Below are positions 1-64,000 of a stretch of 64,000 nucleotides of DNA, in pieces. Made by a program: the position numbers and the translations under genes. This DNA is from Prevotella sp. GTDB lineage: Bacteria; Bacteroidota; Bacteroidia; Bacteroidales; Bacteroidaceae. How positions within the stretch are numbered: position 1 is the stretch's first letter; each line of letters opens with the position of its first letter. The stretch spans positions 1 to 64,000 of the forward strand of contig JAFSNR010000189.1 of NCBI GenBank assembly GCA_017443345.1, read 5' to 3'. The notes beneath the pieces were generated by a model that saw only the letters and a program-made list of their open reading frames with translations, did no database searches and was not told the origin of the DNA.

Positions 1-13
1 GGAGACTTGAATT

Positions 14-2179
14 ATGCGTAAACAGTTTAAAGATATTGATATCTATGCAGGCATCAAGGCTCAAGATGGTGCCAAGTGGATTAGCGACAATAAGATTGAG
101 GCTAACTGGAAGACCCCAGAGCACATTGAGGTTCGCCCAGTTTATACGAAGGAAGACCTGGAAGGTATGGAACACCTGGACTTTACAGCTGGTATTCCTC
201 CTTATCTGCGTGGTCCTTACTCTATGATGTACCCCTTCAAGCCTTGGACCATCCGTCAGTATGCCGGATTCTCTACAGCTGAAGAGTCAAACGCTTTCTA
301 TCGCCGTAACCTGGCTTCTGGTCAGAAGGGACTTTCTGTAGCCTTCGACCTGCCTACTCACCGTGGTTACGACCCTGACAACGCTCGTGTTGTGGGCGAT
401 GTTGGTAAGGCTGGTGTAAGTATCTGTAACGAGGAGAATATGAAGGTGCTCTTCTCTGGTATCCCCTTGAACAAGATGTCTGTCTCGATGACGATGAACG
501 GTGCCGTATTGCCTATTCTGGCATTCTACATCGTAGCAGGACTGGAGCAGGGCGCTCAGTTGGAGGAGATGGCAGGAACGATTCAGAACGATATCCTGAA
601 GGAGTTCATGGTTCGTAACACCTATATCTACCCGCCTGCATTCTCGATGAAGATCATTGCTGATATCTTCGAGTACACCTCGCAGAAGATGCCTAAGTTC
701 AATAGCATCTCTATCTCTGGTTACCACATGCAGGAGGCTGGAGCTACTGCCGATATCGAGTTGGCTTACACCCTGGCTGATGGTATGGACTATCTGCGTA
801 CTGGTGTGAACGCTGGTATCGATGTGGATGCCTTTGCACCACGTCTGAGCTTCTTCTGGGCTATCGGTATGAACCACTTCATGGAGATTGCCAAGATGCG
901 TGCAGGTCGACTGTTGTGGGCCAAGATTGTGAAGAGCTTTGGCGCTAAGAATCCTAAGTCGCTGGCTCTGCGTACCCACTCTCAGACCTCTGGTTGGTCG
1001 CTCACAGAGCAGGATCCCTTCAACAACGTAGGTCGTACCTGTATCGAGGCTATGGCTGCTGTACTGGGTCACACCCAGTCGCTCCATACCAACGCCCTCG
1101 ACGAGGCTATCGCTCTGCCTACCGACTTCTCTGCTCGTATCGCTCGTAATACTCAGATCTACATCCAGAACGAGACCAAGGTGTGCAAGCAGATTGACCC
1201 ATGGGCTGGTAGCTACTATGTTGAGACGCTGACCAATGAGCTGGTACACAAGGCTTGGGAGCACATTCAGGAGATTGAGAAGCTGGGCGGTATGGCTAAG
1301 GCTATCGAGACCGGTCTGCCCAAGATGCGTATCGAGGAGGCTGCAGCCCGCACTCAGGCTCGTATCGACTCAGGTGTTCAGACCATCGTAGGTACCAATA
1401 AGTATCGCCTCGAGCACGAGGATCCTATCGATATCCTCGAGGTTGATAACACAGCCGTACGTACTCAGCAGGTAGAGAATCTGAAGGAGCTCCGTGCTCA
1501 TCGCGACGAGGCTGCTTGTCAGGCTGCCTTGAAGGAGATTACCGAGTGCGTTCGTGAGTTCAACGAAGGCAAGAAGAGTAAGAACAACCTGCTCGATCTG
1601 GCTGTTAAGGCAGCAGGCTTGCGTTGTACGCTGGGTGAGATTTCAGATGCCTGCGAGGAGATCGTGGGTCGTTATAAGGCAGTAATCAGAACAATTTCAG
1701 GCGTGTATAGTTCAGAATCAAAGAACGATAGCGACTTCGAGTTGGCTTGCAAGCTGACCGATGAGTTCGCAGAGAAGGAAGGTCGCCGTCCTCGTATCTT
1801 CATCGCCAAGATGGGTCAGGATGGACACGATCGTGGTGCAAAGGTAGTAGCAACGGGTTATGCCGATTGTGGATTCGACGTGGATATGGGACCACTGTTC
1901 CAGACACCAGCCGAGGCTGCTCGCGAGGCTGTAGAGAACGACGTTCATGTTGTCGGTGCCTCTTCACTCGCAGCAGGTCACAAGACACTCATCCCACAGC
2001 TCATTGAGGAGTTGAAGAAACTGGGTCGCGAGGACATCATGGTTATCGCCGGTGGTGTGATTCCTGCTCAGGACTATGACTTCCTCTACAAGTCTGGTGT
2101 CGCTGCCATCTTCGGCCCTGGTACTTCCGTAGCGAAGGCTGCCGTCGAGATGATGAAGATCCTGCTCGAAAAAGAGTAG
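14..2179 (+). CDS. mutB: methylmalonyl-CoA mutase, large (catalytic) subunit
   Basis: Interconverts (R)-methylmalonyl-CoA and succinyl-CoA in the cytoplasm with adenosylcobalamin; in Bacteroidales this is the propionate/succinate branch. The 721 residues match the usual large-subunit length. The N-terminal three quarters is the substrate-binding TIM barrel. The C-terminal cobalamin-binding domain starts near residue 590 and has the DxHxxG motif (Asp603, axial-ligand His605, Gly608), followed by the expected Ser-Leu and Gly-Gly segments ([19 protein letters not shown]). A TGA at 8-10 just upstream may be the stop of the small-subunit gene, but too little is visible to call it. A hairpin terminator follows the stop. 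Confidence 0.97.
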
Positions 2180-2192
2180 GAGATCGATATCG

Positions 2193-2228
2193 GAATCCCC
2201 GGCCGTGATTGGCTGGGGATTCTATTAT
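2193..2228 (+). terminator. intrinsic terminator after mutB
   Basis: GAATCCCCGGCC (2193-2204) pairs with GGCTGGGGATTC (2211-2222) with one G-U pair and a 6-base loop, followed by a T-rich stretch. It sits 13 bases after the mutB stop. Confidence 0.8.
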
Positions 2229-2248
2229 ATTAATAAGGTATAAGTGAA

Positions 2249-3304
2249 ATGGAGAATTTGAGAAAGATTGATGTGTTGATCATTGGTGCTGGCCCTGCTG
2301 GCACAGTGTGCGGTAGTCTGCTGAAGCAGGCTGGTGTTGACTGTCTGATAGTCGATCATGCCACGTTCCCACGTGATAAGGTGTGTGGTGGTGGTCTTAC
2401 GGTAAAGGCCTGGCGTCTGCTCGACATGTTGTTGCCAGGTATCAAGTACGACTATCGTCCCATCACCCGCATGCGTTGCCAGTTCGAGAACGACCCCGTC
2501 TGTGAGTTCCAGTCTGAGTATGCTATCCGCATGACTCGTCGTCAGGATTTCGACTACACGCTGTTGCAGTATTATCAGGCTCAAGGAGGCCAGCTGATGA
2601 AAGGCTCTTTTTCTCGTTTTGAACAGCAGGCTGATGGCAGGGTTCTGGTTACCTTGAAGTCTGGCGAGCAGTTCTCATGCCGCTATCTGGTAGCTGCTGA
2701 TGGTGCCAACAGTCTCATCCGTCGTCAGATTCATGGAGAGCCCAAGTTACATGCCCTGTTCCTCGAACAGTACAACGAAGGAGAGACCGACAACGATGTG
2801 TTCGTTCATTTCTCCAGTAACTATAAACCAGGTGTCTTCTATAAGTTCTCCAGCAAAGGTCGCGATATGTACGGCTTTGCCTCTCTGGAGTCTAACGAAG
2901 ACTTCCCCCGTCATAAGGCGAAGTTCTGTGAGACGCTGACTAAGTTTGGTGTGCCTGTGGAGCATATCCGTGGGGCTTATATCCCATTGAACACCGTTCC
3001 GCCTACAGCCGACAATGTCATTCTGATTGGTGATGCAGGCGGATTCGCCAACAAACTTACGGGTGAGGGCCTCTATGATGCCTTCAAGACCGCAGCCAAT
3101 GCCCAGCGTGCCATCGTTGAGGGTAAGCCCTTCCGCGAGACCAACCGCGAGGAATTCATCAAGATGGAGCATCAGGTTCATGTGTTTAAATTCTTCTTCA
3201 GCCCCTTTGGCTGGCGACTCATCCGCTGGGGAATGCGTTATCCCAAAGTCATCAAGTGGCTTTTCGATGCCAAGATGAAACGCGAGACGTTCAGAAAGAG
3301 ATGA
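2249..3304 (+). CDS. geranylgeranyl-reductase-family FAD-dependent oxidoreductase (copy 1)
   Basis: A 351-residue flavoprotein. Residues 8-20 hold the dinucleotide-binding GxGxxG-type motif (IIGAGPAGTVCG). A family motif FPRDKVCGGG lies near residues 43-52, and a second FAD-contact motif (LIGDAGGFANKLTGEG) near residue 255. Relatives reduce prenyl chains or act as uncharacterised flavin oxidoreductases; the substrate cannot be told from sequence. The stop overlaps the next gene's start by four bases (ATGA), so the two are probably translationally coupled. The two proteins are clearly paralogous. Confidence 0.85.
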   Translation: MENLRKIDVLIIGAGPAGTVCGSLLKQAGVDCLIVDHATFPRDKVCGGGLTVKAWRLLDMLLPGIKYDYRPITRMRCQFENDPVCEFQSEYAIRMTRRQDFDYTLLQYYQAQGGQLMKGSFSRFEQQADGRVLVTLKSGEQFSCRYLVAADGANSLIRRQIHGEPKLHALFLEQYNEGETDNDVFVHFSSNYKPGVFYKFSSKGRDMYGFASLESNEDFPRHKAKFCETLTKFGVPVEHIRGAYIPLNTVPPTADNVILIGDAGGFANKLTGEGLYDAFKTAANAQRAIVEGKPFRETNREEFIKMEHQVHVFKFFFSPFGWRLIRWGMRYPKVIKWLFDAKMKRETFRKR

Positions 3305-4311
3305 AGAAGGTTGATGTCCTGATTATCGGAGCCGGTCCTGCCGGCTCTATGTGTGGCTACCTCCTCAAGAAGGCGGGGATAGATTGCATGATTGTTGATC
3401 ATGCCACGTTCCCTCGCGACAAGGTGTGTGGTGGAGGAATGAGTCCGAAGTGTTGGCAATTGCTTGAAGAACTGATTCCTGACTTTAAATACGATTACAA
3501 CAGCATCCGCCATGTGCGCTTTTGGGTCGAGGAGGATCGTTGTTGTGAGTTCGAGACGTCCTTCGAGTTCCGACTCGTCAAGCGCAAGGTTTTTGATATG
3601 CAGCTGTTGGAGCAATACAAATCGTTGGGTGGAGAAGTCCTTAAGGGTTCCTTTCTGCGTTACGATGAGAGCCAAGATGGCTTGACTGTTACGCTGAAAT
3701 CAGGTGAACAGATTGCATGTCGCTATTTAGTGGGGGCTGATGGGTCTACCAGCAGTGTGCGTCATTTCATGACGGGGAATGATGACAATGGGTTTATCAT
3801 TCTTGAGCAATATGTAGAAAAGTCTCCCGACAATGTGCTGGAGGTCGGCTTGTCCAAAAACTATGATGTCAATGGCTATTATTATCGTTTTCCAAATGGC
3901 GAATTTGATGTCATCGGCTATGGCGACCAGAGTTCTACAGTCGAAAAGTGTCGTGAGGTGTTGCGCCAGAAGAACAGCTCTGAGGCAAAGTTCCGAGGCT
4001 GTCATATCTATCTCAAAAACGAATATCCGCTGAACGATCGTGTTATCCTGATTGGAGATGCAGGCGGATTTGCAAACAGGACTACTTGTGAGGGCATCAA
4101 GGCTGCATTTATTACAGCCCGTCATGCTGCAGAGGCGATTACCAGTGGGCGCCCTTTCCGTGAGGTAAATGCACGGCTTTTTAAGAAGATGAAAAAGGAA
4201 GATCTGTTTACGCGGTTTTTCTTCAGTCCATCTACCATCTGGTTCCTTGGCCAGCTGTTCCGTTGGCCCTCGCTGATCAAATGGTGTTTTGAACGTGCCG
4301 TCAGGCATTAA
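3301..4311 (+). CDS. geranylgeranyl-reductase-family FAD-dependent oxidoreductase (copy 2)
   Basis: A 336-residue paralogue of the preceding gene. The start at 3301 is preferred over the longer in-frame extension to 3256. It gives an ATGA overlap with the upstream stop, and the protein then opens with MKKVDVLIIGAGPAGSMCG, matching copy 1. The DHATFPRDKVCGGG segment is identical in both copies. The second FAD motif (LIGDAGGFANRTTCEG) is conserved. This copy has YYYRFPNGE, close to the YxWxFP substrate motif of geranylgeranyl reductases; copy 1 has VFYKFSSKG there and is less canonical. The two may form a heteromer or act on different substrates (inference). Confidence 0.85.
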   Translation: MKKVDVLIIGAGPAGSMCGYLLKKAGIDCMIVDHATFPRDKVCGGGMSPKCWQLLEELIPDFKYDYNSIRHVRFWVEEDRCCEFETSFEFRLVKRKVFDMQLLEQYKSLGGEVLKGSFLRYDESQDGLTVTLKSGEQIACRYLVGADGSTSSVRHFMTGNDDNGFIILEQYVEKSPDNVLEVGLSKNYDVNGYYYRFPNGEFDVIGYGDQSSTVEKCREVLRQKNSSEAKFRGCHIYLKNEYPLNDRVILIGDAGGFANRTTCEGIKAAFITARHAAEAITSGRPFREVNARLFKKMKKEDLFTRFFFSPSTIWFLGQLFRWPSLIKWCFERAVRH

Positions 4312-4318
4312 AAAGAAG

Positions 4319-4350
4319 AAGCTCCCTCATAGCGGGGGAGCTTATTTCTT
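4319..4350. terminator. bidirectional terminator between convergent genes
   Basis: AAGCTCCC (4319-4326) pairs with GGGAGCTT (4336-4343). A T-rich tail follows on the plus strand and a CTTCTTTTT tail on the minus strand, so it can serve both the flavoprotein pair and the converging small gene. Confidence 0.8.
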
Positions 4351-4375
4351 GCAGTCTCTTTTTACGGGGATTCTC

Positions 4376-4621
4376 CTATGACTGGAAAGAGTCTCTCTCG
4401 TCGGGTTTGTAAGCCTTGTTGTCCTCCTTCATGTAGATCTGAAGGTCGCTGAAATAACCCGTCTCCTGAAGCTTTGCCAGGTTCTCCTTGGCCTCCTCTT
4501 CTTTCAGATACTCCTTGGCTGTTGCCAGGTGATTTGTAAACTCGAGTTTCTTCTTCTCTGTATCCAGAACAGAGATCCACTCATCCTTCAATCGGTCTCC
4601 AATTACAAATTTCTTACTCAT
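4376..4621 (-). CDS. small charged hypothetical protein
   Basis: An 81-residue protein that I do not recognise. It is rich in Lys and Glu, has no signal peptide or membrane segment, and is predicted to be mostly helical (for example around KEYLKEEEAKENLAKL). It lies 31 bases downstream of pgk on the same strand and is probably co-transcribed with it. It is chosen over the overlapping 72-residue frame because it starts with a clean MSKKF and has ordinary codon use. Confidence 0.6.
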   Translation of the reverse strand: MSKKFVIGDRLKDEWISVLDTEKKKLEFTNHLATAKEYLKEEEAKENLAKLQETGYFSDLQIYMKEDNKAYKPDERDSFQS

Positions 4622-4652
4622 AATAGTTGCTTTATTAAAGAATGTCAGCTTG

Positions 4653-5924
4653 TTATTCGCCTTTGATGGCAGCTACACCGGGGAGCACCTTACCCTCGAT
4701 GGCCTCGAGCAGAGCGCCACCACCAGTAGAGATGTAAGATACCTTGTCGGCCAGACCGAACTTGTTGACACAAGCTACAGAGTCGCCACCACCGATCAGA
4801 GAGAATGCACCCTCAGCTGTGGCCTCAGCGATAGCCTCGCCAATGGCACGTGAACCAGCGGTGAAAGCGTCGCACTCGAATACGCCGGCAGGACCGTTCC
4901 ACAGAATGGTCTTGGCACCCTTGATGGCGTTGCGGAAATCCTCCTGAGAGGCAGGACCAGCGTCAACACCCTCGAAACCAGCGGGTACATTGTTGGCTGG
5001 GCAGGTGATGATCTCAGCACCCTCCTTAACAGTCATGGTACCGAAGTCGAGACCGTTGGTAGCGTTGCAGTCAGAACCCAGAACGAGTTCTACACCGTTC
5101 TTCTTAGCCAGCTCCTCAACACCCAGGGCAACGTCCAGTTTGTCGAGCTCAACGATAGAGTTACCAATCTCACCGTTGTGAGCCTTAGCGAAAGTATAGG
5201 TCATACCACCGCAGAGGATGAGCTTGTCAACCTTACCGAGCAGGTTCTCGATGATACCGATCTTAGAAGAAACCTTCGAACCACCCATGATGGCTACGAA
5301 CGGACGCTTGATGTTAGAAAGTACGTTGTCAACAGCCTGTACCTCCTTCTCCATCAGCAGACCCAGCATCTTGTTGTCAGCATCGAAGTAGTCAGCGATG
5401 ACAGCAGTAGAAGCGTGCTTGCGGTGAGCGGTACCGAAGGCGTCCATCACGTAGCAGTCAGCGTAAGAAGCGAGTGTCTTGGCAAACTCCTTCTGAGAAG
5501 CCTTCATGGCCTTCTTTGCCTCGTCGTACTCGGGAGTACCCTTCTCAACACCTACGGGCTTACCCTCTTCCTCGGGATAGTAGCGCAGGTTCTCGAGCAG
5601 CAGCGCCTCACCCATCTTCAGAGCCTTGGCAGCGTCGGCAGCCTTGGCGCAGTCGGGAGCGAAAGCCACGGGAACACCGAGTGCCTTCTCAACAGCCTCG
5701 CGGATCTGACCCAGAGAGAGCTTGGGGTTTACCTTACCTTTGGGCTTACCCATGTGCGACATGATGATAGTAGCGCCACCATCAGCCAGAATCTTCTTCA
5801 GCGTGGGCAGGGCACCACGGATACGGGTGTCGTCAGTGATCTTACCATTCTCGTCGAGGGGTACGTTGAAGTCTACACGTACGATTGCCTTCTTACCGGC
5901 AAAGTTGAATTCGTTGATAGTCAT
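4653..5924 (-). CDS. pgk: phosphoglycerate kinase
   Basis: Transfers phosphate between 1,3-bisphosphoglycerate and ADP in glycolysis (cytoplasm). The 423 residues are slightly longer than typical bacterial PGK, as usual in Bacteroidales. The N-terminal RVDFNVP substrate-binding motif, the [10 protein letters not shown] segment, the [10 protein letters not shown] segment and the C-terminal nucleotide-binding GGGDSVACV are all present. A TACCTTTG -7 box lies about 50 bases upstream. The small gene at 4376-4621 follows. Confidence 0.98.
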
Positions 5925-5971
5925 AATCTTAATATTATTAATAATGTGAAAAACATCTTTTTAATAGAATG

Positions 5972-5979
5972 CAAAGGTA
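5972..5979 (-). promoter_or_regulatory. -7 box of pgk promoter
   Basis: TACCTTTG on the minus strand matches the Bacteroidota sigma-ABfr -7 consensus TAnnTTTG. No clear -33 TTTG is seen at the usual spacing. Confidence 0.65.
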
Positions 5980-6064
5980 CAAATAAATTATGAAACACCA
6001 TCGCATCAAGGCTCAGAGATTTTACTTTTTTTGCTTTTTTAATAGTTGAATCATTTTTTTTTCG

Positions 6065-6072
6065 TACCTTTG
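6065..6072 (+). promoter_or_regulatory. -7 box of GH10 xylanase promoter
   Basis: TACCTTTG lies 33 bases before the chosen start at 6106 and is preceded by a T-rich tract. It is divergent from the pgk promoter. The match means the ORF upstream of 6106 is 5' leader rather than coding. Confidence 0.65.
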
Positions 6073-6105
6073 CACCCACAACTAATTTTTTTATCAATAT
6101 TCAAT

Positions 6106-7983
6106 ATGAAAAAGTTATTATTACTTCTGTTTGCTGCCGGTCTATTAACCCCGGCATCTGCCCAGGAAAAATTCGAGCAGGGCAAACCAGGCGACGATGC
6201 CTACCGTTATCTGGACGACTACAAGCCCTTGAAAGAGTACATCGACTACGCCAAGTATCCCAATTTCAAGCTTGGTGTCGGAACCACCGTTCCCGACTAT
6301 CTCAAGAAGTCAACAGTCTACAACTTGACCAACCAGAACTTCACCGAGACCGTTGCCGGCAATGCCATGAAGATGGGAAGTATCGTGGATGGCAATGGTA
6401 ACATGAATTTCACGACCGTGAAGGACTATGTGAAAGAAGCCACCGAGGCTGGTCTCAATATCTATGGCCACACCCTCGCCTGGCACTCCCAGCAGCCGGT
6501 AGCCTGGCTGACAAGTCTGATTGCCGACAAGCCCGATCCCACCTCGGAAGAGACATATACTGAGGTCGCCAGCAAGGATTTCCGCACGAACAAAAGCGTC
6601 GGCTGGAAATCAGAAGAGTCGACCTACGGATACACCATCACCTTCGACGGTACCGATGGCATGAAGATTCACACCACGAAGAAGTGCGACAACTTCTGGG
6701 ATGTACAGTTCCAGGCCATGACCGACATCATGCTCCAGGCAGGCAAGAGCTACAAGATGATCATCACGATACGTGGAACCGAGGCCGGTACGATGCACAG
6801 CAAGTTGGGCGACTTCTCTACAGCTTATAGCGATGAGACGTGTCCTAACTTCCCTTTCACAGCTGAGTGGCAGGATGTGGAAGTCAATTACAAACCCGTG
6901 TTGGACAATAACTTCCTCCTTCTGCAGTGTGGTGATTTCGTAGGCGACATCTACATCAAGAGCATCAAGTTCGAGGGCTATAAAGGCAAGACTATCCCTC
7001 TGACCCTGCAGGAGCGCCACGATGTCCTCGTCGATGCGATGGACCAGTGGATCAAGGGCATGATGGAAGCCTGCGACGGTAAGGTCAAAGCGTGGGATCT
7101 CGTCAATGAGGCCATCTCCGGTGGTGGTGATGATGGTGAAGGCAATTATGCCCTGCAACATTCACAGACCTATAACCCCAGCGGCACATGGGATGTCGGT
7201 GGCAACAATTTCTACTGGCAGGATCATCTGGGCGACCTCGACTATGTGCGTCAGGCCTGTCGCCTGGCCCGTAAATATGGCCCGAAGGATATCAAACTCT
7301 TCATCAACGACTACAATCTTGAGGGAACATGGGATATAAAGACGAAGGATGGTGTTGATGCAAGTAAGAAAGTCTGGTCTATGGTCAACTGGATTAAGAA
7401 ATGGGAGGCCGACGGTGTGACTAAGATCGACGGTATCGGCACGCAGATGCACATCTCATATTTCGAAAACAGTAACTCGCTCAACGGTCTGAAGAAAGCT
7501 ATCACCGGTATGTTCACTGTGATGGCGAATTCAGGAAAACTGGTTCGTGTCAGCGAGATGGATATGGGTTATACGGATGCAAACGGTAATAAGGTTACCA
7601 CAGGCAAGATGACAGAGGAGCAGCATAAGAAGATGGCCGATTTCTACGAGTGGATCATCAAGGAGTTCTTCCGCATCGTACCAGCCGCCCAGCAGTGGGG
7701 CATCTGTCAGTGGTGTCCCACCGATTCTCCGGAAATGAGCGGATGGCGTGCCAACGAGCCTGTTGGCATCTGGGATCTCGATTTCTACCGTAAGCATGCC
7801 TATGCCGGCTTTGTTCGCGGACTCGGAGGTTCTGCCAGCGGTATTGGGAAGATCGAGCTCAGCAAGACCCTCGACACTTCTAAGGGCATTTACAACCTGA
7901 ATGGAATGCGCATGTCAGCAACCAAGCTCGACGATCTCCCCTCAGGTATCTATATCATCAACGGCAAGAAAGTAGCCAAGTAG
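6106..7983 (+). CDS. GH10 endo-beta-1,4-xylanase with inserted carbohydrate-binding module
   Basis: A secreted enzyme that cleaves xylan backbones. The start at 6106 gives a signal peptide (MKKLLLLLFAAGLLTPASAQ); the longer frame to 6046 runs through the promoter. GH10 begins around residue 40 and includes the TLAWHSQ substrate motif. It is interrupted at about residues 145-285 by a beta-rich segment resembling CBM4/9/22 modules, then resumes at about residue 300. The acid/base is Glu335 (DLVNEA) and the nucleophile Glu484 (RVSEMDM). A C-terminal tail (GIYNLNGMRM...LPSGIYIINGKKV) resembles short type IX secretion-like tails in Prevotella xylanases. Similar split GH10 enzymes are known in rumen Prevotella. 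No transporter or SusCD genes are adjacent. Confidence 0.93.
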   Translation: MKKLLLLLFAAGLLTPASAQEKFEQGKPGDDAYRYLDDYKPLKEYIDYAKYPNFKLGVGTTVPDYLKKSTVYNLTNQNFTETVAGNAMKMGSIVDGNGNMNFTTVKDYVKEATEAGLNIYGHTLAWHSQQPVAWLTSLIADKPDPTSEETYTEVASKDFRTNKSVGWKSEESTYGYTITFDGTDGMKIHTTKKCDNFWDVQFQAMTDIMLQAGKSYKMIITIRGTEAGTMHSKLGDFSTAYSDETCPNFPFTAEWQDVEVNYKPVLDNNFLLLQCGDFVGDIYIKSIKFEGYKGKTIPLTLQERHDVLVDAMDQWIKGMMEACDGKVKAWDLVNEAISGGGDDGEGNYALQHSQTYNPSGTWDVGGNNFYWQDHLGDLDYVRQACRLARKYGPKDIKLFINDYNLEGTWDIKTKDGVDASKKVWSMVNWIKKWEADGVTKIDGIGTQMHISYFENSNSLNGLKKAITGMFTVMANSGKLVRVSEMDMGYTDANGNKVTTGKMTEEQHKKMADFYEWIIKEFFRIVPAAQQWGICQWCPTDSPEMSGWRANEPVGIWDLDFYRKHAYAGFVRGLGGSASGIGKIELSKTLDTSKGIYNLNGMRMSATKLDDLPSGIYIINGKKVAK

Positions 7984-7985
7984 AC

Positions 7986-8024
7986 AAAGAGAGAGGCATC
8001 CTATCGGGTGCCTCTCTCTCTTTG
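7986..8024. terminator. terminator between GH10 and smalltalk gene
   Basis: An AAAGAGAGAGGCA arm pairs with TGCCTCTCTCTCTTT around a 10-base loop. It sits directly after the xylanase stop and two bases from the converging smalltalk stop, so it probably serves both. Confidence 0.75.
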
Positions 8025-8025
8025 A

Positions 8026-8127
8026 TTACACTCCCATGCACGACGTCGTGCCAAGGGCGGTCAGCACTGCTGAGATAATCGAAGCCAGTATCTGCAGCGA
8101 CCACTTAAGCGTTTCCTTCTTCGTCAT
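8026..8127 (-). CDS. smalltalk protein (33 residues)
   Basis: MTKKETLKWSLQ... then a hydrophobic helix and ...LGTTSCMGV. This short N-terminally basic, single-helix protein matches the Bacteroidales 'smalltalk' family. It lies downstream of an HU-like gene on the same strand. A paralogue with the same layout is at 46969-47064. The gene has a perfect Shine-Dalgarno sequence, unlike almost all others here. Function is unknown; membrane association is inferred from the hydrophobic helix. Confidence 0.85.
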   Translation of the reverse strand: MTKKETLKWSLQILASIISAVLTALGTTSCMGV

Positions 8128-8130
8128 AGT

Positions 8131-8140
8131 TCACCTCCTT
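8131..8140 (-). promoter_or_regulatory. strong Shine-Dalgarno of smalltalk gene
   Basis: AAGGAGGTGA on the minus strand, with the AGGAGG core 6 bases before the ATG. It is unusual because Bacteroidota genes seldom use such sites. It supports the 33-residue ORF being translated. Confidence 0.8.
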
Positions 8141-8152
8141 TTCTAAATTCAG

Positions 8153-8184
8153 AATTCTTCAATTTTTCAATTCTTCAATTCTTC
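8153..8184. repeat. 8-bp tandem repeat, 4 units
   Basis: AATTCTTC, AATTTTTC, AATTCTTC, AATTCTTC lie between the HU-like stop and the smalltalk leader. Confidence 0.85.
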
Positions 8185-8186
8185 TT

Positions 8187-9080
8187 TTAGTTCCCAAGAT
8201 CAAACCCGCCGCTTTCGCCACTCTTGGTGAACGTCTTAGACGCTACCTCAGAGGTCTCTCCGTCGAGGATGGCGATCGCCTTGATGGTCGTGGTGGCGCT
8301 CAGCGTGATCTCCTCGCTATAGAGGGTGCTCTCTGCTGAGGGATCGCTTCCGTCAGTGGTGTAACGAACCTCTGCGCCCTGAGGACCCTGGATGGTCACC
8401 TGAGTGGTGTCAGTGAACGGGCTCGTACCTGAGATCTCTGGTGCAGTTACGCTCTCAGACTGCTGCTCACTGCCACCGCCCTGCTCAGAGCCGGAGTTCT
8501 GGCTACCACTGTTCTCAGAACCTGAGTTCTGTGAGCCCGAGTTAGAGCTTGAACCTGAGTTCGAGCTGTTGGAACCACCGCCGTTGGATCCACCACCGCC
8601 CAGTGCAGCAGCCTTAGCAGCAGCAATCTCTGCAGCGGCCTTGTCAGTCCAAGCGAGCTTAGCCACCTTGTTCAGCTCGTCGCGAGTGTACTCGCCAGTT
8701 GCCTGTGCCAGGAGCTTCAGACTCTGCACGGCAGCGCCAGTCTTGTCAGTCTTCGAGATAGAGCCGATGCTGGCAGAGATGGTCTTGTCGGTGTCGGGGT
8801 CATACAGCTTCACACAGCCGTTACCAATCACGCTCACCTTGAAGATGGCCAGATCGTCGACCTTCACCGTGTTACCCATCAGGGTCTGCTCGCGGGTACA
8901 CTTCACGAAGTCTCGCAGGATACCCTCAATGGTTCCCTCAGAGAACGGGGTGTTGTGTTCAGCCATGTGCTTGGCCATGTCGTGGATGTTCAGCGTCTGC
9001 TTGTAGCTCACGCGAGGGTAGTACTTGCCGTATGCGGCAGATCCCTCAAGGTTGTTCTTTGAAAGATAAAGTTCAATCAT
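8187..9080 (-). CDS. HU-like DNA-binding protein fused to chitobiase-type C-terminal domain
   Basis: A 297-residue protein. The start at 9080 gives MIELYLSKN, the usual opening of Bacteroidales HU-related proteins; the extra 15 codons upstream are unlikely. Residues 1-125 are HU/IHF-like and contain the basic, beta-arm region. Residues about 145-205 are a Gly/Ser/Asn/Gln low-complexity linker. Residues about 210-285 match the chitobiase/beta-hexosaminidase C-terminal fold (RYTTDGSDP, then a TTTIKAIA strand). The last 11 residues, SGESGGFDLGN, are identical to the end of the HU-like protein at 47097-47609. The role is unknown. The acidic tail and extracellular-type domain are odd for a nucleoid protein. 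Confidence 0.85.
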   Translation of the reverse strand: MIELYLSKNNLEGSAAYGKYYPRVSYKQTLNIHDMAKHMAEHNTPFSEGTIEGILRDFVKCTREQTLMGNTVKVDDLAIFKVSVIGNGCVKLYDPDTDKTISASIGSISKTDKTGAAVQSLKLLAQATGEYTRDELNKVAKLAWTDKAAAEIAAAKAAALGGGGSNGGGSNSSNSGSSSNSGSQNSGSENSGSQNSGSEQGGGSEQQSESVTAPEISGTSPFTDTTQVTIQGPQGAEVRYTTDGSDPSAESTLYSEEITLSATTTIKAIAILDGETSEVASKTFTKSGESGGFDLGN

Positions 9081-9196
9081 TTTGTCTAATTTTGTTTTTG
9101 TGTTGTTAAATACTTTGGCAAACATTGTGGGTCGCCTTCCACATCGCCGGAGTTAACTTTTTTGGCGCCTATTCCCGTTTATCTCCTTTGATACTG

Positions 9197-9204
9197 CAAA
9201 GATA
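9197..9204 (-). promoter_or_regulatory. -7 box of HU-like/smalltalk promoter
   Basis: TATCTTTG on the minus strand, about 117 bases upstream of the HU-like start. It is divergent from the DUF4248 promoter. Confidence 0.6.
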
Positions 9205-9226
9205 CCACTTTTTAAATGGGCATTAT

Positions 9227-9263
9227 GACTTATAAGGACTTATTCTGCCTTTTGTAGACTTAT
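9227..9263. promoter_or_regulatory. three GACTTAT direct repeats between divergent promoters
   Basis: GACTTAT occurs at 9227, 9237 and 9257, that is at 10- and 20-base spacing, on one face of the helix. They lie between the two divergent -7 boxes. This could be an operator shared by the HU-like and DUF4248 genes (inference). Confidence 0.45.
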
Positions 9264-9280
9264 TTCTCAAATATTTTTCG

Positions 9281-9288
9281 TAACTTTG
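9281..9288 (+). promoter_or_regulatory. -7 box of DUF4248 gene
   Basis: TAACTTTG lies 25 bases before the ATG at 9313. A TTTG at 9251-9254 is too far upstream (26 bases) to be a standard -33 element. Confidence 0.6.
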
Positions 9289-9312
9289 CAGCAGTAAACA
9301 AAAACATTGAAC

Positions 9313-9513
9313 ATGGAACAGAAAATCAAAACCTACGGACGATCAGAGCTGGCCCAGCTCTACTTTCCCAAGCTTCTGCAGAAGTCAGCCTGGCAGAAGT
9401 TCAAGTCGTGGCTGACAATCAATCCAGCCCTTCGAAGTCTGGCTGACCTCCCTCGGCGCACATTTACGCCTGCCGAGGTACAGCTGATCTACACGCAGTT
9501 AGGAGAGCCATAG
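9313..9513 (+). CDS. DUF4248 domain-containing small protein
   Basis: A 66-residue protein with the DUF4248 pattern: KTYGRSELAQLYFP near the N-terminus and FTPAEVQLIYTQLGEP at the end. The ATG at 9313 is chosen over a TTG two codons upstream. The family is confined to Bacteroidota and is commonly found next to HU-like and smalltalk genes, as here. The helical layout suggests a small DNA-binding or adaptor protein, but no function is established. Confidence 0.85.
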   Translation: MEQKIKTYGRSELAQLYFPKLLQKSAWQKFKSWLTINPALRSLADLPRRTFTPAEVQLIYTQLGEP

Positions 9514-9559
9514 AAATAAGAGCCACTTATTTTCTGTTAATCGCTTATTCTCAGTTCAT

Positions 9560-9597
9560 TAAGAGCCACGTATCGAAAAACGCATGGCTCTTATTTG
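9560..9597 (+). terminator. terminator of DUF4248 gene
   Basis: AAGAGCCA (9561-9568) pairs with TGGCTCTT (9585-9592), followed by ATTTGTG. A further AAGAGCCAC copy lies at about 9517, before the hairpin. Confidence 0.65.
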
Positions 9598-9632
9598 TGT
9601 GTGTGGTTTTTGGGGCTTCGATAAGACACGAT

Positions 9633-9817
9633 CTTGGCATTTTGGGATTTTGGATATTTTGGAAAATTACTATGCAACAATTTGTCTATAAACTTCTATT
9701 TAGTCTTATGATATATAATAATATATATATTATTATATATCATATTATATCTTTATATCAAATTACCAATTAAAAAAACACAAAATACCCAAAAACCCAA
9801 AATCCCAAAATCCCAAG
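9633..9817. repeat. 21-bp inverted repeat flanking an AT palindrome
   Basis: The left arm 9633-9653 (CTTGG, then ATTTTGGG units) and the right arm 9797-9817 are reverse complements with one mismatch. They are 143 bases apart, and the perfect palindrome at 9707-9744 lies in the middle. Each arm is itself made of ATTTTGGG-like tandem units. Confidence 0.75.
9707..9744. repeat. 38-bp perfect AT-rich palindrome
   Basis: Every base from 9707 to 9744 pairs with its mirror (centre 9725/9726). The composition is almost entirely A/T. It could extrude as a cruciform or act as a terminator-like or origin-like element; no gene flanks it closely. Confidence 0.85.
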
Positions 9818-9877
9818 AACTGGATTCTCAGGTAATACATTAGATATAGCCGTTACGTTCTGAATATATCGCTTATT

Positions 9878-9904
9878 TCACAGCAGGGTCAGAAGAATTT
9901 GTGG
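9878..9904 (-). repeat. REP-like element A
   Basis: Read on the minus strand it is CCACAAATTCTTCTGACCCT followed by GCTGTGA. It matches elements B and C with few changes and has weaker terminal pairing. Confidence 0.65.
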
Positions 9905-9920
9905 CACAGCGTGATATAAT

Positions 9921-10042
9921 AATGTAAATAGGACTTGCATCCCTGCAGGTCCTATTCACGTCTCATTACTAACTTTTAAACCCAAATGAAATAACAAACA
10001 ACTAACTCAAACCTAAAACTTATGCATGTATGAATCAAAAAT
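9921..10042 (-). ncRNA. possible small RNA (promoter to hairpin)
   Basis: On the minus strand a TATA-type -7 box TACCTTTG (10049-10056) is followed about 90 bases later by a strong hairpin at 9927-9956. The hairpin has an AATAGGAC/GTCCTATT stem, one mismatch, then TGCA/TGCA around a GGGA loop. No ORF longer than a few codons lies between. The U-tract after the hairpin is weak, so termination is uncertain. Confidence 0.3.
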
Positions 10043-10048
10043 CTGATG

Positions 10049-10056
10049 CAAAGGTA
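10049..10056 (-). promoter_or_regulatory. orphan -7 box reading into non-coding DNA
   Basis: TACCTTTG on the minus strand with no protein gene downstream for 900 bases. It is the proposed promoter of the small RNA candidate. Confidence 0.4.
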
Positions 10057-10165
10057 CGGGGATTATCGCCAGATTCCAAATAATCTGCCTAAATCTTCTC
10101 CAACTTGTTGCGACAGGTTGCCTGATTTGCGACAAATGCCCTACATAATACTCATGATTGTCGTA

Positions 10166-10193
10166 TCACAAACAGGGTCAGGAGAATTTGTGA
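10166..10193 (-). repeat. REP-like element B
   Basis: Minus strand reads TCACAAATTCTCCTGACCCT then GTTTGTGA. It is head to head with element C; their shared part forms a 44-bp perfect palindrome at 10174-10217. Confidence 0.75.
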
Positions 10194-10195
10194 CA

Positions 10196-10226
10196 TGTCA
10201 CAAATTCTCCTGACCCTACTGTGACA
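10196..10226 (+). repeat. REP-like element C
   Basis: A 31-base unit with terminal arms TGTCACA/TGTGACA. It shares its length, the TCACAA start and the CCCTACTGTGA end with the unit at 59712-59742 in the fimbrial operon. Confidence 0.75.
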
Positions 10227-10240
10227 AGGTGGTGTCGGAT

Positions 10241-10735
10241 TCAGTCAAAGAGAAATGTTATAGTTTCATCGAACTCGTCAAAGGCTTGTTGCATCCTTGG
10301 ATTATCTTTTCTGAGGATGATTGCCATGAAATTGATCTGACCGTTCATCTCCCCCTCGGCTGTCTTGATCACATATTGTTCACGATGCTTGTATGTGTTA
10401 AACCATCTGACGAATAGTCTGTTATGAGAGGCCTGTTTCATACCCTTCGTCTCAGTGACGTAAAGCATCACATCATTGTTCTGCCTGAAGAACTCCTCGA
10501 CGATAGCTATCAATGTCGCTTTGAACTTGGGGTCGCCAGGTGATGGCTTATTGAACTTGTTTCTTATGTCAAGAGCATAGGCACCACTGGGAATGAAAGT
10601 ATCGTTTGCTTTAATACAAATCTCATAGTCCACATCGAAGTCCGTATGGAAGTAGTATAAATGCGGATAATCCGTATCGGTGGTTACCTTGTACGGAGCT
10701 TGTTTGTTGATGTTTTCCAAATTTAGAGTGTTCAT
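10241..10735 (-). CDS. hypothetical protein, possibly DUF6169-like
   Basis: A 164-residue soluble protein without signal peptide or membrane segment. The N-terminal half is beta-rich (PHLYYFHTDFDVDYEICI). The C-terminal half contains VRWFNTYKH and an aspartate/glutamate-rich end (DEFDETITFLFD). It resembles small Bacteroidota hypothetical proteins of the DUF6169 type, but I am not certain. It lies 28 bases downstream of a 46-residue ORF in a likely two-gene operon. A small-plus-larger gene pair in a repeat-rich islet is reminiscent of toxin-antitoxin modules, but no known toxin motif is visible. Confidence 0.6.
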   Translation of the reverse strand: MNTLNLENINKQAPYKVTTDTDYPHLYYFHTDFDVDYEICIKANDTFIPSGAYALDIRNKFNKPSPGDPKFKATLIAIVEEFFRQNNDVMLYVTETKGMKQASHNRLFVRWFNTYKHREQYVIKTAEGEMNGQINFMAIILRKDNPRMQQAFDEFDETITFLFD

Positions 10736-10763
10736 AGTCTGATAGATTTAAAGGTGGGCAGTG

Positions 10764-10904
10764 TTAAACTAAACCTGCCAACCTTTTTTGGTGATACAAT
10801 TCAAGTCTGATTTGAGCAGCCTTTCTCTCTTCTTCCTTTTCACGCATGAAAGCCCTGAAGGCTGCACGGACTTCCTCGCGTGTTCTTTTCTTGGTTGTTT
10901 CCAT
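10764..10904 (-). CDS. small basic helical protein (46 residues)
   Basis: METTKKRTREEVRAAFRAFM and a continuing Lys/Arg/Glu-rich helix. It is too short for most gene callers. Support: an ATG start, a TATCTTTG -7 box about 32 bases upstream, and tight spacing to the 164-residue gene below. It may be an antitoxin-like or regulatory partner (inference only). Confidence 0.5.
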   Translation of the reverse strand: METTKKRTREEVRAAFRAFMREKEEERKAAQIRLELYHQKRLAGLV

Positions 10905-10935
10905 ATCGATTCTTGGTTTTATTAAAAATTACCTG

Positions 10936-10943
10936 CAAAGATA
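10936..10943 (-). promoter_or_regulatory. -7 box of the small-protein operon
   Basis: TATCTTTG on the minus strand, with a near-match -33 (GTTG, 10964-10967) 20 bases upstream. The remaining DNA up to 11187 is AT-rich with nothing else recognisable. Confidence 0.55.
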
Positions 10944-11187
10944 GGAAGATTATTTGAGAAAAACAACTGTTAGTCGTATAGATCTGTTATTTTTTAGTAT
11001 TTTTTGCCAATTTGGGGCTAAAGGCGTACGATTTTAAACGAAAAATGTAAAAATTTTACCTAAGAAGATTCTTGGTTATAAGACGAACGATTACCTAAAA
11101 CCTCTTAATATATTCCTGCATCTATATACCCTAAACAGGTAACTTTTTGACTTCGTCGAAAACTCTCACACCCTCTTTTTTGATGTC

Positions 11188-12573
11188 CTACCCGAACAGG
11201 GCGCGGAGGGCTTCTTCTACCTTGCGGACGGGGTGGAGATTTATTTGGAACTTCTTTTGGTCGAAGCCCTGTAGGTTGTATTTGGGAATGATCAAATCGG
11301 TGAATCCCAGTTTCTCGGCCTCGGCTATGCGCTGCTCGATGCGGTTGATGGGGCGAACCTCTCCAGAGAGACCGACCTCACCGGTCATACACCAACCGGC
11401 CTCGATGGGGGTATCGACATTCGACGAGAGGACTGCTGCAATCACACTGAGATCCATGGCCAGATCGGTGACTCGCAATCCACCGGCAATGTTCACGAAG
11501 ACGTCTTTCTGAGCCAGCTTGAAGCCTACACGCTTCTCAAGAACTGCCAGCAGCATGTTGAGTCGGCGCTGGTCGAATCCGGTGGCTGAGCGCTGGGGCG
11601 TGCCATAGGCGGCTGTGGATACAAGTGCCTGAGTCTCAACAAGGAATGGACGTATTCCCTCGATGGCTGAGGTGATGGCGATGCCTGAAAGTCCGTCGCG
11701 GTCCTGCGTCAGCAGAAGCTCTGACGGGTTGGAGACTTGTCGCAGACCGTTTTGCTGCATCTCGTAGATACCAAGTTCGGCAGTAGAACCGAAGCGGTTC
11801 TTGATGCTGCGCAGAATGCGATACATATAGTGTTGGTCGCCTTCGAACTGGATGACGGTATCAACGATATGCTCCAGAATCTTCGGACCGGCCAAGGTGC
11901 CTTCCTTGGTGATATGGCCAATCAGGATGACTGGTACACCGCTGGTCTTGGCAAAACGGAGTAGGGAAGAGGCACACTCGCGCACCTGGGCGATGGAGCC
12001 TGCGGAGGACTCGACATCCTCGGTCATGATGGTCTGGATGGAGTCGATGATGACCAACTCGGGCTGAATGTCCTTGATGTGGTCGAAGATGTTCTCCAAG
12101 GAGTTCTCGCAGAGGATAAGGAAGTTGTCGTTCTCCTCATGGGGGATGCGGTTGGCGCGCATCTTCAGTTGGTGGGCACTCTCCTCACCACTGACGTAGA
12201 GAATCTTCTTCTCAGGCATGCGGAGCATGGTCTGAAGTGAGAGCGTGGACTTGCCGATACCTGGTTCTCCACCAAGGAGAACGATGGAACCGGGAACGAG
12301 ACCGCCACCCAGAACACGGTTGAGCTCCTCGTCGAGCATGTCAATGCGGGGATCGTCGTGGTCGGATATCTCTTTGAGCTTCAGAATCTTGTTTTTCCGC
12401 AGGGCATGACCAGCGGAAGCTGCTGCTGTCGTGGCGGCTTTCTGCTTCGTGTCAGCGGCAATACGGACTTCCTTAAATGTGTTCCACTGCCCACAAGCGG
12501 GGCATTTTCCTATCCACTTCGGCGACTCCTGGCCGCAGTTGGAGCATACGTATGCGATCTTATCTTTTGCCAT
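11188..12573 (-). CDS. radA: DNA repair protein RadA
   Basis: A RecA-related ATPase/helicase that promotes branch migration in homologous recombination. The 461 residues are the normal length. The N-terminal C4 zinc finger uses Cys10, Cys13, Cys24 and Cys27. Walker A (GEPGIGKS) is near residue 103. The RadA-specific KNRFG motif is near residue 260. The C-terminal third is the Lon-protease-like domain. The start fits a TACCTTTG box only about 9 bases upstream, so the leader is very short. Confidence 0.97.
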   Translation of the reverse strand: MAKDKIAYVCSNCGQESPKWIGKCPACGQWNTFKEVRIAADTKQKAATTAAASAGHALRKNKILKLKEISDHDDPRIDMLDEELNRVLGGGLVPGSIVLLGGEPGIGKSTLSLQTMLRMPEKKILYVSGEESAHQLKMRANRIPHEENDNFLILCENSLENIFDHIKDIQPELVIIDSIQTIMTEDVESSAGSIAQVRECASSLLRFAKTSGVPVILIGHITKEGTLAGPKILEHIVDTVIQFEGDQHYMYRILRSIKNRFGSTAELGIYEMQQNGLRQVSNPSELLLTQDRDGLSGIAITSAIEGIRPFLVETQALVSTAAYGTPQRSATGFDQRRLNMLLAVLEKRVGFKLAQKDVFVNIAGGLRVTDLAMDLSVIAAVLSSNVDTPIEAGWCMTGEVGLSGEVRPINRIEQRIAEAEKLGFTDLIIPKYNLQGFDQKKFQINLHPVRKVEEALRALFG

Positions 12574-12581
12574 ATTGGCAA

Positions 12582-12589
12582 CAAAGGTA
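12582..12589 (-). promoter_or_regulatory. -7 box of radA
   Basis: TACCTTTG on the minus strand, implying a nearly leaderless radA transcript. Confidence 0.55.
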
Positions 12590-12597
12590 CGAAAAAA

Positions 12598-12637
12598 AAG
12601 TGAAAAATGAAACGTGAAAAGTGAAAAGTGAAAAAAA
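12598..12637. repeat. GTGAAAA-type short tandem repeats
   Basis: Several AGTGAAAA-like units lie between the divergent radA and lipoprotein promoters, in the region where the plus-strand -33 element would lie. Confidence 0.7.
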
Positions 12638-12642
12638 AGTCG

Positions 12643-12650
12643 TATCTTTG
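12643..12650 (+). promoter_or_regulatory. -7 box of lipoprotein/TPR operon
   Basis: TATCTTTG, 8 bases before the ATG at 12659; the transcript would be almost leaderless. Confidence 0.6.
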
Positions 12651-12658
12651 CACGCGTT

Positions 12659-13576
12659 ATGAGGAGATTTTTTCTGATTATTGCGATTATATCACTGATT
12701 GTCGGCTGCGGACAGTCGTATGAAGAGACAAAACTTCTGAATAAGGCTCAGCGCCTCAGACTGTTTCGTGAGGACTCTGCAGCCCTGAAAGTGGCAGTGA
12801 TGCCGACGCTCGACTGTCTGCCCGTATTTGTAGCCAAGGAACGTCAGTTCTTTGATTCGGCTGTGGATATCCGTCTGAAGCAGTTTACGGCGCAGATGGA
12901 TTGCGACACGGCCCTGATGCGTCATCGGGTGGAGGGCTCTGTGACTGATCTCGTCAGGGCGGAACGGATGATGAAGTCGGGTGTTGACCTGAAGTACTGG
13001 ACATCGACGAATGCCTATTGGTTGCTGATCAGTAACAGGCAGCAGCGCATCAACGACCTGAAGCATCTGGACGACAAGATGGTGGCTATGACGCGCTACT
13101 CCATCACGGACTTGTTGAGTGACATGGCTGTAGACAGTGCGAAGTTGAAACATGAGCGTGTGTTCCGTATTCAGGTGAACGATGTGAATGTCCGTCTGAA
13201 AATGCTGGAGAACAATGAGATGGACGCCCTCTTCATGACAGAACCCCATGCCACACAGGCTTTACTGGCGAAGCATAAGGTATTGATGGATACGCGCAAG
13301 TCGGACATGCAGATGGGGGCGTTCGTGTTCCGTGTAAAGGGCATGGACGACAAGAACCGTCAGCGCCAGATGAAGGCTTTCCTCAATGGCTATAATGAGG
13401 CCTGTGATTCAATCAATCAGTATGGCGTGAGGAATTATCAGGCTGTTATCCGGAAGTATTATGACGTGTCGGAACAGACGCTGAAGAACCTTCCCGACAC
13501 GCTGAAGTTCCAGCATGCCACTCCTCCGAGTCAGAAAGATATAGAAACCGCCCAGCAATGGCTATCCAAGAAATAA
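12659..13576 (+). CDS. periplasmic substrate-binding lipoprotein (NMT1/SsuA-like)
   Basis: A 305-residue lipoprotein with a short signal ending in LIVGC (Cys17). The fold resembles ABC-transporter solute-binding proteins of the nitrate/sulfonate/thiamine-precursor type: an opening strand ALKVAVMPTLDCLPVFVAKE, a central LLISNRQQR region, and the MDALFMTEPHA segment typical of the second lobe. No permease or ATPase gene is adjacent. The next gene, a TPR protein, starts 3 bases after the stop, so ligand and partner are unknown. Confidence 0.75.
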   Translation: MRRFFLIIAIISLIVGCGQSYEETKLLNKAQRLRLFREDSAALKVAVMPTLDCLPVFVAKERQFFDSAVDIRLKQFTAQMDCDTALMRHRVEGSVTDLVRAERMMKSGVDLKYWTSTNAYWLLISNRQQRINDLKHLDDKMVAMTRYSITDLLSDMAVDSAKLKHERVFRIQVNDVNVRLKMLENNEMDALFMTEPHATQALLAKHKVLMDTRKSDMQMGAFVFRVKGMDDKNRQRQMKAFLNGYNEACDSINQYGVRNYQAVIRKYYDVSEQTLKNLPDTLKFQHATPPSQKDIETAQQWLSKK

Positions 13577-13579
13577 GGT

Positions 13580-15730
13580 ATGGTACAGAGTGAATCACTG
13601 AATCAGGTCTTCGACTACCTGAAAAGCCGACGTCTCGGTGAGGCTATCCAGACATTGGAGGCCTTTCTCTCCGTACATCCCCATCAGATCAATACTGACA
13701 GGCTTTTCGCCATCAGGACAGACTATCAGTTGATGGCTGACTATTGGCGTCGTGGATTCAAGGATCCACAGCTACCCAGTCTCTATGAGAACCTGTTGCA
13801 GCGTATGTATGTGCTGTGTTCGAATATTGCCATCAACTATACGGTACGCCATACTCCCTACCTCTCGTCATTAATGCTGAAGGCCCACATGACACCTCGC
13901 GACTGGTCGCCACAGGTGATACGTGAAGAACTGGAGTCGTTTGTGTCGGACATCGCGCTGGCCGATCTGGAACCTGAACATGTGTCGGAAGCGAAAAAGA
14001 AAGAAATCTACGCACGTCACCACGAGTCGATGGTGATCCTGTTCGACTATATCCTGACCAGCGGTCTTTGGACTGACGGATTTGCCACAGCGATGGAGGA
14101 GATGCTGCTCTCACCGACACTGGATACCAACGACCAGCAGTTGCTGATCAGCAGTGTGATGCTTTCGTCCATCAATTATTTCGATATGGCGAAGTTCCGT
14201 ATGCTGGTGCATGTCTATCAGCGCGCCACCGACATATTTGTGCGTCAGCGGGCTTTGGTGGGATGGGTTCTAGCCCTGCATTCTGACTTGGGGCAGAACA
14301 TCTACCAAGAGGAAGTGCAGCTGGTGGAGAAACTCCTGGAAGACGAGGCGGTCTGCAAGGACTTGGTTGAACTCCAGCAACAGATCATCTATTGTATCAA
14401 TGCCGAGGCTGATAATGCCATGATACAGCAGGAGATCATGCCCGATCTGATAAAGAGTCAGGGATTCCGCATTACGAAGAATGGTGTGGTGGAGCAAGAG
14501 GAGGACGAACTGAACGATATCCTGCATCCTGACGAGACTGAGAAGAACATGGAGAAGATGGAGGCCAGCTTCCATCGGATGGTTGACATGCAGAATCAGG
14601 GATCGGATATCTACTTCGGAGGCTTCTCGCAGATGAAGCGATTCCCGTTCTTCACGGAGCTGGCCAACTGGTTTGTGCCTTTCTATCCAGACCATCCTTC
14701 TATTACGGAGGCACTCGGTAAGTTTAAGAGTAGCCGTTTCTTGCAGATGATGTTGAATGGTGGTCCGTTCTGTAACAGCGATAAATATTCTTTCTTGCTG
14801 GCCTTCTCGCAAGTCATCAACAGCATTCCCGCTCAGGTGCGTGAAATGATGGATCGAGGGGATGTCGGACTTTATGAAGTGCCTACGGAGGAAAGACAGA
14901 AGCCTGCCTATATCCGCAGAATCTATTTACAGGATATCTACAGGTTCTTCAGGATCTTCAAGCAGCGTGATTGTTTCAGGACTATCTTCTCACCGACAGA
15001 CGAAAGGTATCTCTTTTTCCAGAATCCGATATTCAGGAGTACCCATCTGGAGGCTTATTTCAATGACATGACAGCCTTCCTGATCAAGAAAAAGAAGATG
15101 AATGAAGCCTTGAAGCTGTTGAAGAACTATGGTGATCACCGTCGTGACTTCCAATATTACATGATGGCTGGCTATCTGGGGTATCAGCCTTTGGAGAGTT
15201 ATGCCCGTGCGCTGGAGATGCAACCTGGGAATGAAAGAGCCATGAGAGGGTATGCACGTATATTGTTTGCAGAAGAACGTTACGGGGAGGCCTTGGAAAT
15301 GTATGACCAACTGGTTGCCATTCAGCCTGAGAAAAAGAGCTACCTGCTGAACAGAGCTGTCTGCCAGACTAATCTCGGACGATATGAAGAGGCGGAGAAA
15401 GTGCTCTTCCGTCTGAATTATGAGACGCCCGACGATGATCATGTGAATCGTGTCCTAGCCTGGGCGTTGACTTGTGACGGGAAGTATGAGCAGGCTGATC
15501 ATCTCTATCGTCAGTTGCTTTCGGTAGAGGAACCTTCAGAGGATGACCTCCTTAACTATGGCTATAGCCTGTGGTTCAGCGGAAACATCGATGATGCTGC
15601 AGATTGCTTCCATCGTTATCTGAAGGAATCGGGACATGACAAAGAGTATATTATCGAGAACGAGGTGGACTTGATTCAGGATAAGGGCATCACTGAGCCT
15701 GAGATCCAGATGATGCTCTATATTCTCTGA
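13580..15730 (+). CDS. tetratricopeptide-repeat protein
   Basis: A 716-residue protein without signal peptide. The N-terminal 480 residues are helical and not recognisable as a known family. From about residue 500 TPR units are clear (ALEMQPGNERAMRGYARILF, then AEERYGEALEMYDQLVAIQP, then a TNLGRYEEAEKVLF unit, then CDGKYEQADHLYRQLL). It is co-transcribed with the substrate-binding lipoprotein. The last 41 bases overlap the converging acyltransferase gene. It is probably a scaffold protein; function unknown. Confidence 0.8.
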   Translation: MVQSESLNQVFDYLKSRRLGEAIQTLEAFLSVHPHQINTDRLFAIRTDYQLMADYWRRGFKDPQLPSLYENLLQRMYVLCSNIAINYTVRHTPYLSSLMLKAHMTPRDWSPQVIREELESFVSDIALADLEPEHVSEAKKKEIYARHHESMVILFDYILTSGLWTDGFATAMEEMLLSPTLDTNDQQLLISSVMLSSINYFDMAKFRMLVHVYQRATDIFVRQRALVGWVLALHSDLGQNIYQEEVQLVEKLLEDEAVCKDLVELQQQIIYCINAEADNAMIQQEIMPDLIKSQGFRITKNGVVEQEEDELNDILHPDETEKNMEKMEASFHRMVDMQNQGSDIYFGGFSQMKRFPFFTELANWFVPFYPDHPSITEALGKFKSSRFLQMMLNGGPFCNSDKYSFLLAFSQVINSIPAQVREMMDRGDVGLYEVPTEERQKPAYIRRIYLQDIYRFFRIFKQRDCFRTIFSPTDERYLFFQNPIFRSTHLEAYFNDMTAFLIKKKKMNEALKLLKNYGDHRRDFQYYMMAGYLGYQPLESYARALEMQPGNERAMRGYARILFAEERYGEALEMYDQLVAIQPEKKSYLLNRAVCQTNLGRYEEAEKVLFRLNYETPDDDHVNRVLAWALTCDGKYEQADHLYRQLLSVEEPSEDDLLNYGYSLWFSGNIDDAADCFHRYLKESGHDKEYIIENEVDLIQDKGITEPEIQMMLYIL

Positions 15731-16859
15731 TTCTTCTCCTGATACGTTCGTTGAGCCAGGTAAAACCGAGTGGGATTCCTACACCTGCGATGGTATACAG
15801 TATCCAGAAACAGTCTTGTTGAGAGTACTCGTGGATGACCATGTGGCATCCGATTTGATGGATGTCGAGACCATAGTACCATATCTTCACAAGACTGACT
15901 ACCTTATAGGACACGATGTGGAAGATGAAGACGTAGAGCGTGTGATCACCAGCGTACGTCAGGAACTGCTTCAGTTTCCCTTCATGTTTGTCGAGCCAAT
16001 TGCTGATGTTATAGGTCATCAGGAATCCCAACAAGGCAGGAATGGGCAACGACAGGAACTGGGTGTAAGTGGACCGCCAGTTCATGTTGGCTGTCAGATA
16101 GACGGAGAAGAGTCCGACGACTATCGCAAAGAGCAAAGTCGTCCACAGGGACGCATGGTATCTGGACACCAGTTGATTGTATCCGTCGACAAACTGCCTG
16201 AAGATAAACCCGCAACCAAAGAAGAAACAACCCATCATGTCGCGATAGCCGCCTTGTACGAGTGTGACTATCCTCAGTCCCTCATGGGTTTTCCAGCCGC
16301 AGAGGATGAGCATCAACAGACAAATCATGTAGGGGATGGCTTTCTCTAACTTCCTCGCCTTATCTGTTCTGGTTGCCAGACGATGAATCCCCCAATCCAT
16401 CACCTTATATAATATAAGGTATAGGATGCTGGCCACAAACAGGCCTCTGAAGAACCAGAATGCACCACAAAGGAACTGGTCATATCCTCCCATAGCTGTG
16501 AAGATGTTCCAAAGATTCTGCTGTATCTGATGCGATGTGTAGGGATGTGTCACACCACCCATCTCGTTGCCATATCGCTCGTTGAGGACGCCAATGTCGA
16601 ACATCCAGTTGTGAATAATCAGGAAGAATACTGACCATTTCACGAAAGGCCAGTAGAGCCCCTTGATGCGCTTCTTGATGAAGGTGGCCTCATCGTTGAG
16701 ATATTTCAGTGAAAAGAAATAGCCGGCAGTGATGAAGAACAGCGGCATGTGGAACTCGAAGATAAACTTGCAGAGCCAGCCTGGCGCTTCAGCGTGGGCT
16801 ATAACCATCAGGATGATGGCAATACCTTTGCAGATGGATATCGTCGTGTCGCGTTTCAT
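15690..16859 (-). CDS. acyltransferase family membrane protein
   Basis: A 389-residue integral membrane protein of the acyltransferase-3 type, with about ten hydrophobic segments. The opening RDTTISICKGIAIILMVIAH carries the family's early membrane motif with its histidine. Relatives acylate cell-surface sugars or lipids. It starts 3 bases after the PLD-like gene and is last in an envelope operon beginning with kdsA, which suggests a surface-glycolipid substrate (inference). The C-terminus overlaps the TPR gene tail-to-tail. Confidence 0.85.
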   Translation of the reverse strand: MKRDTTISICKGIAIILMVIAHAEAPGWLCKFIFEFHMPLFFITAGYFFSLKYLNDEATFIKKRIKGLYWPFVKWSVFFLIIHNWMFDIGVLNERYGNEMGGVTHPYTSHQIQQNLWNIFTAMGGYDQFLCGAFWFFRGLFVASILYLILYKVMDWGIHRLATRTDKARKLEKAIPYMICLLMLILCGWKTHEGLRIVTLVQGGYRDMMGCFFFGCGFIFRQFVDGYNQLVSRYHASLWTTLLFAIVVGLFSVYLTANMNWRSTYTQFLSLPIPALLGFLMTYNISNWLDKHEGKLKQFLTYAGDHTLYVFIFHIVSYKVVSLVKIWYYGLDIHQIGCHMVIHEYSQQDCFWILYTIAGVGIPLGFTWLNERIRRRIREYRASSGSQAQ

Positions 16860-16862
16860 GTC

Positions 16863-18098
16863 TTAAATGAGGAAAGTCAGCAGGTGGCCGAGCCATCCTT
16901 TGATTCGTTGCCAGGTATTGCGGCTTTTCTTCCATTCCTCCATGGAAAGATAGTCGCTTTTCTTGGTATCTTCGATAAACTTGCGGTCCAGTTCCAGGGT
17001 TGTCTCCTTGTCGATGATGAGTGCGTTGATCTCATAGTCGTAGCGCAAGCCCCGGGCATCGAGGTTTGTGCTGCCAACAGTACAGAACTTGCCATCAACG
17101 GTCATAATCTTAGAATGATGGAATCCTGGTCGGTAACGCCACACGTGAGCTCCGCGTTTAATCAGCTTCTTCATGTTGTACATCACGATGTCGGGCGTCA
17201 AAGGCTCGTCATATCGGGATGAGATGAGGATATCCATCTTGACACCGCGTTCTGCACAGCGTTTCAGGGCTTTGATAACCTGATTGGTGGGGACAAAATA
17301 AGGATTGATGATTTTCACGGAATCCTTCGCATTGTCGAGTGCCTGGACGTAGAACCTTCGCATGATCTCATTGGATGTGTGAGGTTCGCGGTTGGCGATA
17401 CCCACCATCTTGTTGCCTGCTTTTGTACCCTGGAAATATTTGGGGTCAGTCAGATCCTCTTTTGTTAACTTCTTCCAGAATCTGACGAACACTTTCTGCA
17501 GGTCGTTTACAGCCGAGCCCTCAATACGGCAGTGCATATCGCGCCATTCTCCCACCTGCTCTGTGCCCACAATATAATAGTCGGCCACGTTCATGCCACC
17601 AGTATAGCCGATTCGCCCGTCGATGACTACAATCTTCCGATGATCGCGTGGCCAGATATGATTGACCCATGGAAACCTGATGGGGTCAAACTCATAGATT
17701 TCTATGCTGTCGGCATGCAGGCTGGCGAGGTGTTTCTTCTTCAATGGCTGGTTGTTGGAATCGTTGCCGAATCCGTCGAAGACAGCTCTCACTTCTACGC
17801 CTTCCTTGCGTTTCTCCCTGAGGATGTCGAAGAGAAGGGAGGCGATGGAGTCGTTTCTGAAATTGAAATACTCCAGATGGACACTTTGCTTTGCCTGACG
17901 GATGTCTTCAAACAGTCGGGCGAATTTTTCTCTGCCCGACATCAGCAGTTCAACGTCGTTGTTCTTTGAGAAAGTGATGCCCAACTCACGCATCTGGCTG
18001 ACAGTCAGGGAATCGCTGGTCTGTGCTTTACTATAGAGAGAAATCAGCAGGAATAGTATGGTGGCAATCCCTGCTAACTGGTATCTGTTGCCTATCAT
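16863..18098 (-). CDS. phospholipase-D-like protein (cardiolipin-synthase type)
   Basis: A 411-residue protein with an N-terminal signal or anchor (residues 8-25). It has two HKD motifs: HRKIVVIDGRIGYTGG in the first half and HSKIMTVDGKFCTVGS in the second. Such enzymes make cardiolipin from phosphatidylglycerol or cleave phosphodiesters. A cleavable signal followed directly by the catalytic part, without the usual two N-terminal membrane helices, suggests periplasmic action. The ATG overlaps the stop of the upstream regulator by four bases. Confidence 0.88.
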   Translation of the reverse strand: MIGNRYQLAGIATILFLLISLYSKAQTSDSLTVSQMRELGITFSKNNDVELLMSGREKFARLFEDIRQAKQSVHLEYFNFRNDSIASLLFDILREKRKEGVEVRAVFDGFGNDSNNQPLKKKHLASLHADSIEIYEFDPIRFPWVNHIWPRDHRKIVVIDGRIGYTGGMNVADYYIVGTEQVGEWRDMHCRIEGSAVNDLQKVFVRFWKKLTKEDLTDPKYFQGTKAGNKMVGIANREPHTSNEIMRRFYVQALDNAKDSVKIINPYFVPTNQVIKALKRCAERGVKMDILISSRYDEPLTPDIVMYNMKKLIKRGAHVWRYRPGFHHSKIMTVDGKFCTVGSTNLDARGLRYDYEINALIIDKETTLELDRKFIEDTKKSDYLSMEEWKKSRNTWQRIKGWLGHLLTFLI

Positions 18099-21000
18099 TT
18101 GCGATGTTTTAATCTGTATTCAAGGGGTGTCATTCCAAATTTTTCCTTGAAGATGTTGATGAAATTCTCTGCTGTCATGAAACCAATGTTTGTCGCCAGC
18201 TCACTCATGTTGATGTTGGTACGTTTGAGCAGGATACAAGCATGTTTCAGACGCATATCGCGAACCACCTCTGCAGGTGTCTTGTTTGTCAGGCTCCTGA
18301 TGCGGTGGAAGAATGGAACGCGTCCCATACCCATGGCGCTGGCCATCTCTTCGAGGCTGATCTGGCCTCGACTCATGTTCTGCATGACGTACTGCTCGAT
18401 ATTCTTCAGCAGTTGTTGATCCATCTCGTCGAGCATGGAGTAGTCGGATGTCGACTCCTCGCTTTGCTCATTCTCGGGCAGGATACCTTCGGGCAGGTTA
18501 CTACCCTTACGAGCCAGCTGGTTCTTCTTGTTAACGATAGTCGTATCGACAAGATTCATGGGGTCATCAGTCGTTACCTCTGTATCAGTATCGGGCTGAA
18601 TGACTTCAAGTCCCATGCTCTCAGTTGCTGTCGTCATACTTGTGTTACGCTCCTCCAGCATACGGGTCTCAGCACCTTCAATCAGGTTGCTGTTGACATT
18701 GATGGCACCTAAGCCAAGTACCTTGTTGAAGCGCATACATGCTTCCTGCATATTAAACGGCTTTGCGAGATAGTCGTCGGCAGAAAGGGTGATGTTCTTT
18801 GAACGCATGTCCTGAGGTGTCAGTACACCATCGGTCATCAGCACAAACTTCATCTTCTGGGTGACGATATTCGTCTTCAGCTGGTTGCAGAGATCGCTAC
18901 CCGTCATCGGACTCATCTCTTGTTTACATACAACGATGTCGCACTTCATCTCTTCCAGATCCTCTGAGGCCTTCTCTATATCATTGTAGATATGGAAATC
19001 ATACACATATTTCAACTTGGCTGAAGCGAACTTCAGGAAGTCCTCATTATCATCGATCATGACAACGGTGAACTTAGCGGTAGGCGAGTCGAGGGCAGCT
19101 CTTGAACGTGTGCTCTCAGCTGTCAGCGTATCACCAATCTCCGGCAATTCTATCTCACCCTTACCATTGAGCTCAAGTCGATCCTGAACAGTATTCTTGG
19201 CTTTCTCCTCAGGATTCTCGAGGTTCATCTGCATATCTGCCACACGGGTAATGATCTGAAGCATCTGAGAGTGGAGAGCATTCAGCTGCTCCTTCTCCTC
19301 GAGTGTGGTCTCTTTCTCAGAGAGGTTACCGATGATAGAGGTCATACGGGCCATCGGCTGGCGGAGGTCGTCACTGGCAGCCTTAATCTCTTCGCGTTGC
19401 AGTTTCAGTTCGTTAATGACAGCATTCTTTCTCTGACGTATAGCCTTGATCTGTTTCAGTCCGACGCGCCAGAAGTAAATAACGACTACTGCCAGAATAA
19501 TGTAGGCAACGATCATCCACCATGATAACAGCCAGTGGCGCTCGATGTCGATTTCCAGGATACGCTCCTGGTTGCTGACAGCACCTTCGGCACTGATGGC
19601 TTTTACATGGAGGGTATATTTGCCACTTCCGAGATCTTTAAATGTTACACCGTGGGTAAGGGCATTACCATTACGCCAGTCCTCGTCCTTTCCTTCCATC
19701 CAGTACATGAACTGCAGGCGCTCACTTTGGTTATAGTTACCTGCTGCAAACTTGATGGTAAAGGTATTCTGGTCATGACCCAGGTTAATCTTGTTGGTCT
19801 CATTAAGAGCCTGAGGCAGTATGACTCTATTACCGTACTCGTGGCCTGTGAGGATCTCCTCTTCTCCAATAAACAACTGGGTAAGCATCACACGAGGAAG
19901 GGCATCGTTGTCATCATTGCCTTTCTGAATAACCCAGTTCACTCCATAAAGACCACCCAGAAGTACATTGCCGTCATCGCGGGTCAGAATGGAACCGTGA
20001 TTAAACTCATTGCTCTGAAGGCCATCGGAGGTGCTGTAATTGTACATGCCATAGTTGTTCGTACCATCCTCATGGTTACGCTGTACCACGATGCGACTAA
20101 CGCCACGACTGGTGGTTACCCAAATGCTGTGATTCTTGTCTTCGGCTATACCACAGACGTTATTGTTGCAAAGGCCCTGTTTCTCTGTCAGATAGTCAAG
20201 ATCGTCAGTCTCCATATTGAGGATGTTCAGACCTTCACGTGTGCCTACCCAGATTAACCCTCTTGAATCCTGGAACACCTGTGTAATATAATTATTGGTG
20301 AAAGTCTTGAGGTTGTTGGAGTTTCCTGTAACCACTTTCTTCTCTGTGTTCGACAGATTCAGGACAACGAGTCCCTCAGCCGTTCCAACGTACATGATAT
20401 TCTCCTTGCCATTCTTGTTGTAGAAGAGACAAGTGATATTGTTGGTATTGAGTTTGCCATTCTCTCGGGTATAGGACGAGAAGGAGTTCATTCTGGGGTT
20501 GTAAACCTGAAGACCTCCATTAGTGGCAATCCACAGATTTCCGATTTTATCAACACACAAGTCATTCACGTGGTCGTCAATCAGTGTACTGGTACTGTCC
20601 TTTGCCAACGAGAAGATGGTAGAGCCGCTATTGTTAATTCTGGTCAGACCATTGCGCTTGGATCCTACCCAGAGGCTACCGTCAGGCGTTGTCTCCATGC
20701 ACGAAACTTTCAGACTGGCTAGTGTTCCCGTATAATCGATGATGCCATGATCACTCGTGCCATACCAAATCTTACCATTGGCATCCTGTGTCATAGCAGT
20801 GATGTCACCTAAGAGGTTGGAACCAAAGCGGTAGATATAGTCTCCAGAATAGGCTACACCGGATTTTTCTGTACCTACCCATAGCAGATCCGTGTCGTCG
20901 ACATACACGCTCTGGATACCTATATTATCCTTGACCCACTGATTATCATTAATATTACGTGGCTGTACGTTTTCAATCTGATGGGTGTTGACATCCATCT

Positions 21001-21880
21001 TCAAGAGGCCTAGCTGGTCAGAACCAATCCAGATGTTGCCACTACGGTCGCCTGCCATACTATTGATATTACGATCGACACCGATATTCGTTAGTCCCAG
21101 CTGTTCTCCGATAGTGGACTCCCACGTGTCGGAGCTCTTATTATACATATATAATGTGCCTTGACCATAAAGCCAGATATTGTCCATCTGATCAGAGAAA
21201 GCTCTGAGTGATTTTGATCTGTGACGCTTCAGCGTGGCAATGCCTTCTGCAGCCCATACGGTATGTTGCTGATGCATGACATCGCAGCAGACCATACGTC
21301 CGTCATCGTAAACAATGATGGCGCCATCACGGCATTCGCTGATAGAACATACAACTCCCTGAGGCACTCCATGTGCGTCATCAGTATAGCCGAATTCGTA
21401 AAGCAACTGCTGTTGCTGGTTGTAGCAGACAACGCCTTTGTTGGGGATGGCTCCCCAAAGATTCTTATGCCTGTCGATGTATACGATGGAAGGAATTGTC
21501 TCAATACCCATGCGTGCAAAAGTCTGCTTCATATCGCGCTCAAACGTTTCTGTCTGAGGATGATAGATGCAATAGCCCGAAGAGGTCTGAATCAACAGAT
21601 TGCCGTCGAGCATTTCCTGAATGGTGTTGATATAGCTGTCGTTAAGCGATGAACCGTCTTGTGAGTCGCTTTGGAAGTTTCTGAAAGAGTAGCCGTCGTA
21701 GCGATAGAGTCCTGCGGGTGTACCAAACCAAATGTATCCACGCGAATCTTTTAAGATACAGTTCACCTGACTGGATGTCAAGCCATCGCGTGCATCCAGT
21801 GTTTTAAACAGATAGTCGGCTGTCACTGCCAAAGGCAGGGTGAGCAGCAACACGATCAACAGTTTCTTTATAGTCTTCAT
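18095..21880 (-). CDS. hybrid two-component-type regulator with degenerate kinase and receiver
   Basis: A 1261-residue protein. Order: signal peptide (1-21); two-component-type beta-propeller repeats (about 25-680; repeated IWFGT/LWVGT motifs); Y_Y_Y domain; one membrane helix (about 790-810); a HisKA-like helix pair; receiver domain (about 935-1060); AraC-type HTH (about 1160-1260). The kinase part is broken. The SHELRTP box reads SDDLRQP with Asp837 in place of the phospho-His, and only about 60 residues separate it from the receiver, so no ATP-binding domain exists. In the receiver the phospho-acceptor Asp is Lys986 (DIVVCKQEM). The acidic pair, Thr and Lys of the receiver remain. It probably signals by conformation, not phosphorylation. 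It is embedded in an envelope operon. Confidence 0.9.
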   Translation of the reverse strand: MKTIKKLLIVLLLTLPLAVTADYLFKTLDARDGLTSSQVNCILKDSRGYIWFGTPAGLYRYDGYSFRNFQSDSQDGSSLNDSYINTIQEMLDGNLLIQTSSGYCIYHPQTETFERDMKQTFARMGIETIPSIVYIDRHKNLWGAIPNKGVVCYNQQQQLLYEFGYTDDAHGVPQGVVCSISECRDGAIIVYDDGRMVCCDVMHQQHTVWAAEGIATLKRHRSKSLRAFSDQMDNIWLYGQGTLYMYNKSSDTWESTIGEQLGLTNIGVDRNINSMAGDRSGNIWIGSDQLGLLKMDVNTHQIENVQPRNINDNQWVKDNIGIQSVYVDDTDLLWVGTEKSGVAYSGDYIYRFGSNLLGDITAMTQDANGKIWYGTSDHGIIDYTGTLASLKVSCMETTPDGSLWVGSKRNGLTRINNSGSTIFSLAKDSTSTLIDDHVNDLCVDKIGNLWIATNGGLQVYNPRMNSFSSYTRENGKLNTNNITCLFYNKNGKENIMYVGTAEGLVVLNLSNTEKKVVTGNSNNLKTFTNNYITQVFQDSRGLIWVGTREGLNILNMETDDLDYLTEKQGLCNNNVCGIAEDKNHSIWVTTSRGVSRIVVQRNHEDGTNNYGMYNYSTSDGLQSNEFNHGSILTRDDGNVLLGGLYGVNWVIQKGNDDNDALPRVMLTQLFIGEEEILTGHEYGNRVILPQALNETNKINLGHDQNTFTIKFAAGNYNQSERLQFMYWMEGKDEDWRNGNALTHGVTFKDLGSGKYTLHVKAISAEGAVSNQERILEIDIERHWLLSWWMIVAYIILAVVVIYFWRVGLKQIKAIRQRKNAVINELKLQREEIKAASDDLRQPMARMTSIIGNLSEKETTLEEKEQLNALHSQMLQIITRVADMQMNLENPEEKAKNTVQDRLELNGKGEIELPEIGDTLTAESTRSRAALDSPTAKFTVVMIDDNEDFLKFASAKLKYVYDFHIYNDIEKASEDLEEMKCDIVVCKQEMSPMTGSDLCNQLKTNIVTQKMKFVLMTDGVLTPQDMRSKNITLSADDYLAKPFNMQEACMRFNKVLGLGAINVNSNLIEGAETRMLEERNTSMTTATESMGLEVIQPDTDTEVTTDDPMNLVDTTIVNKKNQLARKGSNLPEGILPENEQSEESTSDYSMLDEMDQQLLKNIEQYVMQNMSRGQISLEEMASAMGMGRVPFFHRIRSLTNKTPAEVVRDMRLKHACILLKRTNINMSELATNIGFMTAENFINIFKEKFGMTPLEYRLKHRK

Positions 21881-21900
21881 AAGGTCTTATTTTCAATCTT

Positions 21901-22851
21901 TTAAATCATACACGAGTAGTGGTCAACGACACCTAAGAGGTGGTTCTCTTCGTCGATTACTAACACAGAGTGTACTTTATATTTATTCATAATTCTCTGA
22001 ATTTCCGTAATTTTCGTCTCTGGTTTGACAGTCTTGGGTGTACGTGTCATGATGTCACTAACCGTTCGGTTGAAGAATTCTGCCTGCCACTTCTCCATAG
22101 CGCGACGGATATCACCATCGGTAATCAGTCCCACGATTTTGCCATTTACCTCAGCAATGCCTAGTCCGAGTTTGCCTTTGCTTACAAGGATGATCGCCTC
22201 GCCCAGATGCATCTCTGGTGGTAGTACGGGAAGATCATCTTTAAACATCACATCCTGTGCTGTTGTCAACAAGCGTTTTCCAAGTTCGCCACCAGGATGA
22301 AACTGTGCGAAGTCTCTTGGTTGGAAATTACGCTTCTCAATCAACGCTATAGCGAGAGCATCGCCCATCGCCAATTGTGCCATAGTGGAACTCGTGGGTG
22401 CGAGGTTCATCGGACAAGCTTCTTTTTCGACAAACACATTCAGATGGCAGGTTGAATATTTCGCCAGGAGCGACTGTGGATTGCCACTCATACCGATGAT
22501 GGGGATCTTCATCTGCAAAACCATCGGAATAAATCTCAGTAGCTCGTCAGTCTGTCCTGAATGGGAAATGGCCAGAACCACATCGTCGGATGTCATCACG
22601 CCTAAGTCGCCGTGAAACACGTCAAGCGGATTAATGAAAAATGAAGGAGTGCCAGTGCTCGAAAGGGTCGCAGCAATCTTGGCACCGATGTGTCCACTCT
22701 TGCCAACACCTGTTACGATGATTTTTCCCTTGCATTCAAACATCAATCTGACAGCTTCGTCAAAACTGTCGTCAAGTTGTGATGCAAGCCCTAACACGGC
22801 TTCTGCTTCGTCCTTGAAACATTGTATGGCGTATTCTTTTGCTTCTTTCAT
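21901..22851 (-). CDS. kdsD: arabinose-5-phosphate isomerase, KpsF/GutQ family
   Basis: Converts ribulose-5-phosphate to arabinose-5-phosphate, the first committed step to KDO. The 316 residues comprise a SIS domain (about 35-170; GVGKSGHIGAKIAATLSSTG and SHSGQTDE are the sugar-phosphate-binding segments) and two CBS domains (about 205-316). It starts one base after kdsA ends, and the next enzyme of the pathway is kdsA itself, which supports the KDO role over sugar-alcohol metabolism. Confidence 0.93.
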   Translation of the reverse strand: MKEAKEYAIQCFKDEAEAVLGLASQLDDSFDEAVRLMFECKGKIIVTGVGKSGHIGAKIAATLSSTGTPSFFINPLDVFHGDLGVMTSDDVVLAISHSGQTDELLRFIPMVLQMKIPIIGMSGNPQSLLAKYSTCHLNVFVEKEACPMNLAPTSSTMAQLAMGDALAIALIEKRNFQPRDFAQFHPGGELGKRLLTTAQDVMFKDDLPVLPPEMHLGEAIILVSKGKLGLGIAEVNGKIVGLITDGDIRRAMEKWQAEFFNRTVSDIMTRTPKTVKPETKITEIQRIMNKYKVHSVLVIDEENHLLGVVDHYSCMI

Positions 22852-22852
22852 T

Positions 22853-23611
22853 TTAAATCAGTTTTTCAACCAGTGCCTCCAGACGGTCTAATTCCAACAT
22901 GTTGGCGGCATCGCTGAGGCCTTCGTCTGGATGAGGATGTACCTCAAAGAAAAAGCCATTGGCTCCAAATGCTTTTGCTGCCAGTGCCATTTGTGGAACA
23001 AATCTTCGGTCTCCACCTGTTTTGCCATCAGAACCGCCAGGCCGTTGTACGCTGTGAGTACAGTCCATGATAACCGTAGGTACTAGTTCCAACATATCGG
23101 GGATGTTGCGGAAATCTACCACAAGGTTGTTGTAGCCCATCATATTGCCGCGTTCAGTCAGCCAGATATCCTTTGCGCCTGCATCAAGAGCTTTCTCTAC
23201 AGGATATCGCATGTCGAGACCGCTAAGGAACTGTGCCTTTTTAATATTTACCGTCCGTCCAGTCTTGGCAGCAGCGACAAGCAGATCTGTCTGACGACAC
23301 AGAAAGGCCGGTATCTGAATCACATCGCACACTTCACTGACAGGCTCTGCCTGATAACTCTCATGGATATCAGTTAGAATCCGGAGACCGTAGTTGGCTT
23401 TTACATCAGCCAGCATCTGCAGTCCAAGTTCAAGTCCTGGGCCGCGGAAGGAATGAATTGATGTACGATTCGCCTTGTCAAACGAGGCTTTGAAGATAAT
23501 GTTAATTCCTAACTTGGTGTTGATTTCCACCAACTTACGTGCCACAATGTCAAGCAATTCAGCTGACTCTATAACACACGGACCTGCTATAATGGTTGTT
23601 TTGCTACTCAT
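22853..23611 (-). CDS. kdsA: 3-deoxy-8-phosphooctulonate synthase
   Basis: Condenses arabinose-5-phosphate with phosphoenolpyruvate to KDO-8-phosphate for lipopolysaccharide core. The 252 residues are somewhat short but complete. Motifs seen: AGPCVIES at the N-terminus, FKASFDKANR, and the PTVIMDCTHSVQRPGG segment near residue 170. It is first in the minus-strand operon and has a full promoter (-33 TTTG, -7 TATTTTTG, spacing 20). Confidence 0.96.
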   Translation of the reverse strand: MSSKTTIIAGPCVIESAELLDIVARKLVEINTKLGINIIFKASFDKANRTSIHSFRGPGLELGLQMLADVKANYGLRILTDIHESYQAEPVSEVCDVIQIPAFLCRQTDLLVAAAKTGRTVNIKKAQFLSGLDMRYPVEKALDAGAKDIWLTERGNMMGYNNLVVDFRNIPDMLELVPTVIMDCTHSVQRPGGSDGKTGGDRRFVPQMALAAKAFGANGFFFEVHPHPDEGLSDAANMLELDRLEALVEKLI

Positions 23612-23621
23612 AATGATGTTG

Positions 23622-23653
23622 CAAAAATACGCATTTTATTGAAAACTACCAAA
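23622..23653 (-). promoter_or_regulatory. kdsA operon promoter
   Basis: Minus strand: -33 TTTG (23650-23653), 20-base spacer, -7 TATTTTTG (23622-23629). It matches the Bacteroidota consensus. Confidence 0.7.
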
Positions 23654-23668
23654 AAAAATACATTTTTT

Positions 23669-26014
23669 TTAATCTTTAATGACATGAATGTCTCTTTGTG
23701 GGAAAGGAATGGTAATGCCGTGCTCGTTCAAAGTATCGTAAACACACTTCAAGACGTCACTGATTACGTATGATTTCTTGGGAGCGTCGGCCCAGACAAA
23801 AAGTTTGAAATTTATGCTTGAATCCGCCATCTCAGAAACGACGCATTTTACCTGTTTTGAACGATCCATCCATTGGTGTTTCATGTTGTTCAGAGCCTCC
23901 TCGACGAGTTCTGTTACCTGCTTCAGGTTAGAGCCATAGGCCACACCGAAGGGTACGACAGCCAATACATAGCCGTGATTTCTCGTGAGATTCTTATAGT
24001 TTTTTGCAAAGAGTTGTGCGTTTTGGAAGGTGATGACCTCACCATAAAGTGATTCTATCACTGTCGATGTATAACTGATGCTCATCACTTTACCCATGCG
24101 TCCGTCGATCTCAACCCAATCGCCCACCTTGATGCGGCCAGCCATCAGTGAAGCACCATAATATATATTTTCGATGATATCTTTCGAGGCAAAACCGATA
24201 CCAGTGGAGAGACCACCAGAGATGGCTAACAACCAAGTGACGCTGATGTGGAACAGCGAGAGCGAGATCATCAGCCAAACACCCCAGACAAAGACCTGTA
24301 TGACGTTCTTTCCCATTACTTCTCTTGAAGCAGCCGTTGTGGGGTCACTAGTCTCATAATGAACGCGTAATAAGGCAAGAACGGTTCGGGCTATCCATCG
24401 GAAAAGGAACCATATGGTAATGACCATGGAGAGTTTTAGGATAGAAACCTGCAGGTTCTCCATGTCAATAAAATTATACTTAAAGATCTTCCAACAAAGA
24501 TCACTCAAATTAAATACTTTTGCTGCCCAATAGATGCTCAGCATGATGGAGTTTACACTAAGCACGGGCATCACAACCTTTTCTATAAAACTATAGGCCC
24601 ATGTCTGGGTAACAGGTTTCTGGTTATACCCCTTGCGTTCGGCATAGAGCCTGAGATACTGGCTGATGCAGGTGATGGTCAAGATGCAGGTCAACTGCAT
24701 AATCCACCAGATGAGTAACTGTACAGCGAGCAGTGTGTAACCTGACCAAGAACAGCAGACTGCGGCAATGAAAACCACGAGCGATACGTATGTGTAGAAA
24801 ATATCTGAACGAGGAATGTTCGAATTGTGACGCCTGATGACTATCCATTGCCAGAGTGCACATATCAGTAGTATAGGCGGGAGAAAAAAGTTGACTAATT
24901 CGTTAGGAATCAGAATGATGCGGCATCCGATAACAATGAATCCAACGACGATCAATGGTGCGTAAATACGGAATGCGCTGCCTATCTGCTCACCCTTGAC
25001 ACGCAATAGTAGAGAAATCAGGATGACGCCTAGTAGCCAGGCATACTCTACCAGTAAATTTGATGCCATATAGAGGAACGGGTAGTTCTGTCCAGTACCA
25101 ATAATGCTGATGGCACCTTGTATAATGGCAAAAGTGATGGTCGTCGTGGCCATGATGATACAGGCTCTTTTCTTGCGGAACTCCTCTGTGTCGAGCCTTT
25201 TGGGCATCAGGAAACGGAAAAAGAGCTGGTTAAGAAGGATGGCGATGATAACGTAAAATAGGATAGCGGAAAAAGTAAATAAAATCCATCTGCCGCTCCA
25301 TTGTGAGTTGGATGGCGAACCGATTGTGTACTTTTTTTTGGCTGTTTCTGTAATAGAGTTCCAGCGTCTGCCGAAGTGACTTAATAGAGTAGGGTAGCTC
25401 TCGTCGCCGTTGATAAAGATGTTTTGCTGGATGTCGCTATAACGTCTTTGTGCATAGCTGTTCAGTTCGCTCAGTCTTTGTTCGGTCTGATTATAAAAAT
25501 GTATGTTGCGTTTAAGCTGGTATTCGCTCTCGCCTAACATATTACGAATATTTCTGGCAAGTACCAAACAAGAGTCGCGCTTTGACGTGCCGTATTTGGT
25601 TGTCATAATTTCTGGTAAGGCCTCTAGTCGTGTGATGAGGCTGTCGTATCGTGCCAGTTCGCGGCTGTTCTTCTCCAGGAACTCCGTAAAGGGTATTTGT
25701 TTCTTGTGGAAATCACGGTACAGCTTGGTTGCCTCATGGCAGGCATAGGTCATGTCGAATACGTTCTCTTGATGTTGTGAATAGAGCATCAGTGCGTTCT
25801 GGTCGGCTTGCTTCATAGTCAAGAGTAACTGTGTGATGAGCTGTTTCGTGCGTTCCTTTCGCATGGTAGAGCGATGGCTCAGTTCATTGTTGTATTGTTC
25901 TAGTTCTGCCTGAAGAATCGTTAGCGTTTGTTCCAGATCCTTCTCCTTCAAAACAGCATTTGCCGTAAAGATAAAGCCCACTAAGAGGGCGATAATAAAA
26001 AGAGTACGTTTCAT
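23669..26014 (-). CDS. large MscS-family mechanosensitive channel
   Basis: A 781-residue inner-membrane channel. Signal peptide (1-20), then a periplasmic, largely coiled-coil region (about 22-210), about ten membrane segments, then the MscS core from about residue 570. The core includes the pore helix (AISGGLSTGIGFASKDIIEN) and the beta domain (GRIKVGDWVEIDGRMGKV). The layout is that of MscK/YbdG-like large MscS homologues that open on hypo-osmotic shock. It has its own promoter and lies just upstream of the kdsA operon. Confidence 0.9.
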   Translation of the reverse strand: MKRTLFIIALLVGFIFTANAVLKEKDLEQTLTILQAELEQYNNELSHRSTMRKERTKQLITQLLLTMKQADQNALMLYSQHQENVFDMTYACHEATKLYRDFHKKQIPFTEFLEKNSRELARYDSLITRLEALPEIMTTKYGTSKRDSCLVLARNIRNMLGESEYQLKRNIHFYNQTEQRLSELNSYAQRRYSDIQQNIFINGDESYPTLLSHFGRRWNSITETAKKKYTIGSPSNSQWSGRWILFTFSAILFYVIIAILLNQLFFRFLMPKRLDTEEFRKKRACIIMATTTITFAIIQGAISIIGTGQNYPFLYMASNLLVEYAWLLGVILISLLLRVKGEQIGSAFRIYAPLIVVGFIVIGCRIILIPNELVNFFLPPILLICALWQWIVIRRHNSNIPRSDIFYTYVSLVVFIAAVCCSWSGYTLLAVQLLIWWIMQLTCILTITCISQYLRLYAERKGYNQKPVTQTWAYSFIEKVVMPVLSVNSIMLSIYWAAKVFNLSDLCWKIFKYNFIDMENLQVSILKLSMVITIWFLFRWIARTVLALLRVHYETSDPTTAASREVMGKNVIQVFVWGVWLMISLSLFHISVTWLLAISGGLSTGIGFASKDIIENIYYGASLMAGRIKVGDWVEIDGRMGKVMSISYTSTVIESLYGEVITFQNAQLFAKNYKNLTRNHGYVLAVVPFGVAYGSNLKQVTELVEEALNNMKHQWMDRSKQVKCVVSEMADSSINFKLFVWADAPKKSYVISDVLKCVYDTLNEHGITIPFPQRDIHVIKD

Positions 26015-26037
26015 CAGTCACATTGTAAATTGTTGGG

Positions 26038-26045
26038 CAAAGGTA
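26038..26045 (-). promoter_or_regulatory. -7 box of the MscS-like gene
   Basis: TACCTTTG on the minus strand, 24 bases before the start; no clear -33. Confidence 0.6.
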
Positions 26046-26087
26046 AGAAAAAAAACTGAAATTCTTGCATGATTGAGTCTTTTTTTA

Positions 26088-26095
26088 TACTTTTG
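26088..26095 (+). promoter_or_regulatory. -7 box of the sugar-kinase gene
   Basis: TACTTTTG, 30 bases before the ATG, with a near-match -33 (CTTG, 26064-26067) 20 bases upstream. Confidence 0.6.
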
Positions 26096-26124
26096 CAGTC
26101 GAAAACTATAAAACATACGATATT

Positions 26125-27006
26125 ATGATATTAATAGCAGATAGTGGAAGCACTAAGACCGACTGGGCGATTGTCACAGCTAGTCATCAACCCGTAGTCC
26201 TTACTACTCAGGGCATCAACCCCATCCATCAGTCGCGCGAACAGATTGTTCAGATCATCCGTGAAGAGTTTATGGGTCGAATGGGGTCACATCCCGATGT
26301 GCAGAAATTGCGCAGTTCCTCCATACTCACTCCTGATTTTCCCTATGCAGTCTATTTTTATGGCAGTGGCGTTCGTCCGGAAATGGAACAACTGATGTCT
26401 TCTCTCCTTTGTGAACTCTTCCCACAGGCCTCGGTTGTTGAGGCTCATAGTGATCTGCTTGGAGCTGCCCGTGCACTTTGTGGTCGCAAAGAGGGTATCG
26501 CCTGTATCCTTGGAACAGGAGCTAATTCATGTCTATACGACGGAAATGGTATAGTGCAACATACGCCTGCTTTGGGATATATCTTGGGTGACGAGGGCAG
26601 TGGTGCTGCTCTTGGAAAGCGCTTTATTCATGACCTCTATTGTGGCGTTCTTTCTGAAGATGTGTTGCATGCATTTGAGGCAGAGACGAAGCTCAGACTT
26701 CCCGAAATTATCAATCGCGTATATCGTCAGCCTCTCGCAAATCGATTCTTGGCTTCTTTGTCTGAGTTTATCAGTGGTCACCTCGATGATCAAGGCGTAC
26801 ATGATGTTGTTGTACAGAATTTTACGGATTTCCTACGTGTTCATATCGCCCCATATGGTCGTCAGGAACTCCCTGTTTCATTTGTAGGCAGTGTGGCTTT
26901 CCATTATCAGGATCAACTTCGTGAGGCAGTTGCCGCTATCGGCCGTCAATCGGGTACGATTATTAAGACCCCGCTTGCAGGTCTTATTCGATATCATCAG
27001 AACTGA
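26125..27006 (+). CDS. BadF/BadG-type sugar kinase (N-acetylglucosamine kinase-like)
   Basis: A 293-residue actin-fold ATPase. The phosphate-1 motif is MILIADSGSTKTDWAI at the very N-terminus. GILGTGANS-like CILGTGANSCLYDG lies near residue 131, and GDEGSGAALGKR near residue 154. Close relatives in Bacteroidales are annotated as N-acetylglucosamine or unspecified hexosamine kinases. It has its own promoter and precedes the mannan cluster, so it could phosphorylate a released hexose, but the substrate is not shown by sequence. Confidence 0.8.
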   Translation: MILIADSGSTKTDWAIVTASHQPVVLTTQGINPIHQSREQIVQIIREEFMGRMGSHPDVQKLRSSSILTPDFPYAVYFYGSGVRPEMEQLMSSLLCELFPQASVVEAHSDLLGAARALCGRKEGIACILGTGANSCLYDGNGIVQHTPALGYILGDEGSGAALGKRFIHDLYCGVLSEDVLHAFEAETKLRLPEIINRVYRQPLANRFLASLSEFISGHLDDQGVHDVVVQNFTDFLRVHIAPYGRQELPVSFVGSVAFHYQDQLREAVAAIGRQSGTIIKTPLAGLIRYHQN

Positions 27007-27024
27007 GATTTCTTGAGGCAAACA

Positions 27025-27056
27025 TTTGGTAATATGAAATAATTGTTGTATCTTTG
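27025..27056 (+). promoter_or_regulatory. GH5 mannanase promoter
   Basis: -33 TTTG (27025-27028), 20-base spacer, -7 TATCTTTG (27049-27056), start codon 31 bases further on. It is a textbook Bacteroidota promoter. Confidence 0.75.
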
Positions 27057-27087
27057 CGCCATAGAATAATTAAAAAGCTAAAAAACG

Positions 27088-28392
27088 ATGAATCTGAAAC
27101 TCCTTATAGTTGTGGTTGGGGCGTTGTTCGTAACAGCGTGTCAGCAGAAACAGGAAAACCAGGCACCTTCGTTTGTAAAGGTTGAGAATGGGCATTTTGT
27201 GCGTGATGGCAAACCTTATTATTACGTGGGGACAAACTTCTGGTACGGGGCAATCCTTGGCTCTGAGGGGCAAGGAGGTAATCGTGAGCGTCTGTGTAAA
27301 GAACTCGACTTGATGAAGGAGATGGGGATCGACAATCTCCGTGTGCTTGTCGGGTCCGACGGTGAACGTGGTGTTACCACGAAGGTCGAACCGACACTTC
27401 AGGTTGCTCCAGGTGAATATAACGACACGATTCTAGCTGGTCTTGATTATCTGCTGCAGGAAATGGGAAAGCGCCAGATGGTTGCTGTGCTTTATTTGAA
27501 CAATTCCTGGGAATGGAGTGGTGGTTATGGTTTCTATTTAGAGCATGCAGGCGAGGGAAAACAACCACGTCCTAATGAGGATGGCTATCCTGCCTTCATG
27601 CAGGCAATGAGCAAATATGCCACGAACCAGAAAGCTCATGAGTTATTCTACGATTATGTACGCTTTATCCTTGGACGTACGAATCGTTATACTGGTCTGG
27701 CCTATAAGGATGATCCTTCCATCATGTCGTGGCAGATCGGCAATGAGCCCCGTGCCTTCTCGACGGAAGCACTCCCCGCTTTTGAGAAGTGGCTTGCTGA
27801 AGCTTCATCTCTCATCCGCAGTCTTGATCCGAATCATCTGATATCTATCGGTTCCGAGGGAGCCTGGGGTTGTGAAGGCGATTTTGACTGTTGGGAGCGT
27901 ATTACAGCCGATACGAATATAGACTATGCCAATATTCACCTATGGCCTTACAATTGGGGATGGGCAAAGGCTGATTCTCTTATTGAGAACTTACCGCGCG
28001 CCAAAGAGAATACGAAAGAGTATATAGATCGCCATCTGGCCATCTGTGAGAAAATCAAGAAACCACTCGTTATGGAAGAGTTTGGTTACCCAAGGGATGA
28101 TTTCAAGTTCGAGCAGGAAACACCAACCAAAGGACGTGACGGATTCTATGAGTATGTGTTCTCGCTTGTAGGCGATAATGCAGAACAGGGAGGATACTTC
28201 GCTGGTTGTAATTTCTGGGGTTGGGGTGGTCTTGCCAAACCAAAGCATACCGAACAATGGCAGGTGGGCGATGACTATACTGGTGACCCGGCTCAAGAGG
28301 CTCAAGGACTAAATTCTGTATTTGCTGGTGATACTTCTACGCTTCAGGTTATCAGGTCGCAAGTGGAACGTATGAGCAAATTGACAAAATAG
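27088..28392 (+). CDS. GH5 subfamily 7 endo-beta-1,4-mannanase lipoprotein
   Basis: Cleaves beta-mannan at the cell surface or in the periplasm. The 434 residues begin with a lipoprotein signal (VTACQQ, Cys18). The GH5_7 hallmarks are present: GTNFWYG near residue 49, NLRVLVGSDG, acid/base Glu220 (WQIGNEPRAF) and nucleophile Glu331 (VMEEFGYP). It is first in the mannan-degrading gene set and has its own promoter. Confidence 0.93.
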   Translation: MNLKLLIVVVGALFVTACQQKQENQAPSFVKVENGHFVRDGKPYYYVGTNFWYGAILGSEGQGGNRERLCKELDLMKEMGIDNLRVLVGSDGERGVTTKVEPTLQVAPGEYNDTILAGLDYLLQEMGKRQMVAVLYLNNSWEWSGGYGFYLEHAGEGKQPRPNEDGYPAFMQAMSKYATNQKAHELFYDYVRFILGRTNRYTGLAYKDDPSIMSWQIGNEPRAFSTEALPAFEKWLAEASSLIRSLDPNHLISIGSEGAWGCEGDFDCWERITADTNIDYANIHLWPYNWGWAKADSLIENLPRAKENTKEYIDRHLAICEKIKKPLVMEEFGYPRDDFKFEQETPTKGRDGFYEYVFSLVGDNAEQGGYFAGCNFWGWGGLAKPKHTEQWQVGDDYTGDPAQEAQGLNSVFAGDTSTLQVIRSQVERMSKLTK

Positions 28393-28439
28393 TGTAGACA
28401 TTAGATAATAAAAAGTACCATTGTTTGCAGAAATATTCG

Positions 28440-28447
28440 TAACTTTG
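28440..28447 (+). promoter_or_regulatory. -7 box before the esterase
   Basis: TAACTTTG, 33 bases before the ATG at 28481. It probably starts the esterase-GH26-GH130-transporter-epimerase transcript. No good -33. Confidence 0.55.
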
Positions 28448-28480
28448 CCCCCGAAATTCTAACAGTTGACTAAAAACAAG

Positions 28481-29767
28481 ATGAAGAGATTACTTTTAAC
28501 CCTTTTCTGCGTGATGGCGATAGCATCGCTTTCAGCCCAAATACGTGGTAATAATATTGTGGTAACCGTTGAGCCTGATCATCAGGATTGGCACTATAAA
28601 CTAGGTGAGAAGGTTCAGTTTGTGGTTGAGGTGAGAAAATCGGGAACGTTGCTTAACAATGTGAGTATCGACTATGCTGCAGGTCCTGAAATGTATCAGG
28701 ATGTCAAAAAAAGCACGATTCTGAAGGATGGTACACTCAAATTGACAGGCACCATGAAGGTTCCTGGCTTCTATCGTGTCGACGTGACTGCCCATGTGGA
28801 TGGCAAGGACTATAAGGGCGCATGTGGAGCCGCTTTCGAGCCAGAGCGACTGCAGCCGTCGACAGTAATGCCCCAGGATTTCGCTGAATTCTGGCAGAAA
28901 TCGATAGCTGAGGCCCGCAAGACTGACCTAGATCCTACAAAGCGACTATTACCTGAGCGTTGTACAAAGGATGTGAATGTCTATGAGGTTAGTTTCCAAA
29001 ATGAAAGATGGGGTTCGCGTACCTATGGTATTTTGTGCGTACCTGTAAAAGAAGGTAGATATCCCGCATTGCTTCGAGTTCCTGGTGCCGGTGTGCGTCC
29101 TTACGGAGGTGATATCTGGACAGCAGCTCAGGGAGCAATTACATTGGAGATTGGTATTCATGGTATCCCGGTAACGATGGAACAGGGTGTATATGACAAT
29201 CTTCACAATGGAGCTTTACAGGGTTATTGGGAATTTAATATGGACTCTCGTGAGAAACATTATTACCATCATGTGATAATGGGATGTATCAGAGCCGTTG
29301 ACTATATCTCAGAATATACTCCCTGGAACCAAAAAGAACTTGGTGTGACAGGTAGCAGTCAGGGCGGCTTTCTGACGTTGGCGACTGCAGGACTTGATAA
29401 GCGAGTTACTTATTACGCTCCCGTCCATGCAGCACTTTGCGACCATACGAACTCATTAAAGGGCATTGCCTGTGGCTGGCCTCACTATTTCTACTGGAAT
29501 AAAGGAAAAGGTCAAGAGAAGCAAATCGAGGTATCAAGATATTATGACGGTGTGAACTTTGCCCGTCTGATTACAGACCAGCAAAACGGATGGTTCTCAT
29601 TCGGTTATAATGATGATGTGGTGCCGCCAACATCAGCGTGGTCTACTTATAATATAGTAAAAGGACCGAAGTCGATAAGCCCGTATCAGGCAACTTGGCA
29701 TTTCTGGCATCAGGAACAGTGGGATGAATGGGAAAATTGGTTGTTGAAACAAATGAAATTAAGATAA
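28481..29767 (+). CDS. acetyl(xylan) esterase, CE7/AXE1 family
   Basis: A 428-residue secreted alpha/beta-hydrolase. The start at 28481 (MKRLLLTLF, signal peptide to about residue 21) is preferred over an upstream TTG. An N-terminal beta domain (about 25-125) precedes the AXE1 catalytic domain. The nucleophile is Ser293 in GSSQGG; a DDVVPP segment supplies the acid and a late His the base. The cluster context suggests it removes acetyl groups from acetylated mannan, although the family was first described on xylan and cephalosporin C. Confidence 0.87.
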   Translation: MKRLLLTLFCVMAIASLSAQIRGNNIVVTVEPDHQDWHYKLGEKVQFVVEVRKSGTLLNNVSIDYAAGPEMYQDVKKSTILKDGTLKLTGTMKVPGFYRVDVTAHVDGKDYKGACGAAFEPERLQPSTVMPQDFAEFWQKSIAEARKTDLDPTKRLLPERCTKDVNVYEVSFQNERWGSRTYGILCVPVKEGRYPALLRVPGAGVRPYGGDIWTAAQGAITLEIGIHGIPVTMEQGVYDNLHNGALQGYWEFNMDSREKHYYHHVIMGCIRAVDYISEYTPWNQKELGVTGSSQGGFLTLATAGLDKRVTYYAPVHAALCDHTNSLKGIACGWPHYFYWNKGKGQEKQIEVSRYYDGVNFARLITDQQNGWFSFGYNDDVVPPTSAWSTYNIVKGPKSISPYQATWHFWHQEQWDEWENWLLKQMKLR

Positions 29768-29768
29768 T

Positions 29769-30890
29769 ATGAAGAAGTTTTTTGCAATGGCTATAGCGAC
29801 TGTAATCGTGGTAGCTTGTACAACAACAAAGAAGGTTGAGCCCGAGAAGACCAAAGCTCAGCAGTTGATGGAACGTCTTGATACCCTCCGCCAGAAAGGT
29901 ATTATGTATGGACATCAGGACGATCCGTTCTATGGACTTACATGGGAGTATGATAAGGACTCTAGCGACGTGAAGAACGTCTGTGGCGACTGGCCCGCCG
30001 TTATGGGCTTTGAACTTGGAGGCATCGAAATGGGTGATGCAAAAAACCTTGATAGCGTACCCTTTACCCGTATGCGAGAGGAGATTCTCAATCATTATAA
30101 GCGAGGTGGTATCATCACTATCAGTTGGCATCCGCGTAACCCTGTTACAACAATTGAGGGTGGTGGCAATGCAGGCCAGAAGTTCCCAGCGGGCTCTGCA
30201 TGGGATGTAACAGATTCAACAGTAGTGAAGAGTGTCCTTGCGGGCGGTTCAAAACATGAACTTTTCCAGACATGGATGCAACGAGTCAGTGACTTCCTTG
30301 CTTCACTGAAGACTGACGATGGTGAGAAGATCCCATTTATTTTCAGGCCTTGGCACGAGAATAGCGGTTCCTGGTTCTGGTGGGGCGAGAAACTATGTAC
30401 TGTCGAAGAGTACAAAGCTTTGTGGAATATGCTACAGGATAAACTGACAGCCGATGGTTTCGACAATCTAGTGTGGGCATATTCTCCTGGATGTCAGGAC
30501 AATCTGACGGCTGAACGTCTTCTTGACCGTTATCCTGGTGATGACCGTGTTGATATGCTTGGACTTGATGGTTATCAGTGGGTGCCCGAAGAAAAGGATG
30601 CCTTTAGTCTGCGTACCAATCAGAACTTGTCAGTGCTTTGTGAGGTAGCCAAGGAACATGGACTTATTCCAGCCTTGACGGAAACGGGTATGAAGAACCT
30701 TACACAGCCTGACTGGTGGTCTTCAACCTTGTTGCCAGCTATCAAGGAATTCCCAATAAGCTATGTTCTAACTTGGCGAAACTATAGGGAAGAGTGGTTC
30801 GGACCTTCTGCCTCAAAGCCTGATGCTCCTTACTTTGTGGAGTTCTACAATAGCAAAAAGATCATGTTTTTGAAAGAAATAACAGAGTAA
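29769..30890 (+). CDS. GH26 beta-mannanase (mannobiose-releasing type) lipoprotein
   Basis: A 373-residue lipoprotein (VVACTTT, Cys16) that begins 1 base after the esterase stop. The GH26 acid/base is Glu197 in [15 protein letters not shown] and the nucleophile Glu305 in LTETGMKN. In Bacteroides fragilis an enzyme with this position (GH26, then GH130, transporter, epimerase) is an exo-acting mannobiohydrolase. The same role is inferred here from gene order. Confidence 0.93.
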
Positions 30891-30915
30891 TCAACTTCAT
30901 AACATCTATAATAGT

Positions 30916-32079
30916 ATGACTGAATTCGAACATAAAGTAGCAGCCCTTAGGGCTCACCATGAGGAGCTGCTTACAAAGAAGAACAAGAAAATAGAGTGGG
31001 GTAACGGGATTTACGATAAGTATAAGAATCCCGTAGTGACAGCTGAGCACGTACCCTTGGAGTGGAAATATGACTTCAACGAACAGGATAATCCTTATCT
31101 GATGCAGCGTATCATGTGTAATGCTGCTCTGAATTCTGGCGCTATTAAGTGGAATGGCAAGTATGTACTTGTTGTTCGTGTGGAGGGTGCCGATCGTAAG
31201 TCATTCTTCGCTGTGGCTGAGTCTCCTAACGGTATTGACAACTTCCGTTTCTGGGATGAACCTGTCACGATGCCCGATGATGTGATTCCTGCCACCAATA
31301 TCTATGATATGCGTATTACGCAACATGAGGATGGTTGGATCTACGGTGTGTTCTGTGCTGAGCGTCATGATGATTCACAACCAGGTAATCTTTCCGCTGC
31401 TACTGCTACTGCAGCGATTGCCCGTACTAAGGATCTTAAGACATGGTATCGCCTGCCCGACTTGAAGACGAAGAGTCAACAGCGTAATGTAGTACTCCAT
31501 CCAGAGTTTGTGGATGGGAAGTATGCATTCTATACTCGTCCTCAGGATGGATTTATCGACACAGGATCTGGTGGGGGTATTGGTTGGGCGCTTGTCGATG
31601 ATATTACGCATGCAGAAATCAAGGAAGAAAAGATTATCTATGAGCGTAAGTATCATACCATTACAGAGGTGAAAAATGGTGAAGGCCCTCACCCCATCAA
31701 GACCTCGAAGGGTTGGCTTCATCTGGCTCATGGCGTAAGGGCTACAGCTGACGGTCTACGTTATGTACTTTATATGTATATGACTTCATTAGAGGACCCC
31801 ACGAAAGTAATTGCCCGTCCCGGAGGTTATTTCCTTGTGCCTGAAGGTGACGAGTATTTTGGCGATGTGATGAACGTAGCCTTTGCCAATGGCTGGATTG
31901 CCGATGAGGATGGTAAGGTGTTTATTTACTACGCCTCTGCTGATACCCGTATGCATGTGGCGACTTCTACTGTCGATAAGCTTATCGACTACTGTATGAA
32001 CACGCCTGAGGACGGTCTCTACACAGCTGCTTCAGTTGAAACTATCAAAAAACTTATTATCAAGAATAAAAAAGCATAA
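30916..32079 (+). CDS. GH130 4-O-beta-mannosyl-glucose phosphorylase
   Basis: A 387-residue cytoplasmic phosphorylase that splits beta-1,4-mannosyl-glucose with phosphate to mannose-1-phosphate and glucose. GH130 features: an extended N-terminus, a five-bladed propeller, [17 protein letters not shown] and [18 protein letters not shown]. No signal peptide, as expected. Length and neighbours (transporter, then epimerase) match the mannosylglucose phosphorylase subgroup rather than the mannobiose-specific one. Confidence 0.9.
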
Positions 32080-32082
32080 TCT

Positions 32083-33477
32083 ATGGCAAAAACAAAATTG
32101 ATCGAAAAGATCGGATATGGTTTCGGTGATATGTCTTCATCGACATTTTGGAAAGTGTTTTCTTACTATCTTCCGATTTTCTACTCTAACATCTTCGGAC
32201 TTTCACTGATTGATGCGGGTGTATTGGTCCTAGTCACGCGAATATGGGATGCAGTATCAGACCCAATGATGGGTATTATTGCTGACCGTACCAATACCAA
32301 GTGGGGTAAATACCGTCCTTATCTACTTTGGGTGGCTCCGCTGTTCTCTATATGTGGTATTCTGTTGTTTACTACTCCTGACTGGGCATATGGTGCTAAA
32401 CTCATTTGGGCATATGTTACTTATATCATGATGATGACCGTTTATACGGGAATCAATGTGCCTTATGGTGCGATGTTGGGTGTGATGACTGATGATACAA
32501 ATGAGAAGACAGTGTTCTCCAGTTTCCGTATGTTCTTTGCTTATGGTGGTTCATTTATCGCCCTGTTCCTTTGGGAACCCCTTACAAATATGTTTGGTGG
32601 CTATAAGACGCCTGAAGGTTGGTTCTGGGGTATGGTTGTCATTGCTTCTGCCTGCTTTGTGATGTTCATCTTGTGCTTCCTGCTGACAAAAGAGCATTTG
32701 AAGACTGTTTCGACCGTAAGTGTGGGCAACGATTTCAAGTCATTGCTTTCTAATAAACCTTGGTGGTTGTTAATTGGAGCTGCATTATGTTCAAACCTCT
32801 TTAATACAGTTCGTGGTGCAACGGTAGCTTATTTCTTCCTCGATATTATTGGTTCTGATGTGAGTCTTTCGTTCTTTGGCATTATGTTCCTTTTCTATTC
32901 GGGATTGTTCCTTGGAGTGGGTGAGGTGTCGAATATGGCAGGCGTAGCCCTATGTGTACCCATCGCGAATAAGTTTGGTAAGAAGACGACGTTTATCCTT
33001 GTGAACGCAGCATTGTTTGTGCTGAGTATTGCCTTCTTCTTTGTACCTTGTACACCATCAGGATTCTGGACGATGTTGATCCTGCAAATTGTAATCTCAA
33101 TCTTTACGGGTATCATGTCACCGCTGATTTGGAGTATGTATGCCGATGTGTCAGACTATGCAGAATTGAAGTTCAAGACTGCTTCTACAGGTTTGATATT
33201 CTCTTCTGCATCAATGGCTCAGAAGTTTGGAGGAGCGATTGGCGGTGCTGCTGTTCTCTGGTTACTCTCAGGCTTTGGTTATATCACTGACAGCGCACAG
33301 ATTGATGCTGGGGCAACTCAGCCGGAGAGTGCCCTTTTAGTACTTCGTTGGCTGATGAGCTTTATTCCTGCTGCTGTTGCAGCTTTGGCCATTGTCGTCG
33401 TATGGTTCTATCCGCTAACGACCAAACGTATCAATGAAATCAGTAGTGAACTGAAGAAAGTACGTGCGATTGATTAA
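32083..33477 (+). CDS. GPH-family sugar:cation symporter (MFS)
   Basis: A 464-residue inner-membrane carrier with 12 hydrophobic segments. It has the glycoside-pentoside-hexuronide family signature after the second helix (WDAVSDPMMGIIADRTNTKWGKYRPY). It begins 3 bases after the phosphorylase stop. It is expected to import mannobiose released by the GH26 enzyme. Confidence 0.9.
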   Translation: MAKTKLIEKIGYGFGDMSSSTFWKVFSYYLPIFYSNIFGLSLIDAGVLVLVTRIWDAVSDPMMGIIADRTNTKWGKYRPYLLWVAPLFSICGILLFTTPDWAYGAKLIWAYVTYIMMMTVYTGINVPYGAMLGVMTDDTNEKTVFSSFRMFFAYGGSFIALFLWEPLTNMFGGYKTPEGWFWGMVVIASACFVMFILCFLLTKEHLKTVSTVSVGNDFKSLLSNKPWWLLIGAALCSNLFNTVRGATVAYFFLDIIGSDVSLSFFGIMFLFYSGLFLGVGEVSNMAGVALCVPIANKFGKKTTFILVNAALFVLSIAFFFVPCTPSGFWTMLILQIVISIFTGIMSPLIWSMYADVSDYAELKFKTASTGLIFSSASMAQKFGGAIGGAAVLWLLSGFGYITDSAQIDAGATQPESALLVLRWLMSFIPAAVAALAIVVVWFYPLTTKRINEISSELKKVRAID

Positions 33478-33495
33478 GAAAGTGATACCAAAACA

Positions 33496-34704
33496 ATGAA
33501 TCAGATAGAAATCAGTAAGATGAAAAGCGAGATGCAGGATGTTCTTCAAAGAAACATTCTGCGTTTCTGGCTTGAGAATATGATTGACCATGAAAATGGG
33601 GGCTTTTATGGTCGTATAGATGGTCAGGGGAAACTCCATCCGGAAGCAGATAAAGGTGCTATCCTTAATGCACGTATTCTTTGGTCCTTCTCTGCTGCCT
33701 ATCGTGTGCTTGGCAATCCCGAGTATCTTGAAGCAGCAACCCGTGCCAAAGAGTATTTCCTTCAGCACTTCATAGATGAAGAGTATGGAGGTGTCTATTG
33801 GAGTTTGGACTACAAAGGACGTCCAATTGATACGAAGAAGCAATTCTACGCCATTGGATTTGCGGTCTATGGCATGTCTGAGTATTCTCGTGCCACAGGT
33901 GACCGTGAGGCTCTTGATTGTGCTATTCAACTCTATCACTGTATAGAGGATCACGCACTTGATGAAGAACACAATGGTTATATCGAAGCCTGTACCAGAG
34001 AGTGGGGCGAGATTGCTGATATGCGCCTTTCTGAGTTTGACGCTAACTATCCTAAGTCTCAGAATACGCATCTTCATATCATTGAACCTTATGCAAATCT
34101 CTATCGTATATGGAAGTCTCCGGAACTTGAAGCTTCACTTCGTAATATTATTGGGATTTTTACAGATCGGATTCTAAACCCGGAAACGCACCATCTCGAT
34201 CTGTTCTTTAATATGGATTGGACACGTGGTGCGGGTCATTTGGAAAGCTATGGACATGATATTGAGTGTTCTTGGCTAATGCATGAGGCTGCATTGGTGC
34301 TCGATGATTCAAAAGTGCTTGAGAAGGTGGAACGTGTTGTCATTGAGGTTGCAAAAGCATCAGAAAAAGGCCTGCGCCCTGATGGGTCCATGATTCATGA
34401 GGCAAATCTGGATACAGGTCATATGGATGACGACCTACATTGGTGGGTACAAGCTGAGAACGTTGTGGGATGGTTCAATCTTTATCAGCACTTCGGGAAT
34501 GAGGCTGCCTTTATGAAGGCTCAGCATTGTTGGGACTATATCAAGAAGAATCTTATCGATTGGGAGAATGGTGAGTGGTTCTGGAGCCGTCATCCAGATG
34601 GTTCTCTGAATACTGTTGACGATAAGGCAGGTTTCTGGAAATGCCCCTACCATAACAGTCGTATGTGTCTGGAGATTATCGAACGTTCAGAACAAATCTA
34701 TTGA
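33496..34704 (+). CDS. cellobiose/mannobiose 2-epimerase (AGE family)
   Basis: A 402-residue cytoplasmic (alpha/alpha)6-barrel enzyme of the N-acylglucosamine 2-epimerase family. Visible motifs include ENGGFYGRIDGQG near residue 35, RILWSFSAAYR near residue 61, the HLHIIEPYANLYR segment and WWVQAENVVGW near residue 316; conserved histidines are present. Given the neighbours it should convert mannobiose to mannosyl-glucose for the GH130 enzyme. Its 3' end overlaps the converging AsmA-like gene by 7 bases. Confidence 0.9.
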   Translation: MNQIEISKMKSEMQDVLQRNILRFWLENMIDHENGGFYGRIDGQGKLHPEADKGAILNARILWSFSAAYRVLGNPEYLEAATRAKEYFLQHFIDEEYGGVYWSLDYKGRPIDTKKQFYAIGFAVYGMSEYSRATGDREALDCAIQLYHCIEDHALDEEHNGYIEACTREWGEIADMRLSEFDANYPKSQNTHLHIIEPYANLYRIWKSPELEASLRNIIGIFTDRILNPETHHLDLFFNMDWTRGAGHLESYGHDIECSWLMHEAALVLDDSKVLEKVERVVIEVAKASEKGLRPDGSMIHEANLDTGHMDDDLHWWVQAENVVGWFNLYQHFGNEAAFMKAQHCWDYIKKNLIDWENGEWFWSRHPDGSLNTVDDKAGFWKCPYHNSRMCLEIIERSEQIY

Positions 34705-36563
34705 GTCATTTCCCTGAACTTTAGTCCAGGTTTAATTTTCATTTTAGACATCTGCTCTGTGTTAGTGAGTGAGAAATTCACAACTAGGGCAGTGTGCTTT
34801 CCTCTTACCTCAACATTGCCATCGGCCAATGCGCCGTTGCTGCTAATGGTAGCGTAGACATCTCTGATGTGGGATGTCTTGTATACACAGTCTTTTACTT
34901 CTGCCTCGATACTGCCAATTGGCAGTTTGCCGCCTTTCTGTTTGCGCATCTTTAAAGTCCTGGCCTTGGAGATGTCAATCTTGAAATCGGCTTTGCAGTC
35001 GATAGTTCCCAGGTCTTTAACCTCAAATAGTTGACCCATAATCACGTCATTGGTGTTGAGGGTGCCGGTGAGATATTTCTCTGTATTGTCAATGGCAAAT
35101 TCGAAGTTGACATTGCCGATCTCTGTATTGAGTTTACCGCGGAACAGTTCTTTTTTCCATAGAATATCAAAACTACCATGATATCTTATGGTCCCCAAAG
35201 CGTAGAGCTGTCTCATCATAAACTTCTTCACAGAGAACTGGTTGATAATTTTATCCTTGATTCCGGGCTTAGCTACCATGTCGATGACCTCGAAGTGTAG
35301 AGTCATATCCTTCGCGTTTTTCATATTTCTCAAGATGCCAGTGCTGGCACATACAAATTTCCTGTCTTCCGTATAGACTCTGATATTCCTGAATTCCATA
35401 TTGTTATCGGTACCTGTCAGTTTCAGATTCAGCAAAAGTGGAAGCTTGAAATTGCTGAGAACAGGAGCAAACGGACGCGCAATATCAGTCAGGAAGGCTT
35501 TCCCTGTGATATTTTTGGCTACATAAGAAAGTCCAGTGCCTTTATTTTTATTTGGAAAGATGATATCTGCTTCCGGGACTCTGATACTAGTGCTCTTTTG
35601 GAGAACGGTTAGGTCTGAAATATGTGCTTTTAGTTTATTAGCTGCCACGTTAAATCTAAGATCCTTGATGTCCATACCCATGATTGAATCTGCGGCATGT
35701 CCCCTAGTCACAGTGGCATTGATGGAATCTTTGCTGATATGGTTCAAGGTCATTTTTAAGTCGGCAGTTATGTCGAGATGCCCCATATCGAAGAAACCGC
35801 GTTTGGGCTTGTTTGCGTTCTTGCGCGGTTTGTGATTGTTGGTCTGGTATCTGAAATCCTTGAGTGTAAGAAGTTTCTCTCCCGAGTTTGTTAGCACTGC
35901 AGATAGGAGTCCTACACCTACAGCTCTTGATTCGTTTCCTTTCTTAGTCGTTGCTTCCCACTTGGCTTTACCGTTCTGTAATATAATGAAATGGTTTCCT
36001 TGGAACTCTTTGGTGTAGTTTCCACGCTCTAACTGTATGGCATAATCGTTGTATTTAACATTGATGTCATATAATTTAATGTGACTTAGGTCAATGGCAA
36101 ATCGCTTGATACCGTCTTTCTTCGTTTCTTTATCCTTACCGTCTTTCTTTTGGAAGGCATCAATCAGGAACTGATAATTGGCAGGTTCTTCCTTTGAGGG
36201 CTTGACAATGAGTGCTTTCAGACCTTCAATCTCACCGCCTTTAAGTATAATCTTACCAGAAATGAGAGGAAGGAATTTGATATCTGCACTTAACTTATCT
36301 AATTGGAGCATTTTCCTGTTTTGCAAGTCTTCGACCTCTATGCCATGAATGCTGACTTCTTGATTGAACAAGTTCACTCGGATGTTGTCGATGCTTACTT
36401 TGGTAGGTATATTTTCTTGAAGTGCTTTGGTTGCTTCGTTTACAAGTCTTTTTTGCACAGGACCAAAATTGACAATCAAGGAAATAACCAGTAAAAAGCC
36501 TACGATGACTGCAAGTGTAATGCTCGCAATCTTTAACGACTTTCTAAGCGCTGTTTTTTTCAC
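34698..36563 (-). CDS. AsmA/TamB-like envelope protein
   Basis: A 621-residue protein with one N-terminal membrane anchor (about residues 13-35) and a long beta-rich periplasmic part. The segment VSIDNIRVNLFNQEVSIHGI and following repeats match the AsmA/DUF748 group of bridge-like lipid-transport proteins. It has its own promoter and lies between the mannan cluster and nuo, unrelated to either. Confidence 0.75.
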   Translation of the reverse strand: MKKTALRKSLKIASITLAVIVGFLLVISLIVNFGPVQKRLVNEATKALQENIPTKVSIDNIRVNLFNQEVSIHGIEVEDLQNRKMLQLDKLSADIKFLPLISGKIILKGGEIEGLKALIVKPSKEEPANYQFLIDAFQKKDGKDKETKKDGIKRFAIDLSHIKLYDINVKYNDYAIQLERGNYTKEFQGNHFIILQNGKAKWEATTKKGNESRAVGVGLLSAVLTNSGEKLLTLKDFRYQTNNHKPRKNANKPKRGFFDMGHLDITADLKMTLNHISKDSINATVTRGHAADSIMGMDIKDLRFNVAANKLKAHISDLTVLQKSTSIRVPEADIIFPNKNKGTGLSYVAKNITGKAFLTDIARPFAPVLSNFKLPLLLNLKLTGTDNNMEFRNIRVYTEDRKFVCASTGILRNMKNAKDMTLHFEVIDMVAKPGIKDKIINQFSVKKFMMRQLYALGTIRYHGSFDILWKKELFRGKLNTEIGNVNFEFAIDNTEKYLTGTLNTNDVIMGQLFEVKDLGTIDCKADFKIDISKARTLKMRKQKGGKLPIGSIEAEVKDCVYKTSHIRDVYATISSNGALADGNVEVRGKHTALVVNFSLTNTEQMSKMKIKPGLKFREMTQ

Positions 36564-36592
36564 AATTCTACAGAAGTTTTAGTTTGACTTTG

Positions 36593-36600
36593 CAAAAGTA
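36593..36600 (-). promoter_or_regulatory. -7 box of the AsmA-like gene
   Basis: TACTTTTG on the minus strand, 30 bases before the start, divergent from the nuo promoter. Confidence 0.6.
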
Positions 36601-36642
36601 CGCATATTTTTTGTAATTCTATAAAGATTTGCCATTTTTTGT

Positions 36643-36673
36643 TTTGCAATCTCAAAACTTTTTTTTACCTTTG
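36643..36673 (+). promoter_or_regulatory. nuo operon promoter
   Basis: -33 TTTG (36643-36646), 19-base spacer, -7 TACCTTTG (36666-36673). The nuoA start is 40 bases downstream. Confidence 0.75.
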
Positions 36674-36712
36674 CACCAAGAAACAATATTGTTATAACAT
36701 TATATTTATTTT

Positions 36713-37063
36713 ATGAACTTTGCTTTGTTAATTACCGTCTTGTTGACGGCTATTACATTGGTGGTGGCGGCTTACGTTGTAGCCAAGCTGATAGGACCGC
36801 GATCCTACGCGAAGGTGAAAGGTGAGCCGTATGAGAGTGGTATCCCCACACGAGGCAGCTCATGGCTACCTATGACGGTGGGTTTCTATCTCTTCGCCAT
36901 CTTGTTCCTCATGTTTGATATAGAAACGGTGTTTCTGTATCCATGGGCAGTGGTAGTGAAGGAGTTCGGTGCAATGGCTCTGCTTAGCATCGGGTTCTTC
37001 CTGGTAGTTCTGGTATTAGGCTTGGCGTATGCCTGGCGGAAAGGAGACTTGGAATGGAAGTAA
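36713..37063 (+). CDS. nuoA: NADH-quinone oxidoreductase subunit A
   Basis: A 116-residue membrane subunit with three helices. The conserved YESGIPTRG region between helices 1 and 2 and MFDIETVFLYPWA in helix 2 are present. First gene of the nuo operon; the 3' end overlaps nuoB by 10 bases. Confidence 0.95.
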   Translation: MNFALLITVLLTAITLVVAAYVVAKLIGPRSYAKVKGEPYESGIPTRGSSWLPMTVGFYLFAILFLMFDIETVFLYPWAVVVKEFGAMALLSIGFFLVVLVLGLAYAWRKGDLEWK

Positions 37064-37767
37064 GAAAGCCTCACATCAAGAGTATTCCCTACGAGGAGTG
37101 GAACGACAACTCATCGTTGGAGAAGATTGTTGACGAGCTCCATGAGGGCGGCGTCAATGTGGTTACGGGCTCGTTGGACCAGTTGATTAACTGGGGACGT
37201 TCCAACTCCCTCTGGTCGTTGACCTTCGCTACCTCATGCTGTGGTATCGAGTTCATGGCCTGTGGTTGTGCCCGTTATGACTTTGCTCGCTTCGGTTTCG
37301 AGGTAACTCGTAACTCTCCCCGTCAGGCCGACCTCATCATGTGTGCAGGTACCATCACTCACAAGATGGCTCCAGCATTGAAACGTCTGTATGACGAGAT
37401 GGCTGAGCCTAAGTATGTAATTGCTGTAGGTGGCTGTGCCATCAGCGGTGGACCATTTAAGTCGAGCTACCATGTGGTGAAGGGTATCGAGGAAATCGTG
37501 CCCGTCGATGTGTTTATTCCAGGTTGCCCTCCACGTCCGGAGGCTATCATGTACGGCATGATGCAGCTGCAACGTAAGGTGAAGATCGAGAAATTCTTCG
37601 GTGGCGCTAACCACAAGCAGACTGCTGAGGAGAAGGCTCTGGGTGTATCGAACGAGGAGCTGACATTCCGCTCGAAGCATGGCGATCATCGCCGTGAGAC
37701 GATTGTGGTAACGGATGTGCCCCAGGAATTTGTTGAAGAACTTAAGAAGGAGGAGGCTGCTGTATGA
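37054..37767 (+). CDS. nuoB: NADH-quinone oxidoreductase subunit B
   Basis: A 237-residue peripheral-arm subunit that holds the terminal cluster N2. The tandem cysteines Cys62-Cys63 (ATSCCGIEF), the CAGTI cysteine and the PGCPPRPEA cysteine are all present. A C-terminal extension after about residue 190 (charged, ending KKEEAAV) is longer than in Escherichia coli. It overlaps nuoC/D by four bases (ATGA). Confidence 0.96.
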   Translation: MEVRKPHIKSIPYEEWNDNSSLEKIVDELHEGGVNVVTGSLDQLINWGRSNSLWSLTFATSCCGIEFMACGCARYDFARFGFEVTRNSPRQADLIMCAGTITHKMAPALKRLYDEMAEPKYVIAVGGCAISGGPFKSSYHVVKGIEEIVPVDVFIPGCPPRPEAIMYGMMQLQRKVKIEKFFGGANHKQTAEEKALGVSNEELTFRSKHGDHRRETIVVTDVPQEFVEELKKEEAAV

Positions 37768-39389
37768 AACTGACATTCTTAGAATTTGAATTTGACAAGT
37801 TCCATCAGAAGATGCAGGACTTGAAGGAGAACAGCCATTACGATTATCTCGTCACCATCGTTGGTGAGGACTTTCCTAAAGGCTTGTCAGATGAGGGCGG
37901 TCTTGGTTGTGTTTATATTCTTGAGAATACAGAGACCCATAAGCGCTGTAGCGTGAAGATGATGGCTAAGACACAGATTTGTGGCGATGGCATGTCATCT
38001 AACGGTACAGGTGAGAAAGACGGTGAGACGCTTGCCTATATCCCTACCGTTTCTGATATCTGGCGTGTAGCTGATCTGTTGGAGCGTGAGGTGTATGACT
38101 TCTATGGCATCGTGTTCCTTGGTCATCCGGATATGCGCCGTCTGTTCCTGCGCAGTGACTTCAAGGGCTATCCTTTCCGCAAGGACTGGGAGTTTAATGA
38201 CAAGTATACGCTTGAGGATGATGTAGAGCCCGACTACGGACTTGAGTTCTATCTCGATAAGGACGGAAACCTGCAGTCGAAACAGAACAAACTGTTCGGC
38301 AGCGATGACTACGTAATCAATATCGGTCCTCAGCACCCTGCAACCCACGGTGTGCTGCGTCTGCAGACTGTGCTCGATGGTGAGACCGTGAAGCGCATCT
38401 ACCCTCATCTTGGATATATCCACCGCGCTATCGAGAAGATGTGGGAGGGTATGACATACCCTCAAACTCTAGCTCTGACCGACCGTCTGAACTATCTCGG
38501 AGCTATGCAGCATCGCCATGCCTTGGTGGGCGTAATTGAAGAGGCCCTGGGGGTTGAGTTGACTGACCGCATCAAGTACATTCGTACCATCATGGATGAG
38601 TTGCAGCGTCTCGACTCTCACCTTCTCTTTACTTCTTGTGTTGCTCAGGACCTTGGTGCTCTTACTGGCATGCTTTATGGTATGCGTGACCGTGAGCATG
38701 TGCTGAACGTGATGGAGGAGACCACTGGTGGACGTCTGATTCAGAACTACTACCGTATCGGTGGCCTGCAGGACGATATTGATCCTAACTTCGTTAAGAA
38801 CTGTAAGGATCTGGTTAAGTATCTGCGTCCTACGATTCAGGAGTATATGGATATCTTCGGAGATAACATCATCACCCACAACCGTCTTGAGAACTGTGGT
38901 CCGATGTCTCTCGAGGATTGTATCAATTACGCCGTTACCGGTCCTGCCGGACGTGCTTCGGGCTGGAAGAACGATGTTCGTAAGAACCACCCGTACGACA
39001 TGTACGACAAGGTAGAGTGGGAGCAGTGCACATTGACAGGCTGTGACTCTATGGACCGTTATCTGGTTCACATCAACGAGATGTACCAGAGCCTGAACAT
39101 CATCGAACAGCTCATCAACAACATCCCAGAGGGTGACTTCTATGTTAAGCAGAAGCCTATCATCAAGTGCCCGGAGGGACAGTGGTACTATTCTGTTGAG
39201 GGTGTAGCTGGTGAGTTTGGTGTATATCTCGACTCTCGTGGCGACAAGAGCCCGTACCGCATGAAGATGCGTCCGATGGGTCTCTCGCTGGTAGGTGCCT
39301 TCGACCCGATGCTGCGTGGTCAGAAGATTGCCGACCTGATTGCTACCTGTGCCGCTATTGACGTTGTAATTCCTGATATTGATAGATAA
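37764..39389 (+). CDS. nuoCD: fused NADH-quinone oxidoreductase subunits C and D
   Basis: 541 residues. The N-terminal 30-kDa subunit (about 1-140; ERE motif in LLEREVYDFYGIVF) is joined by a short linker to the 49-kDa quinone-site subunit, which begins with INIGPQHPATHGVLR near residue 182. NuoCD fusion is common in Bacteroidota and enterobacteria. Confidence 0.96.
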   Translation: MKLTFLEFEFDKFHQKMQDLKENSHYDYLVTIVGEDFPKGLSDEGGLGCVYILENTETHKRCSVKMMAKTQICGDGMSSNGTGEKDGETLAYIPTVSDIWRVADLLEREVYDFYGIVFLGHPDMRRLFLRSDFKGYPFRKDWEFNDKYTLEDDVEPDYGLEFYLDKDGNLQSKQNKLFGSDDYVINIGPQHPATHGVLRLQTVLDGETVKRIYPHLGYIHRAIEKMWEGMTYPQTLALTDRLNYLGAMQHRHALVGVIEEALGVELTDRIKYIRTIMDELQRLDSHLLFTSCVAQDLGALTGMLYGMRDREHVLNVMEETTGGRLIQNYYRIGGLQDDIDPNFVKNCKDLVKYLRPTIQEYMDIFGDNIITHNRLENCGPMSLEDCINYAVTGPAGRASGWKNDVRKNHPYDMYDKVEWEQCTLTGCDSMDRYLVHINEMYQSLNIIEQLINNIPEGDFYVKQKPIIKCPEGQWYYSVEGVAGEFGVYLDSRGDKSPYRMKMRPMGLSLVGAFDPMLRGQKIADLIATCAAIDVVIPDIDR

Positions 39390-39391
39390 TT

Positions 39392-40480
39392 ATGTTCGAC
39401 TTTTCTATATTTACACATTGGTTCGACCAGTTACTCAGGATTACAATAGGATGTCCTGACTGGTTAGCGATATTGATTGAGTGCGTGCTAGTGGGCGTTG
39501 CTATCCTTGTGGGATATGCCCTCATCGCTATCGTACTGATTTTCATGGAGCGTAAGGTGTGTGCCTACTTCCAGTGCCGTCTGGGCCCGATGCGAGTAGG
39601 TTACTGGGGATTGCTGCAGGTGTTTGCCGACGTGCTGAAGATGCTCATCAAGGAGATCTTCATCGTAGACCGTGCCGACAAGCTGCTCTATCTCGTTGCT
39701 CCTCTTTTGGTGATTATCGGCTCTGTGGGTGCCTTCTCGTTCCTGCCCTGGAACAACGGTGCTACGGTGCTCGACTTCAACGTAGGTGTGTTCCTGCTTA
39801 CGGCTATCTCTTCGATTGGCGTAGTAGGTATCTTCCTCGCAGGTTGGGGTTCTAACAACAAGTACTCTGTGGTATCGGCCATGCGTGGTGCCGTGCAGAT
39901 GATCTCTTACGAGATGTCGCTCTGCCTCTGCTTGATTACTGCTGTAATCCTTACGGGTACTATGCAGATGAGTGGTATCGTAGAGGCTCAGACGGGTCCT
40001 TGGAAGTGGCTCATTTTCCAGGGTCATATTCCTGCCCTCATCGCTTTCTTCGTATTCCTCATTGCTGGTAATGCAGAGGCCAACCGCGGCCCGTTCGATA
40101 TGGCTGAGGCTGAGAGTGAGTTAACAGCCGGACATCATACTGAGTACTCTGGTATGGGCTTTGGCTTCTTCTACCTCGCTGAGTTCCTCAACCTCTTTAT
40201 CATCGCAGGCATCGCCGCTACGGTGTTCCTCGGTGGTTGGGCGCCTGTAAACATCGGCATCGAGGCCTTTGATGCTGTGATGAACTACATCCCTGGCATC
40301 GTCTGGTTTATGGGTAAGGCTTTCTTCCTGGTTTGGATTCTGATGTGGATTAAGTGGACGTTCCCACGTCTGCGTATCGATCAGATCTTGAAGCTGGAGT
40401 GGAAGTACTTGATGCCGCTTGCGCTGCTCAACTTGGTGATTATGACTGTAGTGGTCGCTCTCGGCCTATATATTAAATAG
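39392..40480 (+). CDS. nuoH: NADH-quinone oxidoreductase subunit H
   Basis: A 362-residue membrane subunit forming the entrance of the quinone chamber. Eight helices; ERKVCAYFQCRLGPMRVG and the acidic loop FDMAEAESELTAGHHTEYSG are diagnostic. Starts 2 bases after nuoCD. Confidence 0.96.
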   Translation: MFDFSIFTHWFDQLLRITIGCPDWLAILIECVLVGVAILVGYALIAIVLIFMERKVCAYFQCRLGPMRVGYWGLLQVFADVLKMLIKEIFIVDRADKLLYLVAPLLVIIGSVGAFSFLPWNNGATVLDFNVGVFLLTAISSIGVVGIFLAGWGSNNKYSVVSAMRGAVQMISYEMSLCLCLITAVILTGTMQMSGIVEAQTGPWKWLIFQGHIPALIAFFVFLIAGNAEANRGPFDMAEAESELTAGHHTEYSGMGFGFFYLAEFLNLFIIAGIAATVFLGGWAPVNIGIEAFDAVMNYIPGIVWFMGKAFFLVWILMWIKWTFPRLRIDQILKLEWKYLMPLALLNLVIMTVVVALGLYIK

Positions 40481-40483
40481 GTG

Positions 40484-40519
40484 TACTAGAAATACTAGAT
40501 ATACTAGAAATACGAGAAT
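40484..40519. repeat. 9-bp tandem repeat between nuoH and nuoI
   Basis: TACTAGAAA, TACTAGATA, TACTAGAAA, TACGAGAAT: four units filling the whole spacer before nuoI. Similar AT-rich repeats (GTAAAT units) fill the nuoL-nuoM and nuoM-nuoN spacers. Confidence 0.85.
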
Positions 40520-40522
40520 AAT

Positions 40523-41068
40523 ATGGAAGATAACAAAACATATTTCGGAGAAATCGGGCACGGCTTGAAGACTCTTGCTATAGGTATGAAGACCTCATGG
40601 AAGGAATATTTCAAGGACTTCTTTACCAACAAGTCTACTGAGCAGTACCCCGAGAACCGCAAGACTACACTCCATGTAGCCGCACGTCACCGTGGTCGCT
40701 TGGTATTTAAGCGCAACGAGGATGGCAGTTACAAGTGTACTGCTTGCACATTGTGCGAGAAGGCCTGTCCTAATGGAACCATCAAGATTACATCCCATAT
40801 GGCAGAAGATCCTGAGACAGGCAAGAAAAAGAAGGTGCTCGACGATTATGCGTACGACCTGGGCGACTGCATGTTCTGCCAGCTCTGTACTAACGCCTGC
40901 AACTTCGACGCCATCGAGTTTACTAATGATTTCGAGAACGCTGTATTTGACCGCTCTAAGCTGGTGCTCCACCTTGACAAGGAAGTCTATAAGGGTGGAT
41001 CGCTGCCCAACCTTCTAGAAGGCGGTGCTGAGTGGGAAGTCGGTAAGTTTAACACTAAAACGAAGTAA
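40523..41068 (+). CDS. nuoI: NADH-quinone oxidoreductase subunit I
   Basis: A 181-residue peripheral-arm subunit with two 4Fe-4S clusters: CTACTLCEKACP and CMFCQLCTNACN. The last motif ends in Asn where Pro is usual, which does not affect ligation. It connects the missing electron-input module to NuoB. Confidence 0.95.
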   Translation: MEDNKTYFGEIGHGLKTLAIGMKTSWKEYFKDFFTNKSTEQYPENRKTTLHVAARHRGRLVFKRNEDGSYKCTACTLCEKACPNGTIKITSHMAEDPETGKKKKVLDDYAYDLGDCMFCQLCTNACNFDAIEFTNDFENAVFDRSKLVLHLDKEVYKGGSLPNLLEGGAEWEVGKFNTKTK

Positions 41069-41074
41069 CGCAAT

Positions 41075-41590
41075 ATGGCAAATACAATAATGTTTATCAT
41101 TCTCGCGGTGTTCATCATTGGCTCAGCGCTGATGTGTGTCACCACGACGAAGATTATGCGAGCCGCAACATTTATGTTGTTCGTGCTCTTTGGTGTGGCA
41201 GGCATATATTTCCTGCTCGACTACACCTTCCTGGGAGCCGCTCAGATCTCAGTATATGCCGGAGGCGTTACGATGATCTATGTGTTCGCCATCCAACTGG
41301 TGAGCAAGCGCACCCTTCAGGGCCTGGAGGAGCGAGTTAAGTCAAGTAAGATGATTGCCGGTGGTCTGGCTGCTTTTGCCGGACTGGTGGTAGTCTCTCT
41401 TATCCTGCTTAAGACTGGCTTCTATACTCAGGAGATAGCCGGTGTCGAGGTACCGATGAAGGAGATCGGTATGGCGCTGGTAGGTTCGGAGAAGTATCAG
41501 TATGTTCTGCCTTTCGAGTTCATCTCAGTATTCCTGCTGGCATGTATCATCGGAGGCTTGGTTGTAGCAAGAAAGGAGGATAAGGCATGA
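41075..41590 (+). CDS. nuoJ: NADH-quinone oxidoreductase subunit J
   Basis: A 171-residue subunit with five hydrophobic helices. FLLDYTFLGAAQISVYAGGV is the conserved central helix. The stop overlaps nuoK by four bases. Confidence 0.94.
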   Translation: MANTIMFIILAVFIIGSALMCVTTTKIMRAATFMLFVLFGVAGIYFLLDYTFLGAAQISVYAGGVTMIYVFAIQLVSKRTLQGLEERVKSSKMIAGGLAAFAGLVVVSLILLKTGFYTQEIAGVEVPMKEIGMALVGSEKYQYVLPFEFISVFLLACIIGGLVVARKEDKA

Positions 41591-41895
41591 TACCAGTTGA
41601 ATGTTTTTTCGCACTTAGTGCTTTATTGTTCTTTATCGGTGTCTACGGTTTTGTTACCCGTCGTAACTTGATTGCCATGCTCATCTCTGTGGAGTTGGTG
41701 CTCAATGCCGTCGACATCAATTTTGCTGCCATCAACCGTCTGCTCTATCCCAACGGTATGGAAGGCATGTTTATGACCCTCTTTGTGATTGGTGTTGCCG
41801 CTGCTGAAAGTGCAGTTGCCATCGCTATTATCATCAATGTCTATCGCAAGTTCAAGAGCGACAGCGTTGATGCCATCCAGAATATGAAACGATAA
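41587..41895 (+). CDS. nuoK: NADH-quinone oxidoreductase subunit K
   Basis: A 102-residue subunit with three helices. The two proton-path glutamates lie in SVELVLNAVDINF and AAAESAVAIAI. Confidence 0.95.
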   Translation: MIPVECFFALSALLFFIGVYGFVTRRNLIAMLISVELVLNAVDINFAAINRLLYPNGMEGMFMTLFVIGVAAAESAVAIAIIINVYRKFKSDSVDAIQNMKR

Positions 41896-41909
41896 AAACG
41901 GTTAAGATT

Positions 41910-43892
41910 ATGTTTAGTTACACATTATTCATTATGCTTCTGCCGCTGCTGTCGTTCATCGTTCTTGGACTGGCAGGCATGAAGATGCAGCACAAGGTGG
42001 CCGGACTCATCGGCACCTGCTCTTTGGGAATTGTCACGATACTCTCTTATCTCTGCGCCTTCCAGTACTTCGGTATGGATCGTGTGGACGGAGTATACCA
42101 GACTTTTGTTCCCTATAATTTCACATGGTTGCCTTTGGGCAATCTGCATTTCGACCTCGGTATCCTGCTGGATCCTATCAGTGTGATGATGCTGATTGTG
42201 ATCTCAACGGTGTCACTGATGGTTCATATCTACTCATTCGGCTATATGCACGGTGAGAAGGGATTCCAGCGTTACTACGCTTTCCTCTCTCTCTTCACGA
42301 TGTCCATGCTGGGTTTGGTTCTGGCCACCAACATCTTCCAGATGTATATGTTCTGGGAGCTCGTAGGTGTCAGCTCCTACCTGCTCATCGGATTCTACTA
42401 TCCTTTGAAGCCCGCCATTGCAGCTTCTAAGAAAGCGTTCATCGTGACCCGTTTTGCCGATATGTTCTTCCTCGTGGGTATTCTGACCTTTGGCTACTTC
42501 GTCGATTCGTTCAGCTTCTCGTTTGCTGGCGATATCGTGATGGGGCAGGGGACAACACCTTTCATCGAGGGTAATCTGGCCAAGGCCGTTGCCGCTGGTG
42601 GTTTCATCATTCCTACCGCTCTGACGCTGATGTTCATCGGAGGTGCCGGTAAGTCTGCTATGTTCCCCTTGCACATCTGGCTGCCCGATGCTATGGAGGG
42701 TCCTACGCCTGTATCTGCACTGATCCACGCTGCTACGATGGTGGTAGCTGGTGTGTTCCAGATCGCCCGTATGTTCCCATTGTGGATTGAGTATGCACCA
42801 GGTGCCATGTCGATTGTGGTTTGGGTGGGTGTGTTCACCGCTTTCTATGCAGCTGCTGTGGCTTGTGCCCAGAGCGATATCAAGCGTGTGCTCGCCTTCT
42901 CCACGATTTCTCAGATTGCCTTTATGATGGTAGCTCTGGGTGTTTCGCTTCCAGGTCATGAGGCCTTGATGGATAATCACGCTCAGCTGGGTTATATGGC
43001 TGGTATGTTCCACCTGTTCACCCACGCTATGTTCAAGGCTTGCCTGTTTTTGGGTGCTGGTTGTATCATCCACGCTGTTCACAGTAATGAGATGGCCCTC
43101 ATGGGAGGTCTGCGTAAGTATATGCCGATTACGCATATCACGTTCCTCATCAGCTGTCTGGCCATCGCAGGTATTCCATTCTTCTCAGGCTTCAGTTCGA
43201 AGGATGAGATTATCACAGCCTGCATGCAGTACAGCCCTGTTTGTGGTTGGATCATGACAGGTATCGCTGCTATGACTGCCTTCTATATGTTCCGTCTGTA
43301 CTACGGCATCTTCTGGGGTACAGAGAACAAGGAGGCTCACGAGCATCATACACCTCACGAGGCGCCTGCTTCGATGACGATTCCTCTGATTGTACTCTGT
43401 GTGATCACCGTTGGTGTGGGTATCTATTCTACACTGGGTGGTTTCCTTGGATGGGGAGGTTCTTTTGGCAGCTACGTATCTGCTGCTGGTACCGACTACA
43501 CCATTCATTTCGACACGCAGATTGCTGCTACCTCTACGATCATTGCCATTATCAGCATCTGTCTCGCCACCTATATATATAAAGGTGAGAGCCAGCCTAT
43601 CGCTGACCGTCTGTACAAGACGTTCCCCAAGTTGCATCGTGCAGCTTACAAGCGTTTTTATCAGGACGAGATCTGGCAGTATGTTACGCACAGAATTATC
43701 TTCCGTTGTGTCTCGACACCTATCGCCTGGTTCGACCGTCATATCGTTGATGGTACGTTCAACTTCATGGCGTGGGGTGCTAACGAGGCTGGTGAGAGCA
43801 TCCGTAGCTGGCAGAGTGGCGATGTCCGCCAGTATGCCATATGGTTCCTAACAGGCTCTGTTGCTTTAACGCTCATCCTATTGTGCATTTAA
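41910..43892 (+). CDS. nuoL: NADH-quinone oxidoreductase subunit L
   Basis: A 660-residue antiporter-like proton-pumping subunit. FWELVGVSSYLLIGFYYP holds the key glutamate; PLHIWLPDAMEGPTPVSALI and the C-terminal lateral helix are present. Spacer to nuoM has GTAAAT-type repeats. Confidence 0.96.
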   Translation: MFSYTLFIMLLPLLSFIVLGLAGMKMQHKVAGLIGTCSLGIVTILSYLCAFQYFGMDRVDGVYQTFVPYNFTWLPLGNLHFDLGILLDPISVMMLIVISTVSLMVHIYSFGYMHGEKGFQRYYAFLSLFTMSMLGLVLATNIFQMYMFWELVGVSSYLLIGFYYPLKPAIAASKKAFIVTRFADMFFLVGILTFGYFVDSFSFSFAGDIVMGQGTTPFIEGNLAKAVAAGGFIIPTALTLMFIGGAGKSAMFPLHIWLPDAMEGPTPVSALIHAATMVVAGVFQIARMFPLWIEYAPGAMSIVVWVGVFTAFYAAAVACAQSDIKRVLAFSTISQIAFMMVALGVSLPGHEALMDNHAQLGYMAGMFHLFTHAMFKACLFLGAGCIIHAVHSNEMALMGGLRKYMPITHITFLISCLAIAGIPFFSGFSSKDEIITACMQYSPVCGWIMTGIAAMTAFYMFRLYYGIFWGTENKEAHEHHTPHEAPASMTIPLIVLCVITVGVGIYSTLGGFLGWGGSFGSYVSAAGTDYTIHFDTQIAATSTIIAIISICLATYIYKGESQPIADRLYKTFPKLHRAAYKRFYQDEIWQYVTHRIIFRCVSTPIAWFDRHIVDGTFNFMAWGANEAGESIRSWQSGDVRQYAIWFLTGSVALTLILLCI

Positions 43893-43929
43893 ATCGTAAA
43901 TAGTAAATTGTAAAATAGTAAATAACAAG

Positions 43930-45450
43930 ATGAGTATATTAACATTATTCGTAGTAATCCCTGCCCTGATGCTTTTGGGATTGTGGCTTGCCAAGAATCT
44001 CAATCAGGTGCGTGGTGTGATGGTAGCAGGAGCGTCTTGCTTGCTGGCTCTCTCCATTTGGCTGACGATTTATTTCATTCAGGAGCGCGCAGCTGGTAAT
44101 ACGGCTGAGATGCTGCTCACCTATAGTGTGCCCTGGTTCAAACCCTTGAATATCGCCTACAGCGTTGGTGTCGATGGTATCTCTGTGGTGATGCTGCTCC
44201 TGTCGAGTATCATCGTGTTCACAGGTACTTTCGCCTCTTGGCAGCTGAAGCCTCTGACGAAGGAGTATTTCCTTTGGTTCACCCTGCTTTCTACAGGTGT
44301 GTTTGGCTTCTTCATCTCTACCGACCTCTTCACGATGTTCATGTTCTACGAGGTGGCTCTGATCCCGATGTACCTGTTGATTGGTGTCTGGGGTTCCGGA
44401 CATAAGGAGTACTCAGCCATGAAGCTGACTTTGATGCTGATGGGAGGCTCGGCTCTGCTGATCCTTGGTCTGCTGGGTATCTATTATTTCAATGGTCAGT
44501 ATAGTGGTAGCTATACGTTTGAACTGACGACGATTGCCGCCAATCACTGTATTCCTGCCGACATTCAGAACATCTTCTTCCCCTTCATCTTCATCGGATT
44601 CGGTGTGCTGGGAGCTCTGTTCCCATTCCACACATGGTCTCCCGATGGTCACGCTTCAGCGCCTACGGCAGTATCTATGCTCCACGCTGGTGTGCTGATG
44701 AAGCTGGGAGGTTATGGCTGCTTCCGTGTGGCTATGTATCTGTTGCCTGAGGCTGCTCAGGATCTCTCTTGGATCTTCCTCATCCTCACCACGATCTCTG
44801 TTGTCTATGGTGCCTTGAGTGCCTGTGTTCAGACTGACCTGAAGTATATCAACGCTTATTCTTCAGTGTCTCACTGTGGATTGGTGCTCTTCGCCCTGCT
44901 GATGATGAGTCAGACGGCTGTAACAGGTGCTGTGCTGCAGATGCTCTCTCACGGTCTGATGACGGCTCTCTTCTTTGCTCTCATTGGTATGATCTATGGA
45001 CGTACCCATACCCGTGATATCCGTGAACTGGCAGGATTGATGAAGATTATGCCTTTCCTCGCTGTAGGTTATGTGATTGCAGGTCTCGCCAACCTCGGAC
45101 TTCCTGGCTTCTCAGGCTTCATTGCTGAGATGACCATCTTCGTGGGAGCCTTTGGTGCTAATCCTGTTGCTGGCGATCCCAACACGTCATTCCGTATGGT
45201 GGCAACCATCATCGCTTGTACGTCAATCGTTGTAACCGCAGTCTACATTCTGCGTGTTGTTGGTAAGATCCTGTATGGTGAGGTGGAGAACAAGCACTTC
45301 CTGGAGCTCACCGATGCTACATGGGATGAGCGCGTCGCTGTGATCTGCTTGATTTTCTGTGTGGCTGGTCTTGGAACCTTCCCGTTCTGGGTAAGCGATA
45401 TGATCTCGCCTGCAGCTGGATCGATTCTTCAGTCAATTGGTGTCATGTAA
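43930..45450 (+). CDS. nuoM: NADH-quinone oxidoreductase subunit M
   Basis: A 506-residue antiporter-like subunit. MFYEVALIPMYLLIGVWG and PFHTWSPDGHASAPTAVSML carry the conserved Glu, Lys and His residues. Confidence 0.96.
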   Translation: MSILTLFVVIPALMLLGLWLAKNLNQVRGVMVAGASCLLALSIWLTIYFIQERAAGNTAEMLLTYSVPWFKPLNIAYSVGVDGISVVMLLLSSIIVFTGTFASWQLKPLTKEYFLWFTLLSTGVFGFFISTDLFTMFMFYEVALIPMYLLIGVWGSGHKEYSAMKLTLMLMGGSALLILGLLGIYYFNGQYSGSYTFELTTIAANHCIPADIQNIFFPFIFIGFGVLGALFPFHTWSPDGHASAPTAVSMLHAGVLMKLGGYGCFRVAMYLLPEAAQDLSWIFLILTTISVVYGALSACVQTDLKYINAYSSVSHCGLVLFALLMMSQTAVTGAVLQMLSHGLMTALFFALIGMIYGRTHTRDIRELAGLMKIMPFLAVGYVIAGLANLGLPGFSGFIAEMTIFVGAFGANPVAGDPNTSFRMVATIIACTSIVVTAVYILRVVGKILYGEVENKHFLELTDATWDERVAVICLIFCVAGLGTFPFWVSDMISPAAGSILQSIGVM

Positions 45451-45481
45451 TAAATCGTAAAATTGGTAAATCGTAAATGAT

Positions 45482-46909
45482 ATGAATTACGGACAATTCT
45501 TAAATATGATTCCTGAGTTTTACCTGGTTCTCATATTGTTAGCAGTTTTTGTGGTTGACTTCATCATGCACCGTAGTGAGAAGAAACTCGATGTTCTCTT
45601 TGCTGTGACTGCTGCCTTGATGGTCGTGCTGCCTGTACGTATAGCCCTGATGTCGGAACCCACTGAGGCCTTTGGCGGTCTCTATGTGGCCTCTTCAGCC
45701 GTCAACGTCATGAAGGTCATCCTGGCATTCGGTACGCTGATCGTCATCATCATGGCCCAACCTTGGGTGGCAACCCAGAAGCGCCTCGCTGGCGAGTTCT
45801 ATGTGCTGATCATCAGCACCTTGCTGGGTATGTTTGTCATGATGTCATCAGGCAACTTCCTGCTGTTCTTCCTCGGTCTCGAGATGGCTTCAGTGCCTCT
45901 GGCCTGTATGGTGGCCTTCGATCGTGATCGTAAGAATAGTGCCGAGGGTGCTGCGAAATACATCTTGGTAGCAACCTTCTCCAGTGGTGTGATGCTCTTC
46001 GGTATCTCGTTCATCTATGCCGCTACGGGTACGCTCTATTTCGACGATGTGGCAGCTGTGATCACGGCGAAGCCCCTCACCATCATGGGTCTGGCCTTCT
46101 TCTTCAGTGGCTTGGGCTTCAAGATCTCACTCGTGCCTTTCCACTTCTGGACGGCCGACACCTATCAGGGTGCGCCTACACCAGTGACGGGCTATCTGAG
46201 TGTGATCTCCAAAGGCGCTGCTGCCATTACGCTGTGCATCATCCTGATGAAGGTGTTCCAGCCAATGGTAGAGTACTGGAACTACATGCTCTACATCGTG
46301 ATTGTTCTCTCTATCACGGTGGCCAATCTCTTTGCCATCCGTCAGAGTGAGCTCAAGCGATTCATGGCGTTCTCGAGTATCTCACAAGCTGGATACATCA
46401 TGCTCGCTGTTGTTGGCAATGGCCAGCTCGGCATCGCTTCACTGACTTATTATGTGCTTGTCTACATCGTAGCCAACATGGCAGTCTTCACTGTCATCAA
46501 CGTGGTGGAGCAGAATAACGGTGGACGCACGGATATGGCAGCCTACAATGGATTCTACCAGACGAACCCCAAGCTGTCGTTCCTCATGACGCTGGCTCTG
46601 TTCTCACTGGCTGGTATTCCGCCGTTCGCTGGTATGTTCTCGAAGTTCTTCGTCTTCATGGCTGGCGTTCAGAATGGTGAGCCTATGGCTTACTTCGTGG
46701 TATTCATCGCCTTGGTGAACACGGTAGTGTCACTCTATTACTACCTGCTCATCGTGAAGGCTATGTACATCACCAAGACTGACAAGCCTCTGCCCACCTT
46801 CAAGAGCGACGTGAACACGAAGGCAGCCCTCGCTATCTGTACGGCAGGCATCGCCCTCTTCGGAGTTGTCAGCTGCATCTACGAGTGGATTGCCGCCGCT
46901 GGCATGTAA
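45482..46909 (+). CDS. nuoN: NADH-quinone oxidoreductase subunit N
   Basis: A 475-residue antiporter-like subunit and the last gene of the operon. FFLGLEMASVPLACMVAF and PFHFWTADTYQGAPTPVTGY are diagnostic. No nuoE, nuoF or nuoG occurs before or after, so the complex lacks the NADH-oxidising module, as is known for Bacteroidales. Confidence 0.95.
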   Translation: MNYGQFLNMIPEFYLVLILLAVFVVDFIMHRSEKKLDVLFAVTAALMVVLPVRIALMSEPTEAFGGLYVASSAVNVMKVILAFGTLIVIIMAQPWVATQKRLAGEFYVLIISTLLGMFVMMSSGNFLLFFLGLEMASVPLACMVAFDRDRKNSAEGAAKYILVATFSSGVMLFGISFIYAATGTLYFDDVAAVITAKPLTIMGLAFFFSGLGFKISLVPFHFWTADTYQGAPTPVTGYLSVISKGAAAITLCIILMKVFQPMVEYWNYMLYIVIVLSITVANLFAIRQSELKRFMAFSSISQAGYIMLAVVGNGQLGIASLTYYVLVYIVANMAVFTVINVVEQNNGGRTDMAAYNGFYQTNPKLSFLMTLALFSLAGIPPFAGMFSKFFVFMAGVQNGEPMAYFVVFIALVNTVVSLYYYLLIVKAMYITKTDKPLPTFKSDVNTKAALAICTAGIALFGVVSCIYEWIAAAGM

Positions 46910-46932
46910 GTTCCTATTGGTATTGATTAAGG

Positions 46933-46962
46933 AGAGGGTGCGTCATTTTGACACACCCTCTT
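46933..46962. terminator. terminator between nuoN and HU/smalltalk operon
   Basis: AGAGGGTG (46933-46940) pairs with CACCCTCT (46954-46961), and GTCA/TGAC extends the stem inward around a short loop. It is placed between convergent genes. Confidence 0.8.
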
Positions 46963-46968
46963 ACTATG

Positions 46969-47064
46969 TTAACGGCATGATACCACGCCGAGGGCTGTCA
47001 GCAGGGCGGAGATGATGCTCGCCGCAATCTGCAGACCAATCTTAAGCATTTCTTTCTTCTTCAT
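46969..47064 (-). CDS. smalltalk protein (31 residues)
   Basis: MKKKEMLKIGLQIAASIISA, then LLTALGVVSCR. It is a clear paralogue of the 33-residue protein at 8026-8127 (both share KK-E-LK--LQI-ASIISA-LTALG--SC). It again lies directly downstream of an HU-like gene ending in SGESGGFDLGN. No Shine-Dalgarno is seen here, unlike the first copy. Confidence 0.82.
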   Translation of the reverse strand: MKKKEMLKIGLQIAASIISALLTALGVVSCR

Positions 47065-47096
47065 AATCTCTAAACTTTAAACTCTTAATTTTTCAT

Positions 47097-47609
47097 TTAA
47101 TTACCAAGGTCAAACCCGCCGCTTTCACCGCTCGGAGTCTCACCGCCATCGCCGTTGTTGGTCGGAGTCTCACCACCATCGTCGTCATCATCGGTGACAA
47201 CGTCGTAGGGCTTAGTCGGGTCGTAGTCCTTCTCAAACTTCATCTTGCGCATCTCCTCCTTGATCTCCGTGGTGGGCACCAGTATCAGGTGAGCGTTCTT
47301 CACATGTTTGCCTGCGTTGAACGCCTCCTTGGTTTCGGCGCCCTCCGTACTCACCTGTACCTTCAACAGTCCCAGGTGGGGGATGCGGATGGGGTGCCCG
47401 TTCATCAGGAGCTCCTTCATCTGCTTGACGACGGCCTTAGTTATCTGGCTGACCATCGTCCGCTCCACCTTCGAGTCCATCGCAATGTGGTTGCTCAGGT
47501 CCTCCATGTCCAGTGCCCCGTAGGGCTTCGCTCTCATAAACCACTTCCCGTATGCCTTGGCCATCTTGCTGTTCTTGTTCAGGAATGGTGTCACTTTCAT
47601 TTTTCCCAT
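47097..47609 (-). CDS. HU-like DNA-binding protein with acidic tail
   Basis: 170 residues. The HU/IHF-like part (about 1-125) contains NGHPIRIPHLGLLKV, the typical strand before the DNA-binding arm. After residue 130 comes an Asp-rich stretch (TDDDDDGG), a Gly/Thr/Asn linker and the C-terminal SGESGGFDLGN, identical to the tail of the HU-chitobiase protein at 8187. It begins 2 bases after the next HU-like gene. Confidence 0.82.
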   Translation of the reverse strand: MGKMKVTPFLNKNSKMAKAYGKWFMRAKPYGALDMEDLSNHIAMDSKVERTMVSQITKAVVKQMKELLMNGHPIRIPHLGLLKVQVSTEGAETKEAFNAGKHVKNAHLILVPTTEIKEEMRKMKFEKDYDPTKPYDVVTDDDDDGGETPTNNGDGGETPSGESGGFDLGN

Positions 47610-47611
47610 AG

Positions 47612-48037
47612 TTACACTTGTTCGAATTTGATTTCACGTAGCATTGTCTTGATGTCCTCCGAGGGCCTGTAGAGCAGTCGGCAGCTCTTCACCTGTTGGG
47701 CGGAGCACCACTTGCGCGGGTCTTCACCCTCCTTGTAGCCCGGACGCTTCTGGAAGTTCTCCACGCTCCAGCCTTCCGAACTGATGCCAACCTTGAATGT
47801 TCCCAGTCCCTCCACCTTGATGGGGTGACCGTTGCACAACTGTTCCTTGATCTGTTTCAGGACACCGTCGAACACCATGGCGACATGTGCCTCCTCGATG
47901 CCCGAGTCCTGTGCGGCATGCTGACAGAGCACGTCTGCCTTGATCTCAAGTCCCTGTTTCACCCTGCCGTACCATTTGTTGTAGGCAGTGGTCTTGTCGT
48001 TCTTGTTCTGATAAACACTGATCATTACTTTTCCCAT
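47612..48037 (-). CDS. HU-like DNA-binding protein
   Basis: 141 residues, paralogous to its downstream neighbour (shared NGHPIKVEGLGTFKV). It lacks the acidic tail and ends at KFEQV. It is first in a three-gene operon (HU-like, HU-like with tail, smalltalk) and may form a heterodimer with the tailed protein (inference). Confidence 0.82.
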   Translation of the reverse strand: MGKVMISVYQNKNDKTTAYNKWYGRVKQGLEIKADVLCQHAAQDSGIEEAHVAMVFDGVLKQIKEQLCNGHPIKVEGLGTFKVGISSEGWSVENFQKRPGYKEGEDPRKWCSAQQVKSCRLLYRPSEDIKTMLREIKFEQV

Positions 48038-48085
48038 AATGTCTCTTTTTTAATGAATAAATGTCTGCGCGCGCATTTTCGGTGG

Positions 48086-48117
48086 CAAAGGTACAAGGAG
48101 AAAAACCACCCTGCAAG
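48086..48117 (-). promoter_or_regulatory. HU-like operon promoter
   Basis: Minus strand: near-match -33 CTTG (48114-48117), 20-base spacer, -7 TACCTTTG (48086-48093), about 50 bases before the start. Confidence 0.65.
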
Positions 48118-48182
48118 TGGAACACGGCTTTTCTTCTTTGAACGAAGGTTAATGTTGTTCCCAGTCCGGTTTGATGTGCGAG

Positions 48183-48257
48183 GGCATCCGAAAACAAGTG
48201 CGACGGCAGTCAAAAGCAAGTACGACAGCCCACCTCCCGCACTTGTTTTCGTATGCC
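48183..48257. repeat. 20-bp inverted repeat with internal direct copies
   Basis: Arms 48183-48202 and 48238-48257 are reverse complements with one mismatch; the inner 14 bases are perfect (CGAAAACAAGTGCG). A third copy of the motif AAArCAAGTrCGACrGC lies in the same direction as the left arm at about 48212-48228. Confidence 0.8.
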
Positions 48258-48281
48258 GTTGCATATTATTTTCGGAAAAGA

Positions 48282-48313
48282 TTTGGTGGTTTCAGATATT
48301 TCCATTAATTTTG
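48282..48313 (+). promoter_or_regulatory. Rpn-type gene promoter
   Basis: -33 TTTG (48282-48285), 20-base spacer, -7 TAATTTTG (48306-48313). Confidence 0.7.
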
Positions 48314-48353
48314 CACCCGATAAAGCTTTTGTGATATTTTAAATTGTAACACT

Positions 48354-49223
48354 ATGAGTAAAATGATGAAAACGAAAGGAGAAAAGACAATGAAAGGTAA
48401 GTATCTGAATCCCAAGGCAGACCTGACGTTCAAGTTACTGTTCGGTGAGCATCCCGATCTGACGATGAGTTTGTTGAACGCTCTGTTACCTTTGCCAGAG
48501 AACGGACTAATTACGAGCGTCGAGTATGCTACGCCAGAGATGGTGCCTGAGAATCCTGCCAAGAAAAACAGCGTTGTTGATGTACGCTGCAAGGATCAGC
48601 AGGGACGCCAGTTCATTGTGGAGATGCAGCTATACTGGAGTGATGAGTTCCGCCAGCGTGTCATCCTGAATGCCTCGAAGGCTGTAGTGAAACAGTTAAA
48701 GAAGGGGGAGGATTACACACTTATTCAGCCTGTCTATTGTCTGAACCTCATCAATGACATTGGTTTCGAAAGTGCCCCTGATGACTTTTATCACGACTAT
48801 GCTATTGTCGATGTAGCGCATACGGACCGTATCATTGAGGGACTTCGTCTTGTCTTTGTCGAGTTGCCGAAGTTCAAGCCCAAGAGCATTTCCGAGAAGA
48901 AGATGGCCGTACTTTGGTTGCGTTATCTGACAGAAATAGATGAAAGCACAAGTGAGGCCCCCGCAGAACTGCTTGAGAACGAGGACACGCGCAAGGCTTT
49001 GGAGATTGTCGAGAAGTCTGCCTTTACCGAGGGTCAGCTTTATGCTTACGAGCAGTTCTGGGATGCTATCGTCAATGAACGTGTGCTTCGTCAGAAATCA
49101 TACAGGGAAGGCATGACAAAAGGCATTGCCCTAACAGCGGCGAAGTTGAAGAAGAAGGGTATGGCTATAGAGGATATAGTCGAGGTCACAGGACTTACGG
49201 AAGAAGAAATCAATAAATTGTAA
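48354..49223 (+). CDS. Rpn-family PD-(D/E)XK nuclease / putative transposase
   Basis: 289 residues. The N-terminal NPKADLTFKLLFGEHPDLTM and the active-site region VVDVRCKDQQGRQFIVEMQ (Asp, then Glu-x-Gln) mark the PD-(D/E)XK transposase_31/Rpn group. These proteins promote RecA-independent recombination or act in phage defence in other bacteria. The C-terminal part is a helical region ending in a small HTH-like segment (IEDIVEVTGLTEEEINKL). It lies just outside the proposed invertible segment, followed by a terminator. Internal ATGs at 48363 and 48390 are alternative starts. Confidence 0.85.
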   Translation: MSKMMKTKGEKTMKGKYLNPKADLTFKLLFGEHPDLTMSLLNALLPLPENGLITSVEYATPEMVPENPAKKNSVVDVRCKDQQGRQFIVEMQLYWSDEFRQRVILNASKAVVKQLKKGEDYTLIQPVYCLNLINDIGFESAPDDFYHDYAIVDVAHTDRIIEGLRLVFVELPKFKPKSISEKKMAVLWLRYLTEIDESTSEAPAELLENEDTRKALEIVEKSAFTEGQLYAYEQFWDAIVNERVLRQKSYREGMTKGIALTAAKLKKKGMAIEDIVEVTGLTEEEINKL

Positions 49224-49228
49224 ATCAT

Positions 49229-49260
49229 CCGAGCCGCTCCTAATCAGGGGCGGCTTTCTG
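49229..49260 (+). terminator. terminator of Rpn-type gene
   Basis: GCCGCTCC (49231-49238) pairs with GGGGCGGC (49245-49252, one wobble pair), then TTTCTGTT. Confidence 0.7.
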
Positions 49261-49286
49261 TTCGCAGCTGATATATGACATTATTG

Positions 49287-49306
49287 ATAATGTACCTGTA
49301 CATTAT
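49287..49306. repeat. 20-bp palindrome near the switch
   Basis: ATAATGTAC, two central bases, GTACATTAT. It lies 47 bases outside the left inverted repeat; it could be a protein-binding site. Confidence 0.55.
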
Positions 49307-49352
49307 TTTATATATATTATAATACCAGTATAAAGAAAGTAATGTTGCTTAA

Positions 49353-49378
49353 TCCTATTACGGATAGGAGTTCCTATT
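49353..49378 (+). repeat. left inverted repeat (IRL) of candidate DNA switch
   Basis: 26 bases that are the exact reverse complement of 50529-50554. It contains one full 17-base unit (TCCTATTACGGATAGGA, itself an interrupted palindrome), a GT spacer and the first seven bases of a second unit. Confidence 0.9.
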
Positions 49379-49386
49379 TTAAAATG

Positions 49387-49418
49387 CAAATTTATGTTAT
49401 TTTCTTCATATTTGCAAA
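49387..49418 (-). promoter_or_regulatory. outward promoter inside the switch
   Basis: Minus strand: -33 TTTG (49415-49418), exactly 20 bases, -7 TAAATTTG (49387-49394). Transcription would begin around 49381 and run left through the inverted repeat, away from all nearby same-strand genes. After inversion the boxes would map to about 50489-50520 and face the DUF3575 gene. Confidence 0.7.
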
Positions 49419-49483
49419 TATTTTGATGAAAAAGCAACTTGTCTAAACATTAATTAACAAATGCAAGGGCTATACAGATAACT

Positions 49484-50461
49484 TTATCTGATTGCCCGAC
49501 AGACAATCCTGCTGGCTTCGTGTAACTGACAGTCTTCTATTTCCCTGATGTAAATGAGGGTAACATTGGGGTTGGAATGTCCCAGCGCCCTGGAGATGAC
49601 GTTGATGTCGACCCCGTTCTTGTAGGCAATGCTGGCCCAGGAATGACGCGGTGTGTATGAAGTGAGGTGCACGTTTTCGCCGAGACTGGCTGAGATCCTT
49701 TTCAGGCCACGCATGTATTTCTGGTAGAACCTCTTGTACTCACGCATGGCCTTTTTGGGATCTTTCTCTGTCAGGACAGGAATGAGGTAGATGGAGTCGT
49801 CATCCATGAGCTCCTCCAACAGCGTGGCCAGTTCCTCTCCAATTTCTATCGTGATCTTACGGTGAGTCTTGTGGCGGTAGTAGGTGATGACTCCGTCTTT
49901 CAGTTGCGATTTCTTCAGGAACAGCGCGTCAATAAGCGGGATCCCCATTCCGTAGAAACAGAACAGTGAGATACGGCAGTACAGGCCATCCCTTTTTTTC
50001 AGGCTGTTCCTGATACCCCATAGTTTTCTGAAGCACTTTTCGTTTTCTGCCCTTTTCTCTGACGGGGTGACGGATGTGCGGACTTTTTTGAAGAGTTCCC
50101 TGCCCCTGTCGCTGAATCTGTTGATCAACGAGCGCAGGCAGCGCATCTGCTCTGATACATAGCCAGGTTTCTTGCCACTATTGAGCAGCCAGCGTTCGAA
50201 GGCCCTGATGTGATCGGAAGTGACGTTCTGGATTGACAATGAAGACTTGCCTTTCATCGTTTCATTGATGAAGCGTTCAAACGAGTTGACGGCAGTGACG
50301 TTGTTCTTCGTTGAACTCTCAGAAAGACATGGGCGGGTATCCTCGATTTCCTTTCTGAGTCTGTCGACCAATGGTTCCCCTGTCTGGTAGCTGGGCAGGA
50401 ACCAGTTCCTTACTATGGCTGCAAAGTCCATGTTTGCTTGATGTGGATAGTTATTCATCAT
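49484..50461 (-). CDS. tyrosine recombinase (candidate invertase)
   Basis: 325 residues. A SAM-like core-binding domain (about 15-115) precedes the catalytic domain. Catalytic residues visible: the Lys region in YYRHKTHRKI, Arg272 in SYTPRHSWA, His295 in RALGHSN and the Tyr304 nucleophile in TLIYIREI. The first-box arginine is not obvious: the segment reads CFYGMGIPLIDALFLKK where relatives often have an Arg beside GM. Bacteroidota relatives include integrases and the invertases of surface-gene promoters. Its location between inverted repeats and next to a fimbrial operon favours an invertase. Confidence 0.85.
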   Translation of the reverse strand: MMNNYPHQANMDFAAIVRNWFLPSYQTGEPLVDRLRKEIEDTRPCLSESSTKNNVTAVNSFERFINETMKGKSSLSIQNVTSDHIRAFERWLLNSGKKPGYVSEQMRCLRSLINRFSDRGRELFKKVRTSVTPSEKRAENEKCFRKLWGIRNSLKKRDGLYCRISLFCFYGMGIPLIDALFLKKSQLKDGVITYYRHKTHRKITIEIGEELATLLEELMDDDSIYLIPVLTEKDPKKAMREYKRFYQKYMRGLKRISASLGENVHLTSYTPRHSWASIAYKNGVDINVISRALGHSNPNVTLIYIREIEDCQLHEASRIVCRAIR

Positions 50462-50487
50462 TTTTGAATAGATTGATTTAAACGTGG

Positions 50488-50495
50488 CAAAGATA
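50488..50495 (-). promoter_or_regulatory. -7 box of the recombinase gene
   Basis: TATCTTTG on the minus strand, 27 bases before the start and inside the segment, so the recombinase keeps its promoter in both orientations. No good -33. Confidence 0.6.
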
Positions 50496-50518
50496 CAAAA
50501 AAAGATTTGATTATGCAG

Positions 50519-50554
50519 TCCTATCCGTAATAGGAACTCCTATCCGTAATAGGA
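50519..50554 (-). repeat. right inverted repeat (IRR), two tandem 17-bp units
   Basis: Two copies of TCCTATCCGTAATAGGA (50519-50535 and 50538-50554) separated by AC. Bases 50529-50554 match the left repeat exactly in inverse orientation. The right site therefore has one more nearly full unit than the left site. Confidence 0.9.
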
Positions 50555-50620
50555 GCACAAAAAAGGCAGGCAGGGCATGGCCCCCTGATTGAATAGGACA
50601 GATTAAAAAGTAACATTTTG

Positions 50621-52495
50621 ATGAATATAGTGAGATGTTTGATTGTGATTGTGGCTGTACTGGCCTGCGGGCCGGTACGGGCACAGTCCATGTCAGACAC
50701 GCTCAGCATCCGCTTCCGCATGGACAGCAGCCGTGTCGACCTCGGATACGCCGACAACGCAAGGGCATGGGAGACTTTCTCACGCAATTTTCAGGACCGC
50801 TATTCAATCATGTCTCCCCATACCTTGCGTCTCGATATCTACAGCGGTGCCTCGCCTGAAGGCACTGCCGCCTATAACCGCCGGCTGGGAGAGAGCCGCG
50901 GCCTCGCCATCAGCGCCTTCGTCCGTCAGCAGCTGGGCAGCCGCATGGGCTGTATCGTCGTCCATAACGAGGCAGCCCGTTGGGACGGGCTCTACCAGTT
51001 GGTGGCCGCGAGCCGTGAGCCGTGGCGCGACGAGGTGCTCCGCATCATCGCCATGCCGCCGTCGGCCAGCGACAACCAGCGCGACCACCGCGAGTATAAG
51101 CTCCGTCAGTTGCGCGGAGGCAGTGTCTGGCCCGTGCTGCAGGAGAACTATCTCGCCCCGCTGCGCAGCGGGGCCACTGCCATCCTCTCCTGGCAGCCGG
51201 GCCGCGACACGGTCATCGTCCGCGACACGGTCATCATGGCCGTACCCGTGGTCTACCCGAAGAACCTGGTCTTCGCCGACAGCATCGGCGATCTCTACCG
51301 TACCAAGGACAGTACGCGCGTCCACAAGCCGGTCCAGCGCTGGCCGGCGTGGATCGTCCGCTCGAACATCCTCATGCTCGCCACGGCCACGCCCAACCTG
51401 CAGGTCGAGTTCTCGCTGGGCCATAAGGACAAGTGGAGCCTCAATATCGAAGGCGCCTGGTCGTGGTGGACCTTCGCCTACAACGGCTATGCCAATGAGA
51501 TCATATACGGCAGCGTGGAGCTGCGCCGCTGGCTTGGCCGCCGCTATCGCCATCACACCCTCGACGGTTGGCATATCGGCCTGGGTGTTGGCGGCGGCTA
51601 TGGCGACGTGGAGTGGCGCTCGAAAGGTTATCAGGCCGAGGTGTTCTCAGGCTTTGTCAACATCGGTTGGCAGCGCCGTTTCGGGCGACGTAAGCAGTGG
51701 TCGTTTGATATGGGTATTGGCTTGGGCTACGCCTACGTCCCCTGGCGCCGCTACGATGGATCGACCATCTTTCCCGTCGGTCATGAGGAGGAGCACGACG
51801 ACCACCTGATGTGGCAGGAGACGAGCCGCACGAACTGGATAGGCACACCGCACCTGAACATCTCCATCGGCTACGTCTTTGGCCAGCATGATGCGCGCTG
51901 GCGACGGGAACGGGCGATGGAGCGCGATGCCGCACGCAACGACTACCTCCACTTCCGCGACTCTCTGATAGCCCGTGAGCAGTATGTGCGCGACAGTACG
52001 AAGACAGCAGAGAAGCTGCGCCTGAAGGAGATAGATCTTCTGCCGAGGGCCGAGCGCCGACAGGCCCTGAAGGATCTGGCCGCCGAGAAAAAGCAGGCGA
52101 AGGCCGACGCCAAGGCGGCAAAGCGTCAAGAGAAGGTCGACGCCAAAGCCCAGAAGCGGCAGGAGAAGACCGACCGCCGCCTCCGCAAGCAGCAGGCCAG
52201 AGCTGAGAAGGCCGCACGGAAAGAACAGCTGAAGGCCGAGAAAGCCTTTGCCCGTACACCCGAGGGCAAGGCCGCCGCCCGTCAGGCCAGGATCGACAAG
52301 AAGGCTGCCGACCGCCAGGCCCGTATCGATGCCAAGGCCCTGAAGCAAAAGCAGAAGATGGCCAGGCGTCAGGCCAAGATCGACAAGAAGGCCGAGCGTG
52401 TACGTCAGCGCATCGAGTTCGAGCACCGCCGCAACCTCGAGAAACTGAAGCGCGAGATGGAGCGAGCAGATGAGAAATATAAAAACATCAAGTAG
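50621..52495 (+). CDS. OmpA-like/DUF3575 outer-membrane protein of pilus locus
   Basis: 624 residues. The ATG at 50621 is preferred over a TTG one codon upstream; signal peptide to about residue 22 (CGPVRAQS). Residues about 28-110 resemble an OmpA-type peptidoglycan-binding domain (LDIYSGASPEGTAAYNRRL). Residues about 220-430 fit the DUF3575 beta-barrel. After about residue 440 comes a Lys/Arg/Ala-rich, repetitive coiled coil to the end (units like RQARIDKKAADRQARIDAKA). DUF3575 genes usually open Bacteroidales fimbrillin operons. No promoter is visible between the right inverted repeat and this gene. GC content is much higher than in the first 50 kb. Confidence 0.85.
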   Translation: MNIVRCLIVIVAVLACGPVRAQSMSDTLSIRFRMDSSRVDLGYADNARAWETFSRNFQDRYSIMSPHTLRLDIYSGASPEGTAAYNRRLGESRGLAISAFVRQQLGSRMGCIVVHNEAARWDGLYQLVAASREPWRDEVLRIIAMPPSASDNQRDHREYKLRQLRGGSVWPVLQENYLAPLRSGATAILSWQPGRDTVIVRDTVIMAVPVVYPKNLVFADSIGDLYRTKDSTRVHKPVQRWPAWIVRSNILMLATATPNLQVEFSLGHKDKWSLNIEGAWSWWTFAYNGYANEIIYGSVELRRWLGRRYRHHTLDGWHIGLGVGGGYGDVEWRSKGYQAEVFSGFVNIGWQRRFGRRKQWSFDMGIGLGYAYVPWRRYDGSTIFPVGHEEEHDDHLMWQETSRTNWIGTPHLNISIGYVFGQHDARWRRERAMERDAARNDYLHFRDSLIAREQYVRDSTKTAEKLRLKEIDLLPRAERRQALKDLAAEKKQAKADAKAAKRQEKVDAKAQKRQEKTDRRLRKQQARAEKAARKEQLKAEKAFARTPEGKAAARQARIDKKAADRQARIDAKALKQKQKMARRQAKIDKKAERVRQRIEFEHRRNLEKLKREMERADEKYKNIK

Positions 52496-52498
52496 AAT

Positions 52499-53878
52499 AT
52501 GGCAAGGAAAAAGAAATATACGAAACCGTTCCGCGAGAGTGACCGGAATTACCTGTTGGAGGACATCCTGCTGGTCGTCCTGGTAGCGACGTTCGTCTTC
52601 GTCCTGCTGATGCTGGCGGGCTGTGAGCGCCGCGAGCTCTACGTCTACGGCGACGAGTTCCACTCGGTAGAGCTCGAGGTCGACTGGCGCAGGTACGCCG
52701 ACCGCGACCCCGACGGTATGACCGTCTGGTTCTATCCCCTCGACACAGAAGGGACGGTTCTTTCTGTGCACAAACCTTACCGCACGACGACGGCCAACGT
52801 GCGTCATCACGACCTCTACCTGCCCGGCGGTTACTATCAGGGTGTCGTTGTCGACTATTCGCCTGAGGAATTCTCCCGTCAGGAGTTCCTGAGTCTGGAG
52901 CGCATGGATTCTGCCCGCGTGGAGGCGACACCGTCGTCTTACCAGCCCGACTCGCTGACCGTGGCGGGCGAGGGAGTACCCAAAGGAATAAGCGACGAGG
53001 TCAACTGGCAGCTCTATGGCGAGCCAGCGTGGACCGACTATCAGTATCCGCGTCCGCCAGTCCGTGAGGCGACGGGTCTCTACGAGGTGGCCAACCAGCC
53101 CGAGGAGATGGCACTCGACACGCTCGACAACCGCTATGTGGACCGCGGCGAGTACGGTGACTACATCCCCTGGCAGGAGCGCGAGACCTACCAGTCGCAG
53201 ATCAGGCTGACGCAGATGTATTCCGAGCCCGAGACCATCGTCTGGAAGCTGCGCATCCGCGTGTGGGTCAGGGAGGGGTTCAACTACCTCTGGCAGTCGC
53301 CTGCGAGCATCAGCGGACTGGCCGACGGCCATTTCCTGCCGCGCGACGTCATCACGGACAACCCCTGTCTGCTCTCGATCGACAACTGGGAGACCGAGCG
53401 CACGGGCGAGAACAGCGGGTACATCTCCGCGACGCTCAACGTGTTCGGCATCCGACCCGTGACGCTCCGTCCCGACCGAGAGGAGCACGAGGGCAGGGAG
53501 GTGCAACAGGTCTACAGCTACACCCGTGCCGGTGAGTCTGAGCCCGAGTGGTGGGAGTACTATACGAAGAACTGTCTGCCCGAGGACATCCGCCTGAACC
53601 TCTCGTTCGTGCTGCGCGACCATGCCACCACGCTCCACTACCACTTCAACGTGGGCCACTATGTCGTCTCGTGGGACAACCAGCTCGTGCTCCGCATCGA
53701 GCTCGGCCCCGAGTTCTTCGACCCGAATAACCCGCACGGGGCCAACGGTGAGGGCGGCGACCCCGGCAACCCGTCGCCCGACATCAAGTTGCCCTTCGTC
53801 GAGGCCTACAACGGAACGGGCTTCGGTGCCGACGTCACCCCCTGGGTGGACATGCCCCCCGTCGACATCTCGTTCTGA
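52499..53878 (+). CDS. DUF5119 domain lipoprotein
   Basis: 459 residues, 3 bases after the preceding gene. CERRELYVYGDEFHSVELEV directly after the lipobox is the DUF5119 signature, found beside fimbrillins in Bacteroidales. Unusual: the lipobox (LAGC, Cys42) is preceded by a 23-residue charged stretch before the hydrophobic core, a long n-region for a signal peptide. The rest is beta-rich. It is probably a pilus assembly or accessory component. Confidence 0.85.
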   Translation: MARKKKYTKPFRESDRNYLLEDILLVVLVATFVFVLLMLAGCERRELYVYGDEFHSVELEVDWRRYADRDPDGMTVWFYPLDTEGTVLSVHKPYRTTTANVRHHDLYLPGGYYQGVVVDYSPEEFSRQEFLSLERMDSARVEATPSSYQPDSLTVAGEGVPKGISDEVNWQLYGEPAWTDYQYPRPPVREATGLYEVANQPEEMALDTLDNRYVDRGEYGDYIPWQERETYQSQIRLTQMYSEPETIVWKLRIRVWVREGFNYLWQSPASISGLADGHFLPRDVITDNPCLLSIDNWETERTGENSGYISATLNVFGIRPVTLRPDREEHEGREVQQVYSYTRAGESEPEWWEYYTKNCLPEDIRLNLSFVLRDHATTLHYHFNVGHYVVSWDNQLVLRIELGPEFFDPNNPHGANGEGGDPGNPSPDIKLPFVEAYNGTGFGADVTPWVDMPPVDISF

Positions 53879-53938
53879 AAAGAGTATAGCTCTACATATA
53901 ACAGTTCAATTTAATGTCTAATTAAAACTTAAAAAGTT

Positions 53939-56044
53939 ATGAGAAAGATTTATTTGTTTGCAGGTCTGGCCGCCATGCTGCTCGCCTCCTGCTCCAGCAA
54001 CGACAAGCTGGATTCAAGTCCGACTCCCCAGCAGCCCGAGGTCGCTGCCGCCGGAGAGATCCCAGTCGGCTTCGACATCTACACATCGAGGCCTACAACA
54101 CGTGCAGGTGTTAATACCGAGATGACAACCGCTACGTTAGGAGCAGTTCCAGGTGCGGGAAACGAGAGTAAGGCTGGTTTCGGTGTGTTTGGTTACTACA
54201 CCGACAACAAGGACTACGATCAGTTGGCACTGCCCAACTTTTTCTACAATCAACAGGTCTATGCCAAGACCAACGCAGGAGAGTTTGAATACGAGCCTGT
54301 CAAGTATTGGCCCAATGAGTATGGTAGTACTGCTACCAGCGATGACAATGACAAAGTTTCATTCTTTGCCTATGCACCCTATGTCGTTGTGAATACATCA
54401 AATGGAAAAGTTGAGAAAGAGAACGAGGACGATGACAAATGGGGTATTACCCAACTGAGCCGCAATACTGCAAGCGGTGATCCGATTGTAAAGTATATCA
54501 CGTCGTTTGACAACTCAAAAGCTGTGGATCTTTGCTGGGGTGTATGTGAGCAGGATAATTGGACAAATATCAATAATGGTCAGAAACAGACCTTCGACCT
54601 CGGAAAGCCATGGCTTGATGTTCAGCGCCCATCAACTATCGACCAGAAGTTGAAGTTTACCTTCTATCATGCTTTGGCCAAGATGAATGTCCAGATTGAT
54701 CATTTCACGGATGATACAAAAAGCGGTAACGATCTCGAAACCGCAACACGTATTTTCGTACGTAGCGTACGCTTCAACGGTATTGCCCAACAGGGAGCAC
54801 TCAATCTGAACAATGAGACACCTCGCAAGCCTTATTGGATGAACTATAACGGTGTGGGTGACCTTGAGAGTGATGGTGAGCTTATTGTCTATGATAAGCG
54901 TCGTGATGGCAAGGAGGCCATGGCCAATGCCAATGCTACTAACGAGAAGTCAACAGGTTTGAATCCACAACTCATTCAGGATGAGAACACTCTTAACGGA
55001 ACAGGGTGGGCAGTTGGTGGCCACACAGGAGTGACAAAGACCCTTCAGCCTCTGTTTAATGGAACAGGTACATTCTATGTTATTCCTGTCGAAGGAGAGG
55101 AAATTGAGGTTGAGATTGTCTATGATGTGGAAACGGTAGACGCTAACCTTGGTACGACTTTGGCTGACGGTAAGACCCCTGGTTCTAGTATCGAGAACCG
55201 TATCTCCAAGAAGATTACCTTTGGTTCAAGTACGAGTATTGAGGCTGGAAAGTCATATCAGATCAATCTTCACCTTGGCATGAACTCTGTAAAGTTCGAT
55301 GCGGCTGTGATGGGTTGGGATGAGATGGCATCTCCCGATGTCGACCTGCCTGCTAATTTGGTTCAGTTTGCCGCTGGTGCTTCAGGAACAAAGGCTAATG
55401 CTGATATTCTTGGTTCTGACCTTAACTATATCTTCGCCGTTACAGGATTGGTTGGTGGAGAAGCTGTTACAGTAATAGATGGTACGAAGTTAACTGGAGG
55501 TGCAGCTTGGAGTAAGGCAGACTGGGCTACCGGTGCAGGACAGGCTAACGCAAGTGGAGTCGTTTATGTAAAGGCTAACCATGCTGCCTATAAGGGTGTG
55601 AAGCATACAACTGCTGCTGATGATATCAAGGTATCAAGTGCAAGTGGTAAGGAGGTTACTCTGACCTTACGTGAACTGGCAGTGGCTCTTAACCTTATCG
55701 GTGGTACCTCTACAGCAACCGGAACCACTGTTACACTCGTAACAACTGCAGATACGGAAGTAGGTACAGACTGGCTTACACTGCCTACAGGCTCTACTGC
55801 AGGTACCGTCTGGGATGATGTTAACAAGAAGTGGAATGATGACACGATGGTACGTGTTTGGGTTAACGGCGCAGAACTTCAGTATGTTACTGGCGCCCCC
55901 ACGGCAAACAGTAACGAGTTTACAATTAATGCTGCAACAGGTGTCATTACACTTGGTACGGCTTTGACAGCTGGTGACAGTGTGAAGGTATACCTAAAGA
56001 CTGGTGACGTAGCTGGTGAGACCATCACTATTGCTGCTACTTAA
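53939..56044 (+). CDS. fimbrillin family protein with extra C-terminal domain
   Basis: A 701-residue lipoprotein (LLASC, Cys18). Mfa/FimA-like fimbrillin features: IPVGFDIYTSRPTTRAG (arginines 51 and 55), FGVFGYYTD, YWPNEYGS and SFFAYAPY. The fimbrillin part ends at about residue 470 (HLGMNSVKFDAAVMGW). A further 230-residue Thr/Val/Gly-rich region of unknown fold follows. The first 150 bases are GC-rich like the neighbours; the remainder is markedly AT-richer. Confidence 0.88.
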   Translation: MRKIYLFAGLAAMLLASCSSNDKLDSSPTPQQPEVAAAGEIPVGFDIYTSRPTTRAGVNTEMTTATLGAVPGAGNESKAGFGVFGYYTDNKDYDQLALPNFFYNQQVYAKTNAGEFEYEPVKYWPNEYGSTATSDDNDKVSFFAYAPYVVVNTSNGKVEKENEDDDKWGITQLSRNTASGDPIVKYITSFDNSKAVDLCWGVCEQDNWTNINNGQKQTFDLGKPWLDVQRPSTIDQKLKFTFYHALAKMNVQIDHFTDDTKSGNDLETATRIFVRSVRFNGIAQQGALNLNNETPRKPYWMNYNGVGDLESDGELIVYDKRRDGKEAMANANATNEKSTGLNPQLIQDENTLNGTGWAVGGHTGVTKTLQPLFNGTGTFYVIPVEGEEIEVEIVYDVETVDANLGTTLADGKTPGSSIENRISKKITFGSSTSIEAGKSYQINLHLGMNSVKFDAAVMGWDEMASPDVDLPANLVQFAAGASGTKANADILGSDLNYIFAVTGLVGGEAVTVIDGTKLTGGAAWSKADWATGAGQANASGVVYVKANHAAYKGVKHTTAADDIKVSSASGKEVTLTLRELAVALNLIGGTSTATGTTVTLVTTADTEVGTDWLTLPTGSTAGTVWDDVNKKWNDDTMVRVWVNGAELQYVTGAPTANSNEFTINAATGVITLGTALTAGDSVKVYLKTGDVAGETITIAAT

Positions 56045-56049
56045 TGACA

Positions 56050-56121
56050 TTTTCTCACAACGGGGACAGTCTTGCGTCCCTACGGTAGCAAGCGGCAGAG
56101 CCGAGCGCCCCGTTGTGAGAT
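56050..56121 (+). repeat. long hairpin related to the REP-like family
   Basis: TCTCACAACGGGG near 56051 pairs with CCCCGTTGTGAGA ending near 56121. An inner CTTGC/GCAAG stem follows. It starts six bases after the fimbrillin stop and shares TCTCACAACGGGGAC with the element at 59712-59742. Confidence 0.75.
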
Positions 56122-56177
56122 TCTCTGCATGAAAAGTTGTTATTGGTTTAATGTTTTTCGATTCATGCACCTTGACC

Positions 56178-56235
56178 CCGGGAGAAAGGGGTGGGCGGGT
56201 TTTCGTTATTCACCTGCCGCCCCTCCCGGATTTTT
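56178..56235 (+). terminator. strong hairpin with T-run between two fimbrillin genes
   Basis: CCGGGAG (56178-56184) pairs with CTCCCGG (56223-56229), with further G-rich/C-rich pairing inside (GGGTGGGCGG with CCGCCCC), followed by ATTTTT. It lies about 20 bases before the next start, so it may partly terminate transcription. Confidence 0.65.
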
Positions 56236-56255
56236 AAACATCAAAACAGTTAGGA

Positions 56256-58202
56256 ATGACTAGTAAGAAGTTCATATTCAAGGAAAACAAGCCTACATCC
56301 GGGGAGGAGTTGGCTGTATTCGGGAAAGTGAAGCACATCTTCAAGGAAGAGGAACGCGTGCTGAACGTCCTGCAGCTTATCATCTACGCCATGGGAGTCA
56401 TGGTGGTCCTGTTGGGAATTGCGATGATCACGGTGATGCTGACCAGCTGTTCGATCATAGACGAGGATACCAGCGACTGCCCGAAGGACAGCGTGTCGGC
56501 CGGATCCAGGTCGGGCAGTGCCATCGCCTTTTCAGTCGGCGACAGCACTGCCGCGACCCGCACGGCTGAGGGCACGATGACCCTCGACGGCGCGGACGGC
56601 ACGGAGAGCCTGCGCTCGTGGGGCTTCGGCGTCTTCGCCTGTCACACGGGTGCACACCCCTACATCAGCACCTCGACGAAGAGCAACCTGATGCACAACC
56701 AACTGGTCACCTGGGACAACGTGAACAGCGTGTGGGCGTATGAGCCGCTGGTCTACTGGCCCAACGGTACGACGGGCGACGCGGACTTCGTCACCTTCTT
56801 TGCCTACGCCCCGCACAGCGACAATGCCTCAGACTGTATCGTCGACATGTCGCGTCCCGACGAGGTGGGCGACCCCTGGATCCTCTACCAGCTCGGTGGT
56901 ACGTCTAATGCCGACGGCGCCAGCGGATGGAAGGCCAGTCAGGTCGACCTGCTCTATGACTTCAAGAAGGACCAGCAGCGCGGGGCGACTCCCGACGTAC
57001 GGGTGAGCTTCGACTTCAAGCATGCCCTGGCCTGTATCGGCGACCGGATCACCGTCAGCTGCGACGAGAGTGTGAAGACCCGTCTCAAGGGTGTCTACAC
57101 CCTGTCGGACGTCGAGCTCACCGTCACCCGTCTCACCTTCGACTACCAGCTTACCCGCAAGGGCCGGCTGGTGCTCAACAATAGCAGTCAGCCCAACTGG
57201 CAGGCCGTCGAGTCGGAAGATACCAAGGTGCATCGCACCCTCGTTTTCACCCCCGACCTCGTGATGGCCCGCGCCACCTCGCGGGATGCTGCCACCACGA
57301 CGGATTTCGACTCCGGCAGCGGCCACGGCATCTTTTATATCCCTATCGAGAGCGGCAACACCAAACAGCAGGTGACCGTCACAGCCGACTATACCGTGAC
57401 CTCCGGCGATCCCACCGAGATGCTCGACGAGGGGAGCGTGAGCACGGACATCGACCTGAGCTTCGTGCATAATGCCAGTGAGGGCCGCAACATGGCCATC
57501 ACACTCCGGATTCCTGAATCCGAGTGTAGCGGAACGCCACTCAACGGAGCCGCCCTCGGACAGATCATCTGCTCCCACGGACGGGCCCATGCCGCTACCG
57601 ACGGAGCCCTCAGCTGTGGTGGAGAGAAAGTGGCAGTTGTGGCCTACGTGGGTGACGCCAGTGGCGAGACCAGTCCCTTCAACCACGGCTTGGCCATCGC
57701 CCTGCAGGATGCCGACGCCTATGCCTGGTGCAGTCAGAAGGCTGAGACCTGTCTCGAAGCGCAGGCCGGCGACCTCGCCTCGGCCCTCGCCACCGTGAAC
57801 GGCCTTACTGCTACAGCCCTTCTCGTGGCCGACGACGCGCACTTGCATACTGCCGCCGTTGCAGCCTACAACTACCGTTTCGACGGCGCGGTGCGATCGG
57901 GTGCCCATCCGGCGGGCACGTCGCGCTGGTTCCTGCCCTCCATGGGTCAGTGGAACCTGATGGTGAAAGCCATCGCCGACAGTGATACCGACCTCTCGGG
58001 AAACCAGAATGCCGACTACAAGGCTACAGCCATCAGCCCGTTCTTTACGGATCGCGGTGGCGACGCACTGCAAAGCGCTCTCTACTGGTCCTCGACCGAG
58101 AAGAGCACCTCCGATGCCTGGTATGTCAGCTTCGAGAACGGCAAGGCCCAGGGCGGCGACAAGGATAAGACGTACCGCGTCCGTCCCGTACTGGCGTTTT
58201 AA
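56256..58202 (+). CDS. fimbrillin-like lipoprotein with lectin-like C-terminal domain
   Basis: 648 residues. The lipobox LTSC is at Cys65, after a 40-residue charged n-region and a long hydrophobic helix, which is unusual. The fimbrillin-like part carries ATRTAEG (Arg102), WGFGVFACHTG, YWPNGTTGD and TFFAYAPHS. From about residue 430 a different domain appears. Its end, SRWFLPSMGQWNLMVKAI, then LYWSSTEKS..AWYVSFENG and YRVRPVLAF, matches the DUF1566/C-type-lectin-like fold seen at the tips of Bacteroidales adhesins. It is a candidate pilus tip adhesin. No reverse transcriptase is nearby. Confidence 0.8.
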   Translation: MTSKKFIFKENKPTSGEELAVFGKVKHIFKEEERVLNVLQLIIYAMGVMVVLLGIAMITVMLTSCSIIDEDTSDCPKDSVSAGSRSGSAIAFSVGDSTAATRTAEGTMTLDGADGTESLRSWGFGVFACHTGAHPYISTSTKSNLMHNQLVTWDNVNSVWAYEPLVYWPNGTTGDADFVTFFAYAPHSDNASDCIVDMSRPDEVGDPWILYQLGGTSNADGASGWKASQVDLLYDFKKDQQRGATPDVRVSFDFKHALACIGDRITVSCDESVKTRLKGVYTLSDVELTVTRLTFDYQLTRKGRLVLNNSSQPNWQAVESEDTKVHRTLVFTPDLVMARATSRDAATTTDFDSGSGHGIFYIPIESGNTKQQVTVTADYTVTSGDPTEMLDEGSVSTDIDLSFVHNASEGRNMAITLRIPESECSGTPLNGAALGQIICSHGRAHAATDGALSCGGEKVAVVAYVGDASGETSPFNHGLAIALQDADAYAWCSQKAETCLEAQAGDLASALATVNGLTATALLVADDAHLHTAAVAAYNYRFDGAVRSGAHPAGTSRWFLPSMGQWNLMVKAIADSDTDLSGNQNADYKATAISPFFTDRGGDALQSALYWSSTEKSTSDAWYVSFENGKAQGGDKDKTYRVRPVLAF

Positions 58203-58264
58203 AAGTGATCATATAACTATATTTATTAACCCGACGCGAAAGCGTCCCTAAAAAATTCAAGCTT

Positions 58265-59710
58265 ATGAAGAAGATTTTTTTGTTCGGAGCAGTGATGGCA
58301 GCCATGACGCTCGCCTCATGCTCAAGCAGTGATGACAGCCAGCAGGCTGCCGACAACGGTAAGGCCCCCGTCTTGGCCACTAAGACAGCCATCGGCTTCG
58401 ATGCCTACACCGGCCGCGCCGTGACCCGTGCAGGTACTACCGGTGTACTCGATCTGACTGCTCTCCAGACAGTATCGACTGGCGGCTTCGGTGTATTCGC
58501 CTACTACACCGACCTGAAGAAGTACGACCAGACTTACGTACCCAATTTCATGTACAACACCCATGTCAGCTATGACGGTACGAGTGCATGGACTTACTCT
58601 CCTGTGATGTACTGGCCTAACGAGTACGGCTCCGATGCGCAGAGCGACGACGAGGACAAGGTGAGTTTCTTCGCCTACGCTCCTTGGGTAGAGACAGGCT
58701 CGGCTGCTGCAGGTAGCGTTTCTGGTGATGCCACCTGGGGTATCACGGGTTTCTCACGTAATACCAATGCTGGCGACCCGATGGTGAAGTATATCGCCTC
58801 GTTTGATCCCGCCAAGTCCGTAGACCTCTGCTGGGGTGTCGTTGGAGACTCAGAGGCCGAATGGGGTAAGATCCAGGGCAACACAAACCAGACCCTGACA
58901 GTGGGAAAGCCCTGGCTCGACGTGGAGCATCCGAAGGGTGTTGACCAAAAACTGAAGTTCACCTTCAAGCACGCCTTGGCCAAGCTCAACGTACAGATTG
59001 ATGCCGACATCGACAACGCGACTCATGGTGCAGGCAGTGAGGTCGCCGCTGAAACCAAGATCTACGTGCGCAGCATCTCTTTCACTGGTATCGCTATGAA
59101 AGGATCGCTCAACCTGAACAACGCTACGGCAGGCGTAGCCCAGTGGCTGGACTACTCAGGTTCTACCGATCTTCCTTATGGCGAGAGTATTACCGTGAAG
59201 GACCAGCGCCGTGATGGTCGCGAGGGTGGCTCAGGTGCTGAAGCTACCAATGAGTTGCCTGGTGGTCTGAATCCTGCTATCATCCAGACGGATGCGGTAA
59301 CCCCAGGTGTGGTCAAAACTGCAGTGAACCTCTTCAAGCCAGTTTCAACGATCGCTGATCCTGAAAATCCCACTGCAGGAGAGATTGCTGCCCAGCTGGC
59401 CGATGCAGTCTATGTGATTCCTACTGGTGAGGCTATGACCGTGACCATCGTCTACGATGTGGAGACTACCAATGAAGATCTGCCCACCTATATCAGCAAT
59501 GGTACTACCCACGGCTCGAGCATTGAGAACAGAATTTCAAAGCAGATCACGTTCACACCGGCTGGCGGTCTCGTCAGCGGCAACACCTACACTGTGAAAC
59601 TCCATCTCGGCATGAACACCGTGAAGTATGAGGCTGCAGTCACAGGTTGGGAAGGTGAGGCAATTAACGGTGAGGGCTGGCTGCCATCCAACACTCCCGT
59701 AGAGCCTTAA
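58265..59710 (+). CDS. fimbrillin family protein
   Basis: A 481-residue lipoprotein (LASC, Cys19) consisting of a fimbrillin alone. It has AIGFDAYTGRAVTRAG (arginines 51 and 55, aligned with the paralogues), GGFGVFAYYTD, MYWPNEYGSD and SFFAYAPWV; near the end HLGMNTVKYEAAVTGW. It is the simplest fimbrillin of the operon and a candidate main shaft subunit. Its composition is less GC-rich than the genes on either side. Confidence 0.88.
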   Translation: MKKIFLFGAVMAAMTLASCSSSDDSQQAADNGKAPVLATKTAIGFDAYTGRAVTRAGTTGVLDLTALQTVSTGGFGVFAYYTDLKKYDQTYVPNFMYNTHVSYDGTSAWTYSPVMYWPNEYGSDAQSDDEDKVSFFAYAPWVETGSAAAGSVSGDATWGITGFSRNTNAGDPMVKYIASFDPAKSVDLCWGVVGDSEAEWGKIQGNTNQTLTVGKPWLDVEHPKGVDQKLKFTFKHALAKLNVQIDADIDNATHGAGSEVAAETKIYVRSISFTGIAMKGSLNLNNATAGVAQWLDYSGSTDLPYGESITVKDQRRDGREGGSGAEATNELPGGLNPAIIQTDAVTPGVVKTAVNLFKPVSTIADPENPTAGEIAAQLADAVYVIPTGEAMTVTIVYDVETTNEDLPTYISNGTTHGSSIENRISKQITFTPAGGLVSGNTYTVKLHLGMNTVKYEAAVTGWEGEAINGEGWLPSNTPVEP

Positions 59711-59711
59711 A

Positions 59712-59742
59712 TCTCACAACGGGGACTGTCCCTACTGTGAGA
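59712..59742 (+). repeat. REP-like element E in the fimbrial operon
   Basis: A 31-base unit directly after the stop. Its arms TCTCACA/TGTGAGA pair, with an inner GGGA/TCCC hairpin. It has the same length and the same CCCTACTGTGA end as element C (10196-10226). Confidence 0.75.
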
Positions 59743-59766
59743 AAAGTCTAACTAAAAGGAAGATCT

Positions 59767-62700
59767 ATGAACAAGAAAATATTGTTTTACCTGATGATGT
59801 CGGTGCTGATGGTGGGCTGTGCCGCCGGTGACAGTGAGTCGCTGGGCGACAAGCCGCCCGTCGGGGCGACCTCCGACGGCAAGTACGCCGTGGGCTTCAA
59901 TGCCTACGCCAACCGTGCCGTCACCCGCGCCGGATATGCCGGTACGCTGACGATCGACCAGCTGCAGCAGGCGCAGGGCGACCTCGGCGGCTTCGGCGTG
60001 TTCGCCTACTACACCGACCTGAAGAAGTACGACCAGACCTACATCCCGAACTTCATGTACAACCAGGGTGTCTTCTACAGCGGAGGCAACTGGCAGTACA
60101 CGCCCGTGATGTACTGGCCGAACGAGTACGGCTCCGACGCGGGCAGCGACGACGAGGACAAGGTGACGTTCTTCGCCTATGCCCCCTACGTCCACCACAG
60201 CTCTCCCGCCTCGGGCAGTGTCGACGGCGAAGCGTCCTGGGGCATCACCGGCTTCTCGCGCAACACGACGGCGGGCGACCCCATCGTGAAGTACATCGCC
60301 TCGTTCGATCCCACAAAGAGCGTCGATCTCTGCTGGGGCGTCTGCGACCAGGCCTCCTGGAACAGGATCCAGAATAACGGCTCACAGTCGATGACCACGG
60401 GTCTGCCCTGGCTCGACGTAGAGCACCCGAAGGGTGTCGACCAGAAGATGACGTTCACCTTCAAGCATGCCCTCTCGCAGCTCAACGTCCAGATCGATGC
60501 CGACGCCGACGGGCTGACCCACGATGCCAGCGGCGACATCGCCGACGGTACGAAGATCTACGTGCGCTCGATCTCGTTCACGGGCATCGCCCTGAAAGGT
60601 GCGCTCAACCTGAACAACACCGTGGCCAACAAGGCCCTGTGGCTCGACTATGCCGGGACCACCGACCTGCCCTTCGGCGAGAGTGTCACCGTGAAGGACG
60701 GTCGCCGCGACGGCCGTGAGGGTTCGGCGAATGCCGAGGCCACCAACGAGATCCCGTCGGGTCTCAACGATGCCATCATCCAGAACAGCTCTGCGACGGC
60801 CGGTGTCACCCACACGGCGGTGAACCTCTTCAACTCCAATGATCTCGACAAGTGCGTCTACGTCATCCCGACGGGTGAGAAGATGACCGTCACCATCGTC
60901 TACGACGTGGAGACCACCAATCCCCACCTCTCTACCTATATCAGCGACGGTACGACCCACGGCGTGAGCATCGAGAACAAGATCACCAAGGACATCCTCT
61001 TCGGCGGTGCCACCAGCGGACTCGACTGCGGCAAGAAGTACACTATCAAGCTCCACCTGGGCATGAACTCCGTGAAGTTCGATGCCGACATTACGCCTTG
61101 GGACGACGGCGACGTGGTCAACGGTGAGGGTTGGCTGCCGGGCAACCTGGCCATCGACGCCCCCGTGACCCTGAGTCTCGGCTCGAGCCTGACCATGGCC
61201 CTCAACGGTGGCGCACAGACGCTGACCGCCACCACGCAGCCCGCCGGACAGACCGTCAACTGGACGAACAGCAACGACGGTGTGGCTACCATCGCGGCAG
61301 CCGGAGGCGGAACGCGCGGTGAGGTCAACGGGGCCTCGTCGATCACCATCACACCGGTGGCTGCCGGTACGACCATCATCACCGCTACCTCGGCAGCCGG
61401 TTCGGCCCAGTGCGCCGTCACCGTGACGACACCGTCGACGCCCGACGTGACCGTCTCGCTCAACAAGACGAGTACCACGGTCTACGCCACCGAGACCGAA
61501 CAGCTCACGGCGACCACCTCGCCTGCTGACAGACCCGTCACCTGGGTATCGTCGAACACCGCAGCGGCTACGGTCAGCAACGCGGGTCTCGTGACTGCCA
61601 ATGCGGCCGGTCTGACGCATATCACCGTCACCACCGAGTCGGGTCATACGGCCACCTGTGACGTCACCGTCGTTCCGACAGTGCTCTCGCTCGACAAGAC
61701 GAGCCTGTCACTCAATGCCAGTGAGTCGTACACCCTGACAGCTACAACCACGCCGATCGGCAAGACCGTGACCTACGAGTCCAGTGCACCCACAGTAGCT
61801 TCCGTCAATGAAAGCACAGGTCTGGTGACTGGTCTGACGGCTGGTACGGCCCGCATCACGGCTACCATCCCCGGCGGCGGTTCGGCCACCTGTAACGTCA
61901 CCGTGACGGCCAATGCCGCTACCGTCACCACACCGCCAACGGCCATCACGCCGCTCACCTATACAGGCAGTCCGCAGGCGCTGGTCAATGCCGGTACGGC
62001 TGCGAACGGCACGATGCAGTATGCTACCGGCAACAGTTCGGCGGCTACCTCTGCCTGGTCGGCCTCCATTCCTGAGGGCACGGGTGCAGGCACCTACTAC
62101 GTATGGTATAAGGCTGCGGGTAACTCCGGCTATACCGACAGTGCGCCCGACAAGGTATCTGTGTCCATCGCCAAGGCAGCCGGTACGATCAGCTTCGCCA
62201 CCGGCAGCTACAACAAGACGGTGGGCGATGCCGGCTTCACGCAGGTCGTGACGAACTCTGGCGACGGTGCTGTGACCTACTCTACGAGTAACTCCAGTAT
62301 CGCTGATGTCAACAGTTCTACCGGAGCGGTTACCATCGGTTCAACGACTGGTACGGCAACGATTACCGCCACCGTCACCGACGGCGACAACTACAGCTAC
62401 GCCGTGACGACCGCCACCTATACCGTAACCGTCAGCAGCAAGCCCGCCGCCACCCTTGACAGTGCCCCGACGGCCAAGGAGCTCACCTACAGCGGTTCGG
62501 CACAGGCACTGGTCAATGCCGGTACGGCTACTGGCGGAACGGTGAAGTACGCCAAGGGCACTAACTCGGCCGCATCGGAAAGCTACTCGACGAGCATCCC
62601 CGAGGCAACCGACGCAGGCGACTACTACGTATGGTACTATGTGGAGGGCGATGCCAGTCATAGCGACACGGCTCCCGACAAGGTGGCTGTGACTATGGCC

Positions 62701-63057
62701 AAGAAGGCGGCCACCATCAGCTTCGGCACTGCTTCTTACAACAAGGAGATTGGTGAGGCCAACTTCACGCAGGCTGTCACGAACACCGGTACTGCCGGTT
62801 CGGTGGAATACTCCATCACGAAGGGAACCACCGACGCTGAGGTCAACACGACGACGGGTGAGGTGACCATCGGCTCCGCAGCCGGTACGGCTACCGTCAC
62901 GTGTACTGTAACCGACGGTGCGAACTACACGTACGCCACAAAGACGGCCAGCTACAACATCACCATCACGGCACCGCCTTCACCGACGGCATCGCCGAAT
63001 GTGGGCAACTGGACCGATGGCGGAAGCGGTGACCTCACCCCTGATAAGACTTTGTAA
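59767..63057 (+). CDS. fimbrillin with stacked Ig-like domains
   Basis: A 1096-residue lipoprotein (MVGC, Cys18). Residues about 1-460 are a fimbrillin close to the preceding gene (arginines 50 and 54 in NRAVTRAG). Residues about 465-715 hold three Big_2-type bacterial Ig domains. Residues about 717-895 and 896-1066 are two copies of a longer repeat resembling MBG-type modules (LTYTGSPQALVNAGTA and LTYSGSAQALVNAGTA; both have TYYVWY/DYYVWY and a TISF strand). A Pro/Thr/Gly-rich tail closes it. The repeats suggest a stalk or host-contact role. Confidence 0.87.
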   Translation: MNKKILFYLMMSVLMVGCAAGDSESLGDKPPVGATSDGKYAVGFNAYANRAVTRAGYAGTLTIDQLQQAQGDLGGFGVFAYYTDLKKYDQTYIPNFMYNQGVFYSGGNWQYTPVMYWPNEYGSDAGSDDEDKVTFFAYAPYVHHSSPASGSVDGEASWGITGFSRNTTAGDPIVKYIASFDPTKSVDLCWGVCDQASWNRIQNNGSQSMTTGLPWLDVEHPKGVDQKMTFTFKHALSQLNVQIDADADGLTHDASGDIADGTKIYVRSISFTGIALKGALNLNNTVANKALWLDYAGTTDLPFGESVTVKDGRRDGREGSANAEATNEIPSGLNDAIIQNSSATAGVTHTAVNLFNSNDLDKCVYVIPTGEKMTVTIVYDVETTNPHLSTYISDGTTHGVSIENKITKDILFGGATSGLDCGKKYTIKLHLGMNSVKFDADITPWDDGDVVNGEGWLPGNLAIDAPVTLSLGSSLTMALNGGAQTLTATTQPAGQTVNWTNSNDGVATIAAAGGGTRGEVNGASSITITPVAAGTTIITATSAAGSAQCAVTVTTPSTPDVTVSLNKTSTTVYATETEQLTATTSPADRPVTWVSSNTAAATVSNAGLVTANAAGLTHITVTTESGHTATCDVTVVPTVLSLDKTSLSLNASESYTLTATTTPIGKTVTYESSAPTVASVNESTGLVTGLTAGTARITATIPGGGSATCNVTVTANAATVTTPPTAITPLTYTGSPQALVNAGTAANGTMQYATGNSSAATSAWSASIPEGTGAGTYYVWYKAAGNSGYTDSAPDKVSVSIAKAAGTISFATGSYNKTVGDAGFTQVVTNSGDGAVTYSTSNSSIADVNSSTGAVTIGSTTGTATITATVTDGDNYSYAVTTATYTVTVSSKPAATLDSAPTAKELTYSGSAQALVNAGTATGGTVKYAKGTNSAASESYSTSIPEATDAGDYYVWYYVEGDASHSDTAPDKVAVTMAKKAATISFGTASYNKEIGEANFTQAVTNTGTAGSVEYSITKGTTDAEVNTTTGEVTIGSAAGTATVTCTVTDGANYTYATKTASYNITITAPPSPTASPNVGNWTDGGSGDLTPDKTL

Positions 63058-63082
63058 AATCTAACATCAAAAAAGAAAATAT

Positions 63083-64000
63083 ATGGAAAAGAAAGAAAAA
63101 ATGATCAAGAGGAGCGTCCTCGGCTCCATGGCTGCTCTGGCAGTCATGGCAGTCGTGGGTTGCGCCGAGGAGGTGACACAGATATTCTCCGACAGCACGA
63201 AGGTCGAGGTGACGGCCTCGTTCAGCGACACTGGTCGGGAGTCGCTCACCCGTGCTGCCGACGGTCTCGATAACAGTACGGCCGGCTTCAGCCTGACCAC
63301 ATCGGAGAGCAGCAGTTCAAAGGTGCGCGTGATGGTCGATGCCAACGACGGCACCTACTCGCCGTTCGACTATACCATCACCAATGCCACGACGATTACG
63401 GCTCCAGCCACACCACCGTCGTTCCCCTCTGGTGTCAGCACCGTTAACGTCTACGGCTGGTATCCCAATGTCAGCCTGACTAACTTCTCAGTGAATGCCA
63501 ATCAGCAGTCTGAGGCCAACTACTGTCTGAGCGACCTGATGGTGGCCAACAGTGCTACCTGTACCCGTAGTGGCAGCAGCGTCACCCAAGCTGCCAACCT
63601 CAGCTTCACCCACGTCATGTCGAAGGTGAAAGTGTCGCTGACATTGGCATCAGGTGTGACGGTGACAGCTGTGAAACTGAAGAGCATTCTGCCTCAGGTG
63701 ACCGTTTCCGAGGTGAAGTCCACAAATGCCGTGACCGGCTTCAACCTCAGTGCAGCTAGCGGTAGTGCCACCGACATTACTCTGTTCAGCGGTTCGCTGA
63801 CATCTGCCTCTGATGCAGCCGACAAGGTACTGTGCGGTGTGTTCCCCCCTCAGAGTAAGAACGGTGCATTCCTGGAGATCAATGCCAGCTACAACAGCGG
63901 TGCTGCCCAGACTATCACCTACAGTTTCGGCTCTGCCAAGGCATTCGCCCGTGCCAATGAGTACACGATGAACATCACGCTCAACGGTACGAACGTCACC
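63083..64000 (+). CDS. fimbrillin-like lipoprotein, 3' end outside window
   Basis: 306 codons are open to the window edge. It starts MEKKEKMIKRSVLGSMAALA with a lipobox at Cys27 (VVGC). RESLTRAADG (Arg57) resembles the conserved arginine region of the other fimbrillins. VNVYGWYPN and a Ser/Thr-rich beta pattern continue to the edge. It is 25 bases after the preceding stop and probably another subunit of the same pilus. Confidence 0.75.
   Translation, partial: MEKKEKMIKRSVLGSMAALAVMAVVGCAEEVTQIFSDSTKVEVTASFSDTGRESLTRAADGLDNSTAGFSLTTSESSSSKVRVMVDANDGTYSPFDYTITNATTITAPATPPSFPSGVSTVNVYGWYPNVSLTNFSVNANQQSEANYCLSDLMVANSATCTRSGSSVTQAANLSFTHVMSKVKVSLTLASGVTVTAVKLKSILPQVTVSEVKSTNAVTGFNLSAASGSATDITLFSGSLTSASDAADKVLCGVFPPQSKNGAFLEINASYNSGAAQTITYSFGSAKAFARANEYTMNITLNGTNVT

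Follow-up and report, generated by a model that had tools for sequence, protein, structure and literature searches.

A predicted self-inverting promoter segment before a Prevotella type V pilus operon that ends in a diversity-generating retroelement

The window, a 64,000-nt stretch of a Prevotella sp. contig, carries a long fimbrial operon preceded by a recombinase gene lying between inverted repeats (Table 1). The host is a gut-type bacterium. PF13149 was observed in three of the operon proteins, together with DUF3575 and DUF5119, which identifies a type V (Mfa/Fim-like) pilus operon, and the end of the operon, just beyond the window, is a diversity-generating retroelement (DGR) targeting the last pilin gene. 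From 50560 to the end of the reverse transcriptase (RT) gene, two -7 boxes were found on the operon strand, both intragenic and with -33 matches of 1/4 and 2/4. Strong folding was seen between 56045 and 56255, where it could uncouple the distal operon genes from the switch described below.

Table 1. Coordinates of the switch segment, the pilus operon and the retroelement.
Feature	Position	Strand	Basis or remark
Hairpin after Rpn gene	49231..49256	+	computed fold; absent from terminator-scan list
Left inverted repeat	49353..49378	+	recombination site: core 49353-49369 plus half-site
Phase promoter TTTG-N20-TAAATTTG	49387..49418	-	motif; aimed away from operon as assembled
Tyrosine recombinase, presumed invertase, 325 aa	49484..50461	-	PF00589, PF13102; K198, R272, H295, Y304 present
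Recombinase's own -7 box TATCTTTG	50488..50495	-	33 nt inside right repeat; weak -33 (2/4)
Inner second copy of 17-bp core	50519..50535	-	exact match; tandem with outer copy
Right inverted repeat	50529..50554	-	outer site, core 50538-50554
DUF3575 protein, first operon gene	50621..52495	+	domain search
DUF5119 protein	52499..53878	+	domain search
Fimbrillin-like lipoprotein	53939..56044	+	no Pfam match; phmmer homologues in related operons also match other pilins
Fimbrillin (Mfa_like_1), Lcl_C-like C-terminus	56256..58202	+	Lcl_C below Pfam's cut-off
Fimbrillin (Mfa_like_1)	58265..59710	+	Pfam
Fimbrillin-like protein with Big_2 repeats	59767..63057	+	domain search
Last pilin gene (Mfa_like_1), start in window	63083..64000	+	continues to contig position 65158
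DGR variable repeat (VR)	65029-65153		inside last pilin gene, outside window
DGR template repeat (TR)	65453-65574		outside window
bAvd	65653-66036		outside window; bAvd E 2.4e-14
RT frame	to 67205		outside window; RVT_1 E 5.5e-20

The initial annotation had described perfect 26-bp inverted repeats at this locus, and we confirmed that the two arms (49353-49378 and 50529-50554) are 100% complementary with 1150 bp between them. In 100 first-order Markov shuffles of 48200-52000, exact inverted repeats reached at most 14 bp, and the next-longest exact repeat in the real 64-kb window was 18 bp. We also observed a 17-bp core, present as two tandem copies on the right (50519-50535 and 50538-50554) and as one copy plus a half-site on the left, which is near-palindromic (TCCTAT-5-ATAGGA), as expected for a tyrosine-recombinase site; neither the core copies nor their symmetry appeared in that annotation. 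The inner copy is a possible alternative crossover site. Searching the 4.16-Mb genome for the core with at most two mismatches returned three matches, all within the present locus, and a control returned none. A core match on viral contig L138, where no ORF was related to those of the window, was taken as chance.

Domain searches bore out the assignment of the gene between the repeats to the tyrosine recombinases (PF00589, E 2.6e-14; PF13102, E 2.3e-6). Family membership follows from PF00589 and the catalytic K, R, H and Y, whose columns are invariant in all 61 alignment rows, while the canonical first arginine (Arg I) is absent. Its position is Pro175, aligned to the R of 'GLR' in 4a8e (XerC-like), and the column holds P in 50/61 rows and S, N or A in the other 11. 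Bacteroides IntDOT is also said to lack Arg I, so the missing residue leaves activity possible. The recombinase's own -7 box had been absent from the initial annotation; the -33 of the recombinase promoters is weak in the window (2/4) and in L034 (1/4). A family-level search with the window recombinase at E<=1e-50 returned itself (1/301) and no other match.

A consensus Bacteroidota promoter facing away from the pilus operon had been placed 8 bp inside the left repeat, and was found there. The full motif (spacing 19-21) occurs eight times across the two strands of the 64 kb, a density that predicts about 0.004 per 60-nt slot. Swapping positions between the outer repeat ends reproduced by arithmetic the -7 box proposed at 50513-50520 after inversion, where its start lies 108 nt before the ATG at 50621. 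The claimed absence of a promoter before the operon also held, with no TAnnTTTG box on the operon strand in the 250 nt before 50621, and a scan for E. coli-type promoters gave a single 9/12 match (50603-50631) overlapping the start codon. The -7 rule describes a consensus and does not stand for a mapped start. The hairpin at 49231-49256 is a possible stop for the outward transcript. No second, inverted junction was found in the window genome's own assembly.

Four loci share this layout, with diverged recombinases and with inverted repeats of 26, 21, 21 and 30 bp; besides the window they are L034, L070 and L113. In all four the segment stops 39-66 nt short of a fimbrillin operon's first gene, in constant orientation; an outward -7 box follows 8-16 nt inward from the distal repeat, and the operon has no promoter of its own. 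We compared these loci with 18 recombinase-free homologous operons, in whose fetched stretches no family recombinase ORF was found, by scoring whether the 250 nt preceding the first-gene ATG carry a -7 box on the operon strand. None of the four inverton loci had such a box as assembled, compared with 15 of the 18 controls (Fisher p 0.0048), and all four had one after in silico inversion, with -33 matches of 4/4 in the window, L113 and L034. The -33 match of L070 was 3/4 (TTGG, not TTTG), and this -33 falls within the 3' end of the locus's recombinase ORF. Among the three controls lacking a box, L114 and L115 are immediately preceded by a further gene with a promoter motif ahead of it, while L121 has no upstream box and its sole motif match overlaps the called start codon. 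The opposite orientation was sought among the four inverton loci, and all four assemblies were OFF; this label is deduced from sequence, since the flip itself was not seen and all four loci are in the same orientation. Such uniformity fits an OFF bias and equally a slow or locked switch. At consensus level, the repeats bound the promoter segment and a predicted promoter stands before the operon in one orientation only, as in an inverton. The locus comparison thus supports an invertible promoter, from which we infer the flip and the ON and OFF states.

The recombinase tree, which alone also took in loci L054-L063 from outside the layout comparison, placed the window, L034 and L070 in one clade (SH-aLRT 100) and L113 on a long branch (2.22). 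A constraint uniting all four fimbrial recombinases in one clade was not rejected (p-AU 0.549). G260 has a different cassette at this chromosomal site, with a recombinase 31% identical, between flanking DNA that is 88% and 75% identical. Given the constraint result, the tree is no proof of a foreign G260 cassette; a foreign origin is argued from the low recombinase identity and the unlike repeats between such similar flanks. Searched against 398 genomes at E<=1e-70, the G260 recombinase found only itself. Repeats were examined in 23 of 28 loci, all but L081, L092 and L095-L097.

All 15 VR/TR mismatches in the window genome fall at TR adenines (P 1.6e-8), and this adenine-specific pair, together with an RT and Avd, identifies the DGR. 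Mismatches at TR adenines numbered 22/22 in L152 and 15/18 in L153, and L152 has weaker second and third targets with 16/27 (P 0.016) and 23/36 (P 0.00015) mismatches at template adenines. The four earlier pilin genes of the window genome gave no clear match to the template. DGRs were observed in three of the four inverton loci versus none of the 13 controls whose sequence extends at least 12 kb downstream. G088 (L034) had no RT at E<=1e-20, and an Rfam search of L134 gave no match. An invertible promoter and a DGR that scrambles the end of the last pilin gene appear to be two variation systems under one switch.

Starting from what can be read in the DNA itself (repeats, promoter motif, gene order, conservation and DGR signature), we consider it very probable that 49353-50554 is a self-contained phase switch, in which the recombinase inverts its own 1.2-kb segment and moves the promoter between OFF and ON. 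The enzyme would recognise the near-palindromic cores of both inverted repeats and invert the segment holding its own gene, with a single strong outward promoter at the inner edge of one repeat. The assembled orientation would be OFF, the promoter firing away from the pilus operon toward the hairpin behind the Rpn gene; inversion would bring it about 100 nt before the DUF3575 gene, where it would drive the operon (ON). The recombinase would retain its own promoter in both states. The DGR at the operon end would be co-transcribed and, with no good internal promoter ahead of it, its hypermutation may also be phase-variable and largely confined to ON cells. We further propose, tentatively and with less than even confidence, that the self-inverting promoter gates the DGR. 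Since the DGR forms the operon's tail, the pilin target would be mutated mainly during pilus display and its current version stored silently when OFF, making stochastic display and targeted evolution one coupled programme with invertase cassettes swappable at a fixed site.

Other explanations of the segment were weighed. The repeats and recombinase might be a small, non-regulatory mobile element, a one-gene tyrosine-recombinase unit inserted ahead of the operon. The segment is indeed a tidy repeat-gene-repeat unit, the cassette at one site differs between two related genomes, and 57 plasmid and 27 phage records match the recombinase, with identities of at most about 33% among the 20 matches listed. 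We regard this as highly improbable, because the window genome has no second copy, the four segments end at a constant orientation and short distance before operons lacking their own promoter, and each carries the outward -7 box just inside the distal repeat. A formerly invertible switch that is now fixed OFF, or an operon under an unrecognised or regulator-dependent promoter, would explain the identical orientation of all four assemblies and draws on the promoter claims being consensus-based. The ORFs are, however, intact with invariant catalytic columns, the repeats are exact in every locus where disuse would be expected to bring decay, and the -7 box keeps its place per locus, its -33 being complete except for a single mismatch in L070, so that we find this very unlikely.

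The outward transcript might instead act on the left neighbour as well, antisense to Rpn, so that both orientations matter. A related recombinase with repeats on either side was observed between two divergent susC genes in 10 of 20 examined stretches, so a two-output layout does exist in the family. We nevertheless think a second output unlikely here, as the left neighbours vary (Rpn in the window and L113; in L070 and L034, ORFs judged by eye to be symporter-like and MurF/alanine-racemase-like, respectively), every one of them ends facing the segment, and in the window a hairpin separates Rpn from the segment.

Phase variation and DGR hypermutation are, to our knowledge, mostly handled as separate systems. 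Under the phase switch preferred here, both lie on one pilus operon in three of the four loci, the switch standing upstream of the hypermutation genes, and this makes it testable whether promoter flipping turns targeted protein evolution on and off. G260 suggests that enzyme, sites and promoter can be swapped together, as one complete switch, at a constant position with the output retained.

Tyrosine-recombinase invertible promoters at Bacteroidota surface loci were reportedly described by Weinacht in 2004 and Roche-Hakansson in 2007. The present locus also resembles the Salmonella Hin switch, in which the invertase gene and promoter lie inside the flipped segment, although Hin belongs to the serine recombinases and acts on flagellin genes. 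With Bacteroidota surface invertons, as far as the accounts used here describe them, it shares a tyrosine recombinase, inverted repeats, a promoter in the flipped DNA and surface genes downstream, but their recombinase gene is near or upstream of the invertible promoter and here it is inside the segment. Tsr19 and Tsr0667 of B. fragilis are such recombinases of invertible promoters at surface loci, and for Tsr19 the repeat number between promoter and genes is reported to vary (PMC4747536). Both also act at distant places (PMC4747536), whereas the window genome has no distant site copy at <=2 mismatches. Providencia stuartii has a putative fimbrial invertible segment that likewise encloses a recombinase ORF (PMC5903667, which names the Salmonella Hin switch beside it); it differs in phylum, in its 844-bp length and in its 14-bp imperfect repeats, and the part of that account used here describes no retroelement. 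The initial annotation had singled out the recombinase gene inside the flipped segment as special; the layout stands, but its uniqueness does not, given this Providencia precedent and the susC-flanked relatives. Type V tip pilins of Bacteroides are diversified by DGRs (Macadangdang 2024, as cited in PMC12632263), and the present DGR is likewise aimed at a type V pilus pilin; the difference is the predicted invertible promoter at the operon start, a link absent from the description in PMC12632263 as far as used here. Each part is already of a known kind, and the combination is the new point.

Perfect inverted repeats of 26 bp were found at 49353-49378 and 50529-50554, exactly where the initial annotation had placed them, while the longest inverted repeat in 100 shuffles was at most 14 bp. 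The tyrosine recombinase ORF between them was borne out, and the outward promoter showed both the 20-nt spacing and the 8-bp gap to the repeat that had been claimed. Inside the repeats lies a near-palindromic core (TCCTAT-5-ATAGGA), present as one copy plus a half-site on the left and as two tandem copies on the right. Searching the organism's own genome (4.16 Mb, 204 contigs, 92% complete) with up to 2 mismatches returned the core in these three places only, and a backward control of the core gave 0 matches there. Because the core is confined to these places, the switch looks local and dedicated.

Matches to the recombinase were observed in 70 of 200 genus genomes at E<=1e-20 and in 25 of 398 at the stricter E<=1e-46 (own genome counted in both). 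One scan of named genome contigs yielded 28 recombinase loci, 23 of which were inspected for repeats, and 20 stretches around the best E<=1e-20 matches were inspected for operon genes and repeats. The window layout was observed upstream of a fimbrillin operon in two more loci, L034 (genome G088) and L070 (Bacteroidaceae bacterium Tb.RUG.125), with recombinases 40.5% and 47% identical to that of the window; the three formed one clade (SH-aLRT 100, 61-row tree). L034 shares its repeat with L071 (uncultured Prevotella sp. RUG069). A fourth candidate inverton locus, L113 in genome G260, was reached by searching with the first operon gene (DUF3575), which had matches in 17 of 398 genus genomes (E<=1e-60) and in 5 of 100 among relatives (E<=1e-30), own genome counted in each. 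By eye, three of the four loci (window, L070, L113) were also seen to carry a palindrome (AATGTAC-N2-GTACAT, window 49289-49304), some 40-50 bp beyond the left repeat.

All 18 recombinase-free homologous operons from the first-operon-gene searches (L114-L131) served as controls in a promoter test, in which the operon strand was searched for a TAnnTTTG box no more than 250 nt from the DUF3575 gene ATG. The box was observed in 15 of the 18 controls (9.6% in base-composition shuffles), with a good -33 in addition in only some of these 15. In the control misses L114 and L115 an extra gene ends 7-8 nt upstream of the DUF3575 gene and has a promoter motif before it; L121, with no box within 250 nt, was a miss without explanation. 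None of the four recombinase loci had the box as assembled (Fisher p 0.0048 against the controls), and all four had it after inversion in silico, starting at -108 (window), -93 (L070), -95 (L113) and -80 (L034), with -33 matches of 4, 3, 4 and 4 of 4, respectively. For the window this agrees with the initial annotation, in which no promoter stands before the pilus operon as assembled and inversion would place one there. No inverted molecule was seen. All four assemblies show the OFF orientation, a pattern compatible with an OFF bias and also with a switch that is slow or locked.

In all four loci 8-16 nt separate the end of the phase promoter's -7 box from the distal repeat, which should put the transcription start in or at the recombination site; the -7 box of the recombinase gene is set 30-33 nt inward of the proximal repeat. 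Since both boxes are close to repeats, bound recombinase could affect both promoters. The two right-hand cores in the window could also give ON forms of two kinds, whose leader contains one core or both; for B. fragilis Tsr19, an inverse relation is reported between expression and how many repeats separate promoter and genes (PMC4747536).

A different cassette was observed at the same site in G260, where a repeat-recombinase-repeat unit lies between the Rpn gene and the operon, arranged as in the window. Flanking DNA matched the window at 88% (47214-49228) and 75% (from 50630), the recombinase was 31% identical to the window's, and the repeats were 30 bp and unlike the window's. An outward promoter stands at the distal repeat, as in the window, and a second promoter drives the recombinase. 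We read this locus as one where a complete switch has probably been replaced by a different one; the tree does not decide the matter, because a four-member clade of fimbrial recombinases was not rejected (p-AU 0.549). Compared by eye, the Rpn genes (window 48354-49223, L113 7603-8472) were nearly identical in promoter, start and last 90 bp; their middle parts have diverged, a pattern that resembles exchange by gene conversion.

The contig extends 5.8 kb beyond the window, and the features at the operon end are listed in the table. Variable and template repeats (VR, TR) differed at 15 positions, every one of them a template adenine (P 1.6e-8). Judged by sequence, the repeat pair, bAvd and reverse transcriptase (RT) behind the pilus operon are marks of a diversity-generating retroelement (DGR). 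Elsewhere in this genome (G000:C128 3220-4290) lies a second reverse transcriptase, which shares 40% identity with the RT that follows the operon.

Features at the end of the pilus operon (contig positions)
Feature	Position	Remark
Last pilin gene	63083-65158	Mfa_like_1
Variable repeat	65029-65153	at end of last pilin gene
Template repeat	65453-65574	matches VR
bAvd protein	65653-66036	
Reverse transcriptase	65634-67205 (frame)	RVT_1
184-aa protein	downstream of RT	weak MutS_I match (E 0.018, below cut-off)
Second template-like copy	67829-67960	
Whole DGR	G000:C168 65029-67960 (L134 2029-4960)	just outside the window

The same DGR marks were observed on the contig of L070 (stretch L152), where all 22 mismatches fall on template adenines and the RT is 64% identical, and on that of G260 (stretch L153), where 15 of 18 do so and the RT is 38% identical. 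G088 had no such RT at E<=1e-20. The query was the window genome's RT, so distant RTs could be missed. Five of the 18 controls (L116, L117, L119, L129, L131) had less than 12 kb of contig downstream and were excluded. In a comparison chosen after the first case was seen and resting on small numbers, an RT match was found on the operon contig of 3 of 4 candidate inverton loci versus 0 of the 13 remaining controls (Fisher p 0.0059); requiring 17 kb downstream gave 0 of 9 controls (p 0.014). Measured from the DUF3575 start, the RT of the three positive loci ends after 16.6, 11.8 and 16.7 kb.

Two operon-strand -7 boxes were found between 50560 and the end of the RT, both within genes and with poor -33 matches; the stretch that separates the last pilin from the retroelement has none. 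On the simplest reading, the predicted invertible promoter would govern the retroelement too. After the third operon gene, the intergenic region 56045-56255 folds strongly (-76.9 kcal/mol for 211 nt); this fold is a possible attenuator between pilin genes and might weaken the coupling of promoter and retroelement.

Ten of the 20 stretches inspected (L035, L036, L038, L039, L041, L044, L045, L046, L048, L053) have a related recombinase with flanking repeats between two divergent susC genes; L037 and L042 also show repeats on both sides, with a single susC within range. Sites in the susC stretches were mostly ACCTC-N7-GAGGT, with an outward promoter motif between them in several, and the ten two-susC stretches are candidate two-output toggles. 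Given these stretches, the relatives examined often have their recombinase within the flanked segment, and the pilus arrangement appears to be a one-output variant of the susC-type layout.

Published examples exist for every part: invertible promoters, a recombinase within one, phase-variable surface loci of Bacteroidota, and pilins diversified by a DGR (PMC12632263, PMC5903667, PMC4747536). A full-text literature search for a DGR with an invertible promoter or phase-variable pilin found the combination in no title or abstract start, with subscription literature mostly outside its scope; we rate this combination as the new element and its parts as known. A gut inverton survey reports an enrichment of fimbrillin genes in the neighbourhood of invertons, and that most invertases are oriented so that the inverton promoter cannot drive them (PMC11892184). 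A comparable layout is reported from Providencia, where a putative fimbrial inverton likewise encloses a recombinase ORF (PMC5903667).
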